From assembly GCA_001414325.1 (NCBI GenBank), contig LLKB01000006.1, positions 124,001-188,000 of the forward strand: DNA of 64,000 bases, written 5' to 3'. Shown in pieces: positions 1-64,000 of this stretch. Below the pieces are notes generated by a model, which saw only the letters and a program-made list of their open reading frames with translations, made no database searches and was not told where the DNA came from. Origin of the DNA: Butyribacter intestini. GTDB taxonomy: Bacteria; Bacillota; Clostridia; Lachnospirales; Lachnospiraceae. Within the stretch, counting starts at the first letter, position 1, and every line of letters starts with the position of its first letter. A program made the position numbers and the translations under genes.

Positions 1-851
1 AAAATGCAGGATATGATATGAACAATGACCATGGTGTAGATTTGTTTGTAGGACTTGACAGCAAGACAAACAAGCAGATGGATATGATTGAACTTATCAG
101 AAACACAAAAGATGGTTATTACTATCTCAATGGAAGCAAAGTATTTTCGTTCTCAGGAAATATAGATGACTCTGCAGACCCGACGAAAATAACAGCAGGG
201 GCAGATAAAAATGATGCAACACTTATAGATTACCTTAAAAATAATGAATATACGATAAAAAAGGATTCAGAAGAAGTTGTAAGCAAAAACGGCATAAAAG
301 GAAAAATATACACACTTGTCAATAAAGACGGTGATGATACAGAGACAATATTTATACCGGATGATGCAAAAAACATATTCTCATTCAGCTCGTCTTCAAC
401 AGAGGATGCAAACGGAGATGTTCATTCATCATATTATGGAATTACGGCGGCACGCTTTCAGGCAAACAAGAATGTTGTAAAAGACGGAAGACTTATGGCA
501 GCAGCTAAATATCCGCAGGAAAAAACCGGTTTATCAGAATCAGGAAACCTTGACAGACTTGTTGCATTGCAAAACGATCAGAATATATTTAAGCAGGGAA
601 CACCGACGGCATTCCTTCAGATAATGACTGCAACGATAGGTGTAGATTCTAGTAAAGTTGTCGCAGCAGCAACGAACTCAGAAAATATACAGAAATCCAT
701 TGAAAACAGAAGACTTTCTGTGATGGGTGTAGACGAAGATGAAGAAGCACAAAACCTTGTTATCACGCAGAACCTGTTAAATGCACAGTACAGGGTTATT
801 TCAGTTATGAATGAGGTGCTCGACAAGCTGATAAATCAGACTGGAGTATAA
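1..851 (+). CDS. flgK: Flagellar hook-associated protein FlgK, C-terminal part (5' truncated by window)
   Basis: The reading frame is open from base 3, so the gene begins upstream of the window and only about the last 280 residues are seen. The C-terminus (LLNAQYRVISVMNEVLDKLI) has the coiled-coil heptad pattern of the FlgK D0 helix, which packs between hook and filament. FlgK is the first hook-filament junction protein, exported through the flagellar type III system. The next gene is flgL, the usual partner. The visible part includes a central beta-rich stretch that is variable in this family. Family assignment rests on the C-terminal helix and gene order. Confidence 0.85.
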   Translation, partial: NAGYDMNNDHGVDLFVGLDSKTNKQMDMIELIRNTKDGYYYLNGSKVFSFSGNIDDSADPTKITAGADKNDATLIDYLKNNEYTIKKDSEEVVSKNGIKGKIYTLVNKDGDDTETIFIPDDAKNIFSFSSSSTEDANGDVHSSYYGITAARFQANKNVVKDGRLMAAAKYPQEKTGLSESGNLDRLVALQNDQNIFKQGTPTAFLQIMTATIGVDSSKVVAAATNSENIQKSIENRRLSVMGVDEDEEAQNLVITQNLLNAQYRVISVMNEVLDKLINQTGV

Positions 852-852
852 A

Positions 853-876
853 ACACCAAACCTGACGGTTTGGTGT
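853..876 (+). promoter_or_regulatory. Perfect 10-bp hairpin between flgK and flgL
   Basis: ACACCAAACC (853-862) and GGTTTGGTGT (867-876) are exact complements around a TGAC loop, directly after the flgK stop. No T-run follows, so it is not a standard intrinsic terminator. It may act in mRNA processing or stability between the two cistrons. A sigma-D-like -10 (GCCGATAT, 931-938) lies downstream but has no TAAA box at the right distance. Confidence 0.6.
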
Positions 877-966
877 CAAATCGAGAAATGTTTAAAAGTA
901 TAAATTTAGCAGTTCAGTGTAAAAATGTCAGCCGATATTATAGGTGATAAAACAAGGGGGAATAAC

Positions 967-2523
967 ATGAGAGTTACAAATTCTATGATTTCAAATAGTG
1001 CTTCGGCACATATTACAAATGCGAAGAATAGTCTTTTAAAATATTCAGATCAGTACACAACACAGAAAAAGATACAGAGACCTTCTGATGATCCGACAGT
1101 TGCCGTTCGTTCTCTGAAACTTCGTACAACATATTCACAGCTTACACAGTATGCTGAGAAGAATGTTCAGGATTCCATGAGCTGGATGGACACAACAGAG
1201 ACTGCGCTGGAAAATATATCAAAGAAGTTTGACAGTATGAAATCATATTTCAACCAGGGTGCAAATGATTATCTCAAGGCAGATGACAGAAAATCAGTAT
1301 TGAAAACTTTACAGCAGTATGTAAAGTCAATCTTTGAGGATGAAGCAAACACGGACTATTCAGGAAGATATGTATTTACCGGGTACCGTACTGACACATC
1401 ACTTTTATTTGAGGAAAATACTGACAAGCTTTCATATCAGATAAAAGAAGATTTTTCATATGCTTCATTTGACAGCATCACGGTAGTAACAGGTGGTGCA
1501 AATTACAGTGATACAGTAACGGACGGTCAGACATATACAGATGCGACAGCAAAGACAAATAATGTATATCAGTTAAGACTTTCTTACGATAATTGCTCAA
1601 AAGATGCATTTAATCAAACAGGTTCAAACGGTACAGGCATAGCAATTTCATTTACATATAAAGATGCGGCGGGAAAGACACAGACAGAGGTTTATGCAGC
1701 AGCAGGATATAAAGGAACACCGGCAGCATCCGGAAATATTATAACTCGTGCATCAACAGATACAAACGCATATGATGTAGGCGATGATGAGATGGTTTAT
1801 CTCTACGATACAGGAGAGGTGCTCGTAGGCAAGACAAAATATGCGGATATACAGACAAAGCAGGCTGATTTCAGTGTAACATATGTAAAAAATGATTTTG
1901 AAAAAGGTGACATCAGACCGGAAATGTATTTTGAATGTACAGCATATGATTCAGTCAACAATAAGACAACAAAATATGCAGATCCAAGTAATCAGGAAAT
2001 CCAGTATGAGATAAACTATAGTCAGAACATAACAGTAAATACGCAGGCAAAGGATGCGATAAGCACGGATATTTACAGAATGGTAGACTATATAGCCAAG
2101 ACGGTAAAATATGTCGATGAAGTAGAAACAAAACTTGATGAAGTGGAAAAGATGATATCAAACACTACAGACAAAGACAAACTTGCAACATTAGAAAGTC
2201 TTAAGACATCACTCGAAACAGAAAAAGACCTCCGTGGAAAAGTAATGACGGAAGCTTTTGGTATGGGTCTTACGATGGTAGATGAAGCAGGTCAGAAAGT
2301 AAGTGTTGCAACATCTGAACTCGGTGCAAAATACAATAGAGCACAGCTCACATACAATAAGCTTCTCGATGAACAGACAGATGCAGAAGATAAGCTTTCA
2401 GAAAATGAAGATGTAAGTCTTACGGATGTGTATATAAATCTTACACAGGCGGACAATCTTTATCAGGCATCACTTTCAGCAACGGCTAAGATACTTGGAA
2501 ATTCACTTCTTAATTATATTTAG
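967..2523 (+). CDS. flgL: Flagellar hook-filament junction protein FlgL
   Basis: This encodes the second hook-filament junction protein (518 residues), exported and placed between FlgK and flagellin. The N-terminus (MRVTNSMISNSASAHI) matches the flagellin/FlgL D0 helix, and the QRPSDDPTVAVRSLKLRT segment is the conserved D1 signature. The C-terminal helix (about 480-518) is flagellin-like. I chose the start at 967 because AAGGGGG lies 6 bases upstream; an in-frame ATG at 925 has no ribosome site. The protein is clearly longer than the roughly 300 residues common for FlgL, with an extra central beta-rich domain at about residues 150-370. Confidence 0.92.
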   Translation: MRVTNSMISNSASAHITNAKNSLLKYSDQYTTQKKIQRPSDDPTVAVRSLKLRTTYSQLTQYAEKNVQDSMSWMDTTETALENISKKFDSMKSYFNQGANDYLKADDRKSVLKTLQQYVKSIFEDEANTDYSGRYVFTGYRTDTSLLFEENTDKLSYQIKEDFSYASFDSITVVTGGANYSDTVTDGQTYTDATAKTNNVYQLRLSYDNCSKDAFNQTGSNGTGIAISFTYKDAAGKTQTEVYAAAGYKGTPAASGNIITRASTDTNAYDVGDDEMVYLYDTGEVLVGKTKYADIQTKQADFSVTYVKNDFEKGDIRPEMYFECTAYDSVNNKTTKYADPSNQEIQYEINYSQNITVNTQAKDAISTDIYRMVDYIAKTVKYVDEVETKLDEVEKMISNTTDKDKLATLESLKTSLETEKDLRGKVMTEAFGMGLTMVDEAGQKVSVATSELGAKYNRAQLTYNKLLDEQTDAEDKLSENEDVSLTDVYINLTQADNLYQASLSATAKILGNSLLNYI

Positions 2524-2942
2524 AATTTTAGGATGATATGTAAATGGCAATGTTAATTATATTTAAAATTTTATGATGCCATATAGATATACCTGATGAT
2601 TATATTTAAAAATTCAGAATAATCTGGATTGAAAATAAATAATAAATAAACGAAAATTATTTTATTAGAACAGATGGAAAGGATGCCGGAGGTGATGAAT
2701 AGAGGTTCATTACTTCCGGTATTCTAAATAGGTATTCTAAATATGTGCTTTTGGCATCTTCTCAAAACGAGTCATTTCGGCTGGATTTCCGATATACTGT
2801 TTCCATTTTCTCGTCGTACACACCGTGTACGCATACATACTTTGTATGTATTGCGAAAATGTTATTGTACATCAAAAATCCATCTCGAAATTCTTCGTTC
2901 GGGAGATTCCGAGAGCACATTAAATTCAGAACGGAGGTTTGT
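2524..2942 (+). other. Intergenic leader before fliW with several inverted repeats
   Basis: I support no gene in these 419 bases. It contains a 14-bp stem with two G-U pairs (2686-2699 with 2706-2719), a 6-bp palindrome (2816-2821 with 2825-2830), and immediately after it a hairpin GCATACATAC / GTATGTATTGC (2831-2854). A TCCGATAT motif at 2788-2795 resembles a sigma-D -10 but no TAAA box lies 15 bases upstream. The density of inverted repeats suggests a structured leader for fliW-csrA. Confidence 0.45.
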
Positions 2943-3389
2943 ATGAAAATAGATACAAAATATTTCGGTGAGATAGAAATAGATAATGATAAGATAATTC
3001 ACTTTGAAAATGGAATTATGGGATTTGAGGAATATAAGGACTTCACTCTTTTATACGACAGTGAAGCAGAGAAAAAGCCGTTTTTCTCATGGCTTCAGTG
3101 TGTGACGGAAAAGTCGCTCGCTTTTCCGGTTGTAAATCCGCTAAATGTCATAAAAGACTATAATCCTGTAGTTGAAGATGCACTTCTTGAACCACTGGGT
3201 GAACTTAAAGATGAAGATATAGTTCTTCTTGTGTTTGCCACTATACCAAAGAATGTAAAAGATGCATCAGTAAACATGAAAGCACCGGTCATAGTAAATG
3301 CAGCAAATGGAAAAGCTATCCAGGTAATACTTGAAAAAGGTGGCTATAAGATAAAGCATAAGATTATAGAAGATATTAGTAAAGAATAG
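2943..3389 (+). CDS. fliW: Flagellar assembly factor FliW
   Basis: FliW (148 residues) is a cytoplasmic protein that binds CsrA or newly made flagellin. When flagellin accumulates it displaces FliW, CsrA is freed and blocks flagellin translation... more precisely, FliW freed from flagellin by secretion sequesters CsrA and relieves repression. Visible family features are the opening MKIDTKYFGEIEID, the IIHFENGIMGFEEYKDFTLL segment and VVNPLNVIKDYNPVV. The start at 2943 is set by a GGAGG 5-9 bases upstream; an upstream in-frame extension to 2745 has no ribosome site and no family similarity. csrA follows after 14 bases. Confidence 0.95.
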   Translation: MKIDTKYFGEIEIDNDKIIHFENGIMGFEEYKDFTLLYDSEAEKKPFFSWLQCVTEKSLAFPVVNPLNVIKDYNPVVEDALLEPLGELKDEDIVLLVFATIPKNVKDASVNMKAPVIVNAANGKAIQVILEKGGYKIKHKIIEDISKE

Positions 3390-3403
3390 GAATGGAGGGT
3401 AGT

Positions 3404-3634
3404 ATGTTAGCATTAGCAAGAAAAATAAACCAGTCGATAATGATAGGCAGCGACATAGAGATAACATTGCTTGAAATAAAAGGCGACCAGGTGAAGATAG
3501 GAATAAATGCACCAAAATCCGTACCTATATATAGGAAAGAAATTTATATGCAGATACAGGATGAAAATAAAAAAGCATCAGAGGGTGAAATAGATGTAGA
3601 AGTATTAAATAAGTTATTTTCCGGCAAAGCCTAA
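3404..3634 (+). CDS. csrA: Translational regulator CsrA
   Basis: CsrA (76 residues) is a dimeric RNA-binding protein that recognises GGA in hairpin loops and near ribosome sites. The sequence MLALARKINQSIMIGSDIEI matches the first beta strands of the family, followed by KIGINAPKSVPIYRKEIY, which carries the conserved RNA-contacting region. GGAGGG sits just upstream of the 3404 start, so the in-frame ATG at 3392 is rejected. It is coupled with fliW, its antagonist. Its probable local target is the flagellin leader (7964-7998). The stop codon overlaps the -35 box of a sigma-D promoter. Confidence 0.96.
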   Translation: MLALARKINQSIMIGSDIEITLLEIKGDQVKIGINAPKSVPIYRKEIYMQIQDENKKASEGEIDVEVLNKLFSGKA

Positions 3635-3658
3635 AATAAGGCGTGGAATTGCCGATAT
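3632..3658 (+). promoter_or_regulatory. Sigma-D (flagellar) promoter upstream of flaG
   Basis: TAAA (3632-3635), a 15-base spacer, then GCCGATAT (3651-3658) match the Bacillus/Clostridia sigma-D consensus TAAA-N15-GCCGATAT exactly. The -35 box overlaps the csrA stop codon. Transcription would begin near 3665 and give flaG a leader of about 310 nt. Confidence 0.85.
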
Positions 3659-3975
3659 AAAGGATAAAGAAGTTTATGACATTTTTGATTTGGGTTTAAT
3701 AAGCAGAGCAAAAAACTCATATTTGCTGTAAGTTTTTTTGCATTTATGGCAAATCAGATTAGATCAGATTGAAAAGACAAAAAGAAACAAAAAATGTTAC
3801 AGTATATGTCAATGGTATCGGTACAAAAAAATTAGTAATCAGTAATTATATTAAAGATTTAATTTTTATTGTACGGGGATAATCATAAAAATTCGGGAAT
3901 GTAATATAAATGGATTTTTTGCAATTTCGGATAAGCAGCACACAAACATGAAAATCACACGGAGGTGACAATATT
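3635..3975 (+). other. Long untranslated leader between csrA and flaG
   Basis: No gene is seen. Downstream of the sigma-D promoter lies an A/T-rich inverted repeat, GCAAAAAACT (3708-3717) with AGTTTTTTTGC (3731-3741), which could be a weak terminator or attenuator. The rest is AT-rich without clear structure up to the flaG ribosome site (GGAGGTG, 3961-3967). Confidence 0.5.
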
Positions 3976-4404
3976 ATGGAAATAGAATCAATAAAGTCAG
4001 TAGGAGCAGCAAACTCAGGAGCAGCATCATCTTATGTACCGCCTGTATCAGATACTTCAGGAAATTCTGTTAAAGTTGTCAATGATACACAGAAAGCAGC
4101 AGCGACACCAAGTGAAAGCAATAGCGATTCAAACAATCAGAGCGAAGTGCAAAATCAGGCAAATGAAAATCGAAAGGTAGCTAAGAGTACAATAGACAGC
4201 ACTATATCTGAGACTAACTCAAAGATAAAAATGTCTAATACTCAGTTGAAATATCATATAGATGAAGAAACTCAGCGTATATCTATCAAGATCATTGACA
4301 AGGATACAGACAAAGTTATCCGTGAAGTTCCACCTGAGGAAACACTTGAAGCAATCAAAAAGATATGGGAGATTGCAGGTATCATAGTAGATGAAAAGAG
4401 ATAA
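3976..4404 (+). CDS. flaG: FlaG family flagellar protein
   Basis: This 142-residue protein has a low-complexity Ser/Ala/Asn/Gln-rich N-terminal half (about 1-75) and a compact C-terminal FlaG domain: LKYHIDEETQRISIKIIDKD followed by KVIREVPPEETLEAIKKI, the family signature. FlaG proteins affect filament length and usually sit before fliD, as here. A strong GGAGGTG lies 9 bases before the start. It probably heads the sigma-D transcript that continues into fliD and fliS. Confidence 0.92.
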   Translation: MEIESIKSVGAANSGAASSYVPPVSDTSGNSVKVVNDTQKAAATPSESNSDSNNQSEVQNQANENRKVAKSTIDSTISETNSKIKMSNTQLKYHIDEETQRISIKIIDKDTDKVIREVPPEETLEAIKKIWEIAGIIVDEKR

Positions 4405-4439
4405 CAGGTACATTATCAGGTAATTGTTTGGTGTACCTG
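4405..4439 (+). promoter_or_regulatory. Hairpin between flaG and fliD
   Basis: CAGGTACA (4405-4412) pairs with TGTACCTG (4432-4439) just after the flaG stop. No T-run follows and the fliD ribosome site begins 10 bases later, so it is more likely an intercistronic stability or translation element than a terminator. Confidence 0.5.
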
Positions 4440-4459
4440 CTTAGAATAGGAGGGTTATT

Positions 4460-6562
4460 ATGCCAATAAGAATGACAGGACTTACATCAGGACTTGATAC
4501 AGAGTCTATAGTAAATCAGCTAATGTCAGCACAGCGTACAAAACAGACAAAAGTTGAAAATAAAAAGCAGAAGCTTGAGTGGAAGCAGGAGATTTGGAAA
4601 GGTCTTAATACCAAAATCTATGGATTTTATAAAGACTCGCTTTCAAAGATGAAATATAGCTCAAATTATTCAACAAAAAAAGCGTCAGTGAGTGACTCTA
4701 CAAAGCTTACGGCAACGGCATCAACAAAAGCGGCAGCAGGGTCATATAAGGTCGCAATAAATAAAATAGCATCTGCACAGTATGTGACAAGTGGAAAACT
4801 GGATTATAAAGATACAGATGGAAAAACAGCCAAAACAGCAACATCATCTACAAAGTTAAGTGAACTTGGAATGTCATCAGGTACTGTACTTAAATTAGAA
4901 GTGGGAGACAAATCATCAGCTTTAGAAGTAAATGACAGCACAACTATAAAAGATTTTGTAGATTTTTGCAGCAACGCAGGATTAAATGCTACATTTGATG
5001 AGAAACAGCAGAGATTTTTCCTTAGTTCAAAAGACAGTGGAGAAGAAAATTCATTTAAGTTGTCTGCAAATGGTTATTCAAGTGATGGACAGACGATTGT
5101 AAATAATCTTAACGATGCTGTAGGTTTAACAAATCTTACATCAGATCAGAAAAAGACATATAATTCTATTGTGTATGGAGCGATAGCATCAAATAAAGAA
5201 ATATCAAGTGATGATATAACTACATTGCAGACATTAGCAAAAAGTTCAGCAGATGCGGAAGCAAACAGTAAGGCAACAGCTTTTTACAGATCGAAGCTCG
5301 AAAAGAATTATACATTGTCCGATGAAGATGCAAAGGCAATAGAAGATAAGTATAATGCTAATGGTACACTTACAGATGAGGATAAAGCAACTGCCATTCA
5401 AAAAGAAAAAGATGAAAAGAAAAAAGCAGACATTGATAAACAGATGGCAACAGATGAGAGCAAAGCCGCAATAACAACGCTTGTAGAAAGTGGAATCACA
5501 GCTCAGAATGTGTCAGATGCTGGCTTAGATGATGCATCACAGTACACATTTGAGTCAAAAACAGAAAGAGATAATGTTGCAAAAGAGGCAGTAAACAATG
5601 CGGTGACAGCATACAATAAGGTTGCATCTAAGGGAATCACATCAACAAATAGCGCATTAGCAGCTTTAGGACTTCAAAATGTTGATGGCTCGGCTGTATC
5701 TGAATCATCAAATTCTCTTGGAATGGTTGTAACCGAAGCATCCGATACAGAGATCGTTTACAATGGAGCAACACTTAAAAGCAATAATACAAGCATTGAA
5801 GTAGCAGGAGTAACACTCGATCTTCTTGGAACGACAGCAGCAGGTGAAACAGTCAATGTAACCGTGAGCAATGATACATCAGCCGTTTATGATACTATCA
5901 AAGAGTTCATTACAGAATACAACAGTATTCTTAAGACAATGAATACATATTATGGTGCAGCATCAGCAAGCAGTTATGAGGTACTTACTGATGACCAGAA
6001 AAAAGCTATGTCTGACGACGAAGTAGATAAGTGGAATACAAAGATTAAAGATTCACTTCTCCGCAGAGATAGTACCCTTAATAGCCTTATTTCGACATTG
6101 AAGACAGATATGATGGGGACAGTGACTGCATCAAACGGTAAGACATATTCGCTTGCTAACCTTGGTATTACGACTTCTTCAAAGAATTATAATGAGGGCG
6201 GACTTCTTCATATAAAAGGCGATGAGGATGATGATGAGTTTGCAGATTCAACAAATACACTTATGCAGATGCTTGAGGAAGATCCGGATACAGTAAAAGA
6301 AGTATTATCAGGGCTTGCATCAAATCTTTATGACAGCTTAAATAAAAAGATGGGAACGACGACATTAAGTAGTGCACTTACATTTTATAATGATAAGGAA
6401 ATGGCTTCACAGCTTTCTGACTATAAAAAAGAAATTTCAGATTGGGAGTCCAAACTTAGTGATATGGAAGAAAAATATTATTCACAGTTTAGTGCAATGG
6501 AAACTGCACTTGCAAAGATACAAAGCCAGCAGAATACATTGTCAAGTTATCTGGGAAGCTAA
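4460..6562 (+). CDS. fliD: Flagellar filament cap protein FliD
   Basis: FliD (700 residues) forms the cap at the filament tip under which flagellin folds. The N-terminus MTGLTSGLDTESIVNQLMSA is the classic FliD signature, and the C-terminal coiled coil (about 640-700) ends in the expected IQSQQNTLSSYLG. It is longer than many family members. A charged, helix-prone insert rich in Lys, Asp and Glu spans about residues 255-400, where surface-exposed D2/D3 domains usually vary. A GGAGGG lies 8 bases before the start. Confidence 0.95.
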   Translation: MPIRMTGLTSGLDTESIVNQLMSAQRTKQTKVENKKQKLEWKQEIWKGLNTKIYGFYKDSLSKMKYSSNYSTKKASVSDSTKLTATASTKAAAGSYKVAINKIASAQYVTSGKLDYKDTDGKTAKTATSSTKLSELGMSSGTVLKLEVGDKSSALEVNDSTTIKDFVDFCSNAGLNATFDEKQQRFFLSSKDSGEENSFKLSANGYSSDGQTIVNNLNDAVGLTNLTSDQKKTYNSIVYGAIASNKEISSDDITTLQTLAKSSADAEANSKATAFYRSKLEKNYTLSDEDAKAIEDKYNANGTLTDEDKATAIQKEKDEKKKADIDKQMATDESKAAITTLVESGITAQNVSDAGLDDASQYTFESKTERDNVAKEAVNNAVTAYNKVASKGITSTNSALAALGLQNVDGSAVSESSNSLGMVVTEASDTEIVYNGATLKSNNTSIEVAGVTLDLLGTTAAGETVNVTVSNDTSAVYDTIKEFITEYNSILKTMNTYYGAASASSYEVLTDDQKKAMSDDEVDKWNTKIKDSLLRRDSTLNSLISTLKTDMMGTVTASNGKTYSLANLGITTSSKNYNEGGLLHIKGDEDDDEFADSTNTLMQMLEEDPDTVKEVLSGLASNLYDSLNKKMGTTTLSSALTFYNDKEMASQLSDYKKEISDWESKLSDMEEKYYSQFSAMETALAKIQSQQNTLSSYLGS

Positions 6563-6640
6563 AAATTTTAGTGACTGTATTTAATGCATATATTATATAA
6601 AACAATTTTATAGTAATTTGTTGTGAAACTTATATTAGAT

Positions 6641-6673
6641 TATAGCGACGGATATTTTTTATTCGTCGCTATA
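6641..6673 (+). promoter_or_regulatory. Perfect 10-bp hairpin between fliD and fliS
   Basis: TATAGCGACG (6641-6650) pairs exactly with CGTCGCTATA (6664-6673) around a T-rich loop. The T-run is inside the loop and not after the stem, so termination is doubtful. This is the third hairpin placed between cistrons of this flagellar operon. Confidence 0.55.
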
Positions 6674-6756
6674 GTTAGAATTGTAAACATAATAAAAATA
6701 TGATATTATAAATTAAATAATAAGTGAAAATATTATAAAAGAAATGGAGAAGAAAA

Positions 6757-7152
6757 ATGACACCAAATAAGAGAAATGCAGCACAGGCATATAAGCTTAA
6801 TGCAATAAAGACAGCGTCGCCGGCAAAACTAACAAGTATGCTTTATGATGCGGCAGTGAGATTTACGGATACGAGTATAGAACTTATGGAAAATGATCCA
6901 AACAATTTTGAAGAGATAAATAAAAATCTAAAAAAAGCACAGGATTGCATAATGGAACTTAGAATGGGACTTGACTTTAAATATCCGGTAGCAGGTGAGT
7001 TTGAAAAGGTATATGATTATATTTACAGACGACTTGTAGAAGGAAATATGACGAAAGATGTAGAGATTATTAAAGATACACTTACACATATACATACTAT
7101 GCGTGATACATGGAAAGAAGTGGTTCGTCTTAATAATGAAGGTAAAGCGTAG
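6757..7152 (+). CDS. fliS: Flagellin export chaperone FliS
   Basis: FliS (131 residues) is a four-helix cytoplasmic chaperone that binds the C-terminus of flagellin and keeps it from polymerising before export. The segment AAQAYKLNAIKTASPAKLTSMLYDAAVRF is split over the family's N-terminal helix and the conserved TASP..L..MLYD motif. It lies between fliD and a FlgN-like gene, the usual place. A GGAG lies upstream of the start. Confidence 0.95.
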   Translation: MTPNKRNAAQAYKLNAIKTASPAKLTSMLYDAAVRFTDTSIELMENDPNNFEEINKNLKKAQDCIMELRMGLDFKYPVAGEFEKVYDYIYRRLVEGNMTKDVEIIKDTLTHIHTMRDTWKEVVRLNNEGKA

Positions 7153-7289
7153 TATAAGTGATTTTATTATACATTTTGTATGATTATTTTGTGCCACAGA
7201 TGTTTAAGATTATGATTTATCACAGAGCTTAATCTGAAATGTGGCTTATAGATTTTTAAATCTAAAACATTTGCGGAATGGTGACTAAT

Positions 7290-7784
7290 ATGGAAAATAA
7301 AAGAGTGTATATAACGATACTGTCTGACTCATTAGAAAAGAAGCTTGATGTACTGAAAAAGCTTCTTTTAGTGACAAAAGAGCAGAATATGATATTAAGC
7401 GAGAAAGACATTGACAAATTTGATGTATATGGTTTCGATACAGCAGTAGAAAAAAAAGAGAAGCTTATCGGGCAGATGCAGGAGCTTGACAAAGGCTTTG
7501 ACACTGTTTATGCAAAAGTGGGCAGGTTCCTTTCAGAAAACAAAGAAGAATATAAATCGGAAATTCTTAAGATGCAGAATCTTATAAGAAGTATCACAGA
7601 TATAGGAGTACAGCTTGAAAGTCTTGAACAGCAGAACAAGACAAAGTTCAATACATTTATAAGAAATAAACGGCATGCAATAAATGATTTCAAACAGTCA
7701 AACAGAGTAGCAACATCATATTATCAGAATATGTCAAATCAGCATAGAGAATGGCAGTCGCATTTTCTTGACCAGAAGAAATGA
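7290..7784 (+). CDS. FlgN-like flagellar export chaperone
   Basis: This encodes a 164-residue all-helical protein with long heptad stretches: LEKKLDVLKKLLLVTKEQN, a KKEKLIGQMQELDKGF helix, and a C-terminal helix ending in Lys/Gln. The layout fits FlgN, the chaperone for FlgK and FlgL, and the place between fliS and flagellin agrees. A FliT-like role is an alternative. The start is uncertain: GGTGA precedes the ATG at 7290, but an in-frame ATG at 7278 with weak GCGGA is possible and adds four residues. Confidence 0.7.
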   Translation: MENKRVYITILSDSLEKKLDVLKKLLLVTKEQNMILSEKDIDKFDVYGFDTAVEKKEKLIGQMQELDKGFDTVYAKVGRFLSENKEEYKSEILKMQNLIRSITDIGVQLESLEQQNKTKFNTFIRNKRHAINDFKQSNRVATSYYQNMSNQHREWQSHFLDQKK

Positions 7785-7821
7785 TTTTTTGGGGAAAAAC
7801 TAAAAAAATTTCAAAAAGTAC

Positions 7822-7848
7822 TAAAGTCATGTATCAATCAACCGATAT
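7822..7848 (+). promoter_or_regulatory. Sigma-D promoter of the flagellin gene
   Basis: TAAA (7822-7825), 15 bases, then ACCGATAT (7841-7848) match the sigma-D consensus at all but the first -10 base. It predicts a start near 7855 and a 150-nt leader, and makes flagellin a late class gene transcribed separately from fliS. Confidence 0.87.
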
Positions 7849-7963
7849 ATATATTGAGTAAGTTAATACTTATAGGTTTATCAGAATTTTAGTTCCGGTA
7901 AACATAGGCTTTTAACTATATGTGTACGGACAGATAGAAAAAGCAAACTATTAATTATTATCT

Positions 7964-7998
7964 CAATGGCATGGAAGCCATTGCAAATTCAAGGAGGA
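7964..7998 (+). promoter_or_regulatory. Probable two-site CsrA-binding element in the flagellin leader
   Basis: CAATGGC (7964-7970) pairs with GCCATTG (7977-7983) and presents ATGGAA in the loop, the GGA-in-loop form that CsrA prefers. About 20 bases downstream the ribosome site AAGGAGGA (7991-7998) carries further GGA triplets. This matches the known arrangement in the Bacillus subtilis hag leader, where one CsrA dimer bridges a hairpin site and the Shine-Dalgarno. Confidence 0.8.
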
Positions 7999-8005
7999 AA
8001 ACATT

Positions 8006-8830
8006 ATGATAGTACAGCATAATATGACAGCGTTAAATGCTAACAGACAGTTAGGTATCACAAACACAAACCTTGCAAGAAGCACAGAGAAGCTTTCTTC
8101 AGGTTATAGAATCAACCGTGCATCAGATGATGCAGCAGGACTTTCTATTTCAGAAAAAATGCGTGGACAGATCAGAGGTCTTAAGCAGGCATCTACAAAC
8201 GCTCAGGATGGACAGTCACTTATCCAGACAGCAGAAGGTGCTATGAACGAGATTCACTCAGTTCTTCAGAGAATGAGAGAACTTACAGTTCAGGCAAAGA
8301 ACGATACATATTTATCAGAAGATCGTGCAAAGATTCAGACAGAGATGAAACAGCTTCAGTCAGAAATCACAAGAATTGCTACTCAGACACAGTTCAACAA
8401 GATGAACCTTCTTAACGGATCATTCCAGAGCAAACAGCTTCAGGTTGGTGCAAATGATGGACAGGTTATCTCATTCAGCATCAATACAATGTCAGCTAAG
8501 GCTCTTGGCGTTTCAGGAATTGCATCTGCTATTAGAAAAGCTAAGGGAGCAGATATCGGTACTCAGCTCACAACAATTGATGATGCTATCACGAAGGTAT
8601 CAACAGCAAGATCTGATCTTGGTGCTATTTCAAACAGACTTGATCATACAATCGCAAATGCTGATAACATGGCTGAGAATCTCCAGTCTTCAGAGAGCAA
8701 GATCCGTGATGTAAACATCGCATCAGAGATGGTATCTTACTCAAGCATGAGTATTCTTCAGCAGGCTGGTCAGTCAATGCTTTCTCATGCAAACCAGGCT
8801 ACACAGGGTGTTCTTTCATTACTCCAGTAA
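8006..8830 (+). CDS. fliC: Flagellin
   Basis: This is the filament subunit (274 residues). The N-terminal D0/D1 region is complete (MIVQHNMTALNANRQLG, SGYRINRASDDAAGLSISEK, and a QIRGLKQASTNAQDG helix) and the C-terminal helix reads ANQATQGVLSLLQ. The D2/D3 region is nearly absent, so this is a minimal flagellin close in size to Bacillus Hag. Codon use is cleaner and GC higher than in the island downstream, as expected for a highly expressed gene. Regulation is likely by sigma-D and by CsrA-FliW. The adjacent Maf genes imply that its Ser/Thr residues are glycosylated. Confidence 0.97.
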   Translation: MIVQHNMTALNANRQLGITNTNLARSTEKLSSGYRINRASDDAAGLSISEKMRGQIRGLKQASTNAQDGQSLIQTAEGAMNEIHSVLQRMRELTVQAKNDTYLSEDRAKIQTEMKQLQSEITRIATQTQFNKMNLLNGSFQSKQLQVGANDGQVISFSINTMSAKALGVSGIASAIRKAKGADIGTQLTTIDDAITKVSTARSDLGAISNRLDHTIANADNMAENLQSSESKIRDVNIASEMVSYSSMSILQQAGQSMLSHANQATQGVLSLLQ

Positions 8831-8919
8831 TTAAAGGATGTTTTGTTAAGCATACTTATATGCGTAAGAGAGCAGACAGGGTGTTGTGTTTTCATATTAT
8901 GATTATAACAGTTACTCTG

Positions 8920-8952
8920 AAAGGAGCTGGCGTAAAGCCGGCTTCTTTTTTT
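8920..8952 (+). terminator. Intrinsic terminator after flagellin
   Basis: GGAGCTGGC (8923-8931) and GCCGGCTTC (8937-8945) form a stem with one G-U pair and a GTAAA loop, followed by seven T residues. It should end the flagellin mRNA about 95 bases after the stop. Confidence 0.88.
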
Positions 8953-8985
8953 GAAAAGAAATATTAAATAGAAAAGAGGTTAATT

Positions 8986-9300
8986 ATGAGTAGTGAAAAA
9001 GAGCAGATTAAAAATACTATTAATGAAGTACAGAAAGTTGTAGATTTATTTTATCAGCAAAACGATAAAGATGCCTTTGATAAATTTTTGATTGTATTAG
9101 AAGATATGACAAATGCTATTGACAATCTTGCAACATATAAAAATACTAATCCGGGATTTGCAATGGATGATAAAAAAATATTTAGTATATTAAGCAATGC
9201 TATGGAAGCCCTTGAATCGGATGACAAGGTGCTTTTGGCAGATATATTACAGTATGATTTTATAGAATATATTGAAAGTCTTGTAGAAAAAATGGAATAA
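8986..9300 (+). CDS. Small acidic helical protein, unknown
   Basis: I do not recognise this 104-residue protein. It is acidic and predicted all-helical, without signal peptide, membrane segment or cysteines. It has a good ribosome site (AAGAGG, 8974-8979) and sits between the flagellin terminator and the first Maf gene, 29 bases before it. By place it may serve the flagellar glycosylation genes, perhaps as a chaperone or adaptor, but nothing in the sequence shows this. Confidence 0.75.
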   Translation: MSSEKEQIKNTINEVQKVVDLFYQQNDKDAFDKFLIVLEDMTNAIDNLATYKNTNPGFAMDDKKIFSILSNAMEALESDDKVLLADILQYDFIEYIESLVEKME

Positions 9301-9329
9301 AATAAAAGAGCAAAGGAATCGAAATAATT

Positions 9330-11171
9330 ATGAAATTGCTTGATTATAATCTGGAAAAATTAAAAAGTAAAAATGAGTATCTGTATGATTGCATAAACAC
9401 AATTTTAGCTGATCAAAGAATATATGACGAAATATCAAACAAATTTTTTGTGATTGAAACAAAAAATGGCAGTAAAACAATAGAATGTTTAAGTGGTCAT
9501 AATAAAATAAGACTGAACAGTATGTATAATCCTGAGAGAGAAGCACAAAAATGGGTAATAAATTTTAATAATATATCAAATTATACATCCGTGGCTATGT
9601 TTGGTATCGGAAACGGAGTATTTTATAATGCGTTGAAAGAAAAGTTAAATTTACACGCAGATATATTTTTATATGAACCGGATGTTAAGTTATTTATTTT
9701 TTGTTTAGCCAATTTTGATTTGTCGGATATATTATGTAATGACAAAGTTTTTTTGTATATAGATGGTATAAATGGTGACAGATTTTTAGAAGATATGTCA
9801 GAAAAAATAAATTGGGCAATGTTGTCAACGCAGCTTGAGTGTTTTCATCCGGCATATGATAAGCTTTACAAAGAGAAGTATTTTAAATTTGAGTATGAAC
9901 TTGAAGAATTTAGAAACATTATGATTGCCAGAAAAAACACATCACTGCTATATGCAAAAAAATTTACTGTAAATGCATTAAAAAATCTAAGGTTTATAAA
10001 AGAAAGCAATTATATTAGTGAATTAAAGGGAAAAATAGATAAAGATGTCCCTGTGATAATTGTGTCAGCAGGACCGTCACTTGATAAAAATATAAACATT
10101 TTAAGAAAGGCAGAGGGAAAAGCCTTTATATTGACGGTTGATACAGCAGTTAAATACCTGCTTGCAAATGACATCAAATTTGACGCTATAGTAACTGTAG
10201 ACGGCAGAAAGAGTCTTAAACACTTTAATGATGACAGATGTAGCCGATATCCGTTATTTACTGTACCGGATGCAAAAAGTGATGTACTTGAAAAAAATCA
10301 TTCAAGAAAAATATGGATAAATGGAACTGGTTATTTACAGGTTTTATATGAAAAGTATAATTTAAAATTTCCAAAATATATTTCTGGAGGTTCTGTTGCA
10401 ACGGCAGCATTTTGGATATCAGAAATTTTGGGAGTGAAAAAGATAATTCTTGTAGGGCAAGATCTTTCATATGACGGTGAAATGGCTCATGCAGGAAAAA
10501 TAAAACAAAATGCAGAGTGGAAAGATTCACGGGAAATATATGTTGAAGGTTTATACGGAGGCAGAGTGAAGACAAGAGCCGATTGGTTAAACTTCATTAA
10601 TTGGTTTGAAAATGCAGTTGAGAGAGTAAAGGGAAAAACAGATGTTATAGATGCTACCGAAGGTGGAGCTAAAATTGCAGGAACATTAATTATGCCGTTG
10701 CGTGATGCCATAGAAAGATATTGTAACAAAGAATTTAAATTCTCGGAGATTTTAAAAGAACTGCCTGTTACATTTGATGAAAGAGTATATACAAAATTAT
10801 GCAATGATATATCCGGGATAAAAAATGGACTTGCGGAAATATCTAAGGCAGCAAAAAAAGGAAGTATGTCAGCGAGAGATAATATAGATATGCTTAAGAA
10901 TAAAAAATATTTACCAGATAAGTTAAACCGAAATCAGGAAATAATGGTTCAATCGCAGAAACAGATTCAAAATCAGGATATATATATTCTTCTTGATGAA
11001 TATATATCAGCAGATATAGAAGAAAGATTAAGTACGGTTGGTGAGCATTATGATAATGTCAGGGATGAATTATTGGAAAAAAGTATAAATTCTAAAGTTT
11101 TGTTTGATGCTTTAGAAAAAGCAGCAAATGAATTGTTACCTGTTTTAGAAGATACAATAAAGCATCTTTAG
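9330..11171 (+). CDS. Maf-family motility accessory glycosyltransferase (DUF115), copy 1
   Basis: This is a 613-residue Maf (motility associated factor) protein, a family that transfers nonulosonic acids such as pseudaminic or legionaminic acid to Ser/Thr of flagellin in the cytoplasm. The DUF115/MptE-like core is visible: VIIVSAGPSLDKNI (about 241-254), AIVTVDGRKSLKHF, then GGSVATAAFWISE, ILVGQDLSYDGEMAHAG and VIDATEGGAKIAGT. The N-terminal 200 residues are the Maf N domain (VAMFGIGNGVFY). It is a clear paralogue of the gene at 13525. The ribosome site AAAGGA is about 11 bases upstream. Confidence 0.9.
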   Translation: MKLLDYNLEKLKSKNEYLYDCINTILADQRIYDEISNKFFVIETKNGSKTIECLSGHNKIRLNSMYNPEREAQKWVINFNNISNYTSVAMFGIGNGVFYNALKEKLNLHADIFLYEPDVKLFIFCLANFDLSDILCNDKVFLYIDGINGDRFLEDMSEKINWAMLSTQLECFHPAYDKLYKEKYFKFEYELEEFRNIMIARKNTSLLYAKKFTVNALKNLRFIKESNYISELKGKIDKDVPVIIVSAGPSLDKNINILRKAEGKAFILTVDTAVKYLLANDIKFDAIVTVDGRKSLKHFNDDRCSRYPLFTVPDAKSDVLEKNHSRKIWINGTGYLQVLYEKYNLKFPKYISGGSVATAAFWISEILGVKKIILVGQDLSYDGEMAHAGKIKQNAEWKDSREIYVEGLYGGRVKTRADWLNFINWFENAVERVKGKTDVIDATEGGAKIAGTLIMPLRDAIERYCNKEFKFSEILKELPVTFDERVYTKLCNDISGIKNGLAEISKAAKKGSMSARDNIDMLKNKKYLPDKLNRNQEIMVQSQKQIQNQDIYILLDEYISADIEERLSTVGEHYDNVRDELLEKSINSKVLFDALEKAANELLPVLEDTIKHL

Positions 11172-11191
11172 GCAGCAGAGGAATATAGAAT

Positions 11192-13522
11192 ATGAAAAAA
11201 AGCATACAATATTTGGACAACATAATAAGAGCAGTATCTGAAAATATATATTATAAAAAAAATAAATTGTTTGATAAAACAGACAGAATTTGCGAATATG
11301 TTTCTGAAGAATTACAAAAGCTGGTTGTTTTTTTTAAAGAAATAAATGACGAAAAATTACAACAGCAGTTTATGGAACTTAGGGAAAAAAACGATGTATA
11401 TGGCGGTGAATTTTTAAAGATTGTATGTAAGATAAAAGAATATATATTGAGTAAGTATAAAACAGATGCATCTTTGTATTGCACTAAAAATCTGGATTTA
11501 TTATTTAAAACAGATAAAAAATTGTATAAATATGTTATTGATAGCAGATTATCATGCGGCAGTGAAGAAAGAAAATACCAAATAGAATGGAATAGAATAT
11601 TTGATATTTCGATGATAATTGAGAAAGAAAAAAGAGAAAAGATTAATATTTGTTCTTTTGGAAATCCGTGGCAAGAGGCATTGCTTTATGTACATAGTAT
11701 AAATGACAATGCGGATGTGTGTATAATATTTGGCTTTGGGCTGGGGTATCATATCCAGGAAATGGCGGCAATGTATCCCAATATGGAGATATATGTGTTA
11801 GAGAATGATATTGAGCAGATAAGAACAGCAATAAATTATAGAAATATGACAGATATATTGGCAAATAGAAGAATCCATATTATATATTGCAATGAAATAT
11901 TAGAGTATGCCGGAAATTTGGAAAGAATTACTCAAAAATATGACGGATATATAATTGATTGTAAAATGTGGATGCCATCAGTTAAAGCAATAGAAAATAA
12001 TGAATTAAAAGAACTGTTAGAACAGTATAATATTTCTTTTTTTTCGATGGAGTATTTTAAAAATGATCTTATACGGAATTTTGATAACAATATATCATTA
12101 AATGATGATAATATAGATGATATAAGAAAAAATGTTATCGGAAAAAATGTAATATTGATTGCTGCGGGACCATCTCTTGAAAATGAACTTGTGTCTCTAA
12201 AGGATGTTTTAGAGTCAAACGAAAGACAAAACATATGCGTTATCTGTGTTGGAAAGATTAGCAGGAAGTTGTTGGAAAATAAAATTAAGCCTGATTACAT
12301 AGCTGTTACTGATGCAAAAGATAGTACAAGATGGCAGATATCTGGCATTGAAGATTGCGGAATTCCATTGTTGTATCTTTCCACAGCAGCATCAAATGTT
12401 GTAAGTTCATATACAGGAAAGAGATATATTGCTTACCAAAACGGTTTTGAAAAGGCTGAAAAAATGGCAGAAATAAAAAAAAATACATTATTTGATACCG
12501 GTGGTTCAGTAGCAACATTTGTCATAGATGTTGCAATAAGGTTTAAGTGTAAAAGTCTTATATGTGTAGGTCTTGATTTGGGGTACGCAGGCGAAAGTTC
12601 CCACGCATTAGGTGTCGGAAAGAAAATTGTTGATAAAAACAGACTGAAGAAAGTTGAGGCTGTTGGAGGAGAGGTTATTTATACAAACAAGAACTTGGAT
12701 TTATATAGAAAATGGATAGAAAAAAGGGTTTTAAATGAGAAAAATATAAACATGATAAATGCATCACATGGTGCGAGGATAAATGGAATGGAAGAAAAGA
12801 GTATAAAAGATATATTTAGAAAAAAATATGAAGTTTTGGCGGTAATACCAGCAAGAAGCGGTTCTAAGAGTGTTAAAGACAAAAATATAAGACTGATTGC
12901 CGGAAAACCTATGATAGCCTATTCGATAGAACACGCATTAAAAAGTCCTAGTATAAACAGAGTTATAGTAAGTACGGATAGTGAAGTATATGCAAATATA
13001 TCAAAAGAATATGGAGCGGAAGTTCCGTTTTTGCGTCCAGATGAATATGCTACGGATACTGCACTTGATATAGATGTATTTAAACATGCATTGTCATACC
13101 TTAAAGAAGAAGAAAATTATGTGCCGGATATAGTAGTTCAGCTTAGACCAACTTATCCTATAAGAGATATACAGGATATTGAAAATATGATAAAATATCT
13201 AATAGAACATCCGGATGTTGATTCGGTCAGATGTGTGGCACCGGCAAAAGAAATACCGTATAAGATGTGGTTTATGGATCAGGATGGATTATTAGAACCA
13301 ATTATGAAAGACATTCCTGAGTGTTACAATATGCCGAGACAACAGTTGCCAAAAGTATATTATCAAAATGCCTGTATAGATGTATTTAGAACCACTGTCG
13401 TTACGGAGAAAGATTCTATGACGGGAGATGTTATAGCTGGTTATCAGATGAATGAGAACTATGATATAGATACTGAAGAAGATTTCATTAGAGCAAGTGA
13501 AAGTATCAAAAGGGGACTTTAA
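11192..13522 (+). CDS. Maf-like transferase fused to CMP-sugar synthetase (NeuA-like)
   Basis: This 776-residue protein joins two enzymes. Residues 1 to about 540 are a diverged Maf/DUF115 protein (VILIAAGPSLENEL near 318-331, DTGGSVATFVIDVA, VGLDLGYAGESSHALG). Residues about 546-776 are a cytidylyltransferase: VIPARSGSKSVKDKNIRLIAGK split over the nucleotide-binding loop (PARSGSK from 553), VIVSTDSEVYA, LRPTYPIR, and a C-terminal YDIDTEEDF metal-site region. The second domain should make a CMP-activated nonulosonic acid from CTP. The fusion would hand the donor directly to a transferase. It is coupled to the flanking Maf genes. Confidence 0.88.
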   Translation: MKKSIQYLDNIIRAVSENIYYKKNKLFDKTDRICEYVSEELQKLVVFFKEINDEKLQQQFMELREKNDVYGGEFLKIVCKIKEYILSKYKTDASLYCTKNLDLLFKTDKKLYKYVIDSRLSCGSEERKYQIEWNRIFDISMIIEKEKREKINICSFGNPWQEALLYVHSINDNADVCIIFGFGLGYHIQEMAAMYPNMEIYVLENDIEQIRTAINYRNMTDILANRRIHIIYCNEILEYAGNLERITQKYDGYIIDCKMWMPSVKAIENNELKELLEQYNISFFSMEYFKNDLIRNFDNNISLNDDNIDDIRKNVIGKNVILIAAGPSLENELVSLKDVLESNERQNICVICVGKISRKLLENKIKPDYIAVTDAKDSTRWQISGIEDCGIPLLYLSTAASNVVSSYTGKRYIAYQNGFEKAEKMAEIKKNTLFDTGGSVATFVIDVAIRFKCKSLICVGLDLGYAGESSHALGVGKKIVDKNRLKKVEAVGGEVIYTNKNLDLYRKWIEKRVLNEKNINMINASHGARINGMEEKSIKDIFRKKYEVLAVIPARSGSKSVKDKNIRLIAGKPMIAYSIEHALKSPSINRVIVSTDSEVYANISKEYGAEVPFLRPDEYATDTALDIDVFKHALSYLKEEENYVPDIVVQLRPTYPIRDIQDIENMIKYLIEHPDVDSVRCVAPAKEIPYKMWFMDQDGLLEPIMKDIPECYNMPRQQLPKVYYQNACIDVFRTTVVTEKDSMTGDVIAGYQMNENYDIDTEEDFIRASESIKRGL

Positions 13523-13524
13523 TA

Positions 13525-15360
13525 ATGGAATATTTAGAAAAAAATCTTGAAAAATTAAGAAAATACCGTAAATATTTTTATGAAAAACTTATTGATATTA
13601 TGCAAAAAGGAGATTTGAAGTATGATAGGTTTAATATTCTCACAACAAGAGACGGGGACAAAACAATAGAAATTGCAGTAGGAAATGAAAGGCATAGATT
13701 GAATAGCCTCTATAGTCCTAAAAAAGAAGCGGAAAGGTGGGCTGATAAATATAAATTTAACAATATAAATACATCAGTAGTGATGTTCGGTATCGCAAAT
13801 GGTGTTTTTGCAAGAGCAATACTTGACAAATTGAAAAAGGATGCTGTCTTTTTTCTTGTGGAACCGGATTTATCGTTATTTGTCTATTGTCTTAAAAATT
13901 TTGATATGCGTGATATAATATCAGATGCAAGGGTACATTTTTTTGTTGATACCATAAATTATGAAGATATTTATTTTTCTTTTTTAAATACGATTACAGA
14001 AGTTATGCTTCCTAATCAAATTGTCTGTACATATCCGGAAATGGATAGGATTTATGGTGATAAAGCTCAGAATTTCATGGAGATTATTAAGAATTGCTAT
14101 AGTGTGCAAGTGTCACTTGGGATAGATTTTAACAATGTTTATGAGAAAACAATATATAATACTTTTAAAAATCTGCATTTTATTAAAGAAAGTAATTATT
14201 TGACGGAATTTATAGGAAAGATATCTGATGATGTGCCGATTATTATAGTGTCGGCAGGTCCTTCACTTGATAAAAATATAGATGATTTAAAAAAAGCAGA
14301 GAAAAAAGCTTTTATTGTTGCTACGGACACAGCTGTCAAAATATTGATAGCACATGATGTTCCTTATGATGTTATAATAACAAAAGATGTAAAGAAAAGT
14401 TCTATACATCTAAAGGATGAAAGATGTCATGATCATCCTATGATAGCAGATATATGTTCTAAAAATAGTATATTGGAAGAAAACAAAGGGCATAAGATAT
14501 GGAACAACACATCTAATTTTATGTGCAGGCTGTATGCCAAATATGGATTAAAATACACATCGTGTATGCTTGGAATGTCAGTAGCAACAGATGCATTTAC
14601 GATGGCTGAGCTCATAGGTGCCAAGAGAATAATTTTGATAGGGCAGGATCTTGCATATGCTGGAGAGTATTCACACGCAGGAAGTGTAGCAAATCATAGT
14701 TATGATAATATAAACGGAATTTATGAGATAGAAGGAATTTATGGGGATAAAGTAAAGGCGAGAGGCGATTGGGTAGATATGATTCACTGGTTTGAAGCAG
14801 AAATTGCAAAAGTCAGGGATGATATAGATGTTATTGATGCAACGGAAGGTGGTGCTAAGATACAGGGAACGAGAATAATGAAGCTTTCAGAAGCTATAGA
14901 ACTGTATTGCAAGAAGAAATTTGACTTTCAGGAAGTATTAAATCAGATGCAGCCCACATTTTCGGAAGATATGTATGAAAAATTAAGAGAGGACCTGTAC
15001 AATATGAAAAAGGAGCTGAGTGATATATATAGTTGTTCAGAGGAGGGGATTAAAGCTGCGGATGATATGCTTTTATTACTTGACGGACAAGAAACTCAGC
15101 AGGCAGACATAAAGCTTGGAGAAAAAGCGGAGATTGTCAAGAAAAACATGAAATTTATTGAAGAACAACTGGTTTATGAAATAATAAATGATTATATGGA
15201 AACAAAAATTAAAAGTGCATTAAAAATAAATATGCTCGGTGATGATAGAACAGAAAATGCAAAGTTTTCATGTGAGTTATCAAAGGAAGCATTTAATGCA
15301 GCAATAGAGACGGTAGATTACGCAATGCCAATCTTACAGGAGGCATTGGAGAGTATATGA
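13525..15360 (+). CDS. Maf-family motility accessory glycosyltransferase (DUF115), copy 2
   Basis: This 611-residue protein is a paralogue of the one at 9330 along its whole length: VMFGIANGVFARAI near 88-101, VSAGPSLDKNIDDLK from about 242, LIGQDLAYAGEYSHAGS and VIDATEGGAKIQGT. It should be a cytoplasmic flagellin glycosyltransferase. It starts two bases after the stop of the preceding gene, with AGGGGAC inside that gene's end as ribosome site, and its own stop overlaps the next region. Two full-length copies plus a fused one suggest separate acceptor sites or sugars. Confidence 0.9.
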   Translation: MEYLEKNLEKLRKYRKYFYEKLIDIMQKGDLKYDRFNILTTRDGDKTIEIAVGNERHRLNSLYSPKKEAERWADKYKFNNINTSVVMFGIANGVFARAILDKLKKDAVFFLVEPDLSLFVYCLKNFDMRDIISDARVHFFVDTINYEDIYFSFLNTITEVMLPNQIVCTYPEMDRIYGDKAQNFMEIIKNCYSVQVSLGIDFNNVYEKTIYNTFKNLHFIKESNYLTEFIGKISDDVPIIIVSAGPSLDKNIDDLKKAEKKAFIVATDTAVKILIAHDVPYDVIITKDVKKSSIHLKDERCHDHPMIADICSKNSILEENKGHKIWNNTSNFMCRLYAKYGLKYTSCMLGMSVATDAFTMAELIGAKRIILIGQDLAYAGEYSHAGSVANHSYDNINGIYEIEGIYGDKVKARGDWVDMIHWFEAEIAKVRDDIDVIDATEGGAKIQGTRIMKLSEAIELYCKKKFDFQEVLNQMQPTFSEDMYEKLREDLYNMKKELSDIYSCSEEGIKAADDMLLLLDGQETQQADIKLGEKAEIVKKNMKFIEEQLVYEIINDYMETKIKSALKINMLGDDRTENAKFSCELSKEAFNAAIETVDYAMPILQEALESI

Positions 15361-15380
15361 GAGAAGTGGAGGATAATAAA

Positions 15381-16874
15381 ATGAGCAGATTATTTAATGA
15401 TTTATTTATTTTTGAGATGGCAAACAGTCATCAGGGAGATGTGGAACATGGAAAAGACATCATCCATGAAATGGGAAAGATTGCAAGAAAGTACAATATA
15501 AATGCAGCAGTAAAACTACAATATAGAAATCTTGATAATTTTATACATCCTGATTATGTAAACAGAACCGATGTACCACATGTGCCAAGATTTATGAGCA
15601 CAAGACTTACATATGATCAATTTACTGAACTTGTTGATGCTATCAAGGAAGAGGGAATGATAGCCATTAGTACACCATTTGATGAGGGTAGTGTAGATTG
15701 GTGTATGGAACAGGGAATAGATATCATAAAGATTGCAAGCTGCAGTTCACTTGACTGGCCACTACTCGAAAAGGCAGCAGCAACGGGTAAACCGCTTATT
15801 ATATCTACAGGTGGAAAAACATTATCAGACATAGATAAGCTTTATAATTTCTTTTCACACAGAAAATGTGATTTTGCATTTTTGCATTGTATTGCTGAAT
15901 ATCCGGCACCTGCCGACCATCTGCAACTTGATTTTATTGACCGCATGAATAAAAGATATAGAGATGTTACAATAGGATATTCCGGTCATGAAGATCCTGA
16001 TGATAATACGGTTGCAATGCTTGCTGTTGCAAAGGGGGCAAAGATACTTGAAAGACATGTTGCACTGCCGACAGAAAAATATTCAATAAATGCGTATTCA
16101 ATGACACCTGCTCAGGCAGATAAATGGGTTGAAGCAGTAATAAAAGCAAGAACTATATGTGCCACAAAGAAAGAAAATGACAAATATGTAAGCCAGGCAG
16201 AGATTGATTCTCTTAATTCTCTTATGCGTGGAGTATATCTTAAACATGATGTAAAAGCAGGAGATACAATAGGCATTGATGATGTATTTTTTGCCATGCC
16301 ATGTCAGGAAAAACAGATGAATAGTGGAGAGTTTAACGATGGTATAGAAGTATCCAGAAATTATGCAGCTAATGAGGCACTTTTTGAGACAAGACATATT
16401 ACATCGACAAAGCTTGCAAGAAGTGTTATACATGATGCTAAAGGTATGTTGTATGAGGCTGGAATTGTACTTGGAGATGACATAGAGATAGAACTGTCAC
16501 ATCATTATGGGATGAAGAATTTCAGACAGACAGGTGCTATCATAGTAAGTGTTATAAACAGAGAATATTGTAAAAAAATACTTATAGTGCTTCCGGGGCA
16601 GAAACATCCTATGCATATGCATAAGATAAAAGAGGAAACATTCCAGCTTTTATATGGAGACCTTGAAATTGTGCTCGATGGAGAAGAAAAGGAGCTTAAG
16701 GCTGGTGATGTTCAGACGGTTCTTCGAGGACAGAAACATGCATTTACATCAAGAAATGGTGCAATATTTGAAGAGATTTCAACAACACATATACGCAATG
16801 ATTCATATTATGATGATCCTAAAATAAGTAAACTTGACCCTATGGATAGAAAGACAATATTGCGTAAGTGGTAA
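15381..16874 (+). CDS. NeuB-family nonulosonic acid synthase with C-terminal cupin
   Basis: The first about 270 residues are a NeuB-type TIM barrel that condenses phosphoenolpyruvate with a six-carbon amino sugar to give a nonulosonic acid. Seen are IFEMANSHQGDVEHG, VKLQYR, ISTPFDEGSV, IKIASCSS, GYSGHE and ILERHVALP. A SAF-like segment follows (about 280-340). The last about 95 residues are a cupin (HPMHMHKIKEETFQLL, then QKHAFTS), not part of standard NeuB. A GTGGAGG eight bases before 15381 favours that start over an in-frame ATG at 15357 that overlaps the previous stop. Sialate, pseudaminate or legionaminate specificity cannot be told apart here. Confidence 0.9.
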   Translation: MSRLFNDLFIFEMANSHQGDVEHGKDIIHEMGKIARKYNINAAVKLQYRNLDNFIHPDYVNRTDVPHVPRFMSTRLTYDQFTELVDAIKEEGMIAISTPFDEGSVDWCMEQGIDIIKIASCSSLDWPLLEKAAATGKPLIISTGGKTLSDIDKLYNFFSHRKCDFAFLHCIAEYPAPADHLQLDFIDRMNKRYRDVTIGYSGHEDPDDNTVAMLAVAKGAKILERHVALPTEKYSINAYSMTPAQADKWVEAVIKARTICATKKENDKYVSQAEIDSLNSLMRGVYLKHDVKAGDTIGIDDVFFAMPCQEKQMNSGEFNDGIEVSRNYAANEALFETRHITSTKLARSVIHDAKGMLYEAGIVLGDDIEIELSHHYGMKNFRQTGAIIVSVINREYCKKILIVLPGQKHPMHMHKIKEETFQLLYGDLEIVLDGEEKELKAGDVQTVLRGQKHAFTSRNGAIFEEISTTHIRNDSYYDDPKISKLDPMDRKTILRKW

Positions 16875-17011
16875 TAAAAAGGTGGAGTGAATTGGATTGG
16901 ATATAAGGAAATTTAAAAGTGAAAATTATAGTAAAATATAGAGGAAAGGGATTATAGATAAATTTTTGAGTGTATTGTCAAGTGACGATGAGATAATAAA
17001 TGTAATAATAT

Positions 17012-17057
17012 AAAAACGGTAAGCTATATAAAATTTTTTGTATAGCCTACCGTTTTT
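17012..17057. terminator. Bidirectional intrinsic terminator
   Basis: AAAAACGGTAAGCTATA (17012-17028) pairs with TATAGCCTACCGTTTTT (17041-17057) with one mismatch. The A-run and T-run on the two sides let it stop transcripts from both directions: the NeuB gene on the plus strand and the methyltransferase gene on the minus strand. Confidence 0.9.
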
Positions 17058-17068
17058 AATATAGTAAA

Positions 17069-17980
17069 TTATTTTTCTACAACAGCGAATAAAGTATCAG
17101 CTTGCTTATTTTTTATTAAAGAATCTATATATTCTTTATTTAAATCATCTGTTATCAAAGCTTTATATACAGAACTTAGGCGACCGCTTGGTCTGCCGTC
17201 AGATAACCAGTATAAGTTATTAGAAAGATTGTACCGCTGTATCTGGCTAATCTCGTAATTTGAAAATTTGCAATTATCAAAAATGTATTTAAGCCCTTTT
17301 TCATTATAATTAAAAAGATGTGCTTTTTTATAATAATGTTCTATAAATGGACGGCATCGAAAAGTTTTTAACATTACATCGTCAACATTAGGAACCTCTA
17401 TATAAATCTTTCCGTTTTCATTTAATAATTGTTTTAAATTCTTGAGAAAATCAATTGGTTTTTCAATATGCTCTAATACATGAAACATAAAAATTTTATC
17501 AAATTTGGTTTCAAAGTCTTCAGGATTTTTGGCTACATGAATATTATATTTGGTAAGTCTGTCTTTAATATATGCCCTGGCTTTACTATCCCATTCGGTA
17601 GCATACACATCTTTTACATAAGCAGATATAGCAGCAGTGAAATATCCAACAGAAGAACCTATTTCAAGAATTTTGTCATTGGCTGATAAGTCATTTTTGA
17701 CTCGTTCGGTTCTGAGTTTTGCCTCGCCTAAAAAATTATTAAATACTTTATCGAGTTCGGTGTAGTCGTAATAATCTGCAGTATGCACCTCTTCTCTAAA
17801 AGTGCCGTCGTAATATTCTGATAAATCTTGAGAGGGAAGTGGATACATAAAATGTGTTTCGCAGTTTTTGCATTTATACATTTTACATGAATCATCAGTA
17901 ATATTTCGTATTTTATAATCTTGTAGTTCGACTTCAGTACATCCGCAGAGTTTACATTTAATATTTAAATTGTTAAGCAT
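17069..17980 (-). CDS. SAM-dependent methyltransferase with N-terminal zinc-ribbon
   Basis: This 303-residue class I methyltransferase is the only minus-strand gene of the glycan island. Residues about 7-50 hold a CxxC...CxxC zinc-ribbon (CKLCGC, CKNCETHF). The SAM motif I is KILEIGSSVGYFTAAI, motif II region DVYATEWDS, and FMFHVLEHIEKPIDFL is the family's post-motif. Such proteins methylate sugars in surface or flagellar glycans. The start at 17980 has GGAGG six bases upstream; an ATG four codons earlier overlaps that site. Its isolation behind a bidirectional terminator suggests separate expression. Confidence 0.85.
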   Translation of the reverse strand: MLNNLNIKCKLCGCTEVELQDYKIRNITDDSCKMYKCKNCETHFMYPLPSQDLSEYYDGTFREEVHTADYYDYTELDKVFNNFLGEAKLRTERVKNDLSANDKILEIGSSVGYFTAAISAYVKDVYATEWDSKARAYIKDRLTKYNIHVAKNPEDFETKFDKIFMFHVLEHIEKPIDFLKNLKQLLNENGKIYIEVPNVDDVMLKTFRCRPFIEHYYKKAHLFNYNEKGLKYIFDNCKFSNYEISQIQRYNLSNNLYWLSDGRPSGRLSSVYKALITDDLNKEYIDSLIKNKQADTLFAVVEK

Positions 17981-18248
17981 TTCAACCTCCATGTCGAGTA
18001 TAACACAATAATTTGGTTATATATGTGTATATATACCATTATCTATATCGGCATAAATAAAAAAAGATGTAGGAGAGAGAATAAGAATATTATAAAGTTA
18101 AATAGGAAAAGTGTATCTAGAAAAAAATGGAAAACATTTAGTTTGAATATGGGATTAAACAAAATAAAAAAAATGTCGATATATATATCAAGTAAAGCAG
18201 CAGGGAAGCTGTGAACAGACAAATGAACATTTCATGGAGGAAATAGTA
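17981..18248. other. Divergent intergenic region between methyltransferase and TagF-like gene
   Basis: The region separates divergent genes and must hold their promoters, but I find no convincing -35/-10 pair. A 63-codon plus-strand frame (18023-18214) has no ribosome site and looks like chance in AT-rich DNA. Confidence 0.4.
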
Positions 18249-19499
18249 ATGATTATCAAGATAACTGATAGACTACATTATTGGGGGCAGTTATTACTGT
18301 TGCCGGTCTATTGGTTATCTTTTTTAGTACCACGAGATAAAAAAATTTGGCTTTTTGGCAGCACTTTTGGAAGAAGATTTGCAGATAATCCCAGATATTT
18401 ATATCTTTATGTAAGCCAGCATAGAGATGAATTGGGAATCAGACCTATTTGGATATCACATAACGAAGATGTAGTTAAAATGTTGAATGCTGAAGGTTAT
18501 GAAGCATATATGTATCACAGTTTGAAAGGAATTTGGTTTGCTTTACGCGGAAAGCTTTATTTGTATGATAATTATTCAAAGGATATAAATTTTTGGCAGA
18601 GTGGTGGTGCACTTAAGATAAACCTATGGCATGGGATACCTTTAAAGAAAATTCAGCATGATAATGTTTTTGATAAATTCAGACATCCGAAAAATTTTTG
18701 GGGAAAAATAAAGAATTTCCCAAGAAATATCTCAGATGAAAAACCGAGTCACTATGTACTCACTACATCCGAAAATTTAAGATATATTTTTTCTTCGGCG
18801 TTTAAGACAGAAAATATTTTGATTGCAGGATATCCAAGAAATCAGGTTCTTATATCCGATGATATAAAGAATATATATTTAGATGAAGAGAATAGAGACA
18901 GAAAAAAGATTATCAGTTTTTTGAAAAAAAAAATAAATGGTGGAAATAAAAAAATGATTTTTTATATGCCAACATTTAGAGAAAGTGAAACTCTTTTTTT
19001 TCAAAATTTTGATAGAGATGATTTTCAAAAATTTTTAGAAGAAAATAATCTTTTGTTTTGCATAAAACTTCATCCAAAGTCAAAGCTTAATGAAGAATTT
19101 AGAAATATTCAAAGTGAAAATATTATGGTAATAAATAAGGATGCAGATCCATATGTTTTTTTGAAAATGGCAGATGTGCTTATTACAGATTATTCGTCAA
19201 TATATTTTGATTATCTGTTGCTTGACAGACCAATAATATTCTTCGCCTATGATTTAGAAGAATATTTGAATGATTCGAGAGAAATGTATTTTGATTATGA
19301 TGAGTTTACACCAGGGGAGAAGGTAAACGATTATCATGAATTAAAAAAAAGCATATTAAGATGTGTAAATTTGGACAATGAAAATCGAGACGAATATTCT
19401 GATTTTAGAAAAAAGATCAGAGAGAAAGTTTTTGAGTATGATAATTTGAAAACTTGCTTGGCGAGTATAGAAATGATAAGTTATGCAAAGAAAAATTAA
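18249..19499 (+). CDS. CDP-glycerol glycerophosphotransferase family protein (TagB/TagF-like)
   Basis: This 416-residue protein matches the CDP-glycerol:polyol glycerophosphotransferase family, which moves glycerol- or ribitol-phosphate from a CDP donor to a lipid-linked or glycan acceptor at the inner membrane face. Visible motifs are INLWHGIPLKKIQHD (family core His), KMIFYMPTFRES, FCIKLHPKSKLN, and DVLITDYSSIYFDYLLL with RPIIFFAYDLEEY. A hydrophobic N-terminal stretch (about 10-25) may be a membrane anchor. GGAGG eight bases upstream supports 18249. TagD- and IspD-like enzymes downstream could supply its donor. Confidence 0.88.
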   Translation: MIIKITDRLHYWGQLLLLPVYWLSFLVPRDKKIWLFGSTFGRRFADNPRYLYLYVSQHRDELGIRPIWISHNEDVVKMLNAEGYEAYMYHSLKGIWFALRGKLYLYDNYSKDINFWQSGGALKINLWHGIPLKKIQHDNVFDKFRHPKNFWGKIKNFPRNISDEKPSHYVLTTSENLRYIFSSAFKTENILIAGYPRNQVLISDDIKNIYLDEENRDRKKIISFLKKKINGGNKKMIFYMPTFRESETLFFQNFDRDDFQKFLEENNLLFCIKLHPKSKLNEEFRNIQSENIMVINKDADPYVFLKMADVLITDYSSIYFDYLLLDRPIIFFAYDLEEYLNDSREMYFDYDEFTPGEKVNDYHELKKSILRCVNLDNENRDEYSDFRKKIREKVFEYDNLKTCLASIEMISYAKKN

Positions 19500-19517
19500 T
19501 ACAGGGGAGGTGCAGAG

Positions 19518-20585
19518 GTGTATTATACAGATGAAAATATAAAGAATTTAAAACGAATTTATGATCAAAATAGTAGAAAGCAGTATGTGAGATTGGATTT
19601 AAATGAAAACCCAGGTGGATTAGATGAAAATTTTATAGAACAAACTTTAAAAGAGATTACGCCGAGGCTTATATCTGAATATCCGGAAACATTAGAGTTT
19701 TCACAAAGTCTGGCAGATTATTTGAAAGTGGATTTGGAAAATATTTGTCTTGTAAATGGATCATCAGAGGGAATAAGATATATTATAGAAATTTTTACTT
19801 CTGTTGGTGGAAAGATATTAGGGGTGGTGCCTACATATGCTATGTTTGAAGTGTATTCTAAAATGTATGGTCGTGAATTTGTAACTGTATCTTATACAGA
19901 TGAGTTAGAAATGCCGATTGAAAATATATTGTCTGCAATGACTCCGGATATACAATTATTGATATTGGTTAATCCAAACAATCCTATGGGAAATGCTTAT
20001 TCGGAAAAAAACATTAAGAAAATAATAAAGAAAGCAAAAGAAAATGAAATAACAATATTAATAGATGAGGCATATCACTATTTTTATCCAAATACTTTTT
20101 TGAAATATGCTTTAAATGAAGAAAATATTTTTGTTACGAGAACATTTTCAAAGTTGTTTTCTCTGGCAGGACTTAGACTTGGATATGTCGTTGGAAAGAA
20201 AGATGGAATAAAGCTGGTGCAGAAATTGTGCACACCACATAATGTAAATGCAGTAGCAATGTTATTTGCACAAAGGATTATTGAAAAACCAGAGATTATT
20301 GATGAACTTATCGAAAAGCATAAATTTGGCAGAGCGTATTTGATAAGTGAATTAGAGAAGAACTCTTATCAATATAAAGGTGAAAACGGTAATTTTATTT
20401 TTATCAGACCCAAAACAGATGCAGATGAAATCGTAGATATAATGAGAAAAAAATATGGAATCTTGATAAAAAGTTATGATGGAATAGGCAGATTTGGAAA
20501 ATGCTTGAGAGTAACTACGGCAGAAAAGAAGTATATGGAGAAGTTTGTTACGGCATTGCTAGAGATAGAAAAAAGCATTAACTGA
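19518..20585 (+). CDS. HisC-like class I/II aminotransferase
   Basis: This 355-residue PLP enzyme resembles histidinol-phosphate aminotransferase and the related L-threonine-phosphate decarboxylase. RLDLNENPGG opens the fold, LVNPNNPMGN is the Asn loop, LIDEAYHYF the Asp site, and TRTFSKLFSLAGLRLGY holds the PLP lysine (K212). It starts with GTG, set by GGGGAGG seven bases upstream. No other histidine genes are near, so in this cassette it more likely makes an amino group, or removes a carboxylate, on a small phosphorylated alcohol precursor. The true substrate is unknown. Confidence 0.82.
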   Translation: MYYTDENIKNLKRIYDQNSRKQYVRLDLNENPGGLDENFIEQTLKEITPRLISEYPETLEFSQSLADYLKVDLENICLVNGSSEGIRYIIEIFTSVGGKILGVVPTYAMFEVYSKMYGREFVTVSYTDELEMPIENILSAMTPDIQLLILVNPNNPMGNAYSEKNIKKIIKKAKENEITILIDEAYHYFYPNTFLKYALNEENIFVTRTFSKLFSLAGLRLGYVVGKKDGIKLVQKLCTPHNVNAVAMLFAQRIIEKPEIIDELIEKHKFGRAYLISELEKNSYQYKGENGNFIFIRPKTDADEIVDIMRKKYGILIKSYDGIGRFGKCLRVTTAEKKYMEKFVTALLEIEKSIN

Positions 20586-20606
20586 ATTAAAGGAAAGGCA
20601 TAAAAT

Positions 20607-22409
20607 ATGGGATACTATGATAAAAAGTGCAATGAATTGATTGAGGAATATGGTCTTATTAGAAATGACTTTATAGACAGTGTCCAGATACACAATATTA
20701 TACTTGGATTATTGCAGCAGAAATGTTTGAAAGGAAGAATTGCTTTATGGGGGGCGGGATATAATAACTCCCTTACAAGTCATGCAGCTGTCCTTCTAAC
20801 AAAGTATGCAAGTTGTCTTCAGGGAGTCGTATGTTTGATTGATTCATGTAAGGAGATACAGGGAAAAGAATACTTTGGACATCCTATCATAGCTCCAGAG
20901 GATATTGAAAAATACAATTTAGATTTAGTAATTATTTCATCACGTTCAAGTGGTGAATCCATAAAGAAGAGCTTGGAAAAATTCGGACTCGGAATAGAAA
21001 GTCTGGATATATATCAGGAACTAAGAGATAGAGGAATAGATATACATTATAATTTCTTTGAAGAAAGAAGTTTTTATTCGGAGTTATATGATGTAAGAAT
21101 TGAATATGAACAGGCGGAGGATGATAAAAAAGCAGATGTTTTGCGGAAACTCATTGCTTCGTATATGCATATAAAAGATTTTTATTATGGAATAAAGTAT
21201 ATAGATGAGTATATAGAAAATGGTTATAAGGAAAGCAGTTTATTAGCGGAGTTTAAAGAAAAACTTTTAAATATAATTGCTGATGTAGCAAGGAAAAATT
21301 CGGAAAGAAAAGATGACATTACAATACACTATATTGATGCATTAAGAGCTATTGATGTATTTGATAATGAAAATCCTGGGAGATATAAGGTACTTAAAGA
21401 TTATTTAAAAGATTCTGCAGTTTTTAAAAATATATATTCCACTGCACCTACAACATATGAGAGTATGTATAGTGTAACCACAGGAAAGATGCCGTTTACT
21501 GAGAATGTTTATGAAGATCGTTTTATATTTGCTCCCGAAGAGTTTCCGGTTATGATGGAAGCTATAGACAGAAATTATAAAATAAACCTTTATTCATCAG
21601 GAGAGTGGAGAATTATAAGAGAAGATAGCAGGGTGAATTATGTAGATCAGATACATTTTACAGATAAATTATGGAAGATGGCATGTGATACGGCTGAGAG
21701 TAGTGAAAAAACATTTAATTATCTTTACTATCCATGGGAACTTCACTTTCCATTGTTATGCGGATTTCATAGAAAAAAACCGGTGCCGATGGGATTTAAA
21801 GATGTTGGAATAGTAGATATGTCAGAATTTATAGAGGGACAATTAGCTGATTGTCTTGACTATGTAAATCTTCAACTTGACTATTTTAAAAACATAGTAG
21901 CTGATAATGGCTATACAGTTATATTTAGTGACCATTCTCAGATTGTATATGATGAGGAGAAATGTGTACCGTTTTTTGATTATTATAATTATCCAGATCG
22001 TTCGACTCATTGTGTAATGGCTATAAAAGGGCCAGGCATAGAACATAAAGAATATGATGAAGTTGCATCACTAGTGGACTTTAATAGGATATTTAAAGAT
22101 TTTATATGGGAGAGAAATTATAAATTACCAGAGAGAAAAATTGCACAGTTCCAGTATTATAGTACGCATAACAAGGCTTTCAGAGATGTAGCCGAAGAAA
22201 AAGGACTTACTGATTACATTGATGGAATAGCAGGTTTTATATCAAAAGATTATTTATATGCAGTTACTAATACAGGAGTTAAAGAAGTGTATCGCATGGG
22301 AAATCATCGTGATAATATTATTGATACTCCAGAGGGTATGGCATATGCCGAAGAGATAAATAATAATTATAAAATTGAGTTTCCTAAATTTTTGAAATTA
22401 ACATATTGA
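20607..22409 (+). CDS. Rossmann-like domain plus alkaline-phosphatase-fold (sulfatase-like) protein
   Basis: This 600-residue protein has two parts. Residues about 38-130 form a nucleotide-binding-like domain (RIALWGAGYNN, CLIDSCKEIQG, LVIISSRSSGESI). Residues about 235-540 resemble the alkaline-phosphatase/sulfatase superfamily: HYIDALRAID (metal Asp, D244), a STAPTTYESMYSVTTG stretch that could supply the nucleophile, WELHFPLLCG, and FSDHSQ (D442, H443). There is no signal peptide or membrane segment, unlike lipid-dependent phosphoethanolamine transferases, so it probably works in the cytoplasm. It is a paralogue of the protein at 28473. Transferase or hydrolase activity is open. Confidence 0.7.
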   Translation: MGYYDKKCNELIEEYGLIRNDFIDSVQIHNIILGLLQQKCLKGRIALWGAGYNNSLTSHAAVLLTKYASCLQGVVCLIDSCKEIQGKEYFGHPIIAPEDIEKYNLDLVIISSRSSGESIKKSLEKFGLGIESLDIYQELRDRGIDIHYNFFEERSFYSELYDVRIEYEQAEDDKKADVLRKLIASYMHIKDFYYGIKYIDEYIENGYKESSLLAEFKEKLLNIIADVARKNSERKDDITIHYIDALRAIDVFDNENPGRYKVLKDYLKDSAVFKNIYSTAPTTYESMYSVTTGKMPFTENVYEDRFIFAPEEFPVMMEAIDRNYKINLYSSGEWRIIREDSRVNYVDQIHFTDKLWKMACDTAESSEKTFNYLYYPWELHFPLLCGFHRKKPVPMGFKDVGIVDMSEFIEGQLADCLDYVNLQLDYFKNIVADNGYTVIFSDHSQIVYDEEKCVPFFDYYNYPDRSTHCVMAIKGPGIEHKEYDEVASLVDFNRIFKDFIWERNYKLPERKIAQFQYYSTHNKAFRDVAEEKGLTDYIDGIAGFISKDYLYAVTNTGVKEVYRMGNHRDNIIDTPEGMAYAEEINNNYKIEFPKFLKLTY

Positions 22410-22461
22410 TTTGTATTAAATTAATATGAATTGTAATATCAGTGATTGTGAGGTGATGAAC

Positions 22462-23808
22462 TTGAAAAAAGTAATTACATATGGAACATTTGATTTGTTT
22501 CATTATGGTCATCAAAATTTGTTAAAAAGAGCAAAAGAACTTGGAGATTACCTTATAGTAGGGGTAACATCAGAAGATTTTGATGTCAACAGGGGAAAGT
22601 TGAATGTTCAGCAATCATTGATGGAAAGAATTAAAAATGTAAAAGAATCCGGCTATGCTGATGAAATAATAGTTGAAGAGTATGAGGGGCAGAAGATAGA
22701 TGATATACAGAAATATGATATAGATATATTTGCTATAGGTTCAGACTGGAAAGGTGATTTTGATTATCTTAAAGAATATTGCGATGTTGTTTATATTGAT
22801 AGGACAAAAGGAATTTCAAGTTCAGAAATAAGAGAAAAACAGCAGTCTGTAATTATGGGAATTATAGGAAAAGGCACAATGATAGATAAATTTGTGTCTG
22901 AGTCTAAATTTGTAAGCGGAGTTACCATAGGTGATATATGTGAACCTGTATTATATGAGGATAGTGCAGATATAAAGTTTGCAAAAGAAAAAGATATAGA
23001 AGATATGCTTAAAAAATCTGATGTGGTTTATATATTGACAGGACCGGCAGCAAGAGGGGATTATGTAAAAAAAGCATTAGATAATGCTTGCCATGTTATG
23101 TGCGAATCTCCAATATCGTTGAAAAAAGAACAGACAAAAAAATTGTATGATTATGCAAAGAAAAAAGGGATTGTATTGTTTGAAGCACTTAAAACAGCTT
23201 ATATGAAAGCTTTTAACAGATTGGTTGTTCTTGTGAAAGGTGGGATTATAGGTGATATAAAAGCAATCGATGCTACTTGTACATCAATGCAGCCATCAAA
23301 TAAATGGTTTTATAATAAGGAAAATGCGGGGGGGAGTTTTACGGACTGGGGACCGTTTGTATTATTACCTGTTTTAAAAATTTTTGGTTTAGATTATAAA
23401 AAATGCAGTTTTGTAACAGATATTGATGAAAAAAAGGGAATAGATATTTTTACACAAATAAGTTTATTGTATAAAAACGGTATTGCAAACTTAAAGGTAG
23501 GATATGGAGTCAAATCAGAAGGTGATTTGGTTATTTCTGGTACGAAAGGATATATATATGTACCGTCACCGTGGTGGAAAACCGAGTATTTTGAAGTCCG
23601 TTTTGAAAATTTTAATGATAATAAAAGATACTTTTATAAGATTGATGGTACAGGAGAACGATATGAGATTGCAGAGTTTATGCGAGAGATAAGAACAAAG
23701 GATAGAAATGTATTATTATCATCTGAAGTGTCATGTTTTATAGGATATGTTATGGAAAGATTTGAAAGTAAAGATGAAGACACTGCTATTTTGAAAAAAG
23801 GAGAGTAA
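22462..23808 (+). CDS. TagD-like cytidylyltransferase fused to Gfo/Idh-like oxidoreductase
   Basis: Residues 1 to about 130 are a glycerol-3-phosphate cytidylyltransferase (VITYGTFDLFHYGHQNLLKR split over the HxGH site, H14-H17; ISSSEIR at the end). Residues about 138-448 resemble Gfo/Idh/MocA oxidoreductases. The usual EKP motif reads ESP (VMCESPIS) and the catalytic DxGxH region reads DWGPF, so redox activity may be altered or lost. I chose a TTG start at 22462: GAGGTG lies six bases upstream and the protein then begins MKKVITYGTFDL as in TagD. An ATG at 22426 has no ribosome site. It may make CDP-glycerol or a modified CDP-polyol. Confidence 0.83.
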   Translation: MKKVITYGTFDLFHYGHQNLLKRAKELGDYLIVGVTSEDFDVNRGKLNVQQSLMERIKNVKESGYADEIIVEEYEGQKIDDIQKYDIDIFAIGSDWKGDFDYLKEYCDVVYIDRTKGISSSEIREKQQSVIMGIIGKGTMIDKFVSESKFVSGVTIGDICEPVLYEDSADIKFAKEKDIEDMLKKSDVVYILTGPAARGDYVKKALDNACHVMCESPISLKKEQTKKLYDYAKKKGIVLFEALKTAYMKAFNRLVVLVKGGIIGDIKAIDATCTSMQPSNKWFYNKENAGGSFTDWGPFVLLPVLKIFGLDYKKCSFVTDIDEKKGIDIFTQISLLYKNGIANLKVGYGVKSEGDLVISGTKGYIYVPSPWWKTEYFEVRFENFNDNKRYFYKIDGTGERYEIAEFMREIRTKDRNVLLSSEVSCFIGYVMERFESKDEDTAILKKGE

Positions 23809-23809
23809 C

Positions 23810-24850
23810 ATGAAAACGAAAATTTTACAATATAGCGAGGTTGATTCGGAAGAATGGGACGATTTTGTATATAAAAATAAGGGTGGATATGCATATCATC
23901 TTTATGATGTTATAGCATTGGATCGCTGGGAAAATGATAAAAATAAATCTTTTGCGATTTTTGATGAAGATCGGAAAGAGATAGTTATGATAATGCAATT
24001 ACATTTGGAGTATAAAAAAATCACAGATAATGGGAATAGCGAGTTAAGGGCTAGACTTCATTCAAGGTGGGGGTTCGTATATAAAGACGGATTACATAGA
24101 AAAGAATTTAATAAATTGGTAAAAGGATTTAAAGAATATATAGATGAATTATATAAAAAATATAATGTTTATAATGCTATGGAAATCGCTATTCCACCAT
24201 TGTGTGAATTGATGCAGCCACAAAAAGGAAATTTGATAAATCAGACAATGTTTTTTGGGTACAGACCATCTGTTAGGTATACTGCAGTGGTTGATTTAAA
24301 AAAGAATATAGAAACTATGCTGGCAGATTGTGAGCAGACAACAAGACAGGCAATTCGTAAGATTTCAAATGAAAAGAGATATATAGTGAGAATGGCAGAT
24401 TCTACAAGAGAAGATTTTGATATATATGTAAAGTTACATAAAATGACCTATACAAGGACAAATTGTGAACATGCTATTATAAGAGATGAGTATAATGAAA
24501 ATATATTTTTTAATTTAATGCCAAAGGATTTGTGTAAAGTATATTTTTTGGTTGATGAGCATGAAAATAAAGTTGTTGCAGCAACAGTAATTTTGTTATT
24601 CAAAAATACAGCATATTATTGGTGGGGGGCATCTGAAAATGACAAAGAAGATGGAGTAAATAAATATTTATTATGGAAAGTAATGTTAGAGGTTAAGAAA
24701 TTATATAGCGATGAATATGAATATTTTTGGTTTGAAACAGGTGGGATATATTTATGGGCAAGAAATGGGAAAACTAAAGGATTATCTGATTTCAAAAAAT
24801 GTTTTGGAGTAAAAATTCATCCTATATGGACTGGAACATATTGTTGTTAA
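23810..24850 (+). CDS. FemAB/GNAT-type acyltransferase
   Basis: This 346-residue protein fits the Acetyltransf_6/FemAB-like group, tandem GNAT folds that transfer amino-acyl or acyl groups to amines. The segment QTTRQAIRKISNEKRYIVR followed by FDIYVKLHKMTYTRT is typical, as is the C-terminal strand-helix pair (AAATVILLFKNTAYYWWGAS is close to VVAATVILLF...AYYWWGAS). It starts two bases after the stop of the previous gene. In this setting it probably puts an acyl or aminoacyl group on an amino sugar or amino alcohol of the glycan. A tRNA-dependent role cannot be decided. Confidence 0.75.
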   Translation: MKTKILQYSEVDSEEWDDFVYKNKGGYAYHLYDVIALDRWENDKNKSFAIFDEDRKEIVMIMQLHLEYKKITDNGNSELRARLHSRWGFVYKDGLHRKEFNKLVKGFKEYIDELYKKYNVYNAMEIAIPPLCELMQPQKGNLINQTMFFGYRPSVRYTAVVDLKKNIETMLADCEQTTRQAIRKISNEKRYIVRMADSTREDFDIYVKLHKMTYTRTNCEHAIIRDEYNENIFFNLMPKDLCKVYFLVDEHENKVVAATVILLFKNTAYYWWGASENDKEDGVNKYLLWKVMLEVKKLYSDEYEYFWFETGGIYLWARNGKTKGLSDFKKCFGVKIHPIWTGTYCC

Positions 24851-24863
24851 TTGGAGGAAATAT

Positions 24864-26042
24864 ATGGAATTTAAAACATGTGCTGAGTTTGCATTTAGTA
24901 ATTTGGAAAAAAAAATAAAAGAGTTTAATTTATTTAAGAAAAAAATATATATATATCAGTATAGCTCACCTGCTAAATTGTTTATTACATATTTATTGGA
25001 AAAACAGATAAACATAATTGCTATTGTTGATATAAGAAATGATAAATTGGATAAAAAATTTTTAGGAATTCCTGTAATTGATATTAAAGAATTTGAAACA
25101 AAGATTGATGATGATAGTGTATTGTTATGCGAAAGAGGACAATATGAAAAATGCATTTTAGATATTAAATATTCCAGCAAAAACAGAATTATTAAGAAAA
25201 TAATAAGTATAGATGTATATAATTATAAGGCTAAAGAGGATTGTCTGGAATGGAAAGATAGCTATCACAATATTGAATTAAAAGAAGTACATGATGAAAT
25301 GTTAGATATACTAAAATGGTTTCATGAATTTTGTGAAGATAATAATTTATATTATGTTTTATATAGTGGGAGTTTAATTGGTGCAATAAGACATGGGGGT
25401 ATTATTCCATGGGATGATGATATTGATGTAATTATGCCGGCGGGAGATTATCTTAAATGTTGTAAAATGTTGAGTGGAATAAAAAAATATGAATTTAAAA
25501 GTATATTTAGTGAAAATAATCATCCATTTATAAGTACGATATCAAAGTTGACATCTAAACATTATAGATATGAAGAAAGAAATTTTCCTTTACGTGTAGA
25601 TATGGGAATAGGAATGGATATATGGCCGTTGGGAGGAGTACCAGAAAATGAGGATAAACAGTTAGAATTTTCACAAGAATTAGAAAATATAGGAAATGAA
25701 TGGAAACAGAAAGTAGTTATTCCGTATGGAACAATGGAATATAAAAAAGAATTGTACGAATATATGGTAAATAAGATAAAAGATGCTATTAAAAGGTATG
25801 ATATAAAAAATAGTAGATATGTTTCATGTGTATATTGTGGAACATTTGGATTTAATGGTAATAAATCGAGAGTGATGTTAAAAGAAGATTATTTAGAACG
25901 AAAACTAGCGAAATTTGAGCAATATAATTTTTGGATTCCTAAGGGATATGACAAAATTTTAAGAACGGATTATGGTGATTATATGGAGATACCTTCTATT
26001 GAGAAAAAATTAGATAAAAAGATTAAAGTTTATTATAGATAA
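24864..26042 (+). CDS. LicD-family phospho-alcohol transferase with N-terminal Rossmann-like domain
   Basis: Residues about 140-392 are LicD: VLYSGSLIGAIRHGG and IPWDDDIDVIMP with the metal-binding Asp cluster (D184-D186, D188). LicD proteins transfer phosphocholine or related groups from CDP donors to glycans. Residues 1 to about 130 form a small Rossmann-like domain (KKIYIYQYSSPAKL, IIAIVDIRND, VLLCERGQY) like those at the front of the proteins at 20607 and 28473. GGAGG sits six bases upstream. Two LicC-type domains and a LicA-type kinase downstream supply a matching donor pathway. Confidence 0.87.
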   Translation: MEFKTCAEFAFSNLEKKIKEFNLFKKKIYIYQYSSPAKLFITYLLEKQINIIAIVDIRNDKLDKKFLGIPVIDIKEFETKIDDDSVLLCERGQYEKCILDIKYSSKNRIIKKIISIDVYNYKAKEDCLEWKDSYHNIELKEVHDEMLDILKWFHEFCEDNNLYYVLYSGSLIGAIRHGGIIPWDDDIDVIMPAGDYLKCCKMLSGIKKYEFKSIFSENNHPFISTISKLTSKHYRYEERNFPLRVDMGIGMDIWPLGGVPENEDKQLEFSQELENIGNEWKQKVVIPYGTMEYKKELYEYMVNKIKDAIKRYDIKNSRYVSCVYCGTFGFNGNKSRVMLKEDYLERKLAKFEQYNFWIPKGYDKILRTDYGDYMEIPSIEKKLDKKIKVYYR

Positions 26043-26057
26043 AAGGGGGAATTTTAA

Positions 26058-28469
26058 TTGTTAAGCAAAATAGAATTTGACATAATAAATATGTTATATG
26101 AAAATGATAAATTGACTGAAAAAGAATTGGCAATTAAATTATACAAGGATGTAGAGAAAATTAAAGTTGCAAAAAAAAAATTATCAGATAAAGGCTACTT
26201 AATTGATAGTAGAGTTTCTATAACAGGGGAAAAAATATTAAAAGAACATGAGATAGAAAATGCAATAATATTGGCAGCAGGTATGTCAACAAGATTTGTG
26301 CCTTTAAGTTTTGAAAAACCCAAAGGGTTGTTAAAAGTTAAGGGACAGGTTTTGATTGAAAGACAGATACTTCAACTTAGAGAAAAAGGAATAGATGAAA
26401 TTATAATAGTAGTTGGATATATGAAAGAACAATTTAAATATTTAATCGATAAATTTGGTGTTATATTAATAGAAACAAAGGAATATGAGAAAAAAAATAA
26501 TCATTCAAGTATTTATGCAGCTAGAAAGTATTTGAAAAATTCAATAATTACATCTTCAGATTTATATTTTAAAGAAAATATTTTTCAAAAATATGCTTAT
26601 GATGCATATTATACTGCTGTTTATAAAAGAGGAAAAACCGCGGAGAGAGGTATTATATTAGATGAGGATGATAGAATATTAAATACCATGTATGGTGATA
26701 GATGTTATGATATTTGGGTAACATTAGGTTACGCTTTTTTTAATCAGAGATTTTCGAATAATTTGATTAAAATTTTGGATGCAATATATGATTTACCAGA
26801 AACATATAATAAATTTTGGGCTGATATACAAGATGAAAATTTGAAAGAGTTGTATATGTATGCGAAATTATGTGATGAAAATGTGATATATGAATTTGAT
26901 TCATTAGAGGAATTGAGAAAATTCGACAAGAAATATTTAGTGAATTCTGAATCTAATATAATGCGCCAAGTATGCTATATGTTGGGGGCAAGAGAGGATG
27001 AAATTATAGATATTGAGTCATTAAGAAAAATAAAGAAAACTTTATTTAGATTTAAATTTAGAGATTGTTTCTATATCTGTGATGTGGCTGAAAATGACAA
27101 TTATAAAATTTCTTATGAAGGTTATGTATATTATTTATGTAGAGATATTAAAAAGAAGTTCGTAAGATTATACAAAATAGACAAAAGTATTAAAGTAATG
27201 GGGAAAAATGACTATAATATAAAAAAAGATTTGAAACAAGTATATGAGTATTCAAAGGAATTCATAGATTATCATAAAAGAGCCTTACCTTTATGTGCAG
27301 CAGAAAATGTGATATCGAAATTTGTAAATTTGCCTTTGACATATGGATTTCAAGAACGATATATCATGAATAATACATATTCTTTTAATATGGAAGATAA
27401 TTTTATCGGTTGTGAAAAATTGTTTCCATTTTATCAAAAGATATCAGAAATATGCAGCATAATGTTTGGGGCAAGATATACAGATGCCAGACCGTTTAGT
27501 GGAATGAACTGTATTGATATGATTGTAAAAACAGTATGCAAACCAGGTGATAAAATTATGATATTGGGAAAAGAGCATGGCGGGCATGCATCAGTAAAAC
27601 CAGTTGTAGAAAGATTAGGATTAAAGACTTTTATTGCACCATTTTCTGTTAAGAATTTAGATTTAAAATATGAAGAATTAAATGATATGGTAAAAAGAGA
27701 AAAGATTCAGTATATATTATTAGCACCGTCAGATATAATTAAAGCTTTTGATTTGGAAAAAATAGATACCTCATCATGTGTATTAATGTGGGACTGTAGT
27801 CAATTACTAGGATTGATTGCTGCAAAATTATGCAAAAATCCTTTAGACAATATGGATAATGTAATTATGTTTGCAGGAACACATAAGACTTTTCCCGGAC
27901 CAGCATCAGGACTAATAATGACAAATGAAAAATATTTACATGATAGAATGGAAACACAAATTAATCCTAAATATTTAAGACATTCTCAGATGCATCAAAA
28001 GATCTCTTTATTATTTGCTTTGATAGAATTTGAAATGTATGGTGTTGATTATATGGCACATATGGTACATTGTTCTAATTATTTAGGTGAAAAGCTGCAA
28101 GAGGCTGGTTATGATATTGCAAGAGTAAATGGGCAAATATCATATACACATCAAATTTTTATAAGATGTGATGAAAATTTGATGAATACTATATATGATA
28201 ATGCATATAGATGTGAAGTTACATTAAATAAAAAAGTGAAAGAATTATTTAACGGCTATGGAATCCGTATAGGAACGCAGGAAATAGCCAGGTATAATTG
28301 GGATGATAATGCATTAGATATTGTTGCAAAAATAGTTAAACTATTATCTCAAAAAAATATAGATATAGATAGAGTTTTAAAACTTAAGAATAAATTACCT
28401 GAAAAAAAATTATCATATACATTTTTAGATAAGGAAATAAATGATTTTTGGGAATTAGAAAGGTATTAA
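26058..28469 (+). CDS. Four-part fusion: winged helix, LicC-like cytidylyltransferase, kinase-lobe remnant, SHMT-like PLP domain
   Basis: The 803 residues read as four parts. Residues 1-65 are a MarR-like winged helix (IDFDIINMLYEND-like, KELAIKLYKD). Residues about 68-285 are a LicC nucleotidyltransferase (IILAAGMSTRF, FEKPKGLLKVKG, IIVVGYMKEQF). Residues about 285-385 align with the start of the LicA-like kinase at 30782 but lack its RHPG motif. Residues about 395-803 are a serine-hydroxymethyltransferase-like PLP fold (GGHASVKP, VMFAGTHKTFPGPASGL, lysine K610). It starts with TTG after AAGGGGGA. It may both build and CDP-activate an amino alcohol; the exact reaction is unknown. Confidence 0.8.
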   Translation: MLSKIEFDIINMLYENDKLTEKELAIKLYKDVEKIKVAKKKLSDKGYLIDSRVSITGEKILKEHEIENAIILAAGMSTRFVPLSFEKPKGLLKVKGQVLIERQILQLREKGIDEIIIVVGYMKEQFKYLIDKFGVILIETKEYEKKNNHSSIYAARKYLKNSIITSSDLYFKENIFQKYAYDAYYTAVYKRGKTAERGIILDEDDRILNTMYGDRCYDIWVTLGYAFFNQRFSNNLIKILDAIYDLPETYNKFWADIQDENLKELYMYAKLCDENVIYEFDSLEELRKFDKKYLVNSESNIMRQVCYMLGAREDEIIDIESLRKIKKTLFRFKFRDCFYICDVAENDNYKISYEGYVYYLCRDIKKKFVRLYKIDKSIKVMGKNDYNIKKDLKQVYEYSKEFIDYHKRALPLCAAENVISKFVNLPLTYGFQERYIMNNTYSFNMEDNFIGCEKLFPFYQKISEICSIMFGARYTDARPFSGMNCIDMIVKTVCKPGDKIMILGKEHGGHASVKPVVERLGLKTFIAPFSVKNLDLKYEELNDMVKREKIQYILLAPSDIIKAFDLEKIDTSSCVLMWDCSQLLGLIAAKLCKNPLDNMDNVIMFAGTHKTFPGPASGLIMTNEKYLHDRMETQINPKYLRHSQMHQKISLLFALIEFEMYGVDYMAHMVHCSNYLGEKLQEAGYDIARVNGQISYTHQIFIRCDENLMNTIYDNAYRCEVTLNKKVKELFNGYGIRIGTQEIARYNWDDNALDIVAKIVKLLSQKNIDIDRVLKLKNKLPEKKLSYTFLDKEINDFWELERY

Positions 28470-28472
28470 AAT

Positions 28473-30746
28473 ATGAACATAGAAAATGAATTTAATAAAA
28501 TAGTTAGTGGTTTAAAAGAGTTTCGAAATCATGATTTTTTAGAAAATGAGATTAAAAAAAGTTTTTTAGAAATGATTTATAAATTAGAAGGAAAAAGAGT
28601 GATTATACGAGGTGCTGGCATACATACTGAACATTTTCTGGATAATATAAAAAGAGAAGGGTATTTAAGCAAAATTAATATTTTGGCAATTGTTGATGAT
28701 ATATTGTGTGGAGAAGAAATTGAAGGCATTAAAATAATTAATAAAAATATGCAAGAAAAAATAAAGTATGATTCAGTGGTAATATCATCATTTTCATATA
28801 GAAAAGAAATGAAAAAAGATTACGATGGGAATAAAATAAATTTAGTTGATTTATATGATGAATTAGAAAAGAAAAATATAATATTAACGGCGCCTTATTA
28901 CTTTTATAGGAAAGGGTTCTATGAGACTTCTCTTTATTTGAAAAGCAAATATGAAGCTAATAAGTCAGAAGAAAATTTAGTATTGTTGATAAATAGTCTA
29001 TTAGTATTAAAAGATTTTGTTTCTGCTTTTAAGTATATTGATATATATATAAATAATAAATATAGTAATTATATGGTATATTCAGACGTTAAAAATAACT
29101 TAAAACAATTAATTAATAGTATAAAGCATTATATTAATAATCAAAATTTAAATCATATAATAATGTATTGGATAGATGCAGTTCCATTTGAAAAATTAAA
29201 ATATATACCATATCTACATAATAAAAAAGATGAGTCTCTTTTTTTTGAAAGAGTTTATTCAAGTTGTCCTAATACTCATCCGACAATGCATACTATATTT
29301 CAAGAAACACAAAGAATTGATGATTATTTGTTTTCCAAGAAAAAAATATCAGAAGAAAACAGTAAGCTTTTAAGAGAAATTAGAGATGCAGGATATGAGT
29401 TTAAATATATAGGTCATGTTGCGGATAATCATATTGAAAAAGAATATATATATTTAGAAGATGAATCAGTTTTTGATGATGATAAATTTTCTTTTTCGAT
29501 GTGTGATACATATTGGAAAATGTTACAAAAAATTATAGACACAAAAGTTCCACTCTTTGTAATCGTACATACAATATGTGAGACACATAGACCATTTATA
29601 TCATTTGGAGTAGGAGAAAATTATTCATACAAATTTAAGGAGGCAATTAATTCTAATCAGATTGAATGTAATTATAAATATATTAATGAGGAACTTAAAT
29701 TTTATAATGAAATAATACCAAATAATATTGTAAAAATATATATGTCAGATCATGGTATTAATTTTATGCGCAATGAATGGAATTTTTTGGAAAGAAAGAT
29801 AAGAACTTTTTGCATCATTGATGGTGGAAATATAAAACCTGCGAAAATAGAAGAAATATTGTCTTATAAAAATATGATATATGTAATAAAATTTATATTA
29901 ACAAATGAAAAAGGATATATTCAAAAGGCTGTTGATAAGTATGCATTATTACAGGATGTTGATTTATATAATAAATCAAGAGTAAATAAAACTATTAAAG
30001 AGAATAATCATATTTATGGTATGGCATATAGATGTGTGGTGACTAAATTTGATAAATTTATTAAGATAGCTAATGGAAAAGAAATTTATTATAAATTGGA
30101 AAATGAAAATATAAATTTAATTGATTGTGCTGAGTATAAAGATAGAATTGAGCAATTAAGAAGACTAGCTGGTAATTATTTTTTGAATATTAAAGAAATA
30201 CCGGAATTCGCTAATGCATTAAAATTATACAAAAAAGAAAAAGGCAATGTATATTGGATTACAGGGCTTTCTGGTGCTGGAAAGACAACAATTGGAAAGT
30301 TGTTGTACAATAGAATTAAAGACAAAAAAGACAATGTTATTTTTTTGGATGGAGATGTACTCCGTGAAGTATACCAGACAAAAGATTATAGTAATGAAGG
30401 GCGGTTAAATCTTGCCTTACAGCATGGACGTTTATGCAAGATGCTTTCAGAACAAGGGATAGATGTTGTAATTTGTGTTATTGCAATGTATGATGAGTGT
30501 AGACAGTGGAATCATGATAATATTGAAAATTATCATGAGATTTATTTAAGAGTCTCAATTGATGAATTGATTCGAAGGGATCAGAAACAATTATATTCGA
30601 GAGTGTTAAAAAAAGAAATTAGTAATGTTATGGGAATGGACATACCGTTTGAAGAGCCTAAGAATCCAGAGGTTATAATAGATAATAATGGAAATGAGTC
30701 TCCAGAACAAATTATTAATAAAATTTCAGAAAAGTTTGATATATAA
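28473..30746 (+). CDS. Fusion: Rossmann-like domain, alkaline-phosphatase-fold domain, APS-kinase-like domain
   Basis: Residues about 38-125 are a Rossmann-like domain (RVIIRGAGIHTEHF, ILAIVDDILCG). Residues about 225-480 are a sulfatase/alkaline-phosphatase-like fold: MYWIDAVPFEK (D235), SSCPNTHPTMHTI, VHTICETHRPFIS and YMSDHGINF (D426, H427). Residues about 590-757 match APS kinase: ITGLSGAGKTTIGKLL with the P-loop at 598-605, VIFLDGDVLRE, and a C-terminal VIIDNNG. No ATP sulfurylase genes are near, so sulfate activation is not implied. Cytidine-diphosphoramidate kinase of Campylobacter is a precedent for APS-kinase folds acting on other phosphoryl donors in capsule modification. Confidence 0.78.
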   Translation: MNIENEFNKIVSGLKEFRNHDFLENEIKKSFLEMIYKLEGKRVIIRGAGIHTEHFLDNIKREGYLSKINILAIVDDILCGEEIEGIKIINKNMQEKIKYDSVVISSFSYRKEMKKDYDGNKINLVDLYDELEKKNIILTAPYYFYRKGFYETSLYLKSKYEANKSEENLVLLINSLLVLKDFVSAFKYIDIYINNKYSNYMVYSDVKNNLKQLINSIKHYINNQNLNHIIMYWIDAVPFEKLKYIPYLHNKKDESLFFERVYSSCPNTHPTMHTIFQETQRIDDYLFSKKKISEENSKLLREIRDAGYEFKYIGHVADNHIEKEYIYLEDESVFDDDKFSFSMCDTYWKMLQKIIDTKVPLFVIVHTICETHRPFISFGVGENYSYKFKEAINSNQIECNYKYINEELKFYNEIIPNNIVKIYMSDHGINFMRNEWNFLERKIRTFCIIDGGNIKPAKIEEILSYKNMIYVIKFILTNEKGYIQKAVDKYALLQDVDLYNKSRVNKTIKENNHIYGMAYRCVVTKFDKFIKIANGKEIYYKLENENINLIDCAEYKDRIEQLRRLAGNYFLNIKEIPEFANALKLYKKEKGNVYWITGLSGAGKTTIGKLLYNRIKDKKDNVIFLDGDVLREVYQTKDYSNEGRLNLALQHGRLCKMLSEQGIDVVICVIAMYDECRQWNHDNIENYHEIYLRVSIDELIRRDQKQLYSRVLKKEISNVMGMDIPFEEPKNPEVIIDNNGNESPEQIINKISEKFDI

Positions 30747-30781
30747 GATAAAGAGAGTATAGATTATTTGAGGAAAATAGT

Positions 30782-32383
30782 ATGGAAAAAAATGCGATTA
30801 TTTTGGCAGCTGGAAAATCAAGCAGATTTGCACCATTTACTTATGAAAAGCCAAAAGGCTTGTTTGTCGTAAGGGGAGAAAGATTGATTGAGCGTCAGAT
30901 AAAACAATTGAAAGAAGCTGGTGTAAATGAAATTTATATTGTTGTAGGTTTTATGAAAGAAAGATATTTTTATCTTGAAGATAAGTATGATGTTTGCCTT
31001 ATTTCTAACAACAAATTTGAAAATAAGGGAAACTTATATTCACTTTTTGTAGCCCGGAAGCATATGAAGAATACATATATATGTTGTGCGGATCATTATT
31101 TTGTAGAAAATCCATTTTTAGCAGAAAAGGATTATTCATATAGGGCATGTGTATGGAAAAAAGGATGTTTTAATGAATTTGCAATTAAAAAGAGCGATTG
31201 TGAGGTTATAACTGAAGTATCAATAGGTGGAAAAAACAGCTTTGCAATGGTAGGACATGCTTATTTTACTGAAAAATTTTCTAAAATGTTTTGTGAATTT
31301 CTTGAGAATGAAATAAATGAATTTAGGGTTGCGGATTTGTTTTGGGAAGAGTTTTATGCCAAGCACATTAGTGAACTAACACTGTATGCATGTGAATTCA
31401 GTGATGAAGATATATTGGAATTTGAGTCATTAGATGATTTGAGAAGGTTTGATTCAGAATTTTTAAATAATATTGATTCTTCTATTGTTAATAATATTTG
31501 CAAATACTTAGGTGGCAAGGCAAATGAAATTGATAATATTGAAGTTATTCAGAAAGGGTTGACTAATGTTTCATTCAAGTTTGAGATGAATGATAAAACA
31601 TATGTATATAGACATCCCGGAAATACTTCGGGAAATTTAGTGGATCGTGAAGCGGAGTGCTATGCTCAAAATAAAGCTAAGGAGATTGGAATAGATAAAT
31701 CAATTATTTATATAGATAAATCGGGATGGAAAATATCAAAGTTTATAGATAAAACAATAGATTTTGATTTTAAAAGGGACAAAGCAATTTTACAGAATGC
31801 TATTGATTATATTAGAAAACTACATTCGGTGGAATGTGATGCTAACATAAAAATGTTTGACACATTTGTTGAGGCGGAGAAACTTATGGGGATAGCTTCT
31901 AAGTCTAAAGGTGACTTGTTTGATGAGTTCTCCGATTTATATGAAAAGGTTAAAATAATTAATGGGTATTTGAAAACAGATAATATAGGAAATATGGTTT
32001 TATCTCACAATGATACATATGAACCCAATTATTTATTTACAGAAGACAATAAATTATATTTGATTGACTGGGAATATGCTGGAATAAATGATGAAGCAGC
32101 AGATATTGCATGTATTTGTTGTAGAGATGATTATACGGAAGAAGAAATAAAAAGTGTGGTAGCAATGTATTTACAGAGGAAACCTGATTTTAAAGAATAT
32201 TGTCATTATTTAGCTTATGTGGTATTGACAGGCTGGTACTGGTTTTGTTGGGGACTGTATAAAGGTTCTGTAAATGATGATGATGGATTTTTCTTTCTGC
32301 CAGCATACAGAAGTTGTAAAAAGTATTCGCCAATAGTGCTTAAGTATATTAAAGAATTGAACGAGGAAAAGAGGAAAAAATAA
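30782..32383 (+). CDS. LicC-LicA fusion: CTP:phosphocholine cytidylyltransferase plus choline-type kinase
   Basis: Residues 1 to about 235 are LicC-like (IILAAGKSSRFAPF, YEKPKGLFVVRGERLIER, IVVGFMKERYF). Residues about 255-533 are a choline/ethanolamine kinase of the LicA type: YVYRHPGNTSG, LSHNDTYEPNYLF (H409-D411, Brenner motif) and LIDWEYAG (D429). Together they would phosphorylate an amino alcohol with ATP and couple it to CMP with CTP, giving the donor for LicD. The nucleotidyltransferase half is a paralogue of that in the gene at 26058. GAGGAAAA precedes the start. Confidence 0.88.
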   Translation: MEKNAIILAAGKSSRFAPFTYEKPKGLFVVRGERLIERQIKQLKEAGVNEIYIVVGFMKERYFYLEDKYDVCLISNNKFENKGNLYSLFVARKHMKNTYICCADHYFVENPFLAEKDYSYRACVWKKGCFNEFAIKKSDCEVITEVSIGGKNSFAMVGHAYFTEKFSKMFCEFLENEINEFRVADLFWEEFYAKHISELTLYACEFSDEDILEFESLDDLRRFDSEFLNNIDSSIVNNICKYLGGKANEIDNIEVIQKGLTNVSFKFEMNDKTYVYRHPGNTSGNLVDREAECYAQNKAKEIGIDKSIIYIDKSGWKISKFIDKTIDFDFKRDKAILQNAIDYIRKLHSVECDANIKMFDTFVEAEKLMGIASKSKGDLFDEFSDLYEKVKIINGYLKTDNIGNMVLSHNDTYEPNYLFTEDNKLYLIDWEYAGINDEAADIACICCRDDYTEEEIKSVVAMYLQRKPDFKEYCHYLAYVVLTGWYWFCWGLYKGSVNDDDGFFFLPAYRSCKKYSPIVLKYIKELNEEKRKK

Positions 32384-32384
32384 G

Positions 32385-33089
32385 ATGAATATTGCTATTA
32401 TATTAGCGGGTGGAATAGGTTCAAGGGTAGGAGCAGAGACACCTAAACAATTTATAGAGGTATTAGGAAAACCAATAATTGCATACACAATAGAAAAATT
32501 TCAAAATCATCGAGAAATTGATGCAATAGAGGTAGTATGTTTAGATGCATACAAAGAAAAATGTATAGAATTATGCAGTAAATATACAAAAGTAAAATGG
32601 ATAGTTAGTGGGGGAAAAGATTTTCAACACTCAGTTTTAAATGGAATCAATGAATTAAACGGGAAATTAGAGGAAGATGATAATGTATTGATTCATTATG
32701 CTGCATCACCATTTGTGGAAAATGAAATAATAAGTGATGCAATAAAAGTGTGTGATGAAAAAGGAAATGCAACATCGGCAACACCGTTTTTTTTATTAGC
32801 GGGTTCAAACGATGATGGTATAAAGTCAACAAAATGGATTGATAGGGATAAAGTTATGGGACTGAATGTTCCACATGTATATAAATTTGCCTATATAACA
32901 GGGTTATATAGGAGAGCAGTAGAGCAGAAATTACTTGATAAAGTTGAGCCGCATACGACTTCATTGATGTATGCGCTAGGAGAGACAATTTATTTTTCAA
33001 AAGGAAATCAGACGAATATAAAGATAACAACAAAGGAAGATGTTAAATTATTTGAGGGGTATGTGTTAAGAGAGAGGATGGAGAGATAG
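32385..33089 (+). CDS. IspD/TarI-like polyol-phosphate cytidylyltransferase
   Basis: This 234-residue protein belongs to the IspD family (IILAGGIGSRVGAETPKQF, GKPIIAYTIEKF, IHYAASPFV, then KITTKEDVKLFEGY). IspD proper makes CDP-methylerythritol for isoprenoids, but the TarI branch makes CDP-ribitol for teichoic acids and surface glycans. Its place behind licC-licA, with a TagF-like transferase upstream, favours TarI. No TarJ-type reductase was recognised, unless the Gfo/Idh-like half at 22462 takes that role. It begins two bases after the preceding stop. Confidence 0.83.
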   Translation: MNIAIILAGGIGSRVGAETPKQFIEVLGKPIIAYTIEKFQNHREIDAIEVVCLDAYKEKCIELCSKYTKVKWIVSGGKDFQHSVLNGINELNGKLEEDDNVLIHYAASPFVENEIISDAIKVCDEKGNATSATPFFLLAGSNDDGIKSTKWIDRDKVMGLNVPHVYKFAYITGLYRRAVEQKLLDKVEPHTTSLMYALGETIYFSKGNQTNIKITTKEDVKLFEGYVLRERMER

Positions 33090-33095
33090 AGTAAC

Positions 33096-33749
33096 ATGGA
33101 AGAATTTTTTACAGTTTTTACAGGTATTTTAAGTGCACTTATTTGTGTAATAAAATTTTATTTTGACTTAAAGAAGAATAGTACCAAGATTAGCTTGAAA
33201 GAAAAATATTATAGAAAGATATTAATACCATTTTATGTTAAATATAAAAAAAAGAAAAATAGTGGTGATTTTTGTAAAGAATTTATTAACAAAAAAAGGA
33301 AAAAATACATAGAATGTATTCCAACATATGTGATAAAAATATTAGAAAAAGAGCCAGAGAAGTTATATATGATATTAGTATTTGATTATATACATATGAG
33401 AGAAAATGATGCAAAATTTAGAAATAAAATAGATAATAATATTTGGAAGTTATTTAATATATTGCTATATTATTCAGCAATGATTGTTGGCTCTTGTGGA
33501 TTGGTAGAGTTATTATTATATATATTAGAATGGCTATTTGGGTTACAGATGAATAATACAGAGTTTATTCAATATATAATTAGTATTTTGTTGAGTTTAT
33601 TGATAGGTTTTATATATCCGATTATTTTGAAGTTTATTATGGATAGTAAGGACTTATACAATTTGAATAACAAATATATAGATAAGCAAATAGATACTAG
33701 AATGAAGTGGTATGAAAAAAATATGAACAAACAAAGATTTTTTATTTAG
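33096..33749 (+). CDS. Putative membrane protein, unknown
   Basis: I do not recognise this 217-residue basic, Lys/Ile-rich protein. Hydrophobic stretches at about 5-20 (FTVFTGILSALICVIKF), 120-148 and 153-178 suggest three membrane segments, with a charged Lys-rich loop at 25-110. It follows the IspD-like gene by six bases and ends the island next to an IS scar. It may anchor or assist the cassette, or be cargo picked up at the edge. Confidence 0.6.
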   Translation: MEEFFTVFTGILSALICVIKFYFDLKKNSTKISLKEKYYRKILIPFYVKYKKKKNSGDFCKEFINKKRKKYIECIPTYVIKILEKEPEKLYMILVFDYIHMRENDAKFRNKIDNNIWKLFNILLYYSAMIVGSCGLVELLLYILEWLFGLQMNNTEFIQYIISILLSLLIGFIYPIILKFIMDSKDLYNLNNKYIDKQIDTRMKWYEKNMNKQRFFI

Positions 33750-33769
33750 ATGTTGTGGTCAAGCTTTTT

Positions 33770-34314
33770 TTGTAACACTATGACCTAATATTTTGCCACA
33801 GAGGTTATACAAGCTCGTAGCGAGCCTCGTAAGGCGTTTTGTAATTATTATAAGAATGCGTATGTACATGGTTATATTTTTATCCGTTATGCTTGCGATA
33901 ACACTTCGAACATGAAGATTAATAATAGTGCAATTATAACGCTTACTGTCATTTGTTAAAAATAGATAAGTAAAAGCCGTATACCATTCTTGATTTATTG
34001 CATTTGCAAGAAAACTCTAGTCAGCTTGTTATCATAAACTTTGTGAGCAATAACATATTCATATGCAGGTTTCTTTTTTCTGAATATTGAAAACAGTTGC
34101 ATTTCGGCATTCATATATTTGTGAACTGTTTTGTCTAGCTCTATATGATTGCTTTTGATATATCATATTCAGTTGCAAGCCTTTTGAGGGAACATCCCTC
34201 AACAAGATGAAGTCGGACAATCTTTATCTTGAATTATGGTTCATAATGTTTGTTCATGTGTAACATATCTTGTTTATTACTAATATTATATCTTATTAGG
34301 TCGGTGTGTTGCAA
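33770..34314. mobile_element. Deleted IS3-family insertion sequence with both terminal inverted repeats
   Basis: Ends TTGTAACACTATGACCTAATA is left (33770-33790) written over 21 bases; the right end (34294-34314) is its reverse complement with 17 of 21 matches. Inside, minus-strand fragments of IS3 OrfA and OrfB remain. The element is only 545 bases, against about 1.2-1.5 kb for intact members, so most of OrfB is lost. It marks the downstream edge of the glycan island and accounts for the gap 33750-34502; the rest of that gap (34315-34502) holds nothing I can identify. Confidence 0.82.
33805..34257 (-). pseudogene. IS3-family transposase remnant (OrfA and OrfB fragments)
   Basis: On the minus strand MNKHYEP, then an in-frame stop, then FKIKIVRLHLVEG and LKRLATEYDISKAI give the helix-turn-helix of OrfA. 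Further on, SKRYNCTIINLHVRSVIAS resembles the DDE core of OrfB, and in another frame HSYNNYKTPYEARYELV is the conserved OrfB end, stopping at 33805. Stops, frameshifts and a large internal deletion make it inactive. Confidence 0.85.
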
Positions 34315-34502
34315 CTAATGTTTGGCATAACAGAGTTTTTTACACTTATGTTATTTTGGAATTTATGCTTGAGCATTTTATACTTATGAGCAGGCGACAA
34401 AGTAAAATTAATGAAAATGAAGATGTTGTTGTGAAAAGGCAGAGATTTACATAAATTTGTAATGAAATTTTAATGCTTGAACAACTATGAAGGAAAGTAC
34501 AT

Positions 34503-35687
34503 ATGAACATATTAATATATCGTTATAACAGTATATGTGAGGATGCAGTTATCCGTGGATTGAAAGAACTTGGACATACTGTATATGAAGTTGTACTGGA
34601 AGTAGAAAATAAGTCGCCATCAGGTCAGGAAATTTTAGATGCTGTTGTTATGGGAATGGAGAAGTCAAATGCGGATATTATATTCAGTATAAATTATTAT
34701 CCGGCACTTTCTGAAATTGCCAGAGTATATAAATTATTGTATTACAGTTGGATAGTAGATGCTCCGGTTCTTGAATTATATTCAAAGACCATTAAAAACA
34801 GGTGCAACAGGTTATTTATATTTGACTCGGAGTTATACAGAGAAATATCAGTTTACAATCCATACAATATCTTTTATCTTCCTTTAGCTGCTGATTGTGA
34901 CTTCTATCAGAATGCAATAAGAAATGCTTCATTATCTGATGTAGAAAAGTACACACACAATATCAGTTTTGTAGGCTCGTTATATACTGAGAAATGTCCG
35001 TATGACAAGGTCAAAAACTTATCACCGAAAATATCAGGTTACCTTCATGGGATTATGAAAGCACAGGAGAAGATTTATGGATATTACTTTGTAGAAGAAC
35101 TTTTGAGTGATGAACTGGTAGATGAATTTGTAAAAAATTATGATGGATATTATCTGGCGGGAGAAGAGGATTTACTTACAAAGAAAAGAACACTCGCACA
35201 GTTTTACATTGGCAATAAGATTACAGCTATGGAGCGTGTGGATACATTTAAATATTTATCTGAAAAATTTGAAGTTGACATTTATACAGCGAGTGATACA
35301 AAGGAAATACCTAAGCTTAAAAATCACGGAACTATAATGACACACACTCAGATGCCGATAGTCTTTAATAAGAGTACGATAAACTTAAACCCGACATCAA
35401 AACCTATACGAAGTGGAATACCGTTAAGAATATTTGACTTGCTTGCATGTGAGGGATTTGTGCTATGCAATTATCAGTCTGATTTATTGAATGAGTTTTT
35501 GCAAGGGGAAGAACTGGATATCTATTCCAGCATTGAAGAATTGGAAGAAAAGATAAGATATTATTTATCTCATACGGATGTATGTAGGGAAATTGCTCAT
35601 AATGGGTATGAGAAGGTTAGTAAGCGTCATACATATCCGCTGAGACTTGAGCAGATGTTTAGACTTGGGGAACATAGGAGGAGATAA
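34503..35687 (+). CDS. CgeB-like glycosyltransferase
   Basis: This 394-residue protein has the layout of DUF3880/CgeB-type GT-B glycosyltransferases: N-terminal half with RYNSICEDAVIRGLKELGH and YYSWIVDAP, then C-terminal half with ISFVGSLY, INLNPTSKPIRSGIPLRIFD and LLACEGFVLCNYQSD, where the nucleotide-sugar site lies. Family members decorate surface layers or flagella. GAAGGAAAG lies just upstream. It is isolated between two IS remnants and has a distant relative at 42169. Confidence 0.83.
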   Translation: MNILIYRYNSICEDAVIRGLKELGHTVYEVVLEVENKSPSGQEILDAVVMGMEKSNADIIFSINYYPALSEIARVYKLLYYSWIVDAPVLELYSKTIKNRCNRLFIFDSELYREISVYNPYNIFYLPLAADCDFYQNAIRNASLSDVEKYTHNISFVGSLYTEKCPYDKVKNLSPKISGYLHGIMKAQEKIYGYYFVEELLSDELVDEFVKNYDGYYLAGEEDLLTKKRTLAQFYIGNKITAMERVDTFKYLSEKFEVDIYTASDTKEIPKLKNHGTIMTHTQMPIVFNKSTINLNPTSKPIRSGIPLRIFDLLACEGFVLCNYQSDLLNEFLQGEELDIYSSIEELEEKIRYYLSHTDVCREIAHNGYEKVSKRHTYPLRLEQMFRLGEHRRR

Positions 35688-35745
35688 AGGAGTGAGAGGG
35701 TGTGAAAGATTAATAGTAAGCGCAAAAAACTCAGGCGTACATTAT

Positions 35746-35797
35746 AAAATAACTTAGCATAAATATTATTTTACTCTTTATGCTAAGTTATTTTTTT
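35746..35797. terminator. Long hairpin terminator inside the IS66 end
   Basis: AAAATAACTTAGCATAAA (35746-35763) is an exact complement of TTTATGCTAAGTTATTTT (35777-35794), an 18-bp stem with further T residues. It can end transcripts from the CgeB-like gene and from the IS66 fragment. Confidence 0.85.
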
Positions 35798-35803
35798 CTT
35801 TAT

Positions 35804-36280
35804 CTATCTTTCGATTTTACATATTTCAAAAACTTTATCATTCCATGGTAACAGCTTTTCTAATTCACTGTCTGCCATTTCTTCAGTGGGTCGTTTCTCT
35901 AATACATATGTTATATATTTATATACATTTAATCCATTCGCTAATGCTGTTTCGGCTATGCTGTATGATATGGCACTTGCCTCTGCACCTTCAGGACTGT
36001 CACTGAAAAGCCATCCCTTTCTACCTATAACATATGATTTTGCCGTTGCTTCACGTTCTTCCTCTTTCAAGACCTGTATAGGGCTTTCATCTGCCATAGC
36101 AAACTCTATGCTTAACAGCAGTCTGTGGTAAAATTCGTACAATACCCGAAGATACTTATCGGTACATTCTATAACCCAGTTCGCCATTGTTGCACGGCTT
36201 AGTTCAAAACCATACTGCAGCCAGTCTTTTTCCTGGCGGTACAATGGCATCCCATTAACATATTTGACCTGAACAGTCAA
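35804..36280 (-). pseudogene. IS66-family transposase fragment, internally deleted
   Basis: The 158-residue frame joins an internal part of IS66 TnpC (KYVNGMPLYRQEKDW, LSRATMANWVIEC, MADESPIQVL) to its C-terminus (SYVIGRKGWLFSDSPEGAEA, ANGLNVYKYI). The normal protein is about 500 residues, so the N-terminus and a large middle part with catalytic residues are missing. It cannot be an active transposase. Confidence 0.85.
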
Positions 36281-36430
36281 CTTCTGAACCTGTAAGTCGT
36301 TTATATAATAAAACTATGCCATCTTTTTCACGATATGTTGCTTTTATGCGGTCTTTTTTTCTGCCACAAATATCACAGTTTTATCATGTTTCCAGCAGCT
36401 TTTTGTAAATACTTCATACAGAAAAACATA

Positions 36431-36488
36431 TTGGCGAACATTTGTTTATATGCTATGATAGAAATACAAAAAACAAACAAATGTTTGC
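36431..36488 (+). promoter_or_regulatory. Promoter enclosed by an inverted repeat
   Basis: TTGGCG (36431-36436), 17 bases and TATGAT (36454-36459) form a plausible vegetative promoter. GCGAACATTTGTTT (36434-36447) and AAACAAATGTTTGC (36475-36488) form a 14-bp inverted repeat with one G-T that brackets the -10. It could be an operator for the downstream gene or an RNA hairpin at the transcript start. Confidence 0.6.
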
Positions 36489-36551
36489 AAAAGTAGGAGA
36501 AAACATTGCATTTTTATTATATGGTATGTATAATATAGGAAAGGAGACATT

Positions 36552-37544
36552 ATGGGGAAAGAAAATGATATACAGTGGCATTTGGGATTTTGTGCAGCGA
36601 TGGAACTGGAGCTTAGAGAGTACGCAGACAGGCTGGAATTTCACAGGGAATATCCGCTAAGTAGAAAGCCGTTGCTTATAGATTTGCTTGTAGTGGAAAA
36701 AACAGGCGACTTTGAAATAGCGAACGATATAGGTCAGATATTTCAGAAACATAACATAATGGAGTATAAGTCTGAAAATGATACATTAAATGAAGACACA
36801 TATTTCAAAGTAATGGCATATGCATATTTGTACAAAAGCAGTGAAAAATATGTAGGTGATATAGACATAAACAGCATCACGATTACGCTTGTAAGAGAAA
36901 GAAAACCTGAAAAGCTTTTGAGATGGTTTAAAGAAAACAGCTACAAAGTATATGAAAAAACGAGTGGCATATACTACATAGAAAAAGACGGATTTATAAA
37001 AACACAGGTAGTAGTCACGGCAGAAGTCGGAGAAAAAGAACATATATTCCTAAAGACACTGAAACGAGGACTGAAGAGAAGTACTGTAGATGATTTTTTA
37101 GATAAAGCATTTGAAATGCATGAGCCGTTTGAAAAAGATTGTATAAATTCATTGTTAGGGATAATGGTATCGTCAAACCAAGAATTATTTGACAGTATAA
37201 AGAATGGAGGGACAGGTATTATGAATGATGTATTAAGAGAGTTTTTTAAGGAAGAGATAAAAGCTAATGAAGAGCAGGCGATGAACAGAGGCTGGAAAAA
37301 AGGGATGGAAAAAGGAATGGTAGAAGGGATGGAAAAAGGAATGGTAGAAGGGATGGAAAAAGGGATGGTGAAAGGGATGGAAAAAGGGATAGAAAAAGGA
37401 ATTGAGAAAGGTAGAGAAGAAGGCAGAATAGAGACTTTATACACGGATTGCAATATGTCAGTATCTGACATAGCAAAGAAAGTGTCAAAATCAGAGGATT
37501 ATGTAAAAGAGATTATAAAGAAAATATCAGCAGCGTGTCTCTAA
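36552..37544 (+). CDS. PD-(D/E)XK nuclease-like protein (Rpn/transposase-associated type)
   Basis: This 330-residue protein resembles the Rpn/PDDEXK nuclease-family proteins that are multicopy in Lachnospiraceae. LLIDLLVVEK gives the Asp and IMEYKSEND the ExK of a PD-(D/E)XK site, near residues 43 and 75. Residues about 245-295 are tandem GMEKGMVE-type repeats of unknown role, followed by a helical tail (ISDIAKKVSKSEDYV). The ribosome site AAAGGAGA is seven bases upstream. It lies next to IS66 debris. Catalysis is inferred from the motif only. Confidence 0.72.
   Translation: MGKENDIQWHLGFCAAMELELREYADRLEFHREYPLSRKPLLIDLLVVEKTGDFEIANDIGQIFQKHNIMEYKSENDTLNEDTYFKVMAYAYLYKSSEKYVGDIDINSITITLVRERKPEKLLRWFKENSYKVYEKTSGIYYIEKDGFIKTQVVVTAEVGEKEHIFLKTLKRGLKRSTVDDFLDKAFEMHEPFEKDCINSLLGIMVSSNQELFDSIKNGGTGIMNDVLREFFKEEIKANEEQAMNRGWKKGMEKGMVEGMEKGMVEGMEKGMVKGMEKGIEKGIEKGREEGRIETLYTDCNMSVSDIAKKVSKSEDYVKEIIKKISAACL
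37302..37397 (+). repeat. Four tandem 24-bp in-frame repeats
   Basis: Units start at 37302, 37326, 37350 and 37374. The first two are identical; the later two differ at a few bases. Each encodes eight residues of the type GMEKGMVE. Copy number is likely to vary between strains by slippage without loss of frame. Confidence 0.9.
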
Positions 37545-37586
37545 AGTTGTATATACAACAGAGTATCATATGAGGAAACCGACCTA

Positions 37587-37611
37587 TCCCCCGATGGATT
37601 CCATCGGGGGA
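37587..37611. terminator. GC-rich hairpin between convergent genes
   Basis: TCCCCCGATGG (37587-37597) is an exact complement of CCATCGGGGGA (37601-37611) with a three-base loop. It lies between the ends of two convergent genes. A clear T-run is lacking on either side, so function as terminator is likely from place and stability but not certain. Confidence 0.65.
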
Positions 37612-37626
37612 TTTGAATAAAAAATT

Positions 37627-38349
37627 TTAAATCAAATGAAGTCGTTCTTCTATGTCCTTTTTGTGTTTTCTTCCAAGTGGAATGGAGTGTTTTCCAACCT
37701 GTATTATGAATGTTGATTTATCATATGAATAAAAATGATGCAGGTTTACGATATATTTTCTGTGGCACTGTATGAAATTGTCGGGAAATATATCAAGCAG
37801 TTCATTTATTGTCATATTTGTGAGTTTAATATTTGCGTCATGTGTGTAAACGACAGTTTCTTTGCTGGTTGATTCAATGTAGTCTATGTCATCAAGCAGT
37901 AAATGGAGATATACACCATTACTGTCTTTTAAAGTTATCTTTTCTTTTTTGTTTTCTCTATGTTCACCTATTATATAGTCAAGTGTTTCTATGAGTTTAT
38001 ATGAGGTGAATGGTTTTACCAGATATGAGCTGCAATGTATCTCCTGAAGGGCAAAGAATATCCTATCAGGGAGTGCTGTCATATAAACTATCGGTGTGTA
38101 AAGGTAATGCTCGATGCTTCGTATATATTTTCCAAAATCAAGTCCGTCACAGTCCAGATCATTTTCGTTTTCATGCTTTAACTCAATATCAAGTAAAAAA
38201 AGATCAAAACATTTTGTTGATGTAAGGTTGCAGGCTTCTTTATATGTACCGGCTATAAAAATCTGCCAGTCTTTGTAGTGTTCATTTATTATTTTGCTGA
38301 CAGCTTTCTGCTGTTCATAGTCATCTTCTAAAATAAGTACCGTAAACAT
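37627..38349 (-). CDS. Orphan LytTR-type response regulator
   Basis: The 240-residue protein has a receiver domain (VLILEDDYEQQ, phosphoacceptor in LFLLDIEL, VYMTALP, YLVKPFTSYKL) and a C-terminal LytTR DNA-binding domain (DIDYIESTSKETVVYTHD, FIQCHRKYIVNLHHF). LytTR proteins bind 9-bp direct repeats spaced by 12-13 bp. No histidine kinase lies next to it. The start at 38349 is set by GAGG seven bases upstream; earlier in-frame ATGs lack such a site. A perfect TTCAGACCA direct repeat lies upstream (38533-38562) and is a candidate target. Confidence 0.9.
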   Translation of the reverse strand: MFTVLILEDDYEQQKAVSKIINEHYKDWQIFIAGTYKEACNLTSTKCFDLFLLDIELKHENENDLDCDGLDFGKYIRSIEHYLYTPIVYMTALPDRIFFALQEIHCSSYLVKPFTSYKLIETLDYIIGEHRENKKEKITLKDSNGVYLHLLLDDIDYIESTSKETVVYTHDANIKLTNMTINELLDIFPDNFIQCHRKYIVNLHHFYSYDKSTFIIQVGKHSIPLGRKHKKDIEERLHLI

Positions 38350-38532
38350 AATCATCCTCATTCCTGAGCAACTTTTTTGTGGGATAGATACCATAAAAGC
38401 AATTTGTTTTTTGCTCTGAAACTAATTGCTGTATTTCTCAAATTAATATCGTAGTCAAAATTTTACTTTATTTAATACAAGTATATTTAAATATTATTAT
38501 ATCACAGATTCATTCATTTTACAAAATTGCAA

Positions 38533-38562
38533 TTCAGACCAGAATATATGTATTTCAGACCA
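38533..38562 (+). promoter_or_regulatory. Candidate LytTR operator: two 9-bp direct repeats 12 bp apart
   Basis: TTCAGACCA occurs exactly at 38533-38541 and 38554-38562, with a 12-base spacer and 21-base period. That is the geometry of LytTR-domain sites. The site lies about 185 bases upstream of the divergent LytTR regulator and just before a possible plus-strand promoter. Confidence 0.65.
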
Positions 38563-38578
38563 AATTATGCGAAAAGTG

Positions 38579-38606
38579 TTGAGTTTTAGGCGAAAATGAG
38601 TAAAAT
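38579..38606 (+). promoter_or_regulatory. Possible promoter of the noncoding unit
   Basis: TTGAGT (38579-38584) and TAAAAT (38601-38606) are spaced by 16 bases, 17 bases after the direct repeat. Both boxes are imperfect, which would fit an activator-dependent promoter. The expected start is near 38613. Confidence 0.45.
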
Positions 38607-38612
38607 AAAAAA

Positions 38613-38980
38613 TGTAAAAAGTCATTGAGAAAGTCTAGTTGCCGGTGACAGTGAAAGTGTGAGCAGCAACTAAGTTAATGATGATTAAGAGAGACAAGAT
38701 TGAAAGATTAACGGGTAGAAGCCGTTGATGATACTTATAGTGTGAACGGCAGCTAAATCTTTCAAGGATAAAAAGGGTATTGGAAAGGGTTATGGTGTTT
38801 TATCACGGTTGTATAAATGTCTGCTGCATCGGGTAATGTAGCTGGTAAGTCTCTCATACATATAAGTGTAGGACATCATATAAAAGGTATGATTGAAAAT
38901 AGGGAGTCGGGAAAATTTAAAGGGTAGAAAAAAGGGTAGAGAAATGATGAAATTATTTTTGAATGATTTCATCATTTTTT
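38613..38980 (+). ncRNA. Candidate structured noncoding RNA
   Basis: This stretch lacks a supported gene but has two related hairpin units. Unit A: TAGTTGC (38636-38642) pairs with GCAACTA (38666-38672). Unit B: GCCGTT (38721-38726) pairs with AACGGC (38745-38750), enclosed by GAAAGATT (38702-38709) and AATCTTTC (38756-38763). Both share AGTGTGA-C-GCA-CTAA (15 of 18 matches, 38656-38673 and 38739-38756). A terminator closes it at 38942-38980. I recognise no known RNA family. The boundaries are inferred. Confidence 0.45.
38942..38980 (+). terminator. Intrinsic terminator of the noncoding unit
   Basis: AAATGATGAAAT (38942-38953) pairs exactly with ATTTCATCATTT (38966-38977), followed by more T residues. 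No plus-strand gene precedes it for more than 1 kb, so it implies an untranslated transcript. Confidence 0.75.
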
Positions 38981-39020
38981 TATGTATAGTAAAATGCTCG
39001 TAATGTAGTGGTGGTGTCAA

Positions 39021-39050
39021 GGCAAAACGCTGGTTTTGCTCTTTTTTTTT
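39021..39050 (+). terminator. Second intrinsic terminator
   Basis: GCAAAAC (39022-39028) and GTTTTGC (39033-39039) form a stem with a GCTG loop, followed by CTTTTTTTTT. It is a strong plus-strand terminator 200 bases before the C39-like peptidase gene. Confidence 0.85.
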
Positions 39051-39100
39051 GTTTTTTATTAAATTTTAATGGAAAGAATTGAGATTATGTTTTATACTAT

Positions 39101-39180
39101 GATGTTAGGGTCAAAAGTAGATAGCAATGAAGCAATCCGGAGCATCAGTTAGGGTCAAAATACCTTTTGACTCTAACATC
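39101..39180 (+). repeat. Two direct copies sharing one complementary arm (alternative hairpins)
   Basis: GTTAGGGTCAAAA occurs at 39104-39116 and 39148-39160. The arm CTTTTGACTCTAACATC (39164-39180) can pair either with the first copy (17 bp, 39101-39117) or with the second (13 bp, loop TACC), with one G-T in each. It may be a repetitive palindromic element or a switch in the leader of the peptidase gene at 39261. Confidence 0.7.
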
Positions 39181-39260
39181 GAATTATGTGGATATAATGA
39201 AAGGAAAGTAGAACTGTATAAGAGGAAAATACAAAAACAAAGAACAGAAAAGGAAAAAAC

Positions 39261-40226
39261 ATGGCAAATAAGAAAAGAAAAAAGCCTTATATTGTAAGGC
39301 TGATGAGAAAAATTAAAAAAACTTTCAGAATGTGGAAGAGAAAAAATCCGTTAAAGGCATATAGATTGCATATTATCACAACGGTGTGTATTCTTGCAAT
39401 TGTGGCATTTGCAACTTTTAAAACCGGTCTGGCACATGATTTTGTGAGACATTTTTCAGAAAGCGAAGAAGCAAGTGTTACGGAAGCACCGGCTGATACC
39501 ATGACCCCGCAGCCTACGGAGGAGGTTGTTCAGACTGCTGCACCTGCTCCGGTGCAGACAAAAGTTCCGGCAAAGAAAAACACTGTTGACACAAGATATC
39601 TTTATTCATATTTTCAGGGACCAAAGGCATGGAAAAAGAAGCTTGCGTGGTCGGGTTACTGGGGAGATGCGTATATTGGCGGAAGAAAGTTTGGTGCGTA
39701 TGGATGTGGTCTTTGCTGCATGGCAAATGTTTATTCATCTATCACTTCGGAAACATATAAGGCATCACCGGTAGATATGCGAAATTTCGTAAAGAAGAAA
39801 ACAGGCTACTGGGGGGTAGGTGCAATCGACTGGAAATATATGGTGGTTGGTATGCGAAAGGCAGGTATTTATTGCGGACCTAAGAGAAAGCCGAAGAGAT
39901 ATTCTTCGTTTAGGCGGGATATTGCGAAGTCAAAATGTGCTGTTGTGCTTGTCAGCAGTTATGATTCGACTTGTTTTTGGAAAGGCACGCCCGGACATTA
40001 TGTTACTATTTTTGCATATGATAAGAAGCGTGACAGGGTATTTCTAGCTGATTCAGGTGATCCGAAGCACAACCGCAGATGGATAAGTCTTAAAAAGGTT
40101 TATCGTTCACTTAAAAAGGCGAGCAGATACCAGTATGTATGTGTGACAGGGTACAATAATAAGAAAGATGCTTTTAAGAACAGAAAAGCTAGAGGAAAGT
40201 GGATAAAGCCGGCATATATGCGGTAA
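39261..40226 (+). CDS. Membrane-anchored C39-like cysteine peptidase
   Basis: This 321-residue protein has a Lys/Arg-rich start, one membrane segment at about 34-54 (IITTVCILAIVAFATF), a Pro/Thr/Ala linker at 68-108, and an extracellular peptidase_C39_2 domain. The likely catalytic residues are C149 (YGCGLCCMAN), H246 (GHYVTIFAY) and D264 (LADSGDP). Without an ABC transporter partner it is more likely a cell-surface or wall peptidase than a bacteriocin leader peptidase. AAAGGAAAAAA precedes the start. The upstream repeat at 39101-39180 may lie in its leader. Confidence 0.82.
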   Translation: MANKKRKKPYIVRLMRKIKKTFRMWKRKNPLKAYRLHIITTVCILAIVAFATFKTGLAHDFVRHFSESEEASVTEAPADTMTPQPTEEVVQTAAPAPVQTKVPAKKNTVDTRYLYSYFQGPKAWKKKLAWSGYWGDAYIGGRKFGAYGCGLCCMANVYSSITSETYKASPVDMRNFVKKKTGYWGVGAIDWKYMVVGMRKAGIYCGPKRKPKRYSSFRRDIAKSKCAVVLVSSYDSTCFWKGTPGHYVTIFAYDKKRDRVFLADSGDPKHNRRWISLKKVYRSLKKASRYQYVCVTGYNNKKDAFKNRKARGKWIKPAYMR

Positions 40227-40298
40227 AGCACAACAAACACGAATGAGAAAGACATATGTGCAAAGTGAAAAAGTGGATAAAAAGATATATGCGGTAAA
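40196..40298 (+). repeat. Imperfect duplication of the C39 gene end
   Basis: The last codons and stop of the peptidase gene (40196-40227) recur in shortened form at 40270-40298, both ending in ATATATGCGGTAAA. It looks like a local tandem duplication that left a decaying copy of the gene's 3' end. Confidence 0.6.
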
Positions 40299-40402
40299 TG
40301 AAATAAAGATGCTTTATTGTGGAAGTTTGATAATGCCTGTCGTGGTATGATTACACATTTAATAATGAATTTTATAAAAACATTTGGAGATGAGGAGGAA
40401 AG

Positions 40403-41296
40403 ATGAGCAGAAAAAAGGAATACGAAGAAAAAGAAAAACATGGTACGGCTCAGTTTCCGGTTGGACTTCACAAACTTGAATATCCGGCGGATACGGATGT
40501 AATGTTTTATGTTCACTGGCATCAGGAATTTGAGTTTCTTGTTCTGACTGAGGGGAAAGTGCTGTTTACGATTGAGGGCAGGGAATATGTTATGAATCCT
40601 GGAGATATAGTATTTATAAATTCAAATTATCTTCATACGGCAAAAAATATTTGTGGCGGAGTATGTTCATTTTATGCCATTGATTTTTCATATCATGTGC
40701 TTAATGAGGATATACATAGCATTTTTTCTAAGAAATTTATAAGACCAATATTAAATGATAAGTATGTATTTCCGGAATTTATGCCCGTGAGTGAGGATGA
40801 AGATAAATGCTGGCAGAAAGATATAAGGAATTATCTGCATGAAATAGGAGAGTGTCCGGAGCATGAGCTAGAACCGTTTGAGCTTATGATAAGAAGCCGT
40901 ATTTTGGCTATATGGGATATTCTTGATAAAAATGGTGTTCGTGCACAGAAAGACAACGATATAGAGAGCCGTTATTCTGAGAGACTTGAACCTGTTATTT
41001 CCTATATTAAAGAAAATTATGCGTATGAGATAACACTAGGAGAGCTTGCGGCGATACTTCCTATGAGTGAGGGGCAGTTCAGCAGGGTTTTTAAGCAGAC
41101 GATGAAACTGTCTCCGATACAGTATCTTATGAGATACAGGATATTGCAAAGCTGCAAATTGTTGCAGGATACGGAGAAAAAGATAGGTGAGATAGCAAAT
41201 CTGTCAGGATTTAATAATATAAGTTATTTTAACAGGGTATTCTTGAATACGATAGGATGTACACCAAAAGAATACAGGGAAAACAGCAGTTATTAA
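40403..41296 (+). CDS. AraC-family transcriptional regulator
   Basis: This 297-residue regulator has an N-terminal cupin sensor domain (HWHQEFEFLVLTEGKVLFTI split over the metal-less cupin, YVMNPGDIVFINSN) and a C-terminal double helix-turn-helix (about 195-293: LGELAAILPMSEGQFSRVFK, IGEIANLSGFNNISYFNRVF, TPKEYRE). Such proteins sense sugars and control nearby catabolic or transport genes. No sugar operon adjoins; the nearest genes are a HAD phosphatase and a CgeB-like protein. GAGGAGGAAAG gives a strong ribosome site. Confidence 0.92.
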   Translation: MSRKKEYEEKEKHGTAQFPVGLHKLEYPADTDVMFYVHWHQEFEFLVLTEGKVLFTIEGREYVMNPGDIVFINSNYLHTAKNICGGVCSFYAIDFSYHVLNEDIHSIFSKKFIRPILNDKYVFPEFMPVSEDEDKCWQKDIRNYLHEIGECPEHELEPFELMIRSRILAIWDILDKNGVRAQKDNDIESRYSERLEPVISYIKENYAYEITLGELAAILPMSEGQFSRVFKQTMKLSPIQYLMRYRILQSCKLLQDTEKKIGEIANLSGFNNISYFNRVFLNTIGCTPKEYRENSSY

Positions 41297-41413
41297 ATTT
41301 TAATAGTGAATTGCGAAAACGGATATAGGCTGTGTTAGCTGCACAATTTAATTATGTATTATAGGAGTTTCGCAAATGTTTATTAAACTGGGAATAGGAA
41401 GGGAAGTATAAGA

Positions 41414-42079
41414 GTGGTTAGAGAATATAACGATATTTTGGAGGCTGTTCGTAGTGTGAAGTCAAAGCAGGCGGTTATTTTTGATATGGATGGTCTTATT
41501 TTTGATACTGAGCGTGTTTTTATGGAACAGCTTGCGGTTGCGATGAAAGAACATGGCTATGTACTGACGAGGGAAATTTACACAGAGACACTTGGTCTTG
41601 GTGGAAAAAAGCTTGTTGATTTTATGCAGTCAAAATTTGGTTATGATTATCCTTTTGAGGAGTGTAGCAGAAAGGCACAGGAGAGAATGGCAATGATTTC
41701 AGAAACTATTGGTCTTTCGGTTAAACCTCAGATAAGAGAGCTTTTACAGGAGTTAAAAGCAGGGAATATTAAATGTGGGGTTGCTTCATCGACAAAGACT
41801 GAACTTGTTGAGAAATATTTGAAACAGGCAGAACTTGACGGCTTTTTTGATGTTGTGATTGGTGGGGATAAAGTTAAGGTATCAAAGCCGGAGCCGGATA
41901 TTTTTATCTATGCCTGCGAGAGACTTAATGTATCTCCAATGAAAGCTCTTGTGCTTGAGGACAGTGAAAATGGAATAAGGGCGGCAAGAGCTGCAGGAAT
42001 CCCGGTTATATGTATTCCTGACCTTAAAGAACCATCAAGAGAGGTTGAGAAACTTGTGACGGCTATTGTAAGGCGGTGA
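41414..42079 (+). CDS. HAD-superfamily phosphatase or phosphoglucomutase-like
   Basis: This 221-residue protein belongs to the beta-phosphoglucomutase-like HAD group: VIFDMDGLIFDTE (nucleophile D24, acid D26), GVASSTKTELVEKYL (motif II Ser), VSKPEPDIF (Lys) and LVLEDSENGIRAARAAG (motif IV Asp pair), with a helical cap at about 35-95. It starts with GTG. The first 18 residues extend beyond the usual family start, so translation could begin slightly later. The substrate is a small phosphorylated sugar or alcohol. Confidence 0.88.
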   Translation: MVREYNDILEAVRSVKSKQAVIFDMDGLIFDTERVFMEQLAVAMKEHGYVLTREIYTETLGLGGKKLVDFMQSKFGYDYPFEECSRKAQERMAMISETIGLSVKPQIRELLQELKAGNIKCGVASSTKTELVEKYLKQAELDGFFDVVIGGDKVKVSKPEPDIFIYACERLNVSPMKALVLEDSENGIRAARAAGIPVICIPDLKEPSREVEKLVTAIVRR

Positions 42080-42168
42080 ATAATCGGGAAAAAGTTATAC
42101 AAAAGATTTTGTTTTGCCTAAACATTTGAAATTGGAGTTTATTATTAAAAATGTGGGGATGAGGTCAT

Positions 42169-43590
42169 ATGAAAAAACACATTATAATACTAAAAAAAGG
42201 AAATGTCTGTTACGGTTCGACATCATACTTTGCGGAGCGTATCAACGAGGAGTTTAAAAAGACTGGGATAAGTTCGGAGATAGTAGATATAAATTCTAAG
42301 GAAGATGCTGAAAGATTTGTGCAAAAGTATGAAAGATTAAATGAAGTTACGGATATAATAGATTTTAATACGGATATTTTTTCGTATATATTTCCTAAAA
42401 ATTATTATGATAATTATAATGCAGAGAGTTATGTTGCCGGGACAGAATGTGCAGGCGGCAGCGTGAAGTATGACAGAGAAAATTACATATTTGACATTAA
42501 AAATGATAACAGCGGCAGCGACTATGTAAAGTTGTGGCATATTATTCTTGACCATCCTCTTTACCACAACAGTGTCTTGAGGCAGCCTCTTAAGAATATA
42601 AGAGTAGTGTGTCTTGATGAGACTCATGCAGAGTATATCAGAAAGCATTACAGTCATATTAAGGAGGTTATCGTGATGCCTTTGCCGGCTGATACGGCGA
42701 AAAATCTTGTCCCATACAATGAGAGGAGCAGGGATGTTCTTTTTACCGGAACTTATACATCATCGGAGGATATTGTTGCACTTGCCATGCGAAGTGGCGG
42801 AGATAGTGTGGAAATTAAAAATTTTCAAACTATGCACAAAGAACCGGCACAGGAATTTATAAATAGTATGCAGATATTTAACAAGATGGCTGGTTATCTG
42901 TTGGAAAACCCGTGTGAAACAATAGAAAATGCTTACACTTTTGCATTGGGAGATATAACGGAGGAAAAAGGTATATCTTTTGAAGGCAGGGAAGCAACAA
43001 AAGAAACAGATGAAGATTTTCAGGATGAAAAAGTATTAAGAAAAACAGCTGCAGCTTTTGCAGATGGTCTTGAACTTAATTTTTTGGCGGATATGTTTAT
43101 AAGAGCGGTTATCAGGGAAGAATTGTTAATGGAGATGTTAAGAAACGGCATCGATGTTGATATATTCGGACATGGATGGGAAAAGTTTGTAGAAAAGTGT
43201 GGAAATGTGGAAAAAAGCGAGGGTAGATTTAAGGGAAAGATAAATATATGTGGTGAGGTTGATTATAGACAACTTCCTGAATTATACGCTGATACTAAGA
43301 TTGCATTGAATGTTCTGCCGTGGTTTAAGGCTGGGCAGCATGACCGCATAGCACTTGCTATGTGTAACGGTTGTGTCTGCGTGACAGATGAGAGTACTTA
43401 TCTTGAAAAGAAATTTGTTGACGGTGAAAACATTTTTATGTATTCGCTTGAGGATATGACAGGTGCGGCTATGCTTGTCAGGGATTTACTGACACATCCT
43501 TTAGAGGCTGCAAGAGCAGCCGCAAAAGGTTATGTCTGTGCCGTAAGTAGTCTCAGCTTTAAAAAATATATTGAGATTTTTATAAATTGA
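42169..43590 (+). CDS. CgeB-like glycosyltransferase 2
   Basis: This 473-residue protein shows a GT-B layout with a Glyco_trans_1_2-type C-terminus: VDIFGHGWEKF, INICGEVDYRQLPELYADTK, ALNVLPWFKAGQHDRIALAM and NGCVCVTDESTYLEKKFVDG. The N-terminal half (YGSTSYFAERINEEFKKTG, LWHIILDHPLYH) resembles DUF3880. Its acceptor is unknown. GGGATGAGGT precedes the start. It is much diverged from the one at 34503. Confidence 0.8.
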   Translation: MKKHIIILKKGNVCYGSTSYFAERINEEFKKTGISSEIVDINSKEDAERFVQKYERLNEVTDIIDFNTDIFSYIFPKNYYDNYNAESYVAGTECAGGSVKYDRENYIFDIKNDNSGSDYVKLWHIILDHPLYHNSVLRQPLKNIRVVCLDETHAEYIRKHYSHIKEVIVMPLPADTAKNLVPYNERSRDVLFTGTYTSSEDIVALAMRSGGDSVEIKNFQTMHKEPAQEFINSMQIFNKMAGYLLENPCETIENAYTFALGDITEEKGISFEGREATKETDEDFQDEKVLRKTAAAFADGLELNFLADMFIRAVIREELLMEMLRNGIDVDIFGHGWEKFVEKCGNVEKSEGRFKGKINICGEVDYRQLPELYADTKIALNVLPWFKAGQHDRIALAMCNGCVCVTDESTYLEKKFVDGENIFMYSLEDMTGAAMLVRDLLTHPLEAARAAAKGYVCAVSSLSFKKYIEIFIN

Positions 43591-43664
43591 TGCAAAGGTC
43601 AACAGAAAATGGCTTAGTGTATTATTAGCATAATAAAACTGAGCTGATATGGTATATATTATTT

Positions 43665-43922
43665 TTACAAAAAAGACCGTAGAAATTCATACTGGCTTTT
43701 CTGTTTTGGAGGGAGCATTTCAATGAAGATGTCAGTGAGAAGTTTATCTTCCTCAGCAGTGAAACTTATATGTTCTGTTCTTAGTTTGTCTTTCCAGTTT
43801 GCGAGGATTGGCAGTGCCTCGTTTAGGTCTTTGCCGTGGAGCGAGTTTACGAGAAGCTCCACCATATGCTGTTTGCCTGGATCCATCTGCATAAAAGATT
43901 TGTTATTTTTCCAGTTATTCAT
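43665..43922 (-). CDS. Small soluble protein, unknown, paired with the next gene
   Basis: I do not recognise this 85-residue protein. It is helical without signal or membrane segments. Its length aligns with the last about 75 residues of the neighbour's product, including DPGKQHMVELLVNSLHG against TPAESEVVRMLLNFLHA and MLPPKQKSQYEFLRS against QLSPQQRTTFEQVSK. The two genes overlap by eight bases and should be co-translated. AAGGAGA lies upstream. Confidence 0.75.
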   Translation of the reverse strand: MNNWKNNKSFMQMDPGKQHMVELLVNSLHGKDLNEALPILANWKDKLRTEHISFTAEEDKLLTDIFIEMLPPKQKSQYEFLRSFL

Positions 43923-44400
43923 ATACTTTGTCTTCTCCTTTTTTATTGTTCATGACTTTGGATACCTGTTCAAATGTTGTACGCTGCTGTGGTGAAAGCT
44001 GTGACATTAGAAACTCCATCATAAAATTTTGTGTACTGTTTTCGCTGTATTCCTCACTTTTGACGGCAGAATGTGTTTTTGCAAAATCTCTGTAATTTTT
44101 AAACAGTTCGCCGGCGTGCAGGAAATTTAACAGCATACGGACTACCTCTGACTCGGCAGGTGTGCAATAGTCTTTTATGTTTAGAAGCAGTTTTTCATAA
44201 ACTGCCGGAGTGGCAGCGGCTTCTGCCTGGGCTGCACGCAGTGTCATCTCGTCGTCATTTTGTGAGACTTCTGTTGCCAGCGAAATGAGATTATCAGCCT
44301 GGAGTATTATTTCCATGGCTTTTTTGTTATGTGGAGGAACATATGGCAGTGCCGCTTTGAGCATCGCAAGACGGCGTTGATGTTCGTTTGAAAATTCCAA
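43915..44400 (-). CDS. Small soluble protein with same repeat domain, unknown
   Basis: This 161-residue protein starts with TTG, supported by AAGGAGA eight bases upstream. Residues about 1-65 are Ala-rich helices (LAMLKAALPYVPPHNKKAM), and residues about 80-150 form the domain shared with the downstream 85-residue protein. No enzymatic motif is visible. The overlapping pair may form a heteromeric complex. Confidence 0.75.
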   Translation of the reverse strand: MEFSNEHQRRLAMLKAALPYVPPHNKKAMEIILQADNLISLATEVSQNDDEMTLRAAQAEAAATPAVYEKLLLNIKDYCTPAESEVVRMLLNFLHAGELFKNYRDFAKTHSAVKSEEYSENSTQNFMMEFLMSQLSPQQRTTFEQVSKVMNNKKGEDKVYE

Positions 44401-44609
44401 TATAATTCTCCTTTAAAGTATTTTCTAAATTGATTTTATGATATATAATTGATTTTATGCAGATATATTGATAACATTTTGAAAGTAATCATTATTTTGA
44501 GCAGCTTGCTGCAAAGTGATGCCGCCATTGTTTTGCGGCAAAATATTGTATCAGCAATATTTTTACATTATCTGCACAAGACATTAGAAGAAAGACTGGA
44601 GTGAAATAA

Positions 44610-45680
44610 ATGGCGAAGAAACTTATTGATTTGGTAGGAATTACAAAATCTTATGGGGATAAGGTCATTCTTGATGATATGAACCTTTTTATGAATGAAA
44701 ACAGATTTTTGACACTGCTTGGACCGAGTGGATGTGGCAAGACAACGACACTCAGGATAATAGGTGGTTTTGAGACTCCTGACAGGGGCAAGGTCATATT
44801 CGACGGAAAAGATATTACAAATATGCCGCCTAATGAGCGTAACTTAAATACGGTTTTCCAGAAATATGCGTTATTTACGCATATGAATATAGAAGAAAAT
44901 ATCGCTTTTGGACTTAAGATTAAAAATAAATCAAAGTCTTATATAAAGGACAAGATAAAATACGCGTTGAAACTTGTAAATCTTGACGGGTTTGAGAAGC
45001 GTATGCCGGACTCTCTTTCAGGAGGCCAGCAGCAGAGGATTGCGATAGCGAGAGCCATCGTAAATGAACCTAGGGTGCTTCTTCTTGATGAGCCGCTTGG
45101 GGCACTCGACCTTAAGATGCGTCAGGATATGCAATACGAGCTTATCAGGCTTAAAAATGAGCTTGGCATTACTTTTATTTATGTAACGCATGACCAGGAG
45201 GAAGCTCTTACAATGTCTGATACTATAGTTGTAATGAATCAGGGCTATATCCAGCAGATAGGCACTCCAGAAGATATTTACAATGAGCCGCAGAATGCAT
45301 TTGTTGCCGATTTTATCGGTGAGAGTAATATTATAGCTTCGACGATGGTTCAGGACAGGGTCGTAAATATTCTCGGTACTAAGTTTGAGTGTGTCGATGA
45401 GGGCTTCGGTACAAACAAGCCGGTTGATGTTGTCATAAGACCTGAGGATCTTGTTATCACTGAAAAGGACAAAGGTATAATAAACGGCAGGGTTATTTCA
45501 GCAATATTTAAGGGCGTTCACTATGAGATGGAGATAGATGCCTGTGGATTTACATTTCTTGTGCACAGTACAGTCATGGCGGAGCCGGGAAAAGAAGTCG
45601 GACTCTGGGTAGATCCTTTCAATATCCAGATTATGAACAAGCCTGAGTCAGAAGACGAAAAGGTACTTGTTGAGGAGTAG
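44610..45680 (+). CDS. potA: Spermidine/putrescine ABC transporter ATPase PotA
   Basis: PotA (356 residues) is the ATPase of the polyamine importer. It has Walker [13 protein letters not shown], signature [16 protein letters not shown], Walker [12 protein letters not shown] and the switch His in VTHDQEEAL, then a C-terminal regulatory TOBE domain (about 270-345). It heads a four-gene operon in the usual order A-B-C-D. ACTGGAGTG lies just before the start. Confidence 0.95.
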
Positions 45681-45695
45681 GAGAGGAGTGATTTT

Positions 45696-46532
45696 ATGGG
45701 TAAGTTAAAAAATCTCGGTTCCAAACTTCTGGCAGGACCGTATGTTATCTGGATGCTGCTGTTTACGGTGATTCCTCTCGGACTTATCATCTACAACGGA
45801 TTTACAAATTCAGACGGAAGATTTACTTTTAAATATGTTGCAGCCATCGCAGACCCGGTTAATGCAAAACCGCTTCTGTTAAGTTTTGAAATGTCTCTTA
45901 TCGTGACGGTTGTCTGCCTTTTGCTTGCATTTCCGCTTGCAGTAATATTGAGTAAATATTCGACGGACAAAAACAGCTTTATCGTTATGATATTTATCCT
46001 GCCTATGTGGATGAATTTCATGCTGAGGACACTTGCGTGGAGACTTATTTTACTAAATAATGGATTTTTAAACCAATTTCTTACAATGCTTGGTCTTTCA
46101 AAAGTGTATCTAATGAACACGAAAGCCGCCATTATCTTTGGAACGGCATACGATTATTTTCCGTTTATGGTTCTGCCGATATACAATGCTGTCGTAAAGA
46201 TAGACAAGGATGTTATAAATGCGGCGAAAGACCTCGGAGCCACCAATTCGGTCGTGCTTAGAAAGATAATTCTCCCGTTGAGTGTTCCGGGGATAGTAAG
46301 CGGCATAACGATGGTGCTTGTTCCGTCAATGAGCGAGTTCGTCATAGCGGATATGCTTGGCGGCGGTAAGATATATCTTATCGGTAATGCCATTGAGCAG
46401 GCTTTTAATTCAGGATATGCTGATGTTCATGCGGGTTCGGGACTGTCCATGTCACTTATGGTGCTTATTCTTATAAGTATCGTTATATACAGGATATTTG
46501 ATAATGGAAAGGAGTCAGAGAGTATATGGTAA
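45696..46532 (+). CDS. potB: Spermidine/putrescine permease PotB
   Basis: PotB (278 residues) is one of two inner-membrane permeases of the transporter. It has six hydrophobic segments, starting at about residues 12-32, and the EAA loop INAAKDLGATNSVVLRKIILP that docks PotA. It follows potA by 15 bases with AGGAGAGGAG as ribosome site and overlaps potC by seven bases. Confidence 0.93.
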   Translation: MGKLKNLGSKLLAGPYVIWMLLFTVIPLGLIIYNGFTNSDGRFTFKYVAAIADPVNAKPLLLSFEMSLIVTVVCLLLAFPLAVILSKYSTDKNSFIVMIFILPMWMNFMLRTLAWRLILLNNGFLNQFLTMLGLSKVYLMNTKAAIIFGTAYDYFPFMVLPIYNAVVKIDKDVINAAKDLGATNSVVLRKIILPLSVPGIVSGITMVLVPSMSEFVIADMLGGGKIYLIGNAIEQAFNSGYADVHAGSGLSMSLMVLILISIVIYRIFDNGKESESIW

Positions 46533-47323
46533 AGAAAAAGAACATTTTTCAGAAAATATATCTTGCCGTTATCCTCATAATGCTCTATCTTCCAATAGGC
46601 GTTTTGATAATTTCTTCCGTCAACGCCTCAGAAAAGAATAAAGCCGTATGGGGAGGATTTTCTCTTGCTGCATACAAAAAGCTGTTCCATGACGGTACGA
46701 TAATGAATGCACTTTATACGACCGTTATCCTTGCGGCAGCGGCAGGTTTTATAGCAACGATTTTAGGAACGCTCGTCTGTATTGGAATGATAGGCATGAG
46801 CAAAAAAGTACGCTCTGCGATAATGGGGGTTACAAATATACCGATGTTAAATGCTGATGTTGTAACAGGTATAGCACTTATGCTTCTGTTTACGAGGTTT
46901 ACAGAGCTTAGTTTTTCGACTATGATGGTAGCACATATCACACTGATAATACCGTATGTGGTCTTGTCGGTCTGGCCGAAAGTTTTGCAGCTTAACATAA
47001 GCACATACGAGGCTGCACTAGACCTTGGTGCGTCAAGGCTGTATGCAATGTGGAAAGTCGTTATCCCTGATATAATGCCGGGCATAATGTCAGGATTTTT
47101 ACTCGCATTTACAATGTCTCTCGATGATTTCTCAGTGACATATTTCACTAAAGCACCGGGAATACACACAATGTCTACAATGATAAATGCGGAGTACAGA
47201 AAGGGTATTCAGACGGAGATATATGCTCTGTCAACGATAATATTCATAATAGTGCTTATTGTGCTGTTTGTGATAAACAGAAAAAGCGTTATGTCTTTGA
47301 AAAAGAAGGGGGCAGCGGCATGA
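46526..47323 (+). CDS. potC: Spermidine/putrescine permease PotC
   Basis: PotC (265 residues) is the second permease. It has six membrane segments (first at about 10-30, LAVILIMLYLPIGVLIISS) and the EAA motif YEAALDLGASRLYAMWKVVIP. Its ATG lies inside the end of potB and its stop overlaps the potD start, so the four genes are translationally coupled. Confidence 0.93.
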   Translation: MVKKKNIFQKIYLAVILIMLYLPIGVLIISSVNASEKNKAVWGGFSLAAYKKLFHDGTIMNALYTTVILAAAAGFIATILGTLVCIGMIGMSKKVRSAIMGVTNIPMLNADVVTGIALMLLFTRFTELSFSTMMVAHITLIIPYVVLSVWPKVLQLNISTYEAALDLGASRLYAMWKVVIPDIMPGIMSGFLLAFTMSLDDFSVTYFTKAPGIHTMSTMINAEYRKGIQTEIYALSTIIFIIVLIVLFVINRKSVMSLKKKGAAA

Positions 47324-48402
47324 TGAGAAAAAGCATAAAGAGACTTACGGCGGCAGTTTTGTTTATGAGCATAACGGTCTCATCAACTTTTTTTCTTACT
47401 GCGTGTAAAAATAATGATGTTTCTTCAAAAAATAAGATAGTAGTTTTTAATTATGGCGATTATATTGATTCCACGCTTCTTGATAAATTTGAGAAAGAAA
47501 CAGGGATAAAGGTGGTATATGAGGAGTTTCTGACACCTGAAGCGATGTACACAAAGTTTAAAAATGGTGCGGTGGATTATGACCTTATCTGTTGTTCTGA
47601 TTATATGCTCGACAAGATGATAAAGGAAAAAGATGTAAGAAAAATTGACTACGATAAGATGAAATATATCAAAAATATTGGTCAAAAATACTGGGATATG
47701 TCGAAAAGTTTTGACAAGACACTTAGTTATACAGTTCCTTATTACTGGGGAACAGTCGGCATACTGTATAATACTGAAATGGTGGATAAAGTACCTGACA
47801 GCTGGGATGTCCTATGGGATAAGAAGTATAAAAACAACATAATCATGCAGAACAGTGTCAGGGATAGCTTTATACCGGCACTTGTAAGACATGGTTATTC
47901 TATAAATACGACAGATAAAAAAGAGCTGAGGACTGCACTTAATGACCTTAAGCAGCAAAAGGAGATAGTACAATCCTACCTTGTGGATGAGATTAGGGAT
48001 GATATGGCGAATAACCAGGCTGCTATGGGACTTATATATTCAGGTGAGGCTAGTATCGCACAGGACTACAATGATAAACTTGAATATGTTGTTCCTAAAG
48101 AGGGTTCTGACATATGGATGGATAGCTGGGTTATACCAAAGAAAGGTAAAAATTATGATGGAGCCGTCAAATTCCTTGACTTTTTGTGCAGGGAAGATGT
48201 GGCAATGACAAATTTTGAATATGTATATTATTCAACACCTAATGAAGCGGTATTAGATCAGATAGATGACGAGGAAAAGGCAGAGAGAAATGCGATTTTT
48301 CCGTCAGATGATGTTATAGACAGGTGCAAGGTCTTTAAGTATCTTGGAAAGGATGCGGAGGAGTATTATAACAGGCTTTGGAAGGAGCTTAAAGTTTACT
48401 GA
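47320..48402 (+). CDS. potD: Spermidine/putrescine-binding lipoprotein PotD
   Basis: PotD (360 residues) captures polyamine outside the membrane. A signal peptide ends in a lipobox (FFLTACKN, lipid Cys C29). The mature part shows IVVFNYGDYIDSTLLDKFE, YDLICCSDYMLDKM, VPYYWGTVGILYNT and the C-terminal WMDSWVIPKKGKNYDGA typical of the family. Two ATGs in tandem (47320, 47323) are both possible starts. Confidence 0.94.
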   Translation: MMRKSIKRLTAAVLFMSITVSSTFFLTACKNNDVSSKNKIVVFNYGDYIDSTLLDKFEKETGIKVVYEEFLTPEAMYTKFKNGAVDYDLICCSDYMLDKMIKEKDVRKIDYDKMKYIKNIGQKYWDMSKSFDKTLSYTVPYYWGTVGILYNTEMVDKVPDSWDVLWDKKYKNNIIMQNSVRDSFIPALVRHGYSINTTDKKELRTALNDLKQQKEIVQSYLVDEIRDDMANNQAAMGLIYSGEASIAQDYNDKLEYVVPKEGSDIWMDSWVIPKKGKNYDGAVKFLDFLCREDVAMTNFEYVYYSTPNEAVLDQIDDEEKAERNAIFPSDDVIDRCKVFKYLGKDAEEYYNRLWKELKVY

Positions 48403-48477
48403 TTGATTTTAAAATGTAGGCTGTGAGGATTGTGCGGATATAACAATAATATAAATTTAGAAAAAGGAGAAATTGAT

Positions 48478-49584
48478 ATGGCAGCAGGTTCATCGTTTGG
48501 AAATTTGTTTCGTGTGACTACATGGGGTGAGTCCCATGGTAAGGGCATTGGCGTTGTTGTTGATGGTTGTCCGGCAGGGCTTGAGATTAGCGAGGAGGTT
48601 ATCCAGAAGTATCTCAACAGAAGGAAGCCGGGGCAGACGCGTTATTCGACTCCGAGAAAGGAGGACGATCTTGTCGAGATACAGTCAGGTGTTTTTGAGG
48701 GTAAGACGACGGGGACACCTATCTCTATGGTTGTTTACAATAAGACACAGCGTTCAAAGGATTATTCGGAGATTGCTAAGTATTACAGACCTGGACACGC
48801 TGATTATACTTTTGATGAAAAATTCGGTTTCAGAGATTACAGGGGCGGCGGTCGTTCTTCAGGCCGTGAGACTATAGGCAGGGTCGCGGCAGGTGCCATT
48901 GCGTGCGAGGCATTGAAACAGCTTGGTGTTAATGTTATGGCATACAGTAAGGCAATAGGCGGCATTGAAGCAGATACGACAGATGTTTCATTTGATAAGA
49001 TTATGGAAAGTCCTCTTTATATGCCTGACATTGTGGCATCACATAAAGCCGAAAAGCTTCTTGAGGAGAAGATGAATGAACAGGACTCAGTGGGCGGAAT
49101 TATTGAATGTGTCATCTCAGGAATACCTACAGGTGTAGGAGAGCCGGTTTTTGAGAAGCTCGACGCAAATCTTGCAAAGGCTGTTATGTCGATAGGTGCA
49201 GTTAAAGGTGTGGAGATAGGTGCAGGTTTTGAAGCGGCTTCAATGTATGGCTCAGACAACAACGACGCATTTAAGATGGACGGAGAAAATGTCTCTAAAA
49301 AGACAAACAATGCCGGAGGGATACTGGGCGGCATAAGTGATGGAAGTGATATATTTTTAAGAGCGGCAGTTAAGCCGACACCATCTATTGCAAGGAGTCA
49401 GGAGACCGTAAACCGTGACGGTGAGGATATTGAAGTTCAGATAAAGGGAAGACACGACCCGATAATCGTGCCGAGAGCGGTTGTAGTTGTCGAGTCTATG
49501 GCGGCGATATGTGCGTTTGATATGCTCTTAGAGTCGATGACATCAAAGATGTATAATATTAAAAAGTATTTTGAACGCATATAA
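48478..49584 (+). CDS. aroC: Chorismate synthase
   Basis: AroC (368 residues) converts 5-enolpyruvylshikimate-3-phosphate to chorismate with reduced FMN, the last shared step to aromatic amino acids. Visible are FRVTTWGESHGKGIGVVVDG at the start, RPGHADYTFDEKFG, RDYRGGGRSSGRET, and GILGGISDGSDIF with RHDPIIVPRAVVV at the end. GGAG eight bases before 48478 sets the start; an in-frame ATG at 48430 lacks one. The gene stands alone without other shikimate genes. Confidence 0.96.
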   Translation: MAAGSSFGNLFRVTTWGESHGKGIGVVVDGCPAGLEISEEVIQKYLNRRKPGQTRYSTPRKEDDLVEIQSGVFEGKTTGTPISMVVYNKTQRSKDYSEIAKYYRPGHADYTFDEKFGFRDYRGGGRSSGRETIGRVAAGAIACEALKQLGVNVMAYSKAIGGIEADTTDVSFDKIMESPLYMPDIVASHKAEKLLEEKMNEQDSVGGIIECVISGIPTGVGEPVFEKLDANLAKAVMSIGAVKGVEIGAGFEAASMYGSDNNDAFKMDGENVSKKTNNAGGILGGISDGSDIFLRAAVKPTPSIARSQETVNRDGEDIEVQIKGRHDPIIVPRAVVVVESMAAICAFDMLLESMTSKMYNIKKYFERI

Positions 49585-49780
49585 GCAGTCCGGTTTTTTA
49601 GTGCGTATAGTATAAAAACTTCCACTGACAGGTCACAAAGCGACTGAGTTCATGAGCAAGTAGCGAAGCAGATTGCGAATGTTTGTTTAAATAATAAAAA
49701 ATTACAACGGTTAAGGTTTTCACTTCGATATAAAAGCTACATAAAATAATAGTGTATATCCTGATATACGGAGAAAAAAT

Positions 49781-49990
49781 ATGGGAAGATGCTATTATTA
49801 TGGAAATGAGTCCGCAGAACTTAAAGCTGTTGAAAAAAAAGAGAAAACTCCGGTTGAAAAAGAAAGTGATAATGTGATAAAAAGAATCATAATAGATGAC
49901 GATACGGAGCTTGTTATAGAGAAAGATACGGTCTATGAGATAGACAGGAAATGTGTAGAGTGTAAGAAAAACAAGGGAAGATGCAGATAA
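49781..49990 (+). CDS. Small charged protein with C-terminal Cys pair, unknown
   Basis: I do not recognise this 69-residue protein. It is Lys/Glu-rich with a beta-like centre (VIKRIIIDDDTELVIEKDTVYE) that is here described as positions 32-54, and ends in CVECKKNKGRC, a possible metal site with C5. CGGAGAAAAAA is a good ribosome site. The intergenic space before it (49585-49780) holds nothing I can identify. Confidence 0.65.
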   Translation: MGRCYYYGNESAELKAVEKKEKTPVEKESDNVIKRIIIDDDTELVIEKDTVYEIDRKCVECKKNKGRCR

Positions 49991-50099
49991 AGCTGAGTTT
50001 GTGATAAGAACAGTATATGAGTTGTAAAACTTAGTTTAAATCAAAAACAGTATTTCAAACGAAATCTTATTTTGTTTCGGATAGTTGTTTTGCAAAAAA

Positions 50100-50126
50100 A
50101 CGGGGAGCCTTTTTAAGGCTCCCCAA
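50100..50126 (-). terminator. Intrinsic terminator of the Cys/Gly-rich peptide gene
   Basis: GGGGAGCC (50102-50109) and GGCTCCCC (50117-50124) form a GC-rich stem. Read on the minus strand it is followed by GTTTTTTT, so it ends the transcript from 50395. Confidence 0.9.
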
Positions 50127-50182
50127 ATATTGTTAAATATTGTCGTTAAGTAATGTAAATGTTTTGCTGTTTTTGCGGATAT

Positions 50183-50395
50183 TTAGAAACCACCGCTGCC
50201 ACAGCAGCAAAGAATAAGTAAAATCCAGATGATTGAATTGCATCCGTTGTCAGAACCGCATCCGCAGCCGTTACCGAAACCAAAGCCATTTCCGTTGCCA
50301 CAGCATGAGCAGAGTAAAAGAAGAATGATAATCCAACTGCATCCGCTATCTCCGTTGCTGCATCCGCCACATGTTGTTGCTGCTAAATCACTCAT
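50183..50395 (-). CDS. Cys/Gly-rich hydrophobic small protein
   Basis: This 70-residue peptide alternates hydrophobic runs (SWIIILLLLCSCC, SIIWILLILCCC) with Gly/Asn/Cys-rich stretches. Databases often label such proteins 'chorion class high-cysteine' proteins in Clostridia. The role is unknown; it may sit at the membrane or in a spore or surface layer. GGAGG six bases upstream sets the start at 50395 over an ATG eight codons earlier. A strong terminator follows. Confidence 0.78.
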   Translation of the reverse strand: MSDLAATTCGGCSNGDSGCSWIIILLLLCSCCGNGNGFGFGNGCGCGSDNGCNSIIWILLILCCCGSGGF

Positions 50396-50565
50396 AAATC
50401 CTCCATTTGTCGATTTCATCGACTTAATAATTATCTACAATCTCATAATATGCGGTGTGGGTTGTCTTATTTACAAAAAATTGAAAGAAATTTGAAAAAA
50501 GGTTAAAATGACTTTTGGAGTGGCGAAAAATGGAGGATGAATTGATTTTATTTAGAAAAAATTAA

Positions 50566-50594
50566 TTAAAAATCATAGGGCTATATGATATAAT
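50566..50594 (+). promoter_or_regulatory. Vegetative promoter before the structured leader
   Basis: TTAAAA (50566-50571), 17 bases and a perfect TATAAT (50589-50594) predict a start near 50601, just upstream of a structured segment and terminator. Confidence 0.7.
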
Positions 50595-50600
50595 ATCCGC

Positions 50601-50715
50601 GAAGGCAAAAATGAACATAGAAATTAACAGATATGGGTGTTTACACACAGCATCTGCTAATTTCTATGTGAATGCACCCGCGAGTTCGTAAAAGCAAAGC
50701 TTTTGCGAACTTTTT
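50601..50715 (+). ncRNA. Candidate riboswitch-like leader or small RNA with pseudoknot and terminator
   Basis: The predicted 115-nt RNA has an 18-bp stem with one A-C mismatch (50615-50632 with 50652-50669). Its loop carries GGGTG (50635-50639), which can pair with CACCC (50675-50679) just after the stem to form an H-type pseudoknot. An intrinsic terminator follows: AGTTCGTAAAAGC (50683-50695) with GCTTTTGCGAACT (50699-50711) and TTTTT. It lies 66 bases before a NagZ-like gene. I recognise no known riboswitch class. Confidence 0.55.
50683..50715 (+). terminator. Intrinsic terminator of the 50.6-kb leader
   Basis: A 13-bp stem with one G-T pair and an AAA loop is followed by five T residues. 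It would end or attenuate transcription before the gene at 50782. Confidence 0.82.
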
Positions 50716-50781
50716 GCCGGAGCATAAATAAGATTTTGAGTTTTCAAGAGCGTTGTAATTAAAAACAGGAAAGAGGTAATT

Positions 50782-52080
50782 ATGTTTAGAAAGAAAATAA
50801 ACAGCACATATGGAATTATAAAGGCAGCGGTGAGTTTATTGCTTGTCATTTCGCTTACAGGATGTTCGTTATCCGGCGGTGATAAAAAAGCTGAAAATAC
50901 AAAGGCACCTGCGTCTACCGTAAAACAGGCAGAGGTAAAAACTTTGTCAAAGGAAGATGCATTTGCAAAGGCAGCACAGTATCTTAAGAATATGAGTGTT
51001 GAACAAAAAGTCGGACAGTTATTTGTGGTAAATCTTGAACAGCTCGATTCATCTAAAGGAAGTTATTATGAGTGGAAAAAATGCTCAAAGAAGATGAAAG
51101 AAGCTATTAAGAAAAACAGCATAGGCGGAGTTATAATGTTTTCGAGAAATATCGGAAAAAGAAAGCAGACGAAAAAACTCATAAAAGAAATTCAGAAAGC
51201 TGCTGACATTCCGGCATTTGTAACGGTTGATGAAGAGGGCGGAGAGGTTGCAAGAATCGCAGGCAATCCTGATATGAAAACAACAAAGTATCCTTCAATG
51301 GAGGATGTTGGCAAAAAGAAAGATGCTGATTATGTAAACAATATGGGAAAAACCATAGGAAATGATATAAAAAAGCTGGGCTTTAATGTTGATTTTGCAC
51401 CGGTTGCAGATGTAAAGACGAGTAACCTGAATCTCGAGATAGGTTCAAGGTCATTTGGAAAGGACCCGGACAAGGTGGCAGAGCTTGTGGAGGCATTTGT
51501 AAAAGGTATCCAGTCAACAAATGTTTCGGCAACACTCAAACATTTTCCGGGACAAGGTTCGTCAAAGGGGGATACTCATATTGAAAATGTAAATATTGAC
51601 AGCAGTATAGCTGCACTTAGAAAAGTCGATTTTGTACCTTTTGAAAAAGGAATAAAGGCAGGTGCCGATTTTGTAATGGTATCGCATATATCGGTAAGCA
51701 GGGTTACGGAGACTGCACAGCCGGCAAGTATGTCAGAACTTATCATGAAGACCATACTCAGAGAGGAACTTGGTTTTGAGGGCGTTATAATAACAGATGC
51801 TATGGATATGGCATCAATAACAGACAAATACTCGTCAGAAGAAGCTGCACTAGGTGCATTCGAGGCAGGTGCCGATATAATCCTTATGCCTATGGATTTT
51901 GAAGAAGCATATAAAAATATACTTTCAGCGGTAGACTCAGGTGAGATAGGTATGGACAGACTCGATGAGTCAGTTCAGAGAATACTCACTGTTAAATTCA
52001 TGAGGGGAATAATCCCTGAGAATGTGGATAGTCCGGTACAGGCTGCAACGGCACAGGCGGTAACAACAACACCGCAATAG
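50782..52080 (+). CDS. NagZ-like glycoside hydrolase family 3 lipoprotein
   Basis: This 432-residue protein has a signal peptide with lipobox (ISLTGCSLSG, C28), a short Ala/Lys linker and a GH3 barrel typical of beta-N-acetylhexosaminidases. Seen are VTVDEEGGEVARI, VDFAPVADV, LKHFPGQGSSKGDTH (K253-H254, H266; the catalytic His loop) and ITDAMDMASI with nucleophile D339. It probably trims GlcNAc from peptidoglycan fragments outside the cell. The leader at 50601-50715 may control it. AAAGAGGT precedes the start. Confidence 0.9.
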   Translation: MFRKKINSTYGIIKAAVSLLLVISLTGCSLSGGDKKAENTKAPASTVKQAEVKTLSKEDAFAKAAQYLKNMSVEQKVGQLFVVNLEQLDSSKGSYYEWKKCSKKMKEAIKKNSIGGVIMFSRNIGKRKQTKKLIKEIQKAADIPAFVTVDEEGGEVARIAGNPDMKTTKYPSMEDVGKKKDADYVNNMGKTIGNDIKKLGFNVDFAPVADVKTSNLNLEIGSRSFGKDPDKVAELVEAFVKGIQSTNVSATLKHFPGQGSSKGDTHIENVNIDSSIAALRKVDFVPFEKGIKAGADFVMVSHISVSRVTETAQPASMSELIMKTILREELGFEGVIITDAMDMASITDKYSSEEAALGAFEAGADIILMPMDFEEAYKNILSAVDSGEIGMDRLDESVQRILTVKFMRGIIPENVDSPVQAATAQAVTTTPQ

Positions 52081-52157
52081 ATTTTTTTGTGTTTATATTT
52101 ATGAAGAGTGAAAAGTAACCGTTTTTTGTTATATTTATACGAAAAATCAATATTAAC

Positions 52158-52185
52158 TTGCGATTTTGTAAAAAATTGATATAAT
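52158..52185 (+). promoter_or_regulatory. Promoter of purF
   Basis: TTGCGA (52158-52163), 16 bases and TATAAT (52180-52185) lie 45 bases before the purF start. I see no purine riboswitch in the short leader. Confidence 0.7.
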
Positions 52186-52229
52186 TATATTTGTGGTAAT
52201 TGCGTTAAAATACAAATCCGGAGGAAACA

Positions 52230-53723
52230 ATGAATAACGAAACAAATTATTGCGGGGAAAGAAAATCCTGTCAGAAAGGTGATTGCAAAGGTTGTCTTCT
52301 GAGAGGTATAGAGGAACCTAAACTCGGAGAAGAATGTGGAGTTTTTGGTATGTATGACCTTGATGGAAATGATGTTGCATCTTCAATCTATTATGGATTG
52401 TTTGCATTACAGCATCGTGGACAGGAAAGCTGTGGTATCGCAGTCAGCAGGACAGATGGTCCGCCGAGAAATTCAAATGTATGCAAAGGTATGGGACTTG
52501 TAAATGAAGTCTTTAATGCAGAAAATCTTGAAAAGATGGCAGGTGATATCGGAGTAGGTCATGTGCGTTATTCGACAGCGGGGGCAAGTGTTGCTGAGAA
52601 TACACAGCCACTTGTTTTGAACTATATAAAAGGTACTCTCTCAATGGCACACAACGGAAACCTTGTAAATGCATTAGAACTTAGAAATGAGCTTGAGATG
52701 AACGGAGCTATTTTTCAGACAAGTATCGACTCAGAGGTTATTGCTTATCTTATTGCAAGGGAAAGACTAAAGACCGGAAAAGTTGAAGAAGCCGTTAAAA
52801 ATGCGATGGTTAAGCTTAAGGGAGCATACTCACTTGTTGTGGCAAGTCCGAGAAAACTTATAGGAGCAAGAGATCCATTTGGATTCAGACCACTATGTAT
52901 AGGAAAGAGGGACAATGCATATGTACTTTCATCAGAGTCATGTGCACTCGATACGGTGGGGGCAGAGTTTATAAGAGATGTAGAACCGGGTGAGATTGTA
53001 ACCATCACACAGGATGGCATAAAATCTGACAAGAGTCTGACACAGGCAAAAGCGGCAAAATGTATATTTGAGTATATTTATTTTGCAAGACCTGACAGTT
53101 ACATAGACGGCATATCAGTAAATTCGTCGAGGATAACAGCCGGAAGGATTCTGGCACAGACGCATCCGGTAGATGCAGACATCGTAGTAGGTGTACCTGA
53201 ATCAGGAAATGCGGCAGCTATGGGATATGCAATGGAGTCCGGAATACCTTATGGCATTGCATTCGTCAAGAACAGTTATGTGGGAAGAACATTTATCAAA
53301 CCTAAGCAGTCGGCGAGAGAGTCGAGCGTAAGAGTAAAATTAAATGCGTTAAGGGAAGTTGTAAGGGGCAAGAGAGTTGTAATGATAGATGATTCCATTG
53401 TAAGAGGAACGACAAGTGCAAGGATAGTAAAGATGATAAAAGATGCAGGAGCATCTGAGGTGCATGTACGCATCAGTTCACCACCGTTTCTGTATCCGTG
53501 TTATTTTGGAACGGATGTACCGTCAAGTGATCAGCTTATAGCATACAATCATTCAGTAGAACAGATATGTGAGATGATAGGTGCAGATTCTCTCGGTTAT
53601 CTTGACATAGAAAGATTAAGTGAACTTATAGACGGAGACAAAGGTTATTGTAATGCCTGTTTCTCCGGAAATTATCCTGTAGAGCCTCCTAAGGAGGATA
53701 TAAGAGGAGATTTTGAAAAGTAA
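52230..53723 (+). CDS. purF: Amidophosphoribosyltransferase
   Basis: PurF (497 residues) makes phosphoribosylamine from PRPP and glutamine, the first step of purine synthesis. The N-terminal glutaminase begins at C36 (EECGVFGMYD), and VVMIDDSIVRGTTSARI is the PRPP loop. The four cysteines of the Bacillus-type 4Fe-4S cluster are at about 278, 424, 474 and 477 (GYCNAC). The 35-residue propeptide is long and holds four cysteines (C8, C14, C19, C22), unlike the 11-residue one in Bacillus subtilis. GGAGGAAAC precedes the start. Confidence 0.95.
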   Translation: MNNETNYCGERKSCQKGDCKGCLLRGIEEPKLGEECGVFGMYDLDGNDVASSIYYGLFALQHRGQESCGIAVSRTDGPPRNSNVCKGMGLVNEVFNAENLEKMAGDIGVGHVRYSTAGASVAENTQPLVLNYIKGTLSMAHNGNLVNALELRNELEMNGAIFQTSIDSEVIAYLIARERLKTGKVEEAVKNAMVKLKGAYSLVVASPRKLIGARDPFGFRPLCIGKRDNAYVLSSESCALDTVGAEFIRDVEPGEIVTITQDGIKSDKSLTQAKAAKCIFEYIYFARPDSYIDGISVNSSRITAGRILAQTHPVDADIVVGVPESGNAAAMGYAMESGIPYGIAFVKNSYVGRTFIKPKQSARESSVRVKLNALREVVRGKRVVMIDDSIVRGTTSARIVKMIKDAGASEVHVRISSPPFLYPCYFGTDVPSSDQLIAYNHSVEQICEMIGADSLGYLDIERLSELIDGDKGYCNACFSGNYPVEPPKEDIRGDFEK

Positions 53724-53840
53724 TCCTCAGACACAGGATACGATATGATACGAAAAGTTAAAAATTCAGACCTGATATTATAAACTATGGCACAAAGCTG
53801 ATGATGTTTTATCATCACGGAAGGGAAAGGAATAGAAGAT

Positions 53841-55295
53841 ATGAGTTATGATAGATATACAAGCCCGCTTTCAGAGCGTTATGCAAGTAAAGAAATGCAA
53901 TACATTTTTTCGCCTGATAAGAAGTTTAAAACCTGGAGAAGACTCTGGATTGCACTTGCAGAAGCGGAAAATGAACTCGGACTTAAAAATGAGCATGGAG
54001 AGCCGGCGGTAACTAAAGAGCAGATAGACGAGCTTAAGGCAAATGCCGATAACATAAACTATGATGTGGCAAAACAGAGAGAAAAAGAAGTTCGTCATGA
54101 TGTTATGTCGCATGTATATGCATACGGTGTACAGTGTCCTAAGGCAGCAGGAATCATCCATCTTGGAGCAACATCCTGCTATGTAGGAGACAATACAGAT
54201 GTTATCGTTATGACAGAGGGGCTTAAGCTTGTAAGAAAAAAACTTATCAATGTTATTGACGAACTTTCAAAATTTGCAGACAAATATAAAAGCCAGCCGA
54301 CACTTGCATTTACACATTTTCAGCCGGCACAGCCTACAACGGTAGGTAAGAGAGCTACATTATGGCTTCAGGAATTTGTTATGGATCTTGAAGATGTTGA
54401 ATATGTTCTTTCTACTATGAAGCTTTTAGGTTCAAAGGGAACCACAGGAACGCAGGCAAGTTTCATGGAACTTTTTGACGGTGATGAGGAAAAGGTTAAA
54501 AAGTTAGATGATATTATTGCAAAGAAGATGGGATTTGAAAAATGTTTCCCTGTTTCAGGACAGACATATTCGCGTAAACTTGATACACGTGTATTGAATG
54601 TTCTTGCCGGTGTTGCTGCAAGTGCACATAAATTTTCAAATGATATAAGACTTTTACAGCATCTTAAAGAGATAGAGGAGCCATTTGAGAAAAACCAGAT
54701 AGGTTCATCGGCTATGGCATACAAGAGAAATCCTATGAGAAGTGAGCGTATCGCATCGCTTTCAAGATATGTCATGTCAGATGTGACAAACACAATGTTC
54801 ACATCGGCGTGTCAGTGGTTTGAGAGAACACTTGATGATTCGGCAAATAAGAGAATCAGTGTTCCGGAGGGATTCCTTGCAACAGACGGAATCTTAGACC
54901 TCGTGCTCAATGTTGTTGATGGACTTGTAGTTTATGACAAAGTTATAGAGAAACGCCTTATGTCAGAACTTCCGTTTATGGCAACTGAAAATATCATGAT
55001 GGATTCAGTAAAGGCTGGCGGAAACAGACAGGAACTTCATGAGGAAATTCGTAAACTTTCAATGAAAGCCGGAGAAAATGTAAAGAAATATGGAAAAGAT
55101 AACAATCTTCTTGAACTCATTGCAGACGATGATAAGTTCCCGGTAGGAATTGAAGAATTAAATGCAACGATGGATCCGGCAAAATATGTTGGACGTTCAG
55201 CTTCACAGGTTACGGAATTTCTTGAAAATATCGTAAATCCTATCTTGGATGCAAATAAAGATATATTAGGAGTTAAGGCAGAAATAAATGTCTGA
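53841..55295 (+). CDS. purB: Adenylosuccinate lyase
   Basis: PurB (484 residues) releases fumarate in two steps of purine synthesis. The fumarase-superfamily signature loop IGSSAMAYKRNPMRSERI holds the catalytic Ser (about 288-300). Other family segments are LGATSCYVGDNTDVI and THFQPAQPTTVGKRATLW. It lies 117 bases after purF, and the two probably share a transcript. AAGGGAAAGGAA is the ribosome site. Confidence 0.96.
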   Translation: MSYDRYTSPLSERYASKEMQYIFSPDKKFKTWRRLWIALAEAENELGLKNEHGEPAVTKEQIDELKANADNINYDVAKQREKEVRHDVMSHVYAYGVQCPKAAGIIHLGATSCYVGDNTDVIVMTEGLKLVRKKLINVIDELSKFADKYKSQPTLAFTHFQPAQPTTVGKRATLWLQEFVMDLEDVEYVLSTMKLLGSKGTTGTQASFMELFDGDEEKVKKLDDIIAKKMGFEKCFPVSGQTYSRKLDTRVLNVLAGVAASAHKFSNDIRLLQHLKEIEEPFEKNQIGSSAMAYKRNPMRSERIASLSRYVMSDVTNTMFTSACQWFERTLDDSANKRISVPEGFLATDGILDLVLNVVDGLVVYDKVIEKRLMSELPFMATENIMMDSVKAGGNRQELHEEIRKLSMKAGENVKKYGKDNNLLELIADDDKFPVGIEELNATMDPAKYVGRSASQVTEFLENIVNPILDANKDILGVKAEINV

Positions 55296-55364
55296 TAAAA
55301 ATAATTAAATTAGGGCTTGCAAAAGGGTATGAATTGAAAATTTGGCAAGCAGAATGGAGGCTAT

Positions 55365-56534
55365 ATGGCAGCTAAGCGTATTTTGACTTCCAGGGCAACA
55401 CAAAACATGATAGTGGCAGATGATGTTTATACATCAGATGATAAGCTGGTAATTCCTGAAGGTACGGTACTTACGGAAGATATTATTGATTCACTAAAAG
55501 AATATGGTGTCTTCGCAATTAGAATTAAAGTCGATGATGACGGAAACAATGCAGCAGCGGAGAATGAAAAAGTCACGCCTGCCGGGGACGAAGCCCTGAA
55601 CGAACAGAGGCAGGAAATTAAAAACTCAGCAGAACAGGAACATGAAAGCTTTCTGAAACAAGTTAAAGAGAGCAAAGAGTTTGAAGTGTTTCACAGTGCA
55701 TTTGTTGACAGCGTTGACAATCTTAAAAATGTATTCAGCAAGGTTGTAATGCACAATGAGCAGATAGATGGTGAGTCGATACTCAGCGATGTTGAAAATG
55801 TTGTATCGAAAGGAAGAAATAGTATTCATATTCTTGATATGCTTCAGTGTATGAGAGGGTATGATGATGTAACATATGTTCACAGTGTCAATGTTGCATT
55901 GCTCAGTAATATGATAGGGCGTATTGTATATCCGGACATTAGTGACGAGGAACTTAAGGTACTTACATTGGCAGGACTTCTACATGATATAGGAAAAATG
56001 ATGGTACCTGACAATATAATACAGAAAAAAGGCAGACTTACACTTCCGGAGTATAATCTTGTCAAGACGCATGTACTGTTTGGAAATAATATTCTTAAAG
56101 GCATTGACAATCTTGACCCAAGGATAGCAGAAGTTGCGATGCGTCATCATGAGAGATGTGATGGAACCGGTTATCCGGGGGGATACAAAAGAGAACAGAT
56201 AGAGCCATTTGCGAGAATTGTCGCAATAGCGGATACATATGATGCCATGACATCAGACAGAGCATATAGGGCAGCAATATGTCCGTTTGATGTTATAGAG
56301 ATGTTTGAACGCGAGGGAATCGTCAAGTATGATGTTGCGTTTTTGCTTCCGTTTCTCGAAAAAGCAGTACAGGCATATATGAATACTGATGTAAGGCTTT
56401 CCACAAATCAGATTGGAAAAGTAATAATGATAAACAAAAATGAATTTTCAAAGCCTGTTGTCCAGGTGGGAGATGAATTTTATGACTTATCAAAAGAAAC
56501 AAATGATATTGTTATAGATAAGGTCTTGATATAA
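55365..56534 (+). CDS. HD-GYP domain cyclic-di-GMP phosphodiesterase
   Basis: This 389-residue protein has an N-terminal region (about 1-130) with a DUF3391-like start and coiled-coil linker, and a C-terminal HD-GYP domain. Metal ligands are in LLHDIGKMMVP (H207, D208) and MRHHERCDGTGYPGG (261-273, the GYP motif). It should hydrolyse cyclic-di-GMP, which favours motility over a sessile state. It carries no receiver or membrane domain. It lies between purB and purA, with GGAGG before its start. The purA promoter overlaps its last codons. Confidence 0.93.
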   Translation: MAAKRILTSRATQNMIVADDVYTSDDKLVIPEGTVLTEDIIDSLKEYGVFAIRIKVDDDGNNAAAENEKVTPAGDEALNEQRQEIKNSAEQEHESFLKQVKESKEFEVFHSAFVDSVDNLKNVFSKVVMHNEQIDGESILSDVENVVSKGRNSIHILDMLQCMRGYDDVTYVHSVNVALLSNMIGRIVYPDISDEELKVLTLAGLLHDIGKMMVPDNIIQKKGRLTLPEYNLVKTHVLFGNNILKGIDNLDPRIAEVAMRHHERCDGTGYPGGYKREQIEPFARIVAIADTYDAMTSDRAYRAAICPFDVIEMFEREGIVKYDVAFLLPFLEKAVQAYMNTDVRLSTNQIGKVIMINKNEFSKPVVQVGDEFYDLSKETNDIVIDKVLI

Positions 56535-56554
56535 TTCTTCAAATTAGGTATAAT
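56526..56554 (+). promoter_or_regulatory. Promoter of purA
   Basis: TTGATA (56526-56531), 17 bases and TATAAT (56549-56554) form a near-consensus promoter overlapping the end of the HD-GYP gene. The purA leader would be about 155 nt. Confidence 0.8.
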
Positions 56555-56717
56555 CCATTGTGGTCTTATAAATAAAGACATGAGAATGTTGTCTTACTGC
56601 CGGCGGTCATATCATAAGCACGAACAGTGGTATATTGTCAAAGGGGTCAGCAGACTCGTCTATACATATCGTAAAATATATGGTGTCATACATATTATGA
56701 CAGATTGGAGGATTTTT

Positions 56718-58001
56718 ATGGTTACAGCTATCGTAGGTGCTAACTGGGGAGATGAAGGTAAAGGTAAGATTACTGATATGCTTGGAGAAGAGTCGGACAT
56801 CATCGTTCGTTTCCAGGGAGGAAGTAATGCAGGTCATACAATTATAAACAACTATGGTAAATTTGCATTGCATTTACTTCCATCAGGTGTATTTTATGAT
56901 CATACTACAAGTATTATCGGTAATGGTGTTGCACTCAATATCCCATATTTATTCAATGAAATAAATGAACTTGTTAAAAGAGGAGTACCACAGCCAAAAA
57001 TCCTCGTATCTGACAGGGCTCAGATTCTTATGCCTTATCATGTCGCATTTGATGAGTATGAAGAAGAAAGACTTGGCAAGAAGTCATTTGGTTCTACAAA
57101 GTCAGGAATTGCACCATTTTATTCAGATAAATATGCAAAGATTGGAATCCAGGTTTCAGAGCTTTTCCAGGATGATGATGCATTAAAAGAGAAGATTGAA
57201 AGAATTTGTGTCCAGAAAAATGTTATATTAAAACATTTATACAATAAACCTGAACTTGACCAGGCAGAGATACTTGATACACTTCATAAGTACAGAGATA
57301 TGGTTGCACCATATGTATGTGATGTATCTGCATATCTTAGGAAGGCTATTAAAGAAGGAAAGAATATTCTTTTAGAGGGACAGCTTGGTTCACTCAAAGA
57401 TCCGGACCACGGAATTTATCCTATGGTTACATCATCATCAACACTTGCCGCATACGGAGCAATCGGTGCAGGCATACCACCATATGAGATAAAAAGAATC
57501 GTTACTGTAGTCAAGGCTTATTCGAGTGCTGTTGGAGCAGGTGAATTTGTAAGTGAGATTCTTGATGAGGAAGAAGCAGACAAACTTCGTAAGCATGGTG
57601 GTGACGGCGGAGAGTATGGAGCAACAACAGGTCGTCCTCGTCGTATGGGATGGTTTGACGCGGTTGCAACGCGTTACGGATGTGAGATTCAGGGTGCAAC
57701 TGAGGTTGTACTTACAGTGCTTGATTGTCTCGGTTATCTCAAGGAAATTCCGGTATGTGTAGGTTATGAGATTGATGGAGAAGTCGTAAAAGACTTCCCT
57801 GTTACGGAAAAGCTTGCAAAAGCAAAGCCTGTTTACAAAGTTCTTCCGGGATGGAATTGTGACATAAGCGGAATCAAAGAATATGATAAACTTCCAAAAG
57901 AATGTAGGGACTACATTGAGTTTATTGAAAAAGAAATCGGAGTTCCTATTAAGATGGTATCAAATGGACCAAAGAGACATGATATTATTCATAGAGCTTA
58001 A
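56718..58001 (+). CDS. purA: Adenylosuccinate synthetase
   Basis: PurA (427 residues) joins IMP and aspartate with GTP. GANWGDEGKGKITDML holds the catalytic Asp and P-loop (residues 7-22), VRFQGGSNAGHTI the catalytic His, and GRPRRMGWFDAV the base site. The start at 56718 is set by GGAGG seven bases upstream; the longer in-frame extension from 56580 has no family similarity. It has its own promoter at 56526. Confidence 0.96.
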   Translation: MVTAIVGANWGDEGKGKITDMLGEESDIIVRFQGGSNAGHTIINNYGKFALHLLPSGVFYDHTTSIIGNGVALNIPYLFNEINELVKRGVPQPKILVSDRAQILMPYHVAFDEYEEERLGKKSFGSTKSGIAPFYSDKYAKIGIQVSELFQDDDALKEKIERICVQKNVILKHLYNKPELDQAEILDTLHKYRDMVAPYVCDVSAYLRKAIKEGKNILLEGQLGSLKDPDHGIYPMVTSSSTLAAYGAIGAGIPPYEIKRIVTVVKAYSSAVGAGEFVSEILDEEEADKLRKHGGDGGEYGATTGRPRRMGWFDAVATRYGCEIQGATEVVLTVLDCLGYLKEIPVCVGYEIDGEVVKDFPVTEKLAKAKPVYKVLPGWNCDISGIKEYDKLPKECRDYIEFIEKEIGVPIKMVSNGPKRHDIIHRA

Positions 58002-58022
58002 AAATATATAAATCAAGAAAAT

Positions 58023-58082
58023 ATACGGGTTAGTTGGTTTTCAGATACGGCATAATGCTTTTGAAAAACGATTAGCCCGTAT
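58023..58082 (+). promoter_or_regulatory. Long imperfect hairpin between purA and the PBP gene
   Basis: ATACGGGTTAGT (58023-58034) pairs with ATTAGCCCGTAT (58071-58082) with two G-U pairs, and the stem continues inward with TTTTCA / TGAAAA. It has no T-run after it, so it may be a leader structure for the PBP gene or a mRNA-end hairpin of purA. Confidence 0.5.
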
Positions 58083-58104
58083 AGTGTTAAGTGGAAAGGA
58101 AATT

Positions 58105-60636
58105 ATGAATTACGGCAAAAAAGAGATAGACAGCAAAATAGACAAAATTAATTCATCTAATAAAAAAGTATTCAACAAAATAAAGCTTAATGTAAAGATT
58201 TTTGCTGTTATCATTGTGTTTACCTTGATTTTGTGTGTGGTATTTTCGGTAGTCGGGATAGTAAGAGGACTTACGGACAGTGCACCTGATATAAATGAAG
58301 AAAATATAATGCCTGATGGATATCCTTCCATTATATATGATGCTAACGGCAAAAAGGTTCAAAAACTGATGGGCATAAACGCTAACAGAGAGTATAAAAA
58401 GATAACTGACATTCCTGAGTGTGTTCAGAATGCATTTGTTGCAATCGAGGATGCAAGATTTTACAAACACAGTGGTGTAGATCTTCAGGGAATTTTGCGT
58501 GCGGTGTTTTCAGCATTATCTGATGAAAAAATGACGCAGGGAGCGAGTACCATTACCCAGCAGCTTTTGAAAAATCAGGTGTTTGGCGGTGGAAATGAAA
58601 AGTCATTTTTTGGAAAAGTTTCAAGAAAGATACAGGAACAGTCACTTGCCATTAAGCTTGAAAGTACCATAGACAAGAAAAAAATACTTGAATATTATCT
58701 GAACACGATAAATCTTGGACAAAATACAATGGGGGTTGAGACGGCAAGCAAAAGATATTTTGGAAAATCAGTTTCAAAACTGACGGTATCTGAGGCAGCA
58801 GTGCTTGCAGGAATTACCCAAAATCCGACAGAATATAATCCTATCACAGAGCAGCAGAACAATGAAGCAAAAAGAAAGATTATATTGAAAAATATGCTTG
58901 ATCAGAAATATATAACTGAAGATGAGTATGAGGAAGCATTGGGGGATGATGTTTACAGCCGGATACAAGATATAAATAAAGAAAAAAGGACATCTTCTTA
59001 TGGTGATATAAACTCATATTATGTTGATGCGGTTATTGAAAATGTTGTAAGTGATCTTAAACAGAAACTTGGATATACGGAAACACAGGCATATAATGCA
59101 ATCTACAGGGAGGGGCTGAAAATATATACTTGTCAGGATCAGTCACTTCAAAAGATATGTGATGATGTTATAAACAATGATAAATATTATCAGAAAAATA
59201 CAAAGTCGTATCTTTCATATCAGCTTAAGGTAAAAAAATCAGATGGTGAAACTGAATCATATACTGAGGGCGACGTAAGAGCATTTATAAATGATGCACA
59301 CAAAAAGAGAATAAGTTTTTATTTTAAAAACCGTAAAAAAGCTGAGAAGTATATAAAATTGTTTAAAAAGAAAAATTTGGATAAGCATGATAAGATACTG
59401 AGTGAGAGCATCAATCTGATAAAGCAGCCGCAGGCATCTTTTGTTTTGATGGAACAGTCTACAGGAAAAGTTAGGGCTATAGTGGGAGGAAGAGGTGAAA
59501 AGACAGCAAACAGAACATTGAACAGGGCATCTTCCTCAAAGAGACAGCCGGGTTCTACATTTAAAGTTTTATCGACATATCTGCCTGCACTTGATACAAG
59601 TGGTTTTACACTTGCAAATGTTATGGATGATGCACCATATAAATATCCCGGAACAAATAAGCGTGTAAAAGACTGGGATTCATCAGGATACAAAGGACTT
59701 ACATCACTGCGACAGGGTATTGTCGATTCGGTAAATATTGTTACGGTAAAAACTTTTCAGAAAGTTACACCCCAGACCGGATTTGATTATCTGTTAAATC
59801 TTGGATTTACGACATTAGTTGACCGGCGAGAGACTTCAGATGGGCAGATATATTCAGATATTCAGCTTCCGACAGCACTCGGTGGACTTACGGATGGTGT
59901 AACCAATGTTGAGCTTACGGCGGCATATGCTGCGATAGCAAATGGCGGAACATATATAAAGCCTGTATATTATACAAAAATAGTTGACTCTAAGGGAAAT
60001 GTTCTGCTGCAAAACAGTAAGTCCGGTAAAAAAGTGATGAAGAATACGACGGCATGGCTTCTTACTGATGCAATGAAAGATGTGATAAAAAGAGGAACAG
60101 GAAAGAAAGCTGCATTTAAGAAAATCAAAATGCCACAGGCAGGAAAAACAGGAACAACATCTGACAATACGGACTTCTGGTTTGAGGGATATACACCGTA
60201 TTATACGGCAGGAATATGGCTTGGCTATGATTCGATGTTTACGCAGATGTCAGGAAGTGCAAGCAAGATAATGTGGCGTGATATTATGGAGAAAGTTCAT
60301 AAAGTCAAAAAATTGAAGAATAAAAACTTTAAGAAACCGGAAGACATAATAACTAGAAAAATATGTAAGAAGTGCGGCAAGCTTGCGGTTTACGGTCTTT
60401 GTGACAGAGCACTTGATGGAAATGATATAAAAACCGAATATTTTGCAAGAGGAACACAGCCAAAGGAAAGTTGTGACTGTCATGTGAAATATACTTTTTC
60501 AAATTCAACCGGTCATATGGCAGAAACAGGTGCATCTGCTTCGACTAATGATAAAGTGTATCTCAATAAAGACGAATCAACTTATAAGGCACAGACAAAA
60601 GATACACCGTATCTTATACCAGGCTGGTTGAAATAA
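58105..60636 (+). CDS. Class A penicillin-binding protein (PBP1A type)
   Basis: This 843-residue bifunctional enzyme polymerises and cross-links peptidoglycan outside the membrane. It has a cytoplasmic tail, a membrane segment at about 27-50, a glycosyltransferase domain (EDARFYKHSGVDLQGILRA with E115; GASTITQQLLKN) and a transpeptidase domain (RQPGSTFKV with Ser484, SVNIVTV, KTGTT with K681). After it comes a Cys-rich tail (CKKCGKLAVYGLC, CDCH, about 745-790). AAAGGA before the ATG at 58105 is preferred over a GTG at 58084. Confidence 0.94.
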   Translation: MNYGKKEIDSKIDKINSSNKKVFNKIKLNVKIFAVIIVFTLILCVVFSVVGIVRGLTDSAPDINEENIMPDGYPSIIYDANGKKVQKLMGINANREYKKITDIPECVQNAFVAIEDARFYKHSGVDLQGILRAVFSALSDEKMTQGASTITQQLLKNQVFGGGNEKSFFGKVSRKIQEQSLAIKLESTIDKKKILEYYLNTINLGQNTMGVETASKRYFGKSVSKLTVSEAAVLAGITQNPTEYNPITEQQNNEAKRKIILKNMLDQKYITEDEYEEALGDDVYSRIQDINKEKRTSSYGDINSYYVDAVIENVVSDLKQKLGYTETQAYNAIYREGLKIYTCQDQSLQKICDDVINNDKYYQKNTKSYLSYQLKVKKSDGETESYTEGDVRAFINDAHKKRISFYFKNRKKAEKYIKLFKKKNLDKHDKILSESINLIKQPQASFVLMEQSTGKVRAIVGGRGEKTANRTLNRASSSKRQPGSTFKVLSTYLPALDTSGFTLANVMDDAPYKYPGTNKRVKDWDSSGYKGLTSLRQGIVDSVNIVTVKTFQKVTPQTGFDYLLNLGFTTLVDRRETSDGQIYSDIQLPTALGGLTDGVTNVELTAAYAAIANGGTYIKPVYYTKIVDSKGNVLLQNSKSGKKVMKNTTAWLLTDAMKDVIKRGTGKKAAFKKIKMPQAGKTGTTSDNTDFWFEGYTPYYTAGIWLGYDSMFTQMSGSASKIMWRDIMEKVHKVKKLKNKNFKKPEDIITRKICKKCGKLAVYGLCDRALDGNDIKTEYFARGTQPKESCDCHVKYTFSNSTGHMAETGASASTNDKVYLNKDESTYKAQTKDTPYLIPGWLK

Positions 60637-61504
60637 AGTCAGCGTGTCCCTGCATCCAGATAACGCCCTTGAAGCGACGACCTATCATAGGTTCTCCTTC
60701 AAGGTCTTTTCTGTTTATGGAGATGTTCATAACAACATCATTACAGTTTATAAGAAGCTGGAAAACATCTTCATTTGTGTAAGGATTGGTCGTAAGTGAC
60801 CAGTTAAGTATAGTACCTATTATCATATAGTTGTCTGATTCCGAGCCATATGGAATAAATGTGGAATCGACTATAGAGTACAAATCTTCTGTCATAATTC
60901 TTTTCATGAGTTGGCCGGAGAGGTCTATCTCATCGAGAGTTAGATTGTCGATGGCATCCTGGTCTCCGTTTTTTGCCTGAATGATAAGCTGTCTTTTCAT
61001 GCGTGTTTCATGTCTTAATCTTTCGATGCTGTCATCAGTTTTCTCTATGCCAAGTAAGATGCGTCCAGTAAGTGAAAGACCTGAGAGTGCAAGATTTGCC
61101 CTGTGCGGAGTATTATCAGTAAAATTAAGTTTAATATAATCTACGGAATTTTGCAGATAAAAAATAACAGAAACAGCCATGCGTATATCATCACACATAC
61201 CTGTAAAAGCACTTGTATCGACACGCCGGTTTATTGTGACTTCAGTTCTCATAGTGATAAGTGAACTGTAGCAATATGGAAAATAATGGTCAACATGAAA
61301 AAAGCCGAGCTTGTCGTATTCACCACGCACCGTAAGTCCTGTATTATGTGCAAATTCACGGCTCAGTTCCGTAATCTTTCTGCCATCCTTAGACAAAATC
61401 TGTTTGCTGACGGACGGTTTATCCATAGTGATACCAAGAAGTTTATCCATATCCTGTTTTGTTGTGATGTTGCTGAAACCGACAGCTCTTAAAAATCTAT
61501 GCAT
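60614..61504 (-). CDS. DUF3881-like protein
   Basis: This 296-residue protein resembles the DUF3881 family, known mainly from Lachnospiraceae and relatives and without known function. The start MHRFLRAVGFSNI and a mixed alpha/beta content without signal or membrane segments agree with it. Its 3' end overlaps the convergent PBP gene by 23 bases. GGAGTAATATC precedes the start. The family name is from memory of the N-terminal pattern. Confidence 0.72.
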   Translation of the reverse strand: MHRFLRAVGFSNITTKQDMDKLLGITMDKPSVSKQILSKDGRKITELSREFAHNTGLTVRGEYDKLGFFHVDHYFPYCYSSLITMRTEVTINRRVDTSAFTGMCDDIRMAVSVIFYLQNSVDYIKLNFTDNTPHRANLALSGLSLTGRILLGIEKTDDSIERLRHETRMKRQLIIQAKNGDQDAIDNLTLDEIDLSGQLMKRIMTEDLYSIVDSTFIPYGSESDNYMIIGTILNWSLTTNPYTNEDVFQLLINCNDVVMNISINRKDLEGEPMIGRRFKGVIWMQGHADFISTSLV

Positions 61505-61617
61505 ATGATATTACTCCATTATTTATAAAAAATTTATTTAATACTATTTAATACTATCTTGCATCATATGATACTACATGACTGCCACAGCTACAAGTAT
61601 AATATTCGGCTATTTTC

Positions 61618-61646
61618 TTGTAAAAAAGCGACTTTTAGGGTATAAT
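61618..61646 (+). promoter_or_regulatory. Promoter of the DegV-family gene
   Basis: TTGTAA (61618-61623), 17 bases and TATAAT (61641-61646) lie 75 bases before the start of the DegV gene. Confidence 0.75.
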
Positions 61647-61720
61647 CTAATGAGTTTCAGTGTAAACCGGTCGGCTTAAAAGCAGTTTGCACAAAAAACA
61701 GCACAAGAATGGAGATTAAT

Positions 61721-62587
61721 ATGAGCAGGATTGCGGTTATTACGGATAGTAACAGTGGTATAAATTTTGAAGATGCAAAAGAACTTGGGATTAAAGTTCT
61801 GCCTATGCCTTTTCTTATTGATGGAAAGACTTATTTTGAGGAGATAAGTCTTTCGCAGGAAGAATTTTTTGAGAAACTTGAAAATGATGTTGACATATCG
61901 ACATCCCAGCCGTCACCGGAGAGCGTCATGAAGATATGGGATGAGGCACTTGAGGAGGCTGACGAGGTGGTTTATATACCTATGTCGAGCGGTCTTTCAA
62001 GTTCATGCCATACGGCATTGATGCTGGCAGATGATTATGATGGAAAAGTTCAGGTTGTTGATAACCAGAGAATATCTGTCACACAGCGTCAGTCAGTGCT
62101 TGATGCTATGGAACTTGCAAAAAGAGGACTTACGGCAGTTCAGATAAAAGAAAAGCTTGAGAAAGTTAAGTTTGAATCGAGTATATATATAATGCTCGAT
62201 ACGCTTAAATATCTCAAAAAGGGCGGCAGGATAACACCGGCGGCAGCAGCAGTTGGCTCTGCACTAAGGTTAAAACCTGTTCTTACGATTCAGGGAGAAA
62301 AACTTGACGCATATGCGATAGCCAAGACAAAAAAGCAGGGTGTCAAGAAGATGCTCGCAGCAATAGAAGATGACATAAACAAGAGATTTGGCGGTACTGA
62401 CCATATGGAAAACATACACATGGAGATAGCACATACCAAAAATCCTGAGGCGGCAGAGGATTTAAAACAGCAGATAATCGAAAAATTCGGAGTGACTGAG
62501 GTTGACCTTTATCCGTTGTCATTAAGCATTGCGTGTCATATAGGACCTGGTTCTATAGCAGTTGCGTGCTCAAAAGTTATTGACTGA
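61721..62587 (+). CDS. DegV family fatty-acid-binding protein
   Basis: This 288-residue DegV (FakB-type) protein binds a fatty acid and presents it to a FakA kinase for phosphorylation. VITDSNSGI at the start, TSQPSPESVMKIW, PMSSGLSSSCHTALM, LDTLKYLKKGGRI and HIGPGSIAVA are family motifs; T59-S60 and the HIGPG loop line the ligand site. GGAGATTAAT before 61721 sets the start. No fakA is near. Confidence 0.92.
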   Translation: MSRIAVITDSNSGINFEDAKELGIKVLPMPFLIDGKTYFEEISLSQEEFFEKLENDVDISTSQPSPESVMKIWDEALEEADEVVYIPMSSGLSSSCHTALMLADDYDGKVQVVDNQRISVTQRQSVLDAMELAKRGLTAVQIKEKLEKVKFESSIYIMLDTLKYLKKGGRITPAAAAVGSALRLKPVLTIQGEKLDAYAIAKTKKQGVKKMLAAIEDDINKRFGGTDHMENIHMEIAHTKNPEAAEDLKQQIIEKFGVTEVDLYPLSLSIACHIGPGSIAVACSKVID

Positions 62588-62752
62588 AAAAATTTATATA
62601 ATTATTAAAATATTGAAGATTTTTATTGAAACAAATCGTTATATAGGTGTATGCGGAACTGTCGTAAAGATATGATTAGATTGTGCACCCGGCACAACAC
62701 ATTGGTTTTGCAATCACCTGAAATCGTTTATAGAATGAGGGGGAAAGACGGG

Positions 62753-64000
62753 ATGAATTATATCGAACAGCTTGGTAAAGCAGCTAAGGCATCAAAAAAG
62801 AGTATAGCAACGGCAGGAACGGCTAAGAAAAATGAGGTTCTTGAAAAGATAGCAGAAAATCTCAGAAAAAATATTGATGTGATACTTAAAGAAAATGAAA
62901 AAGATACGGCTATGGCAAAGGAAAATGGTATAACTGATGCAATGGTAGACAGACTCCGGCTTACACCTGAAAGGATAAATGATATCGCTGATGCGTGCAT
63001 ATATCTGACCGGGTTAAATGACCCGGTCGGCGAGGTTATCGAGGGTTACACCAGACCGAACGGTATGCGTATCACAAAGACAAGAGTTCCGATGGGAGTT
63101 ATCGGTATTATCTTTGAGTCAAGACCAAATGTCACGGTCGATGCGGCAACGCTTTGTATAAAAAGCGGAAATGCAGCGATACTTAGAGGTGGAAAAGAAG
63201 CGATAAACTCAAATAAAATTCTTATGGACATAATGAGGGAGTCAGTAGAGGAATGTGGTCTGCCGAAAGATATAATCCAGCTTGTCGAAGATACATCGAG
63301 AGAGAGTTCAAATCAGATGATGAGAGCGAACGGTTACATAGATGTGCTTATTCCAAGAGGAGGAAAAGGACTTATAAAAGCGGTGGTTGAAAATGCCACG
63401 GTGCCGGTTATTGAAACGGGAAGCGGTAACTGCCATATTTATATAGATGAGAGTGCCGATATTGACATGGCGGTATCAGTCACAAACAATGGAAAGACAC
63501 AGCGTCCGAGCGTGTGCAATGCACTTGAGACTTGTCTTGTGCATAAGTCGGTTGCAAAGGAGTTTCTTCCAAAACTTATGGAGGAGTTTAAAAAGTTTAA
63601 TGTCGATGTAAGAGGATGTGAGAGGACCGTTGAGATACTCGGAGAAGGCATAAAGCCTGCTACAGAGGAAGATTATGCCACGGAGTTTGATGATTATATC
63701 ATGGCTGTAAAGGTTGTTGATGATATAGATGAGGCGATAGAGCATATATCAGAATATTCTACGGGACATTCTGAGTGTATCATTACAAATGACCTTAAAA
63801 ATGCTGAGAAATTCCAGAGGGAGATAGACAGTGCGTGCGTATATGTAAACTGTTCAACGAGATTTACTGATGGCGGTGAATTTGGATTTGGAGCTGAGAT
63901 AGGAATATCAACACAGAGGCTTCATGCAAGAGGACCTATGGGACTTAGGGAACTTACAACGATGAAATACCTCATAAACGGAGATGGACAGATAAGAAAA
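62753..64000 (+). CDS. proA: Gamma-glutamyl phosphate reductase (3' truncated by window)
   Basis: ProA reduces glutamyl-5-phosphate to the semialdehyde for proline synthesis with NADPH. The 416 codons visible are nearly the whole protein; no stop occurs before the window ends. Active-site Cys is C255 (QRPSVCNALET), with IIFESRPNVTVDAA, ILRGGKEAINSN, FGFGAEIGIST and LHARGPMGLRELTT as family segments. GAGGGGGA lies upstream. No proB precedes it, so it may follow. Confidence 0.95.
   Translation, partial: MNYIEQLGKAAKASKKSIATAGTAKKNEVLEKIAENLRKNIDVILKENEKDTAMAKENGITDAMVDRLRLTPERINDIADACIYLTGLNDPVGEVIEGYTRPNGMRITKTRVPMGVIGIIFESRPNVTVDAATLCIKSGNAAILRGGKEAINSNKILMDIMRESVEECGLPKDIIQLVEDTSRESSNQMMRANGYIDVLIPRGGKGLIKAVVENATVPVIETGSGNCHIYIDESADIDMAVSVTNNGKTQRPSVCNALETCLVHKSVAKEFLPKLMEEFKKFNVDVRGCERTVEILGEGIKPATEEDYATEFDDYIMAVKVVDDIDEAIEHISEYSTGHSECIITNDLKNAEKFQREIDSACVYVNCSTRFTDGGEFGFGAEIGISTQRLHARGPMGLRELTTMKYLINGDGQIRK

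Follow-up and report, generated by a model that had tools for sequence, protein, structure and literature searches.

A compact, fusion-rich gene cassette for putative phosphate-linked tailoring of a surface glycan in Butyribacter intestini

Ten uninterrupted and closely packed ORFs, all on the forward strand, occupy positions 18234 to 33089 of the 64,000-nucleotide stretch of Butyribacter intestini DNA analysed here (hereafter the window). We read them, with a probability of roughly 45%, as a horizontally assembled tailoring set that would decorate a surface glycan (the Maf/NeuB flagellin glycan being the likeliest) with two to four distinct phosphate-linked substituents.

Organization and setting of the cassette

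The gene positions and domain calls of the original prediction agree with the ORF list and with family profile searches. The features are:

8006-8830, flagellin, upstream of the cassette
9330-15360, MptE-like/Maf-type genes, upstream of the cassette
15357..16874, forward strand, NeuB-cupin fusion (PF03102, 1.4e-45), a flanking flagellin-glycan gene with TagF often nearby
17069-17992, strand opposite to the cassette, methyltransferase-family gene
18234..19499, forward strand, TagF-like CDP-polyol phosphotransferase, 421 aa (PF04464, 1.8e-61)
19518..20585, forward strand, HisC/CobD-like fold-type I PLP enzyme, 355 aa (TIGR01141, 241 bits, cut-off 276.6; CobD, 157 bits)
20607..22409, forward strand, AP-fold protein 1, 600 aa, with a Rossmann-like N-terminus (PF00884, 19.2 bits, cut-off 25)
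22426..23808, forward strand, fusion of TagD (glycerol-3-P cytidylyltransferase-like; TIGR01518, 118 bits, 2e-34, cut-off 165) and Gfo/Idh (PF01408, 2.4e-11)
23810..24850, forward strand, GNAT/FemAB-like acyl or aminoacyl transferase, 346 aa (PF13480, 3.8e-09; PF02388, 1.3e-07)
24864..26042, forward strand, LicD phosphotransferase with an N-terminal extension, 392 aa (PF04991, 2.5e-35)
26058..28469, forward strand, HTH, LicC-like cytidylyltransferase, LicA N-lobe stub and SHMT/transaldolase-like PLP domain in one protein (HTH-LicC-SHMT), 803 aa
28473..30746, forward strand, AP-fold protein 2 (about 1-585) with an APS-kinase-like domain (about 588-755), 757 aa
30782..32383, forward strand, LicC-LicA bifunctional kinase/cytidylyltransferase, 533 aa (choline kinase, 2.7e-14; HNDTYEPN and DWE motifs)
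32385..33089, forward strand, IspD/TarI-like cytidylyltransferase, 234 aa (PF01128, 4.4e-31)

The nine gaps between the ORFs all measure 1-35 bp (1-3 bp in three of them), and GC content per 2-kb window is 0.236-0.314 across 18-34 kb, against 0.306-0.411 in the remaining windows. Downstream, an IS66-like transposase fragment (35804-36280, 2.7 kb from the cassette) and a HAD-like ORF (41414-42079, 8 kb away) were recognised by eye.

Most cassette matches miss the NCBIfam equivalog cut-offs, so the family names tell the class of chemistry and not the substrate; the IspD/TarI-like protein, which has another copy (32%) elsewhere in the genome, falls below the cut-offs of both the IspD and ribitol-5-P models. 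AP-fold protein 2 itself barely exceeds the PF00884 threshold (25.8 bits, cut-off 25), with PF01583 at 6.2e-27, and the assignment of AP-fold protein 1, which scores below it, is supported by homology to AP-fold protein 2. For the HTH-LicC-SHMT protein, the HTH scores 18 bits (cut-off 21.9) and the SHMT match 1.7e-15. The HisC/CobD-like enzyme, with three further relatives (24-30%) in the same genome, may be an aminotransferase or a phospho-amino-acid decarboxylase. Enzymes for CTP activation and transfer, as proposed originally, are indeed present (four cytidylyltransferase domains, with TagF, LicD and the two AP-fold proteins as transfer candidates); the APS-kinase-like domain exists as well, but it forms the C-terminal part of AP-fold protein 2.

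Distribution among relatives

The TagF-like gene (E<=1e-60) is found in 14 of 61 genomes. Twelve genomes carry this neuB, and in eight of them TagF lies no more than 2.3 kb from it, in the same orientation on one contig; both counts include the window genome. Elsewhere the cassette pieces are recombined, TagF occurring with TagD or IspD, HTH-LicC-SHMT with LicD, and the AP fold with the APS kinase; in G026 a LicC-LicA relative (57%) adjoins an IspD relative (64%), TagD is a separate gene lacking the Gfo/Idh fusion in G008, G020, G012 and G004, and relatives of AP-fold protein 1 (38-46%) occur in G008 (two loci), G012, G023 (partial, at a contig end) and G004. No relative was found in viral contigs with six peptide patterns, and phages and plasmids gave partial matches only, none reaching 80% query coverage. 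The original prediction had named scattered, unlinked genes in relatives as what would speak against it, and this is partly what was found: the neuB-TagF unit recurs, but the other genes are swapped and scattered. A single pathway with a single product is thus not borne out.

The HTH-LicC-SHMT fusion

Three full-length loci of this fusion were found, one of them from a Succinivibrio MAG, and the relatives share 58% (G008) and 62% (L013) identity with the window protein. At all three, LicD lies no more than two genes away, which suggests LicD as the user of the product. The G008 cluster bearing the fusion also includes PEP mutase and Ppd-like genes, so the substrate there may be a phosphonate.

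The LicC domains of the three fusions were compared with ten others, hand-picked from the loci analysed. The metal ligands D168 and E279 are retained in 13/13, while the amine-side acid D192 becomes Ala255 in every fusion, and the position of W136, which we take to be part of the aromatic/acidic amine pocket of choline-phosphate cytidylyltransferase, becomes Arg197; neither change occurs in any of the other ten. In this pocket the three fusions depart from LicC choline-phosphate cytidylyltransferase. With a new arginine and no acid on the amine side, the site looks suited to an anionic, amino-acid-like substrate, and the "phospho-alcohol" product proposed earlier may therefore be wrong for this protein. 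Instead, the protein would supply LicD with an amino acid that bears a carboxylate and is activated as its CDP derivative.

In the PLP domain, Y435, H510, D579, K610 and R737 are all kept and align with ObiH Y55, H131, D204, K234 and R366, reported as conserved in L-threonine transaldolases (excerpts of PMC8072733 and PMC10495429). These residues also occur in SHMTs, and so do not tell the two apart. Glu57 and Tyr64/Tyr65 (E. coli numbering) are presumably SHMT markers; their positions hold Met, Asn and Phe in 3/3 fusions and Glu, Tyr and Tyr in the genome's own canonical SHMT, and canonical SHMT identity was rejected for this reason. At the first of them the fusion has Met437 and ObiH has Cys57. 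Counting against a transaldolase, ObiH His207, present in canonical SHMT too, is Gln582 in the fusion; the His-Gln motif of ObiH is found in two fusions, with His-Glu in G008. The best NCBIfam match is SHMT (141 bits), followed by fluorothreonine transaldolase (121 bits), both far under cut-off. Two SHMT entries outscore ObiH (7k34), which comes next, in the PDB search, where PntC-AEPT (6pd1) is also among the matches.

Before the SHMT domain, the three linkers score 14.3-17.4 bits as a LicA N-lobe stub, against at most 12.9 over 9000 shuffles. The AlphaFold model of the protein, from a two-row alignment, is unreliable (mean pLDDT 40.3). No kinase or phospho-aldehyde source for its substrate was identified, and no title among the matches listed in the open-licence PMC literature names a LicC-SHMT fusion.

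The AP-fold/APS-kinase-like protein

Asp235, Tyr262, Thr268, His372, Asp426 and His427 are invariant in the 14 AP-fold proteins compared, five of them (D235, T268, H372, D426, H427) forming what we take to be the alkaline phosphatase superfamily motif of metal Asp/His ligands and a Ser/Thr/Cys nucleophile. The AlphaFold model of AP-fold protein 2 (two-row alignment) is likewise unreliable, at a mean pLDDT of 34.2.

The kinase domain falls into a seven-row clade (support 99/97) set apart from true APS kinases, in a tree drawn without Cj1415 and without another, distant APS-kinase-like frame (29%) located 26 kb before the window. NF004041 is the best model for all seven (window domain 203 bits, cut-off 127). 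None reaches the TIGR00455 apsK equivalog cut-off of 138.7 bits (window domain 108.1, six relatives 109-122), whereas the four kinases tested among the 14 rows outside the clade, two of which are CysN-CysC fusions, score 240-282; this speaks against a true APS kinase. Clade neighbours are glutamine kinase/GATase genes in G008 and G004, and PEP-mutase genes in G063.

The AP fold and the kinase are fused in the window and adjacent in G020, G025 and G063 (4/7 clade members). The other three kinases, two in G008 and one in G004, lack an adjacent AP-fold gene, so that the fold may serve as a phosphatase (acting, for example, on a spent nucleotide) instead of a transferase. At two of these three loci a sulfotransferase-like gene, recognised by eye, takes its place (in G008, PF19798 matches below threshold at E 0.035); G004 has a relative of AP-fold protein 1, but six genes separate it from the kinase. 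Our reading of the fused protein is that the kinase-like domain may 3'-phosphorylate a CDP-activated group, whose transfer could then proceed via the conserved threonine. A search of open-licence PMC papers found none that contains three of four terms on APS kinases and phosphonates.

Two routes were rejected for the window genome. The phosphoramidate route was ruled out since no glutamine kinase was found there (best match 34 residues, E 7e-4). The phosphonate route was rejected since the EDKxxxxxNS motif present in the G008 and G007 enzymes is missing from its one PF13714 frame (276 aa, positions 5-100 covered), which together with its neighbours in the frame scores 31.5 bits and barely makes the family cut-off; PF13714 also matches in the E. 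coli control.

Proposed functions and alternative readings

From the observed domain make-up, motif conservation, linkage and kinase clade, we propose substrates, an order of steps, the AP-fold transfer and an acceptor. Judged by family, TagD would make CDP-glycerol and TagF would transfer glycerol phosphate, while LicC-LicA would phosphorylate and CTP-activate a choline-type or related alcohol. An aldol or transaldol reaction independent of folate, catalysed by the PLP domain of the fusion, may yield a β-hydroxy-α-amino acid; the LicC domain would turn the phosphorylated form into a CDP-amino acid, and LicD would transfer the phospho-amino acid. The APS-kinase-like domain would add a 3'-phosphate to a group already activated with CDP, after which the AP-fold domain of the same protein would pass on the phosphoryl group by way of a threonine to which it is covalently bound. 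The neighbourhood, and it only, suggests attachment of the products to flagellin. It is a doubtful though conceivable extension that two new activities are present: a one-protein transaldolase-cytidylyltransferase that makes and CDP-activates a β-hydroxy amino acid, and a donor system based on 3'-phospho-CDP that serves phosphate, phosphonate and phosphoramidate groups in general and has a threonine-nucleophile AP-fold transferase.

We consider it unlikely that HTH-LicC-SHMT yields a CDP-amino alcohol, its PLP domain decarboxylating phosphoserine or a CDP-amino acid and thereby replacing the lost choline kinase as a phosphoethanolamine source. The SHMT domain does occupy the place of the LicA kinase in LicC-LicA, behind the weakly recognisable stub, the cassette holds a CobD/HisC-like gene, and FrbH is presumably a precedent for decarboxylating a CDP-amino acid. 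Likewise, C. jejuni Cj1436, likened here by its described function, converts serine phosphate to ethanolamine phosphate (excerpt of PMC12409886). The pocket, however, without the amine-side acid and with a new arginine, is the reverse of what an amino alcohol would lead one to expect, and we know of no SHMT-fold decarboxylase with such a substrate.

The AP-fold/APS-kinase protein could also be a commonplace fusion for sulfate activation or nucleotide salvage, with no tie to CDP-donors, as might be thought from the NCBIfam name of NF004041 (adenylyl-sulfate kinase) and from G541, where an AP-fold gene lies near an ATP-sulfurylase and an APS-kinase-like gene; the apsK scores inside and outside the clade, the neighbours of the clade and the absence of any ATP-sulfurylase family among the ten cassette proteins in the profile search make it quite improbable. 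Equally improbable is that the ten are unrelated passengers of a recombination-prone glycan locus, some inactive and with no shared function: the mosaic gene content among relatives, the very low GC and the nearby transposase fragment would suit this, but the ORFs are intact, co-directional and closely spaced, and the AP-fold, LicC and PLP domains retain their catalytic residues.

CDP-threonine as a donor for flagellin glycans has been inferred from mutants and homology (excerpts of PMC10714395 and PMC11833859), and HTH-LicC-SHMT, which may produce a CDP-amino acid within one 803-aa chain, lends itself to direct assay. Phosphoramidate-type, phosphonate and other phosphoryl decorations are tied together by the kinase clade, which suggests 3'-phosphorylated CDP-donors beyond the C. 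jejuni capsule; flagellin decorations in gut and rumen bacteria can affect motility, immune recognition and phage attachment.

Comparison with known systems

By family, LicC-LicA, LicD, TagD and TagF recall lic/tag operons, from which the cassette differs in its fusions and combination. With the L-threonine transaldolases (ObiH, LipK, FTase) the PLP domain shares the aligned ObiH residues and the absence of SHMT Glu57, but it has Gln for ObiH His207, is fused to LicC, and its activity is a prediction. FrbH is a LicC-like and PLP fusion with a CobD-like decarboxylase, and its substrates are phosphonates. PntC-AEPT (T. denticola Tde1415) also joins a cytidylyltransferase to a fold-type I PLP enzyme, and acts on phosphonates (excerpt of PMC6697681); its PLP part is a class V aminotransferase, in contrast to the SHMT/transaldolase-like part of HTH-LicC-SHMT.

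The C. jejuni O-methyl phosphoramidate pathway (Cj1415-Cj1418) proceeds through a 3'-phospho-CDP-amidate intermediate (excerpt of PMC6429109). It shares with the cassette an APS-kinase-like enzyme (Cj1415, compared by description), and relatives of the cassette kinase adjoin glutamine kinase-like, GATase and LicC-like genes. In the window genome, by contrast, no glutamine kinase was found, and the APS-kinase-like domain is joined to an AP fold.

For the flagellin glycans of C. difficile Type A (CD0240-CD0244) and P. aeruginosa b-type (PA1088-PA1091), for which CDP-threonine is the proposed donor (same excerpts of PMC10714395 and PMC11833859), a LicC-like cytidylyltransferase and a TagF-like transferase beside flagellin genes are common ground with the cassette. 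Unlike C. difficile Type A, with CD0242 compared by description, the ten cassette proteins include no phosphoserine-phosphatase/ThrH-like family, and they offer a PLP domain fused to LicC, LicD as the probable user and three more cytidylyltransferases. As for the N-methyltransferase of a Type A-like cluster, the methyltransferase-family gene at 17069-17992, on the other strand, may or may not correspond to it. Phospho-threonine flagellin glycans are the closest known product, and the cassette would be a variation on CDP-phosphoryl tailoring.

Layout and variability of the cassette

The window genome comprises 3.61 Mb in 12 contigs, the window being G000:C6:124001-188000. Between 18234 and 33089 lie ten ORFs, all on the + strand and with intergenic gaps of 1-35 bp, which encode TagF, HisC-like, alkaline-phosphatase-fold (AP-fold), TagD-Gfo/Idh, FemAB/GNAT, LicD, HTH-LicC-SHMT, second AP-fold, LicC-LicA and IspD proteins, as the original prediction had correctly described at gene level; the second AP-fold protein ends in a C-terminal APS-kinase domain on the same polypeptide. 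A flagellin gene, three MptE-like/Maf-type genes and a NeuB-cupin gene are situated 5' of the cassette. GC falls to 0.236-0.314 within 18-34 kb, which suggests that the cassette DNA was acquired. Other features of the surroundings are:

11192-13522, + strand: Maf-type protein fused to a CMP-sugar-synthetase-like domain (PF02348)
35804-36280, - strand: IS66-like transposase fragment, recognised by eye, downstream of the cassette
36552-37544, + strand: protein with a tandem GMEKGMVEGMEKGM-type repeat close to the C-terminus

Unlike in this Maf-type fusion, both parts are separate ORFs in G020 (locus L054; G and L handles denote other genomes searched and loci fetched from them).

TagF was found in 14 of 61 genomes (E<=1e-60) and NeuB-cupin in 12 of 61 (E<=1e-100), in both cases with the window genome counted and all of one genus. 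Both genes lie within 2.3 kb on the same strand of one contig in 8 of the 12 NeuB-cupin genomes. In G013 the contig edge carries TagF; in G001, G002 and G014 the pair is unlinked, since at least 14 kb of contig precede TagF upstream and neuB is on a different contig. At nine of 16 fetched TagF loci of relatives, TagD (at six loci) or an IspD-like gene (at three) stands at most two genes from TagF. The genes after TagF vary by genome, including phosphonate (G008), phosphoramidate-type (G008, G004), AP-fold, LicD and glycosyltransferase genes, and therefore the ten cassette genes represent one variant of a tailoring region that differs between genomes, not a conserved pathway. The single phospho-alcohol pathway originally proposed was right in kind and too simple.

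The HTH-LicC-SHMT fusion

Full-length relatives of this protein (803 aa; 26058..28469) occur in G008 (58%) and in a Succinivibrio MAG contig, L013 (62%); no further fusions were found at the thresholds used in sets of 61, 392, 56, 398 and 299 genomes, partly overlapping. LicD adjoins the fusion gene in the window and L013, and lies two genes upstream in G008. At L013:5177-13494, McrB-like, KAP-like NTPase and other ORFs (by eye) stand beside the pair.

The LicC domain matches LicC structure 1jyk at 2e-36. With LicC numbering anchored on residues named in PMC6697681, D105, D192 and E216 align with S166, A255 and E279 of the fusion. D168 and E279 are retained in all 13 LicC domains aligned, and S166 is non-distinctive (Ser also in 2/10 other LicC domains). 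R197 aligns with LicC W136, a residue of the choline box. Because R197 and A255 are present in 3/3 fusions and 0/10 other aligned domains, all ten of which have Glu or Asp at position 255, the pocket of the fusions would have exchanged a cationic substrate for an anionic one, of which a phospho-amino acid is the simplest candidate.

The PLP domain has Ala, Met, Asn, Phe and Gln instead of SHMT Ser35, Glu57, Tyr64, Tyr65 and His203, all retained by the window genome's canonical SHMT. ObiH aligns Cys57, named in PMC8072733, with SHMT Glu57; the five ObiH residues named in PMC8072733 and PMC10495429 are all kept in the PLP domain, and are common to SHMTs too. Counter to a likeness to ObiH, its His207 is replaced by Gln, and the archaeal SHMT entries 4bhd and 4uqv of the PDB outscore it.

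A LicA-start-like stretch separates the LicC domain from the PLP domain. Scored with a LicA profile made from related sequences, the three real linkers reach 15.3 (window), 14.3 (G008) and 17.4 bits (L013), above the top of 9000 shuffles (12.9), which is modest evidence that the PLP domain took the place of a kinase.

As a stand-alone protein, the PLP domain has two relatives (39% and 36%), both in other genera. At their loci (L029:4857-9557, G256; L030:4191-8171, G287), each adjoins a large ORF that combines membrane helices at the N-terminus with a P-loop, followed by a recombinase-like ORF (both by eye). This arrangement may be a mobile two-gene system, perhaps one serving defence.

Remaining cassette enzymes

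Asp235, Tyr262, Thr268, His372, Asp426 and His427 are common to 14/14 AP-fold proteins compared (two from the window, twelve hand-picked from relatives). Threonine nucleophiles occur in EptA/LtaS-type transferases and NPP enzymes. LicC-LicA retains its kinase motifs; in G026 its 57% relative precedes a 64% relative of IspD, and G004 encodes a more distant LicC-LicA, one LicC-like gene and then a BCCT-family transporter, consistent with choline use in that genome. For the HisC-like enzyme, a candidate aminotransferase or phospho-amino-acid decarboxylase, the window genome has four matches, the cassette copy included.

The APS-kinase-like domain and comparison with known systems

A tree of 21 kinase domains places the window domain in a seven-row clade (99/97) with G063, G020, G025, G008 (two) and G004; its position inside is less certain (87/82), and the outside G541 and G557 kinases are long branches of unsure placement. 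NF004041 is the best match of all seven (164-203 bits; cut-off 127), which stay under the apsK equivalog cut-off (108-122 vs 138.7 bits); four of four outside rows tested, from fourteen, pass apsK at 240-282 bits, two being CysN-CysC proteins.

Kinase neighbours at one G008 locus and in G004 are sulfotransferase-like (a weak match, PF19798 E 0.035), glutamine kinase-like, methyltransferase, GATase and LicC-like proteins; the second G008 locus holds a glutamine kinase-like frame, up to which it was read. In G063, neighbours are two AP-fold, LicC-like, PEP mutase-cytidylyltransferase fusion, iron alcohol dehydrogenase and Ppd-like proteins, flanked by Maf-type genes, and in G020 and G025 a kinase-methyltransferase fusion directly follows an AP-fold gene. 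Since clade neighbours are glutamine kinase-like/GATase or PEP mutase genes, the clade is associated with more than one kind of CTP-activated phosphoryl group. No glutamine kinase and no PF13714 frame carrying the PEP-mutase motif were found in the window genome; the cassette kinase must therefore act on a group neither phosphoramidate-type nor phosphonate, plausibly a CDP-compound made in the cassette. The prime candidates for biochemistry are a putative CDP-amino-acid synthase, in which LicC is joined to a domain resembling transaldolases, and a proposed 3'-phospho-CDP donor system.

Among the other loci, L061:1581-17178 (G063), where these PEP mutase-cytidylyltransferase, Ppd-like, Fe-ADH, APS-kinase-like and two AP-fold genes lie inside a Maf/NeuB region, is a candidate for 2-hydroxyethylphosphonate decoration of flagellin. 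L055:4336-12149 (G541), with ATP-sulfurylase, APS-kinase-like, radical SAM and AP-fold genes adjoining a Maf-type gene, possibly holds sulfated flagellin glycan genes. Methyl-phosphoramidate-like clusters are found in the window's family at L056:7864-14741 (G008), L059:7268-14148 (G004) and L058:3916-11808 (G557). According to a 2019 review, such modified sugars had so far been identified only in Campylobacter (PMC6429109). All three clusters resemble the C. jejuni methyl-phosphoramidate pathway in their APS-kinase-like, glutamine kinase-like, GATase and LicC-like genes, its methyltransferase being matched in G008 and G004.
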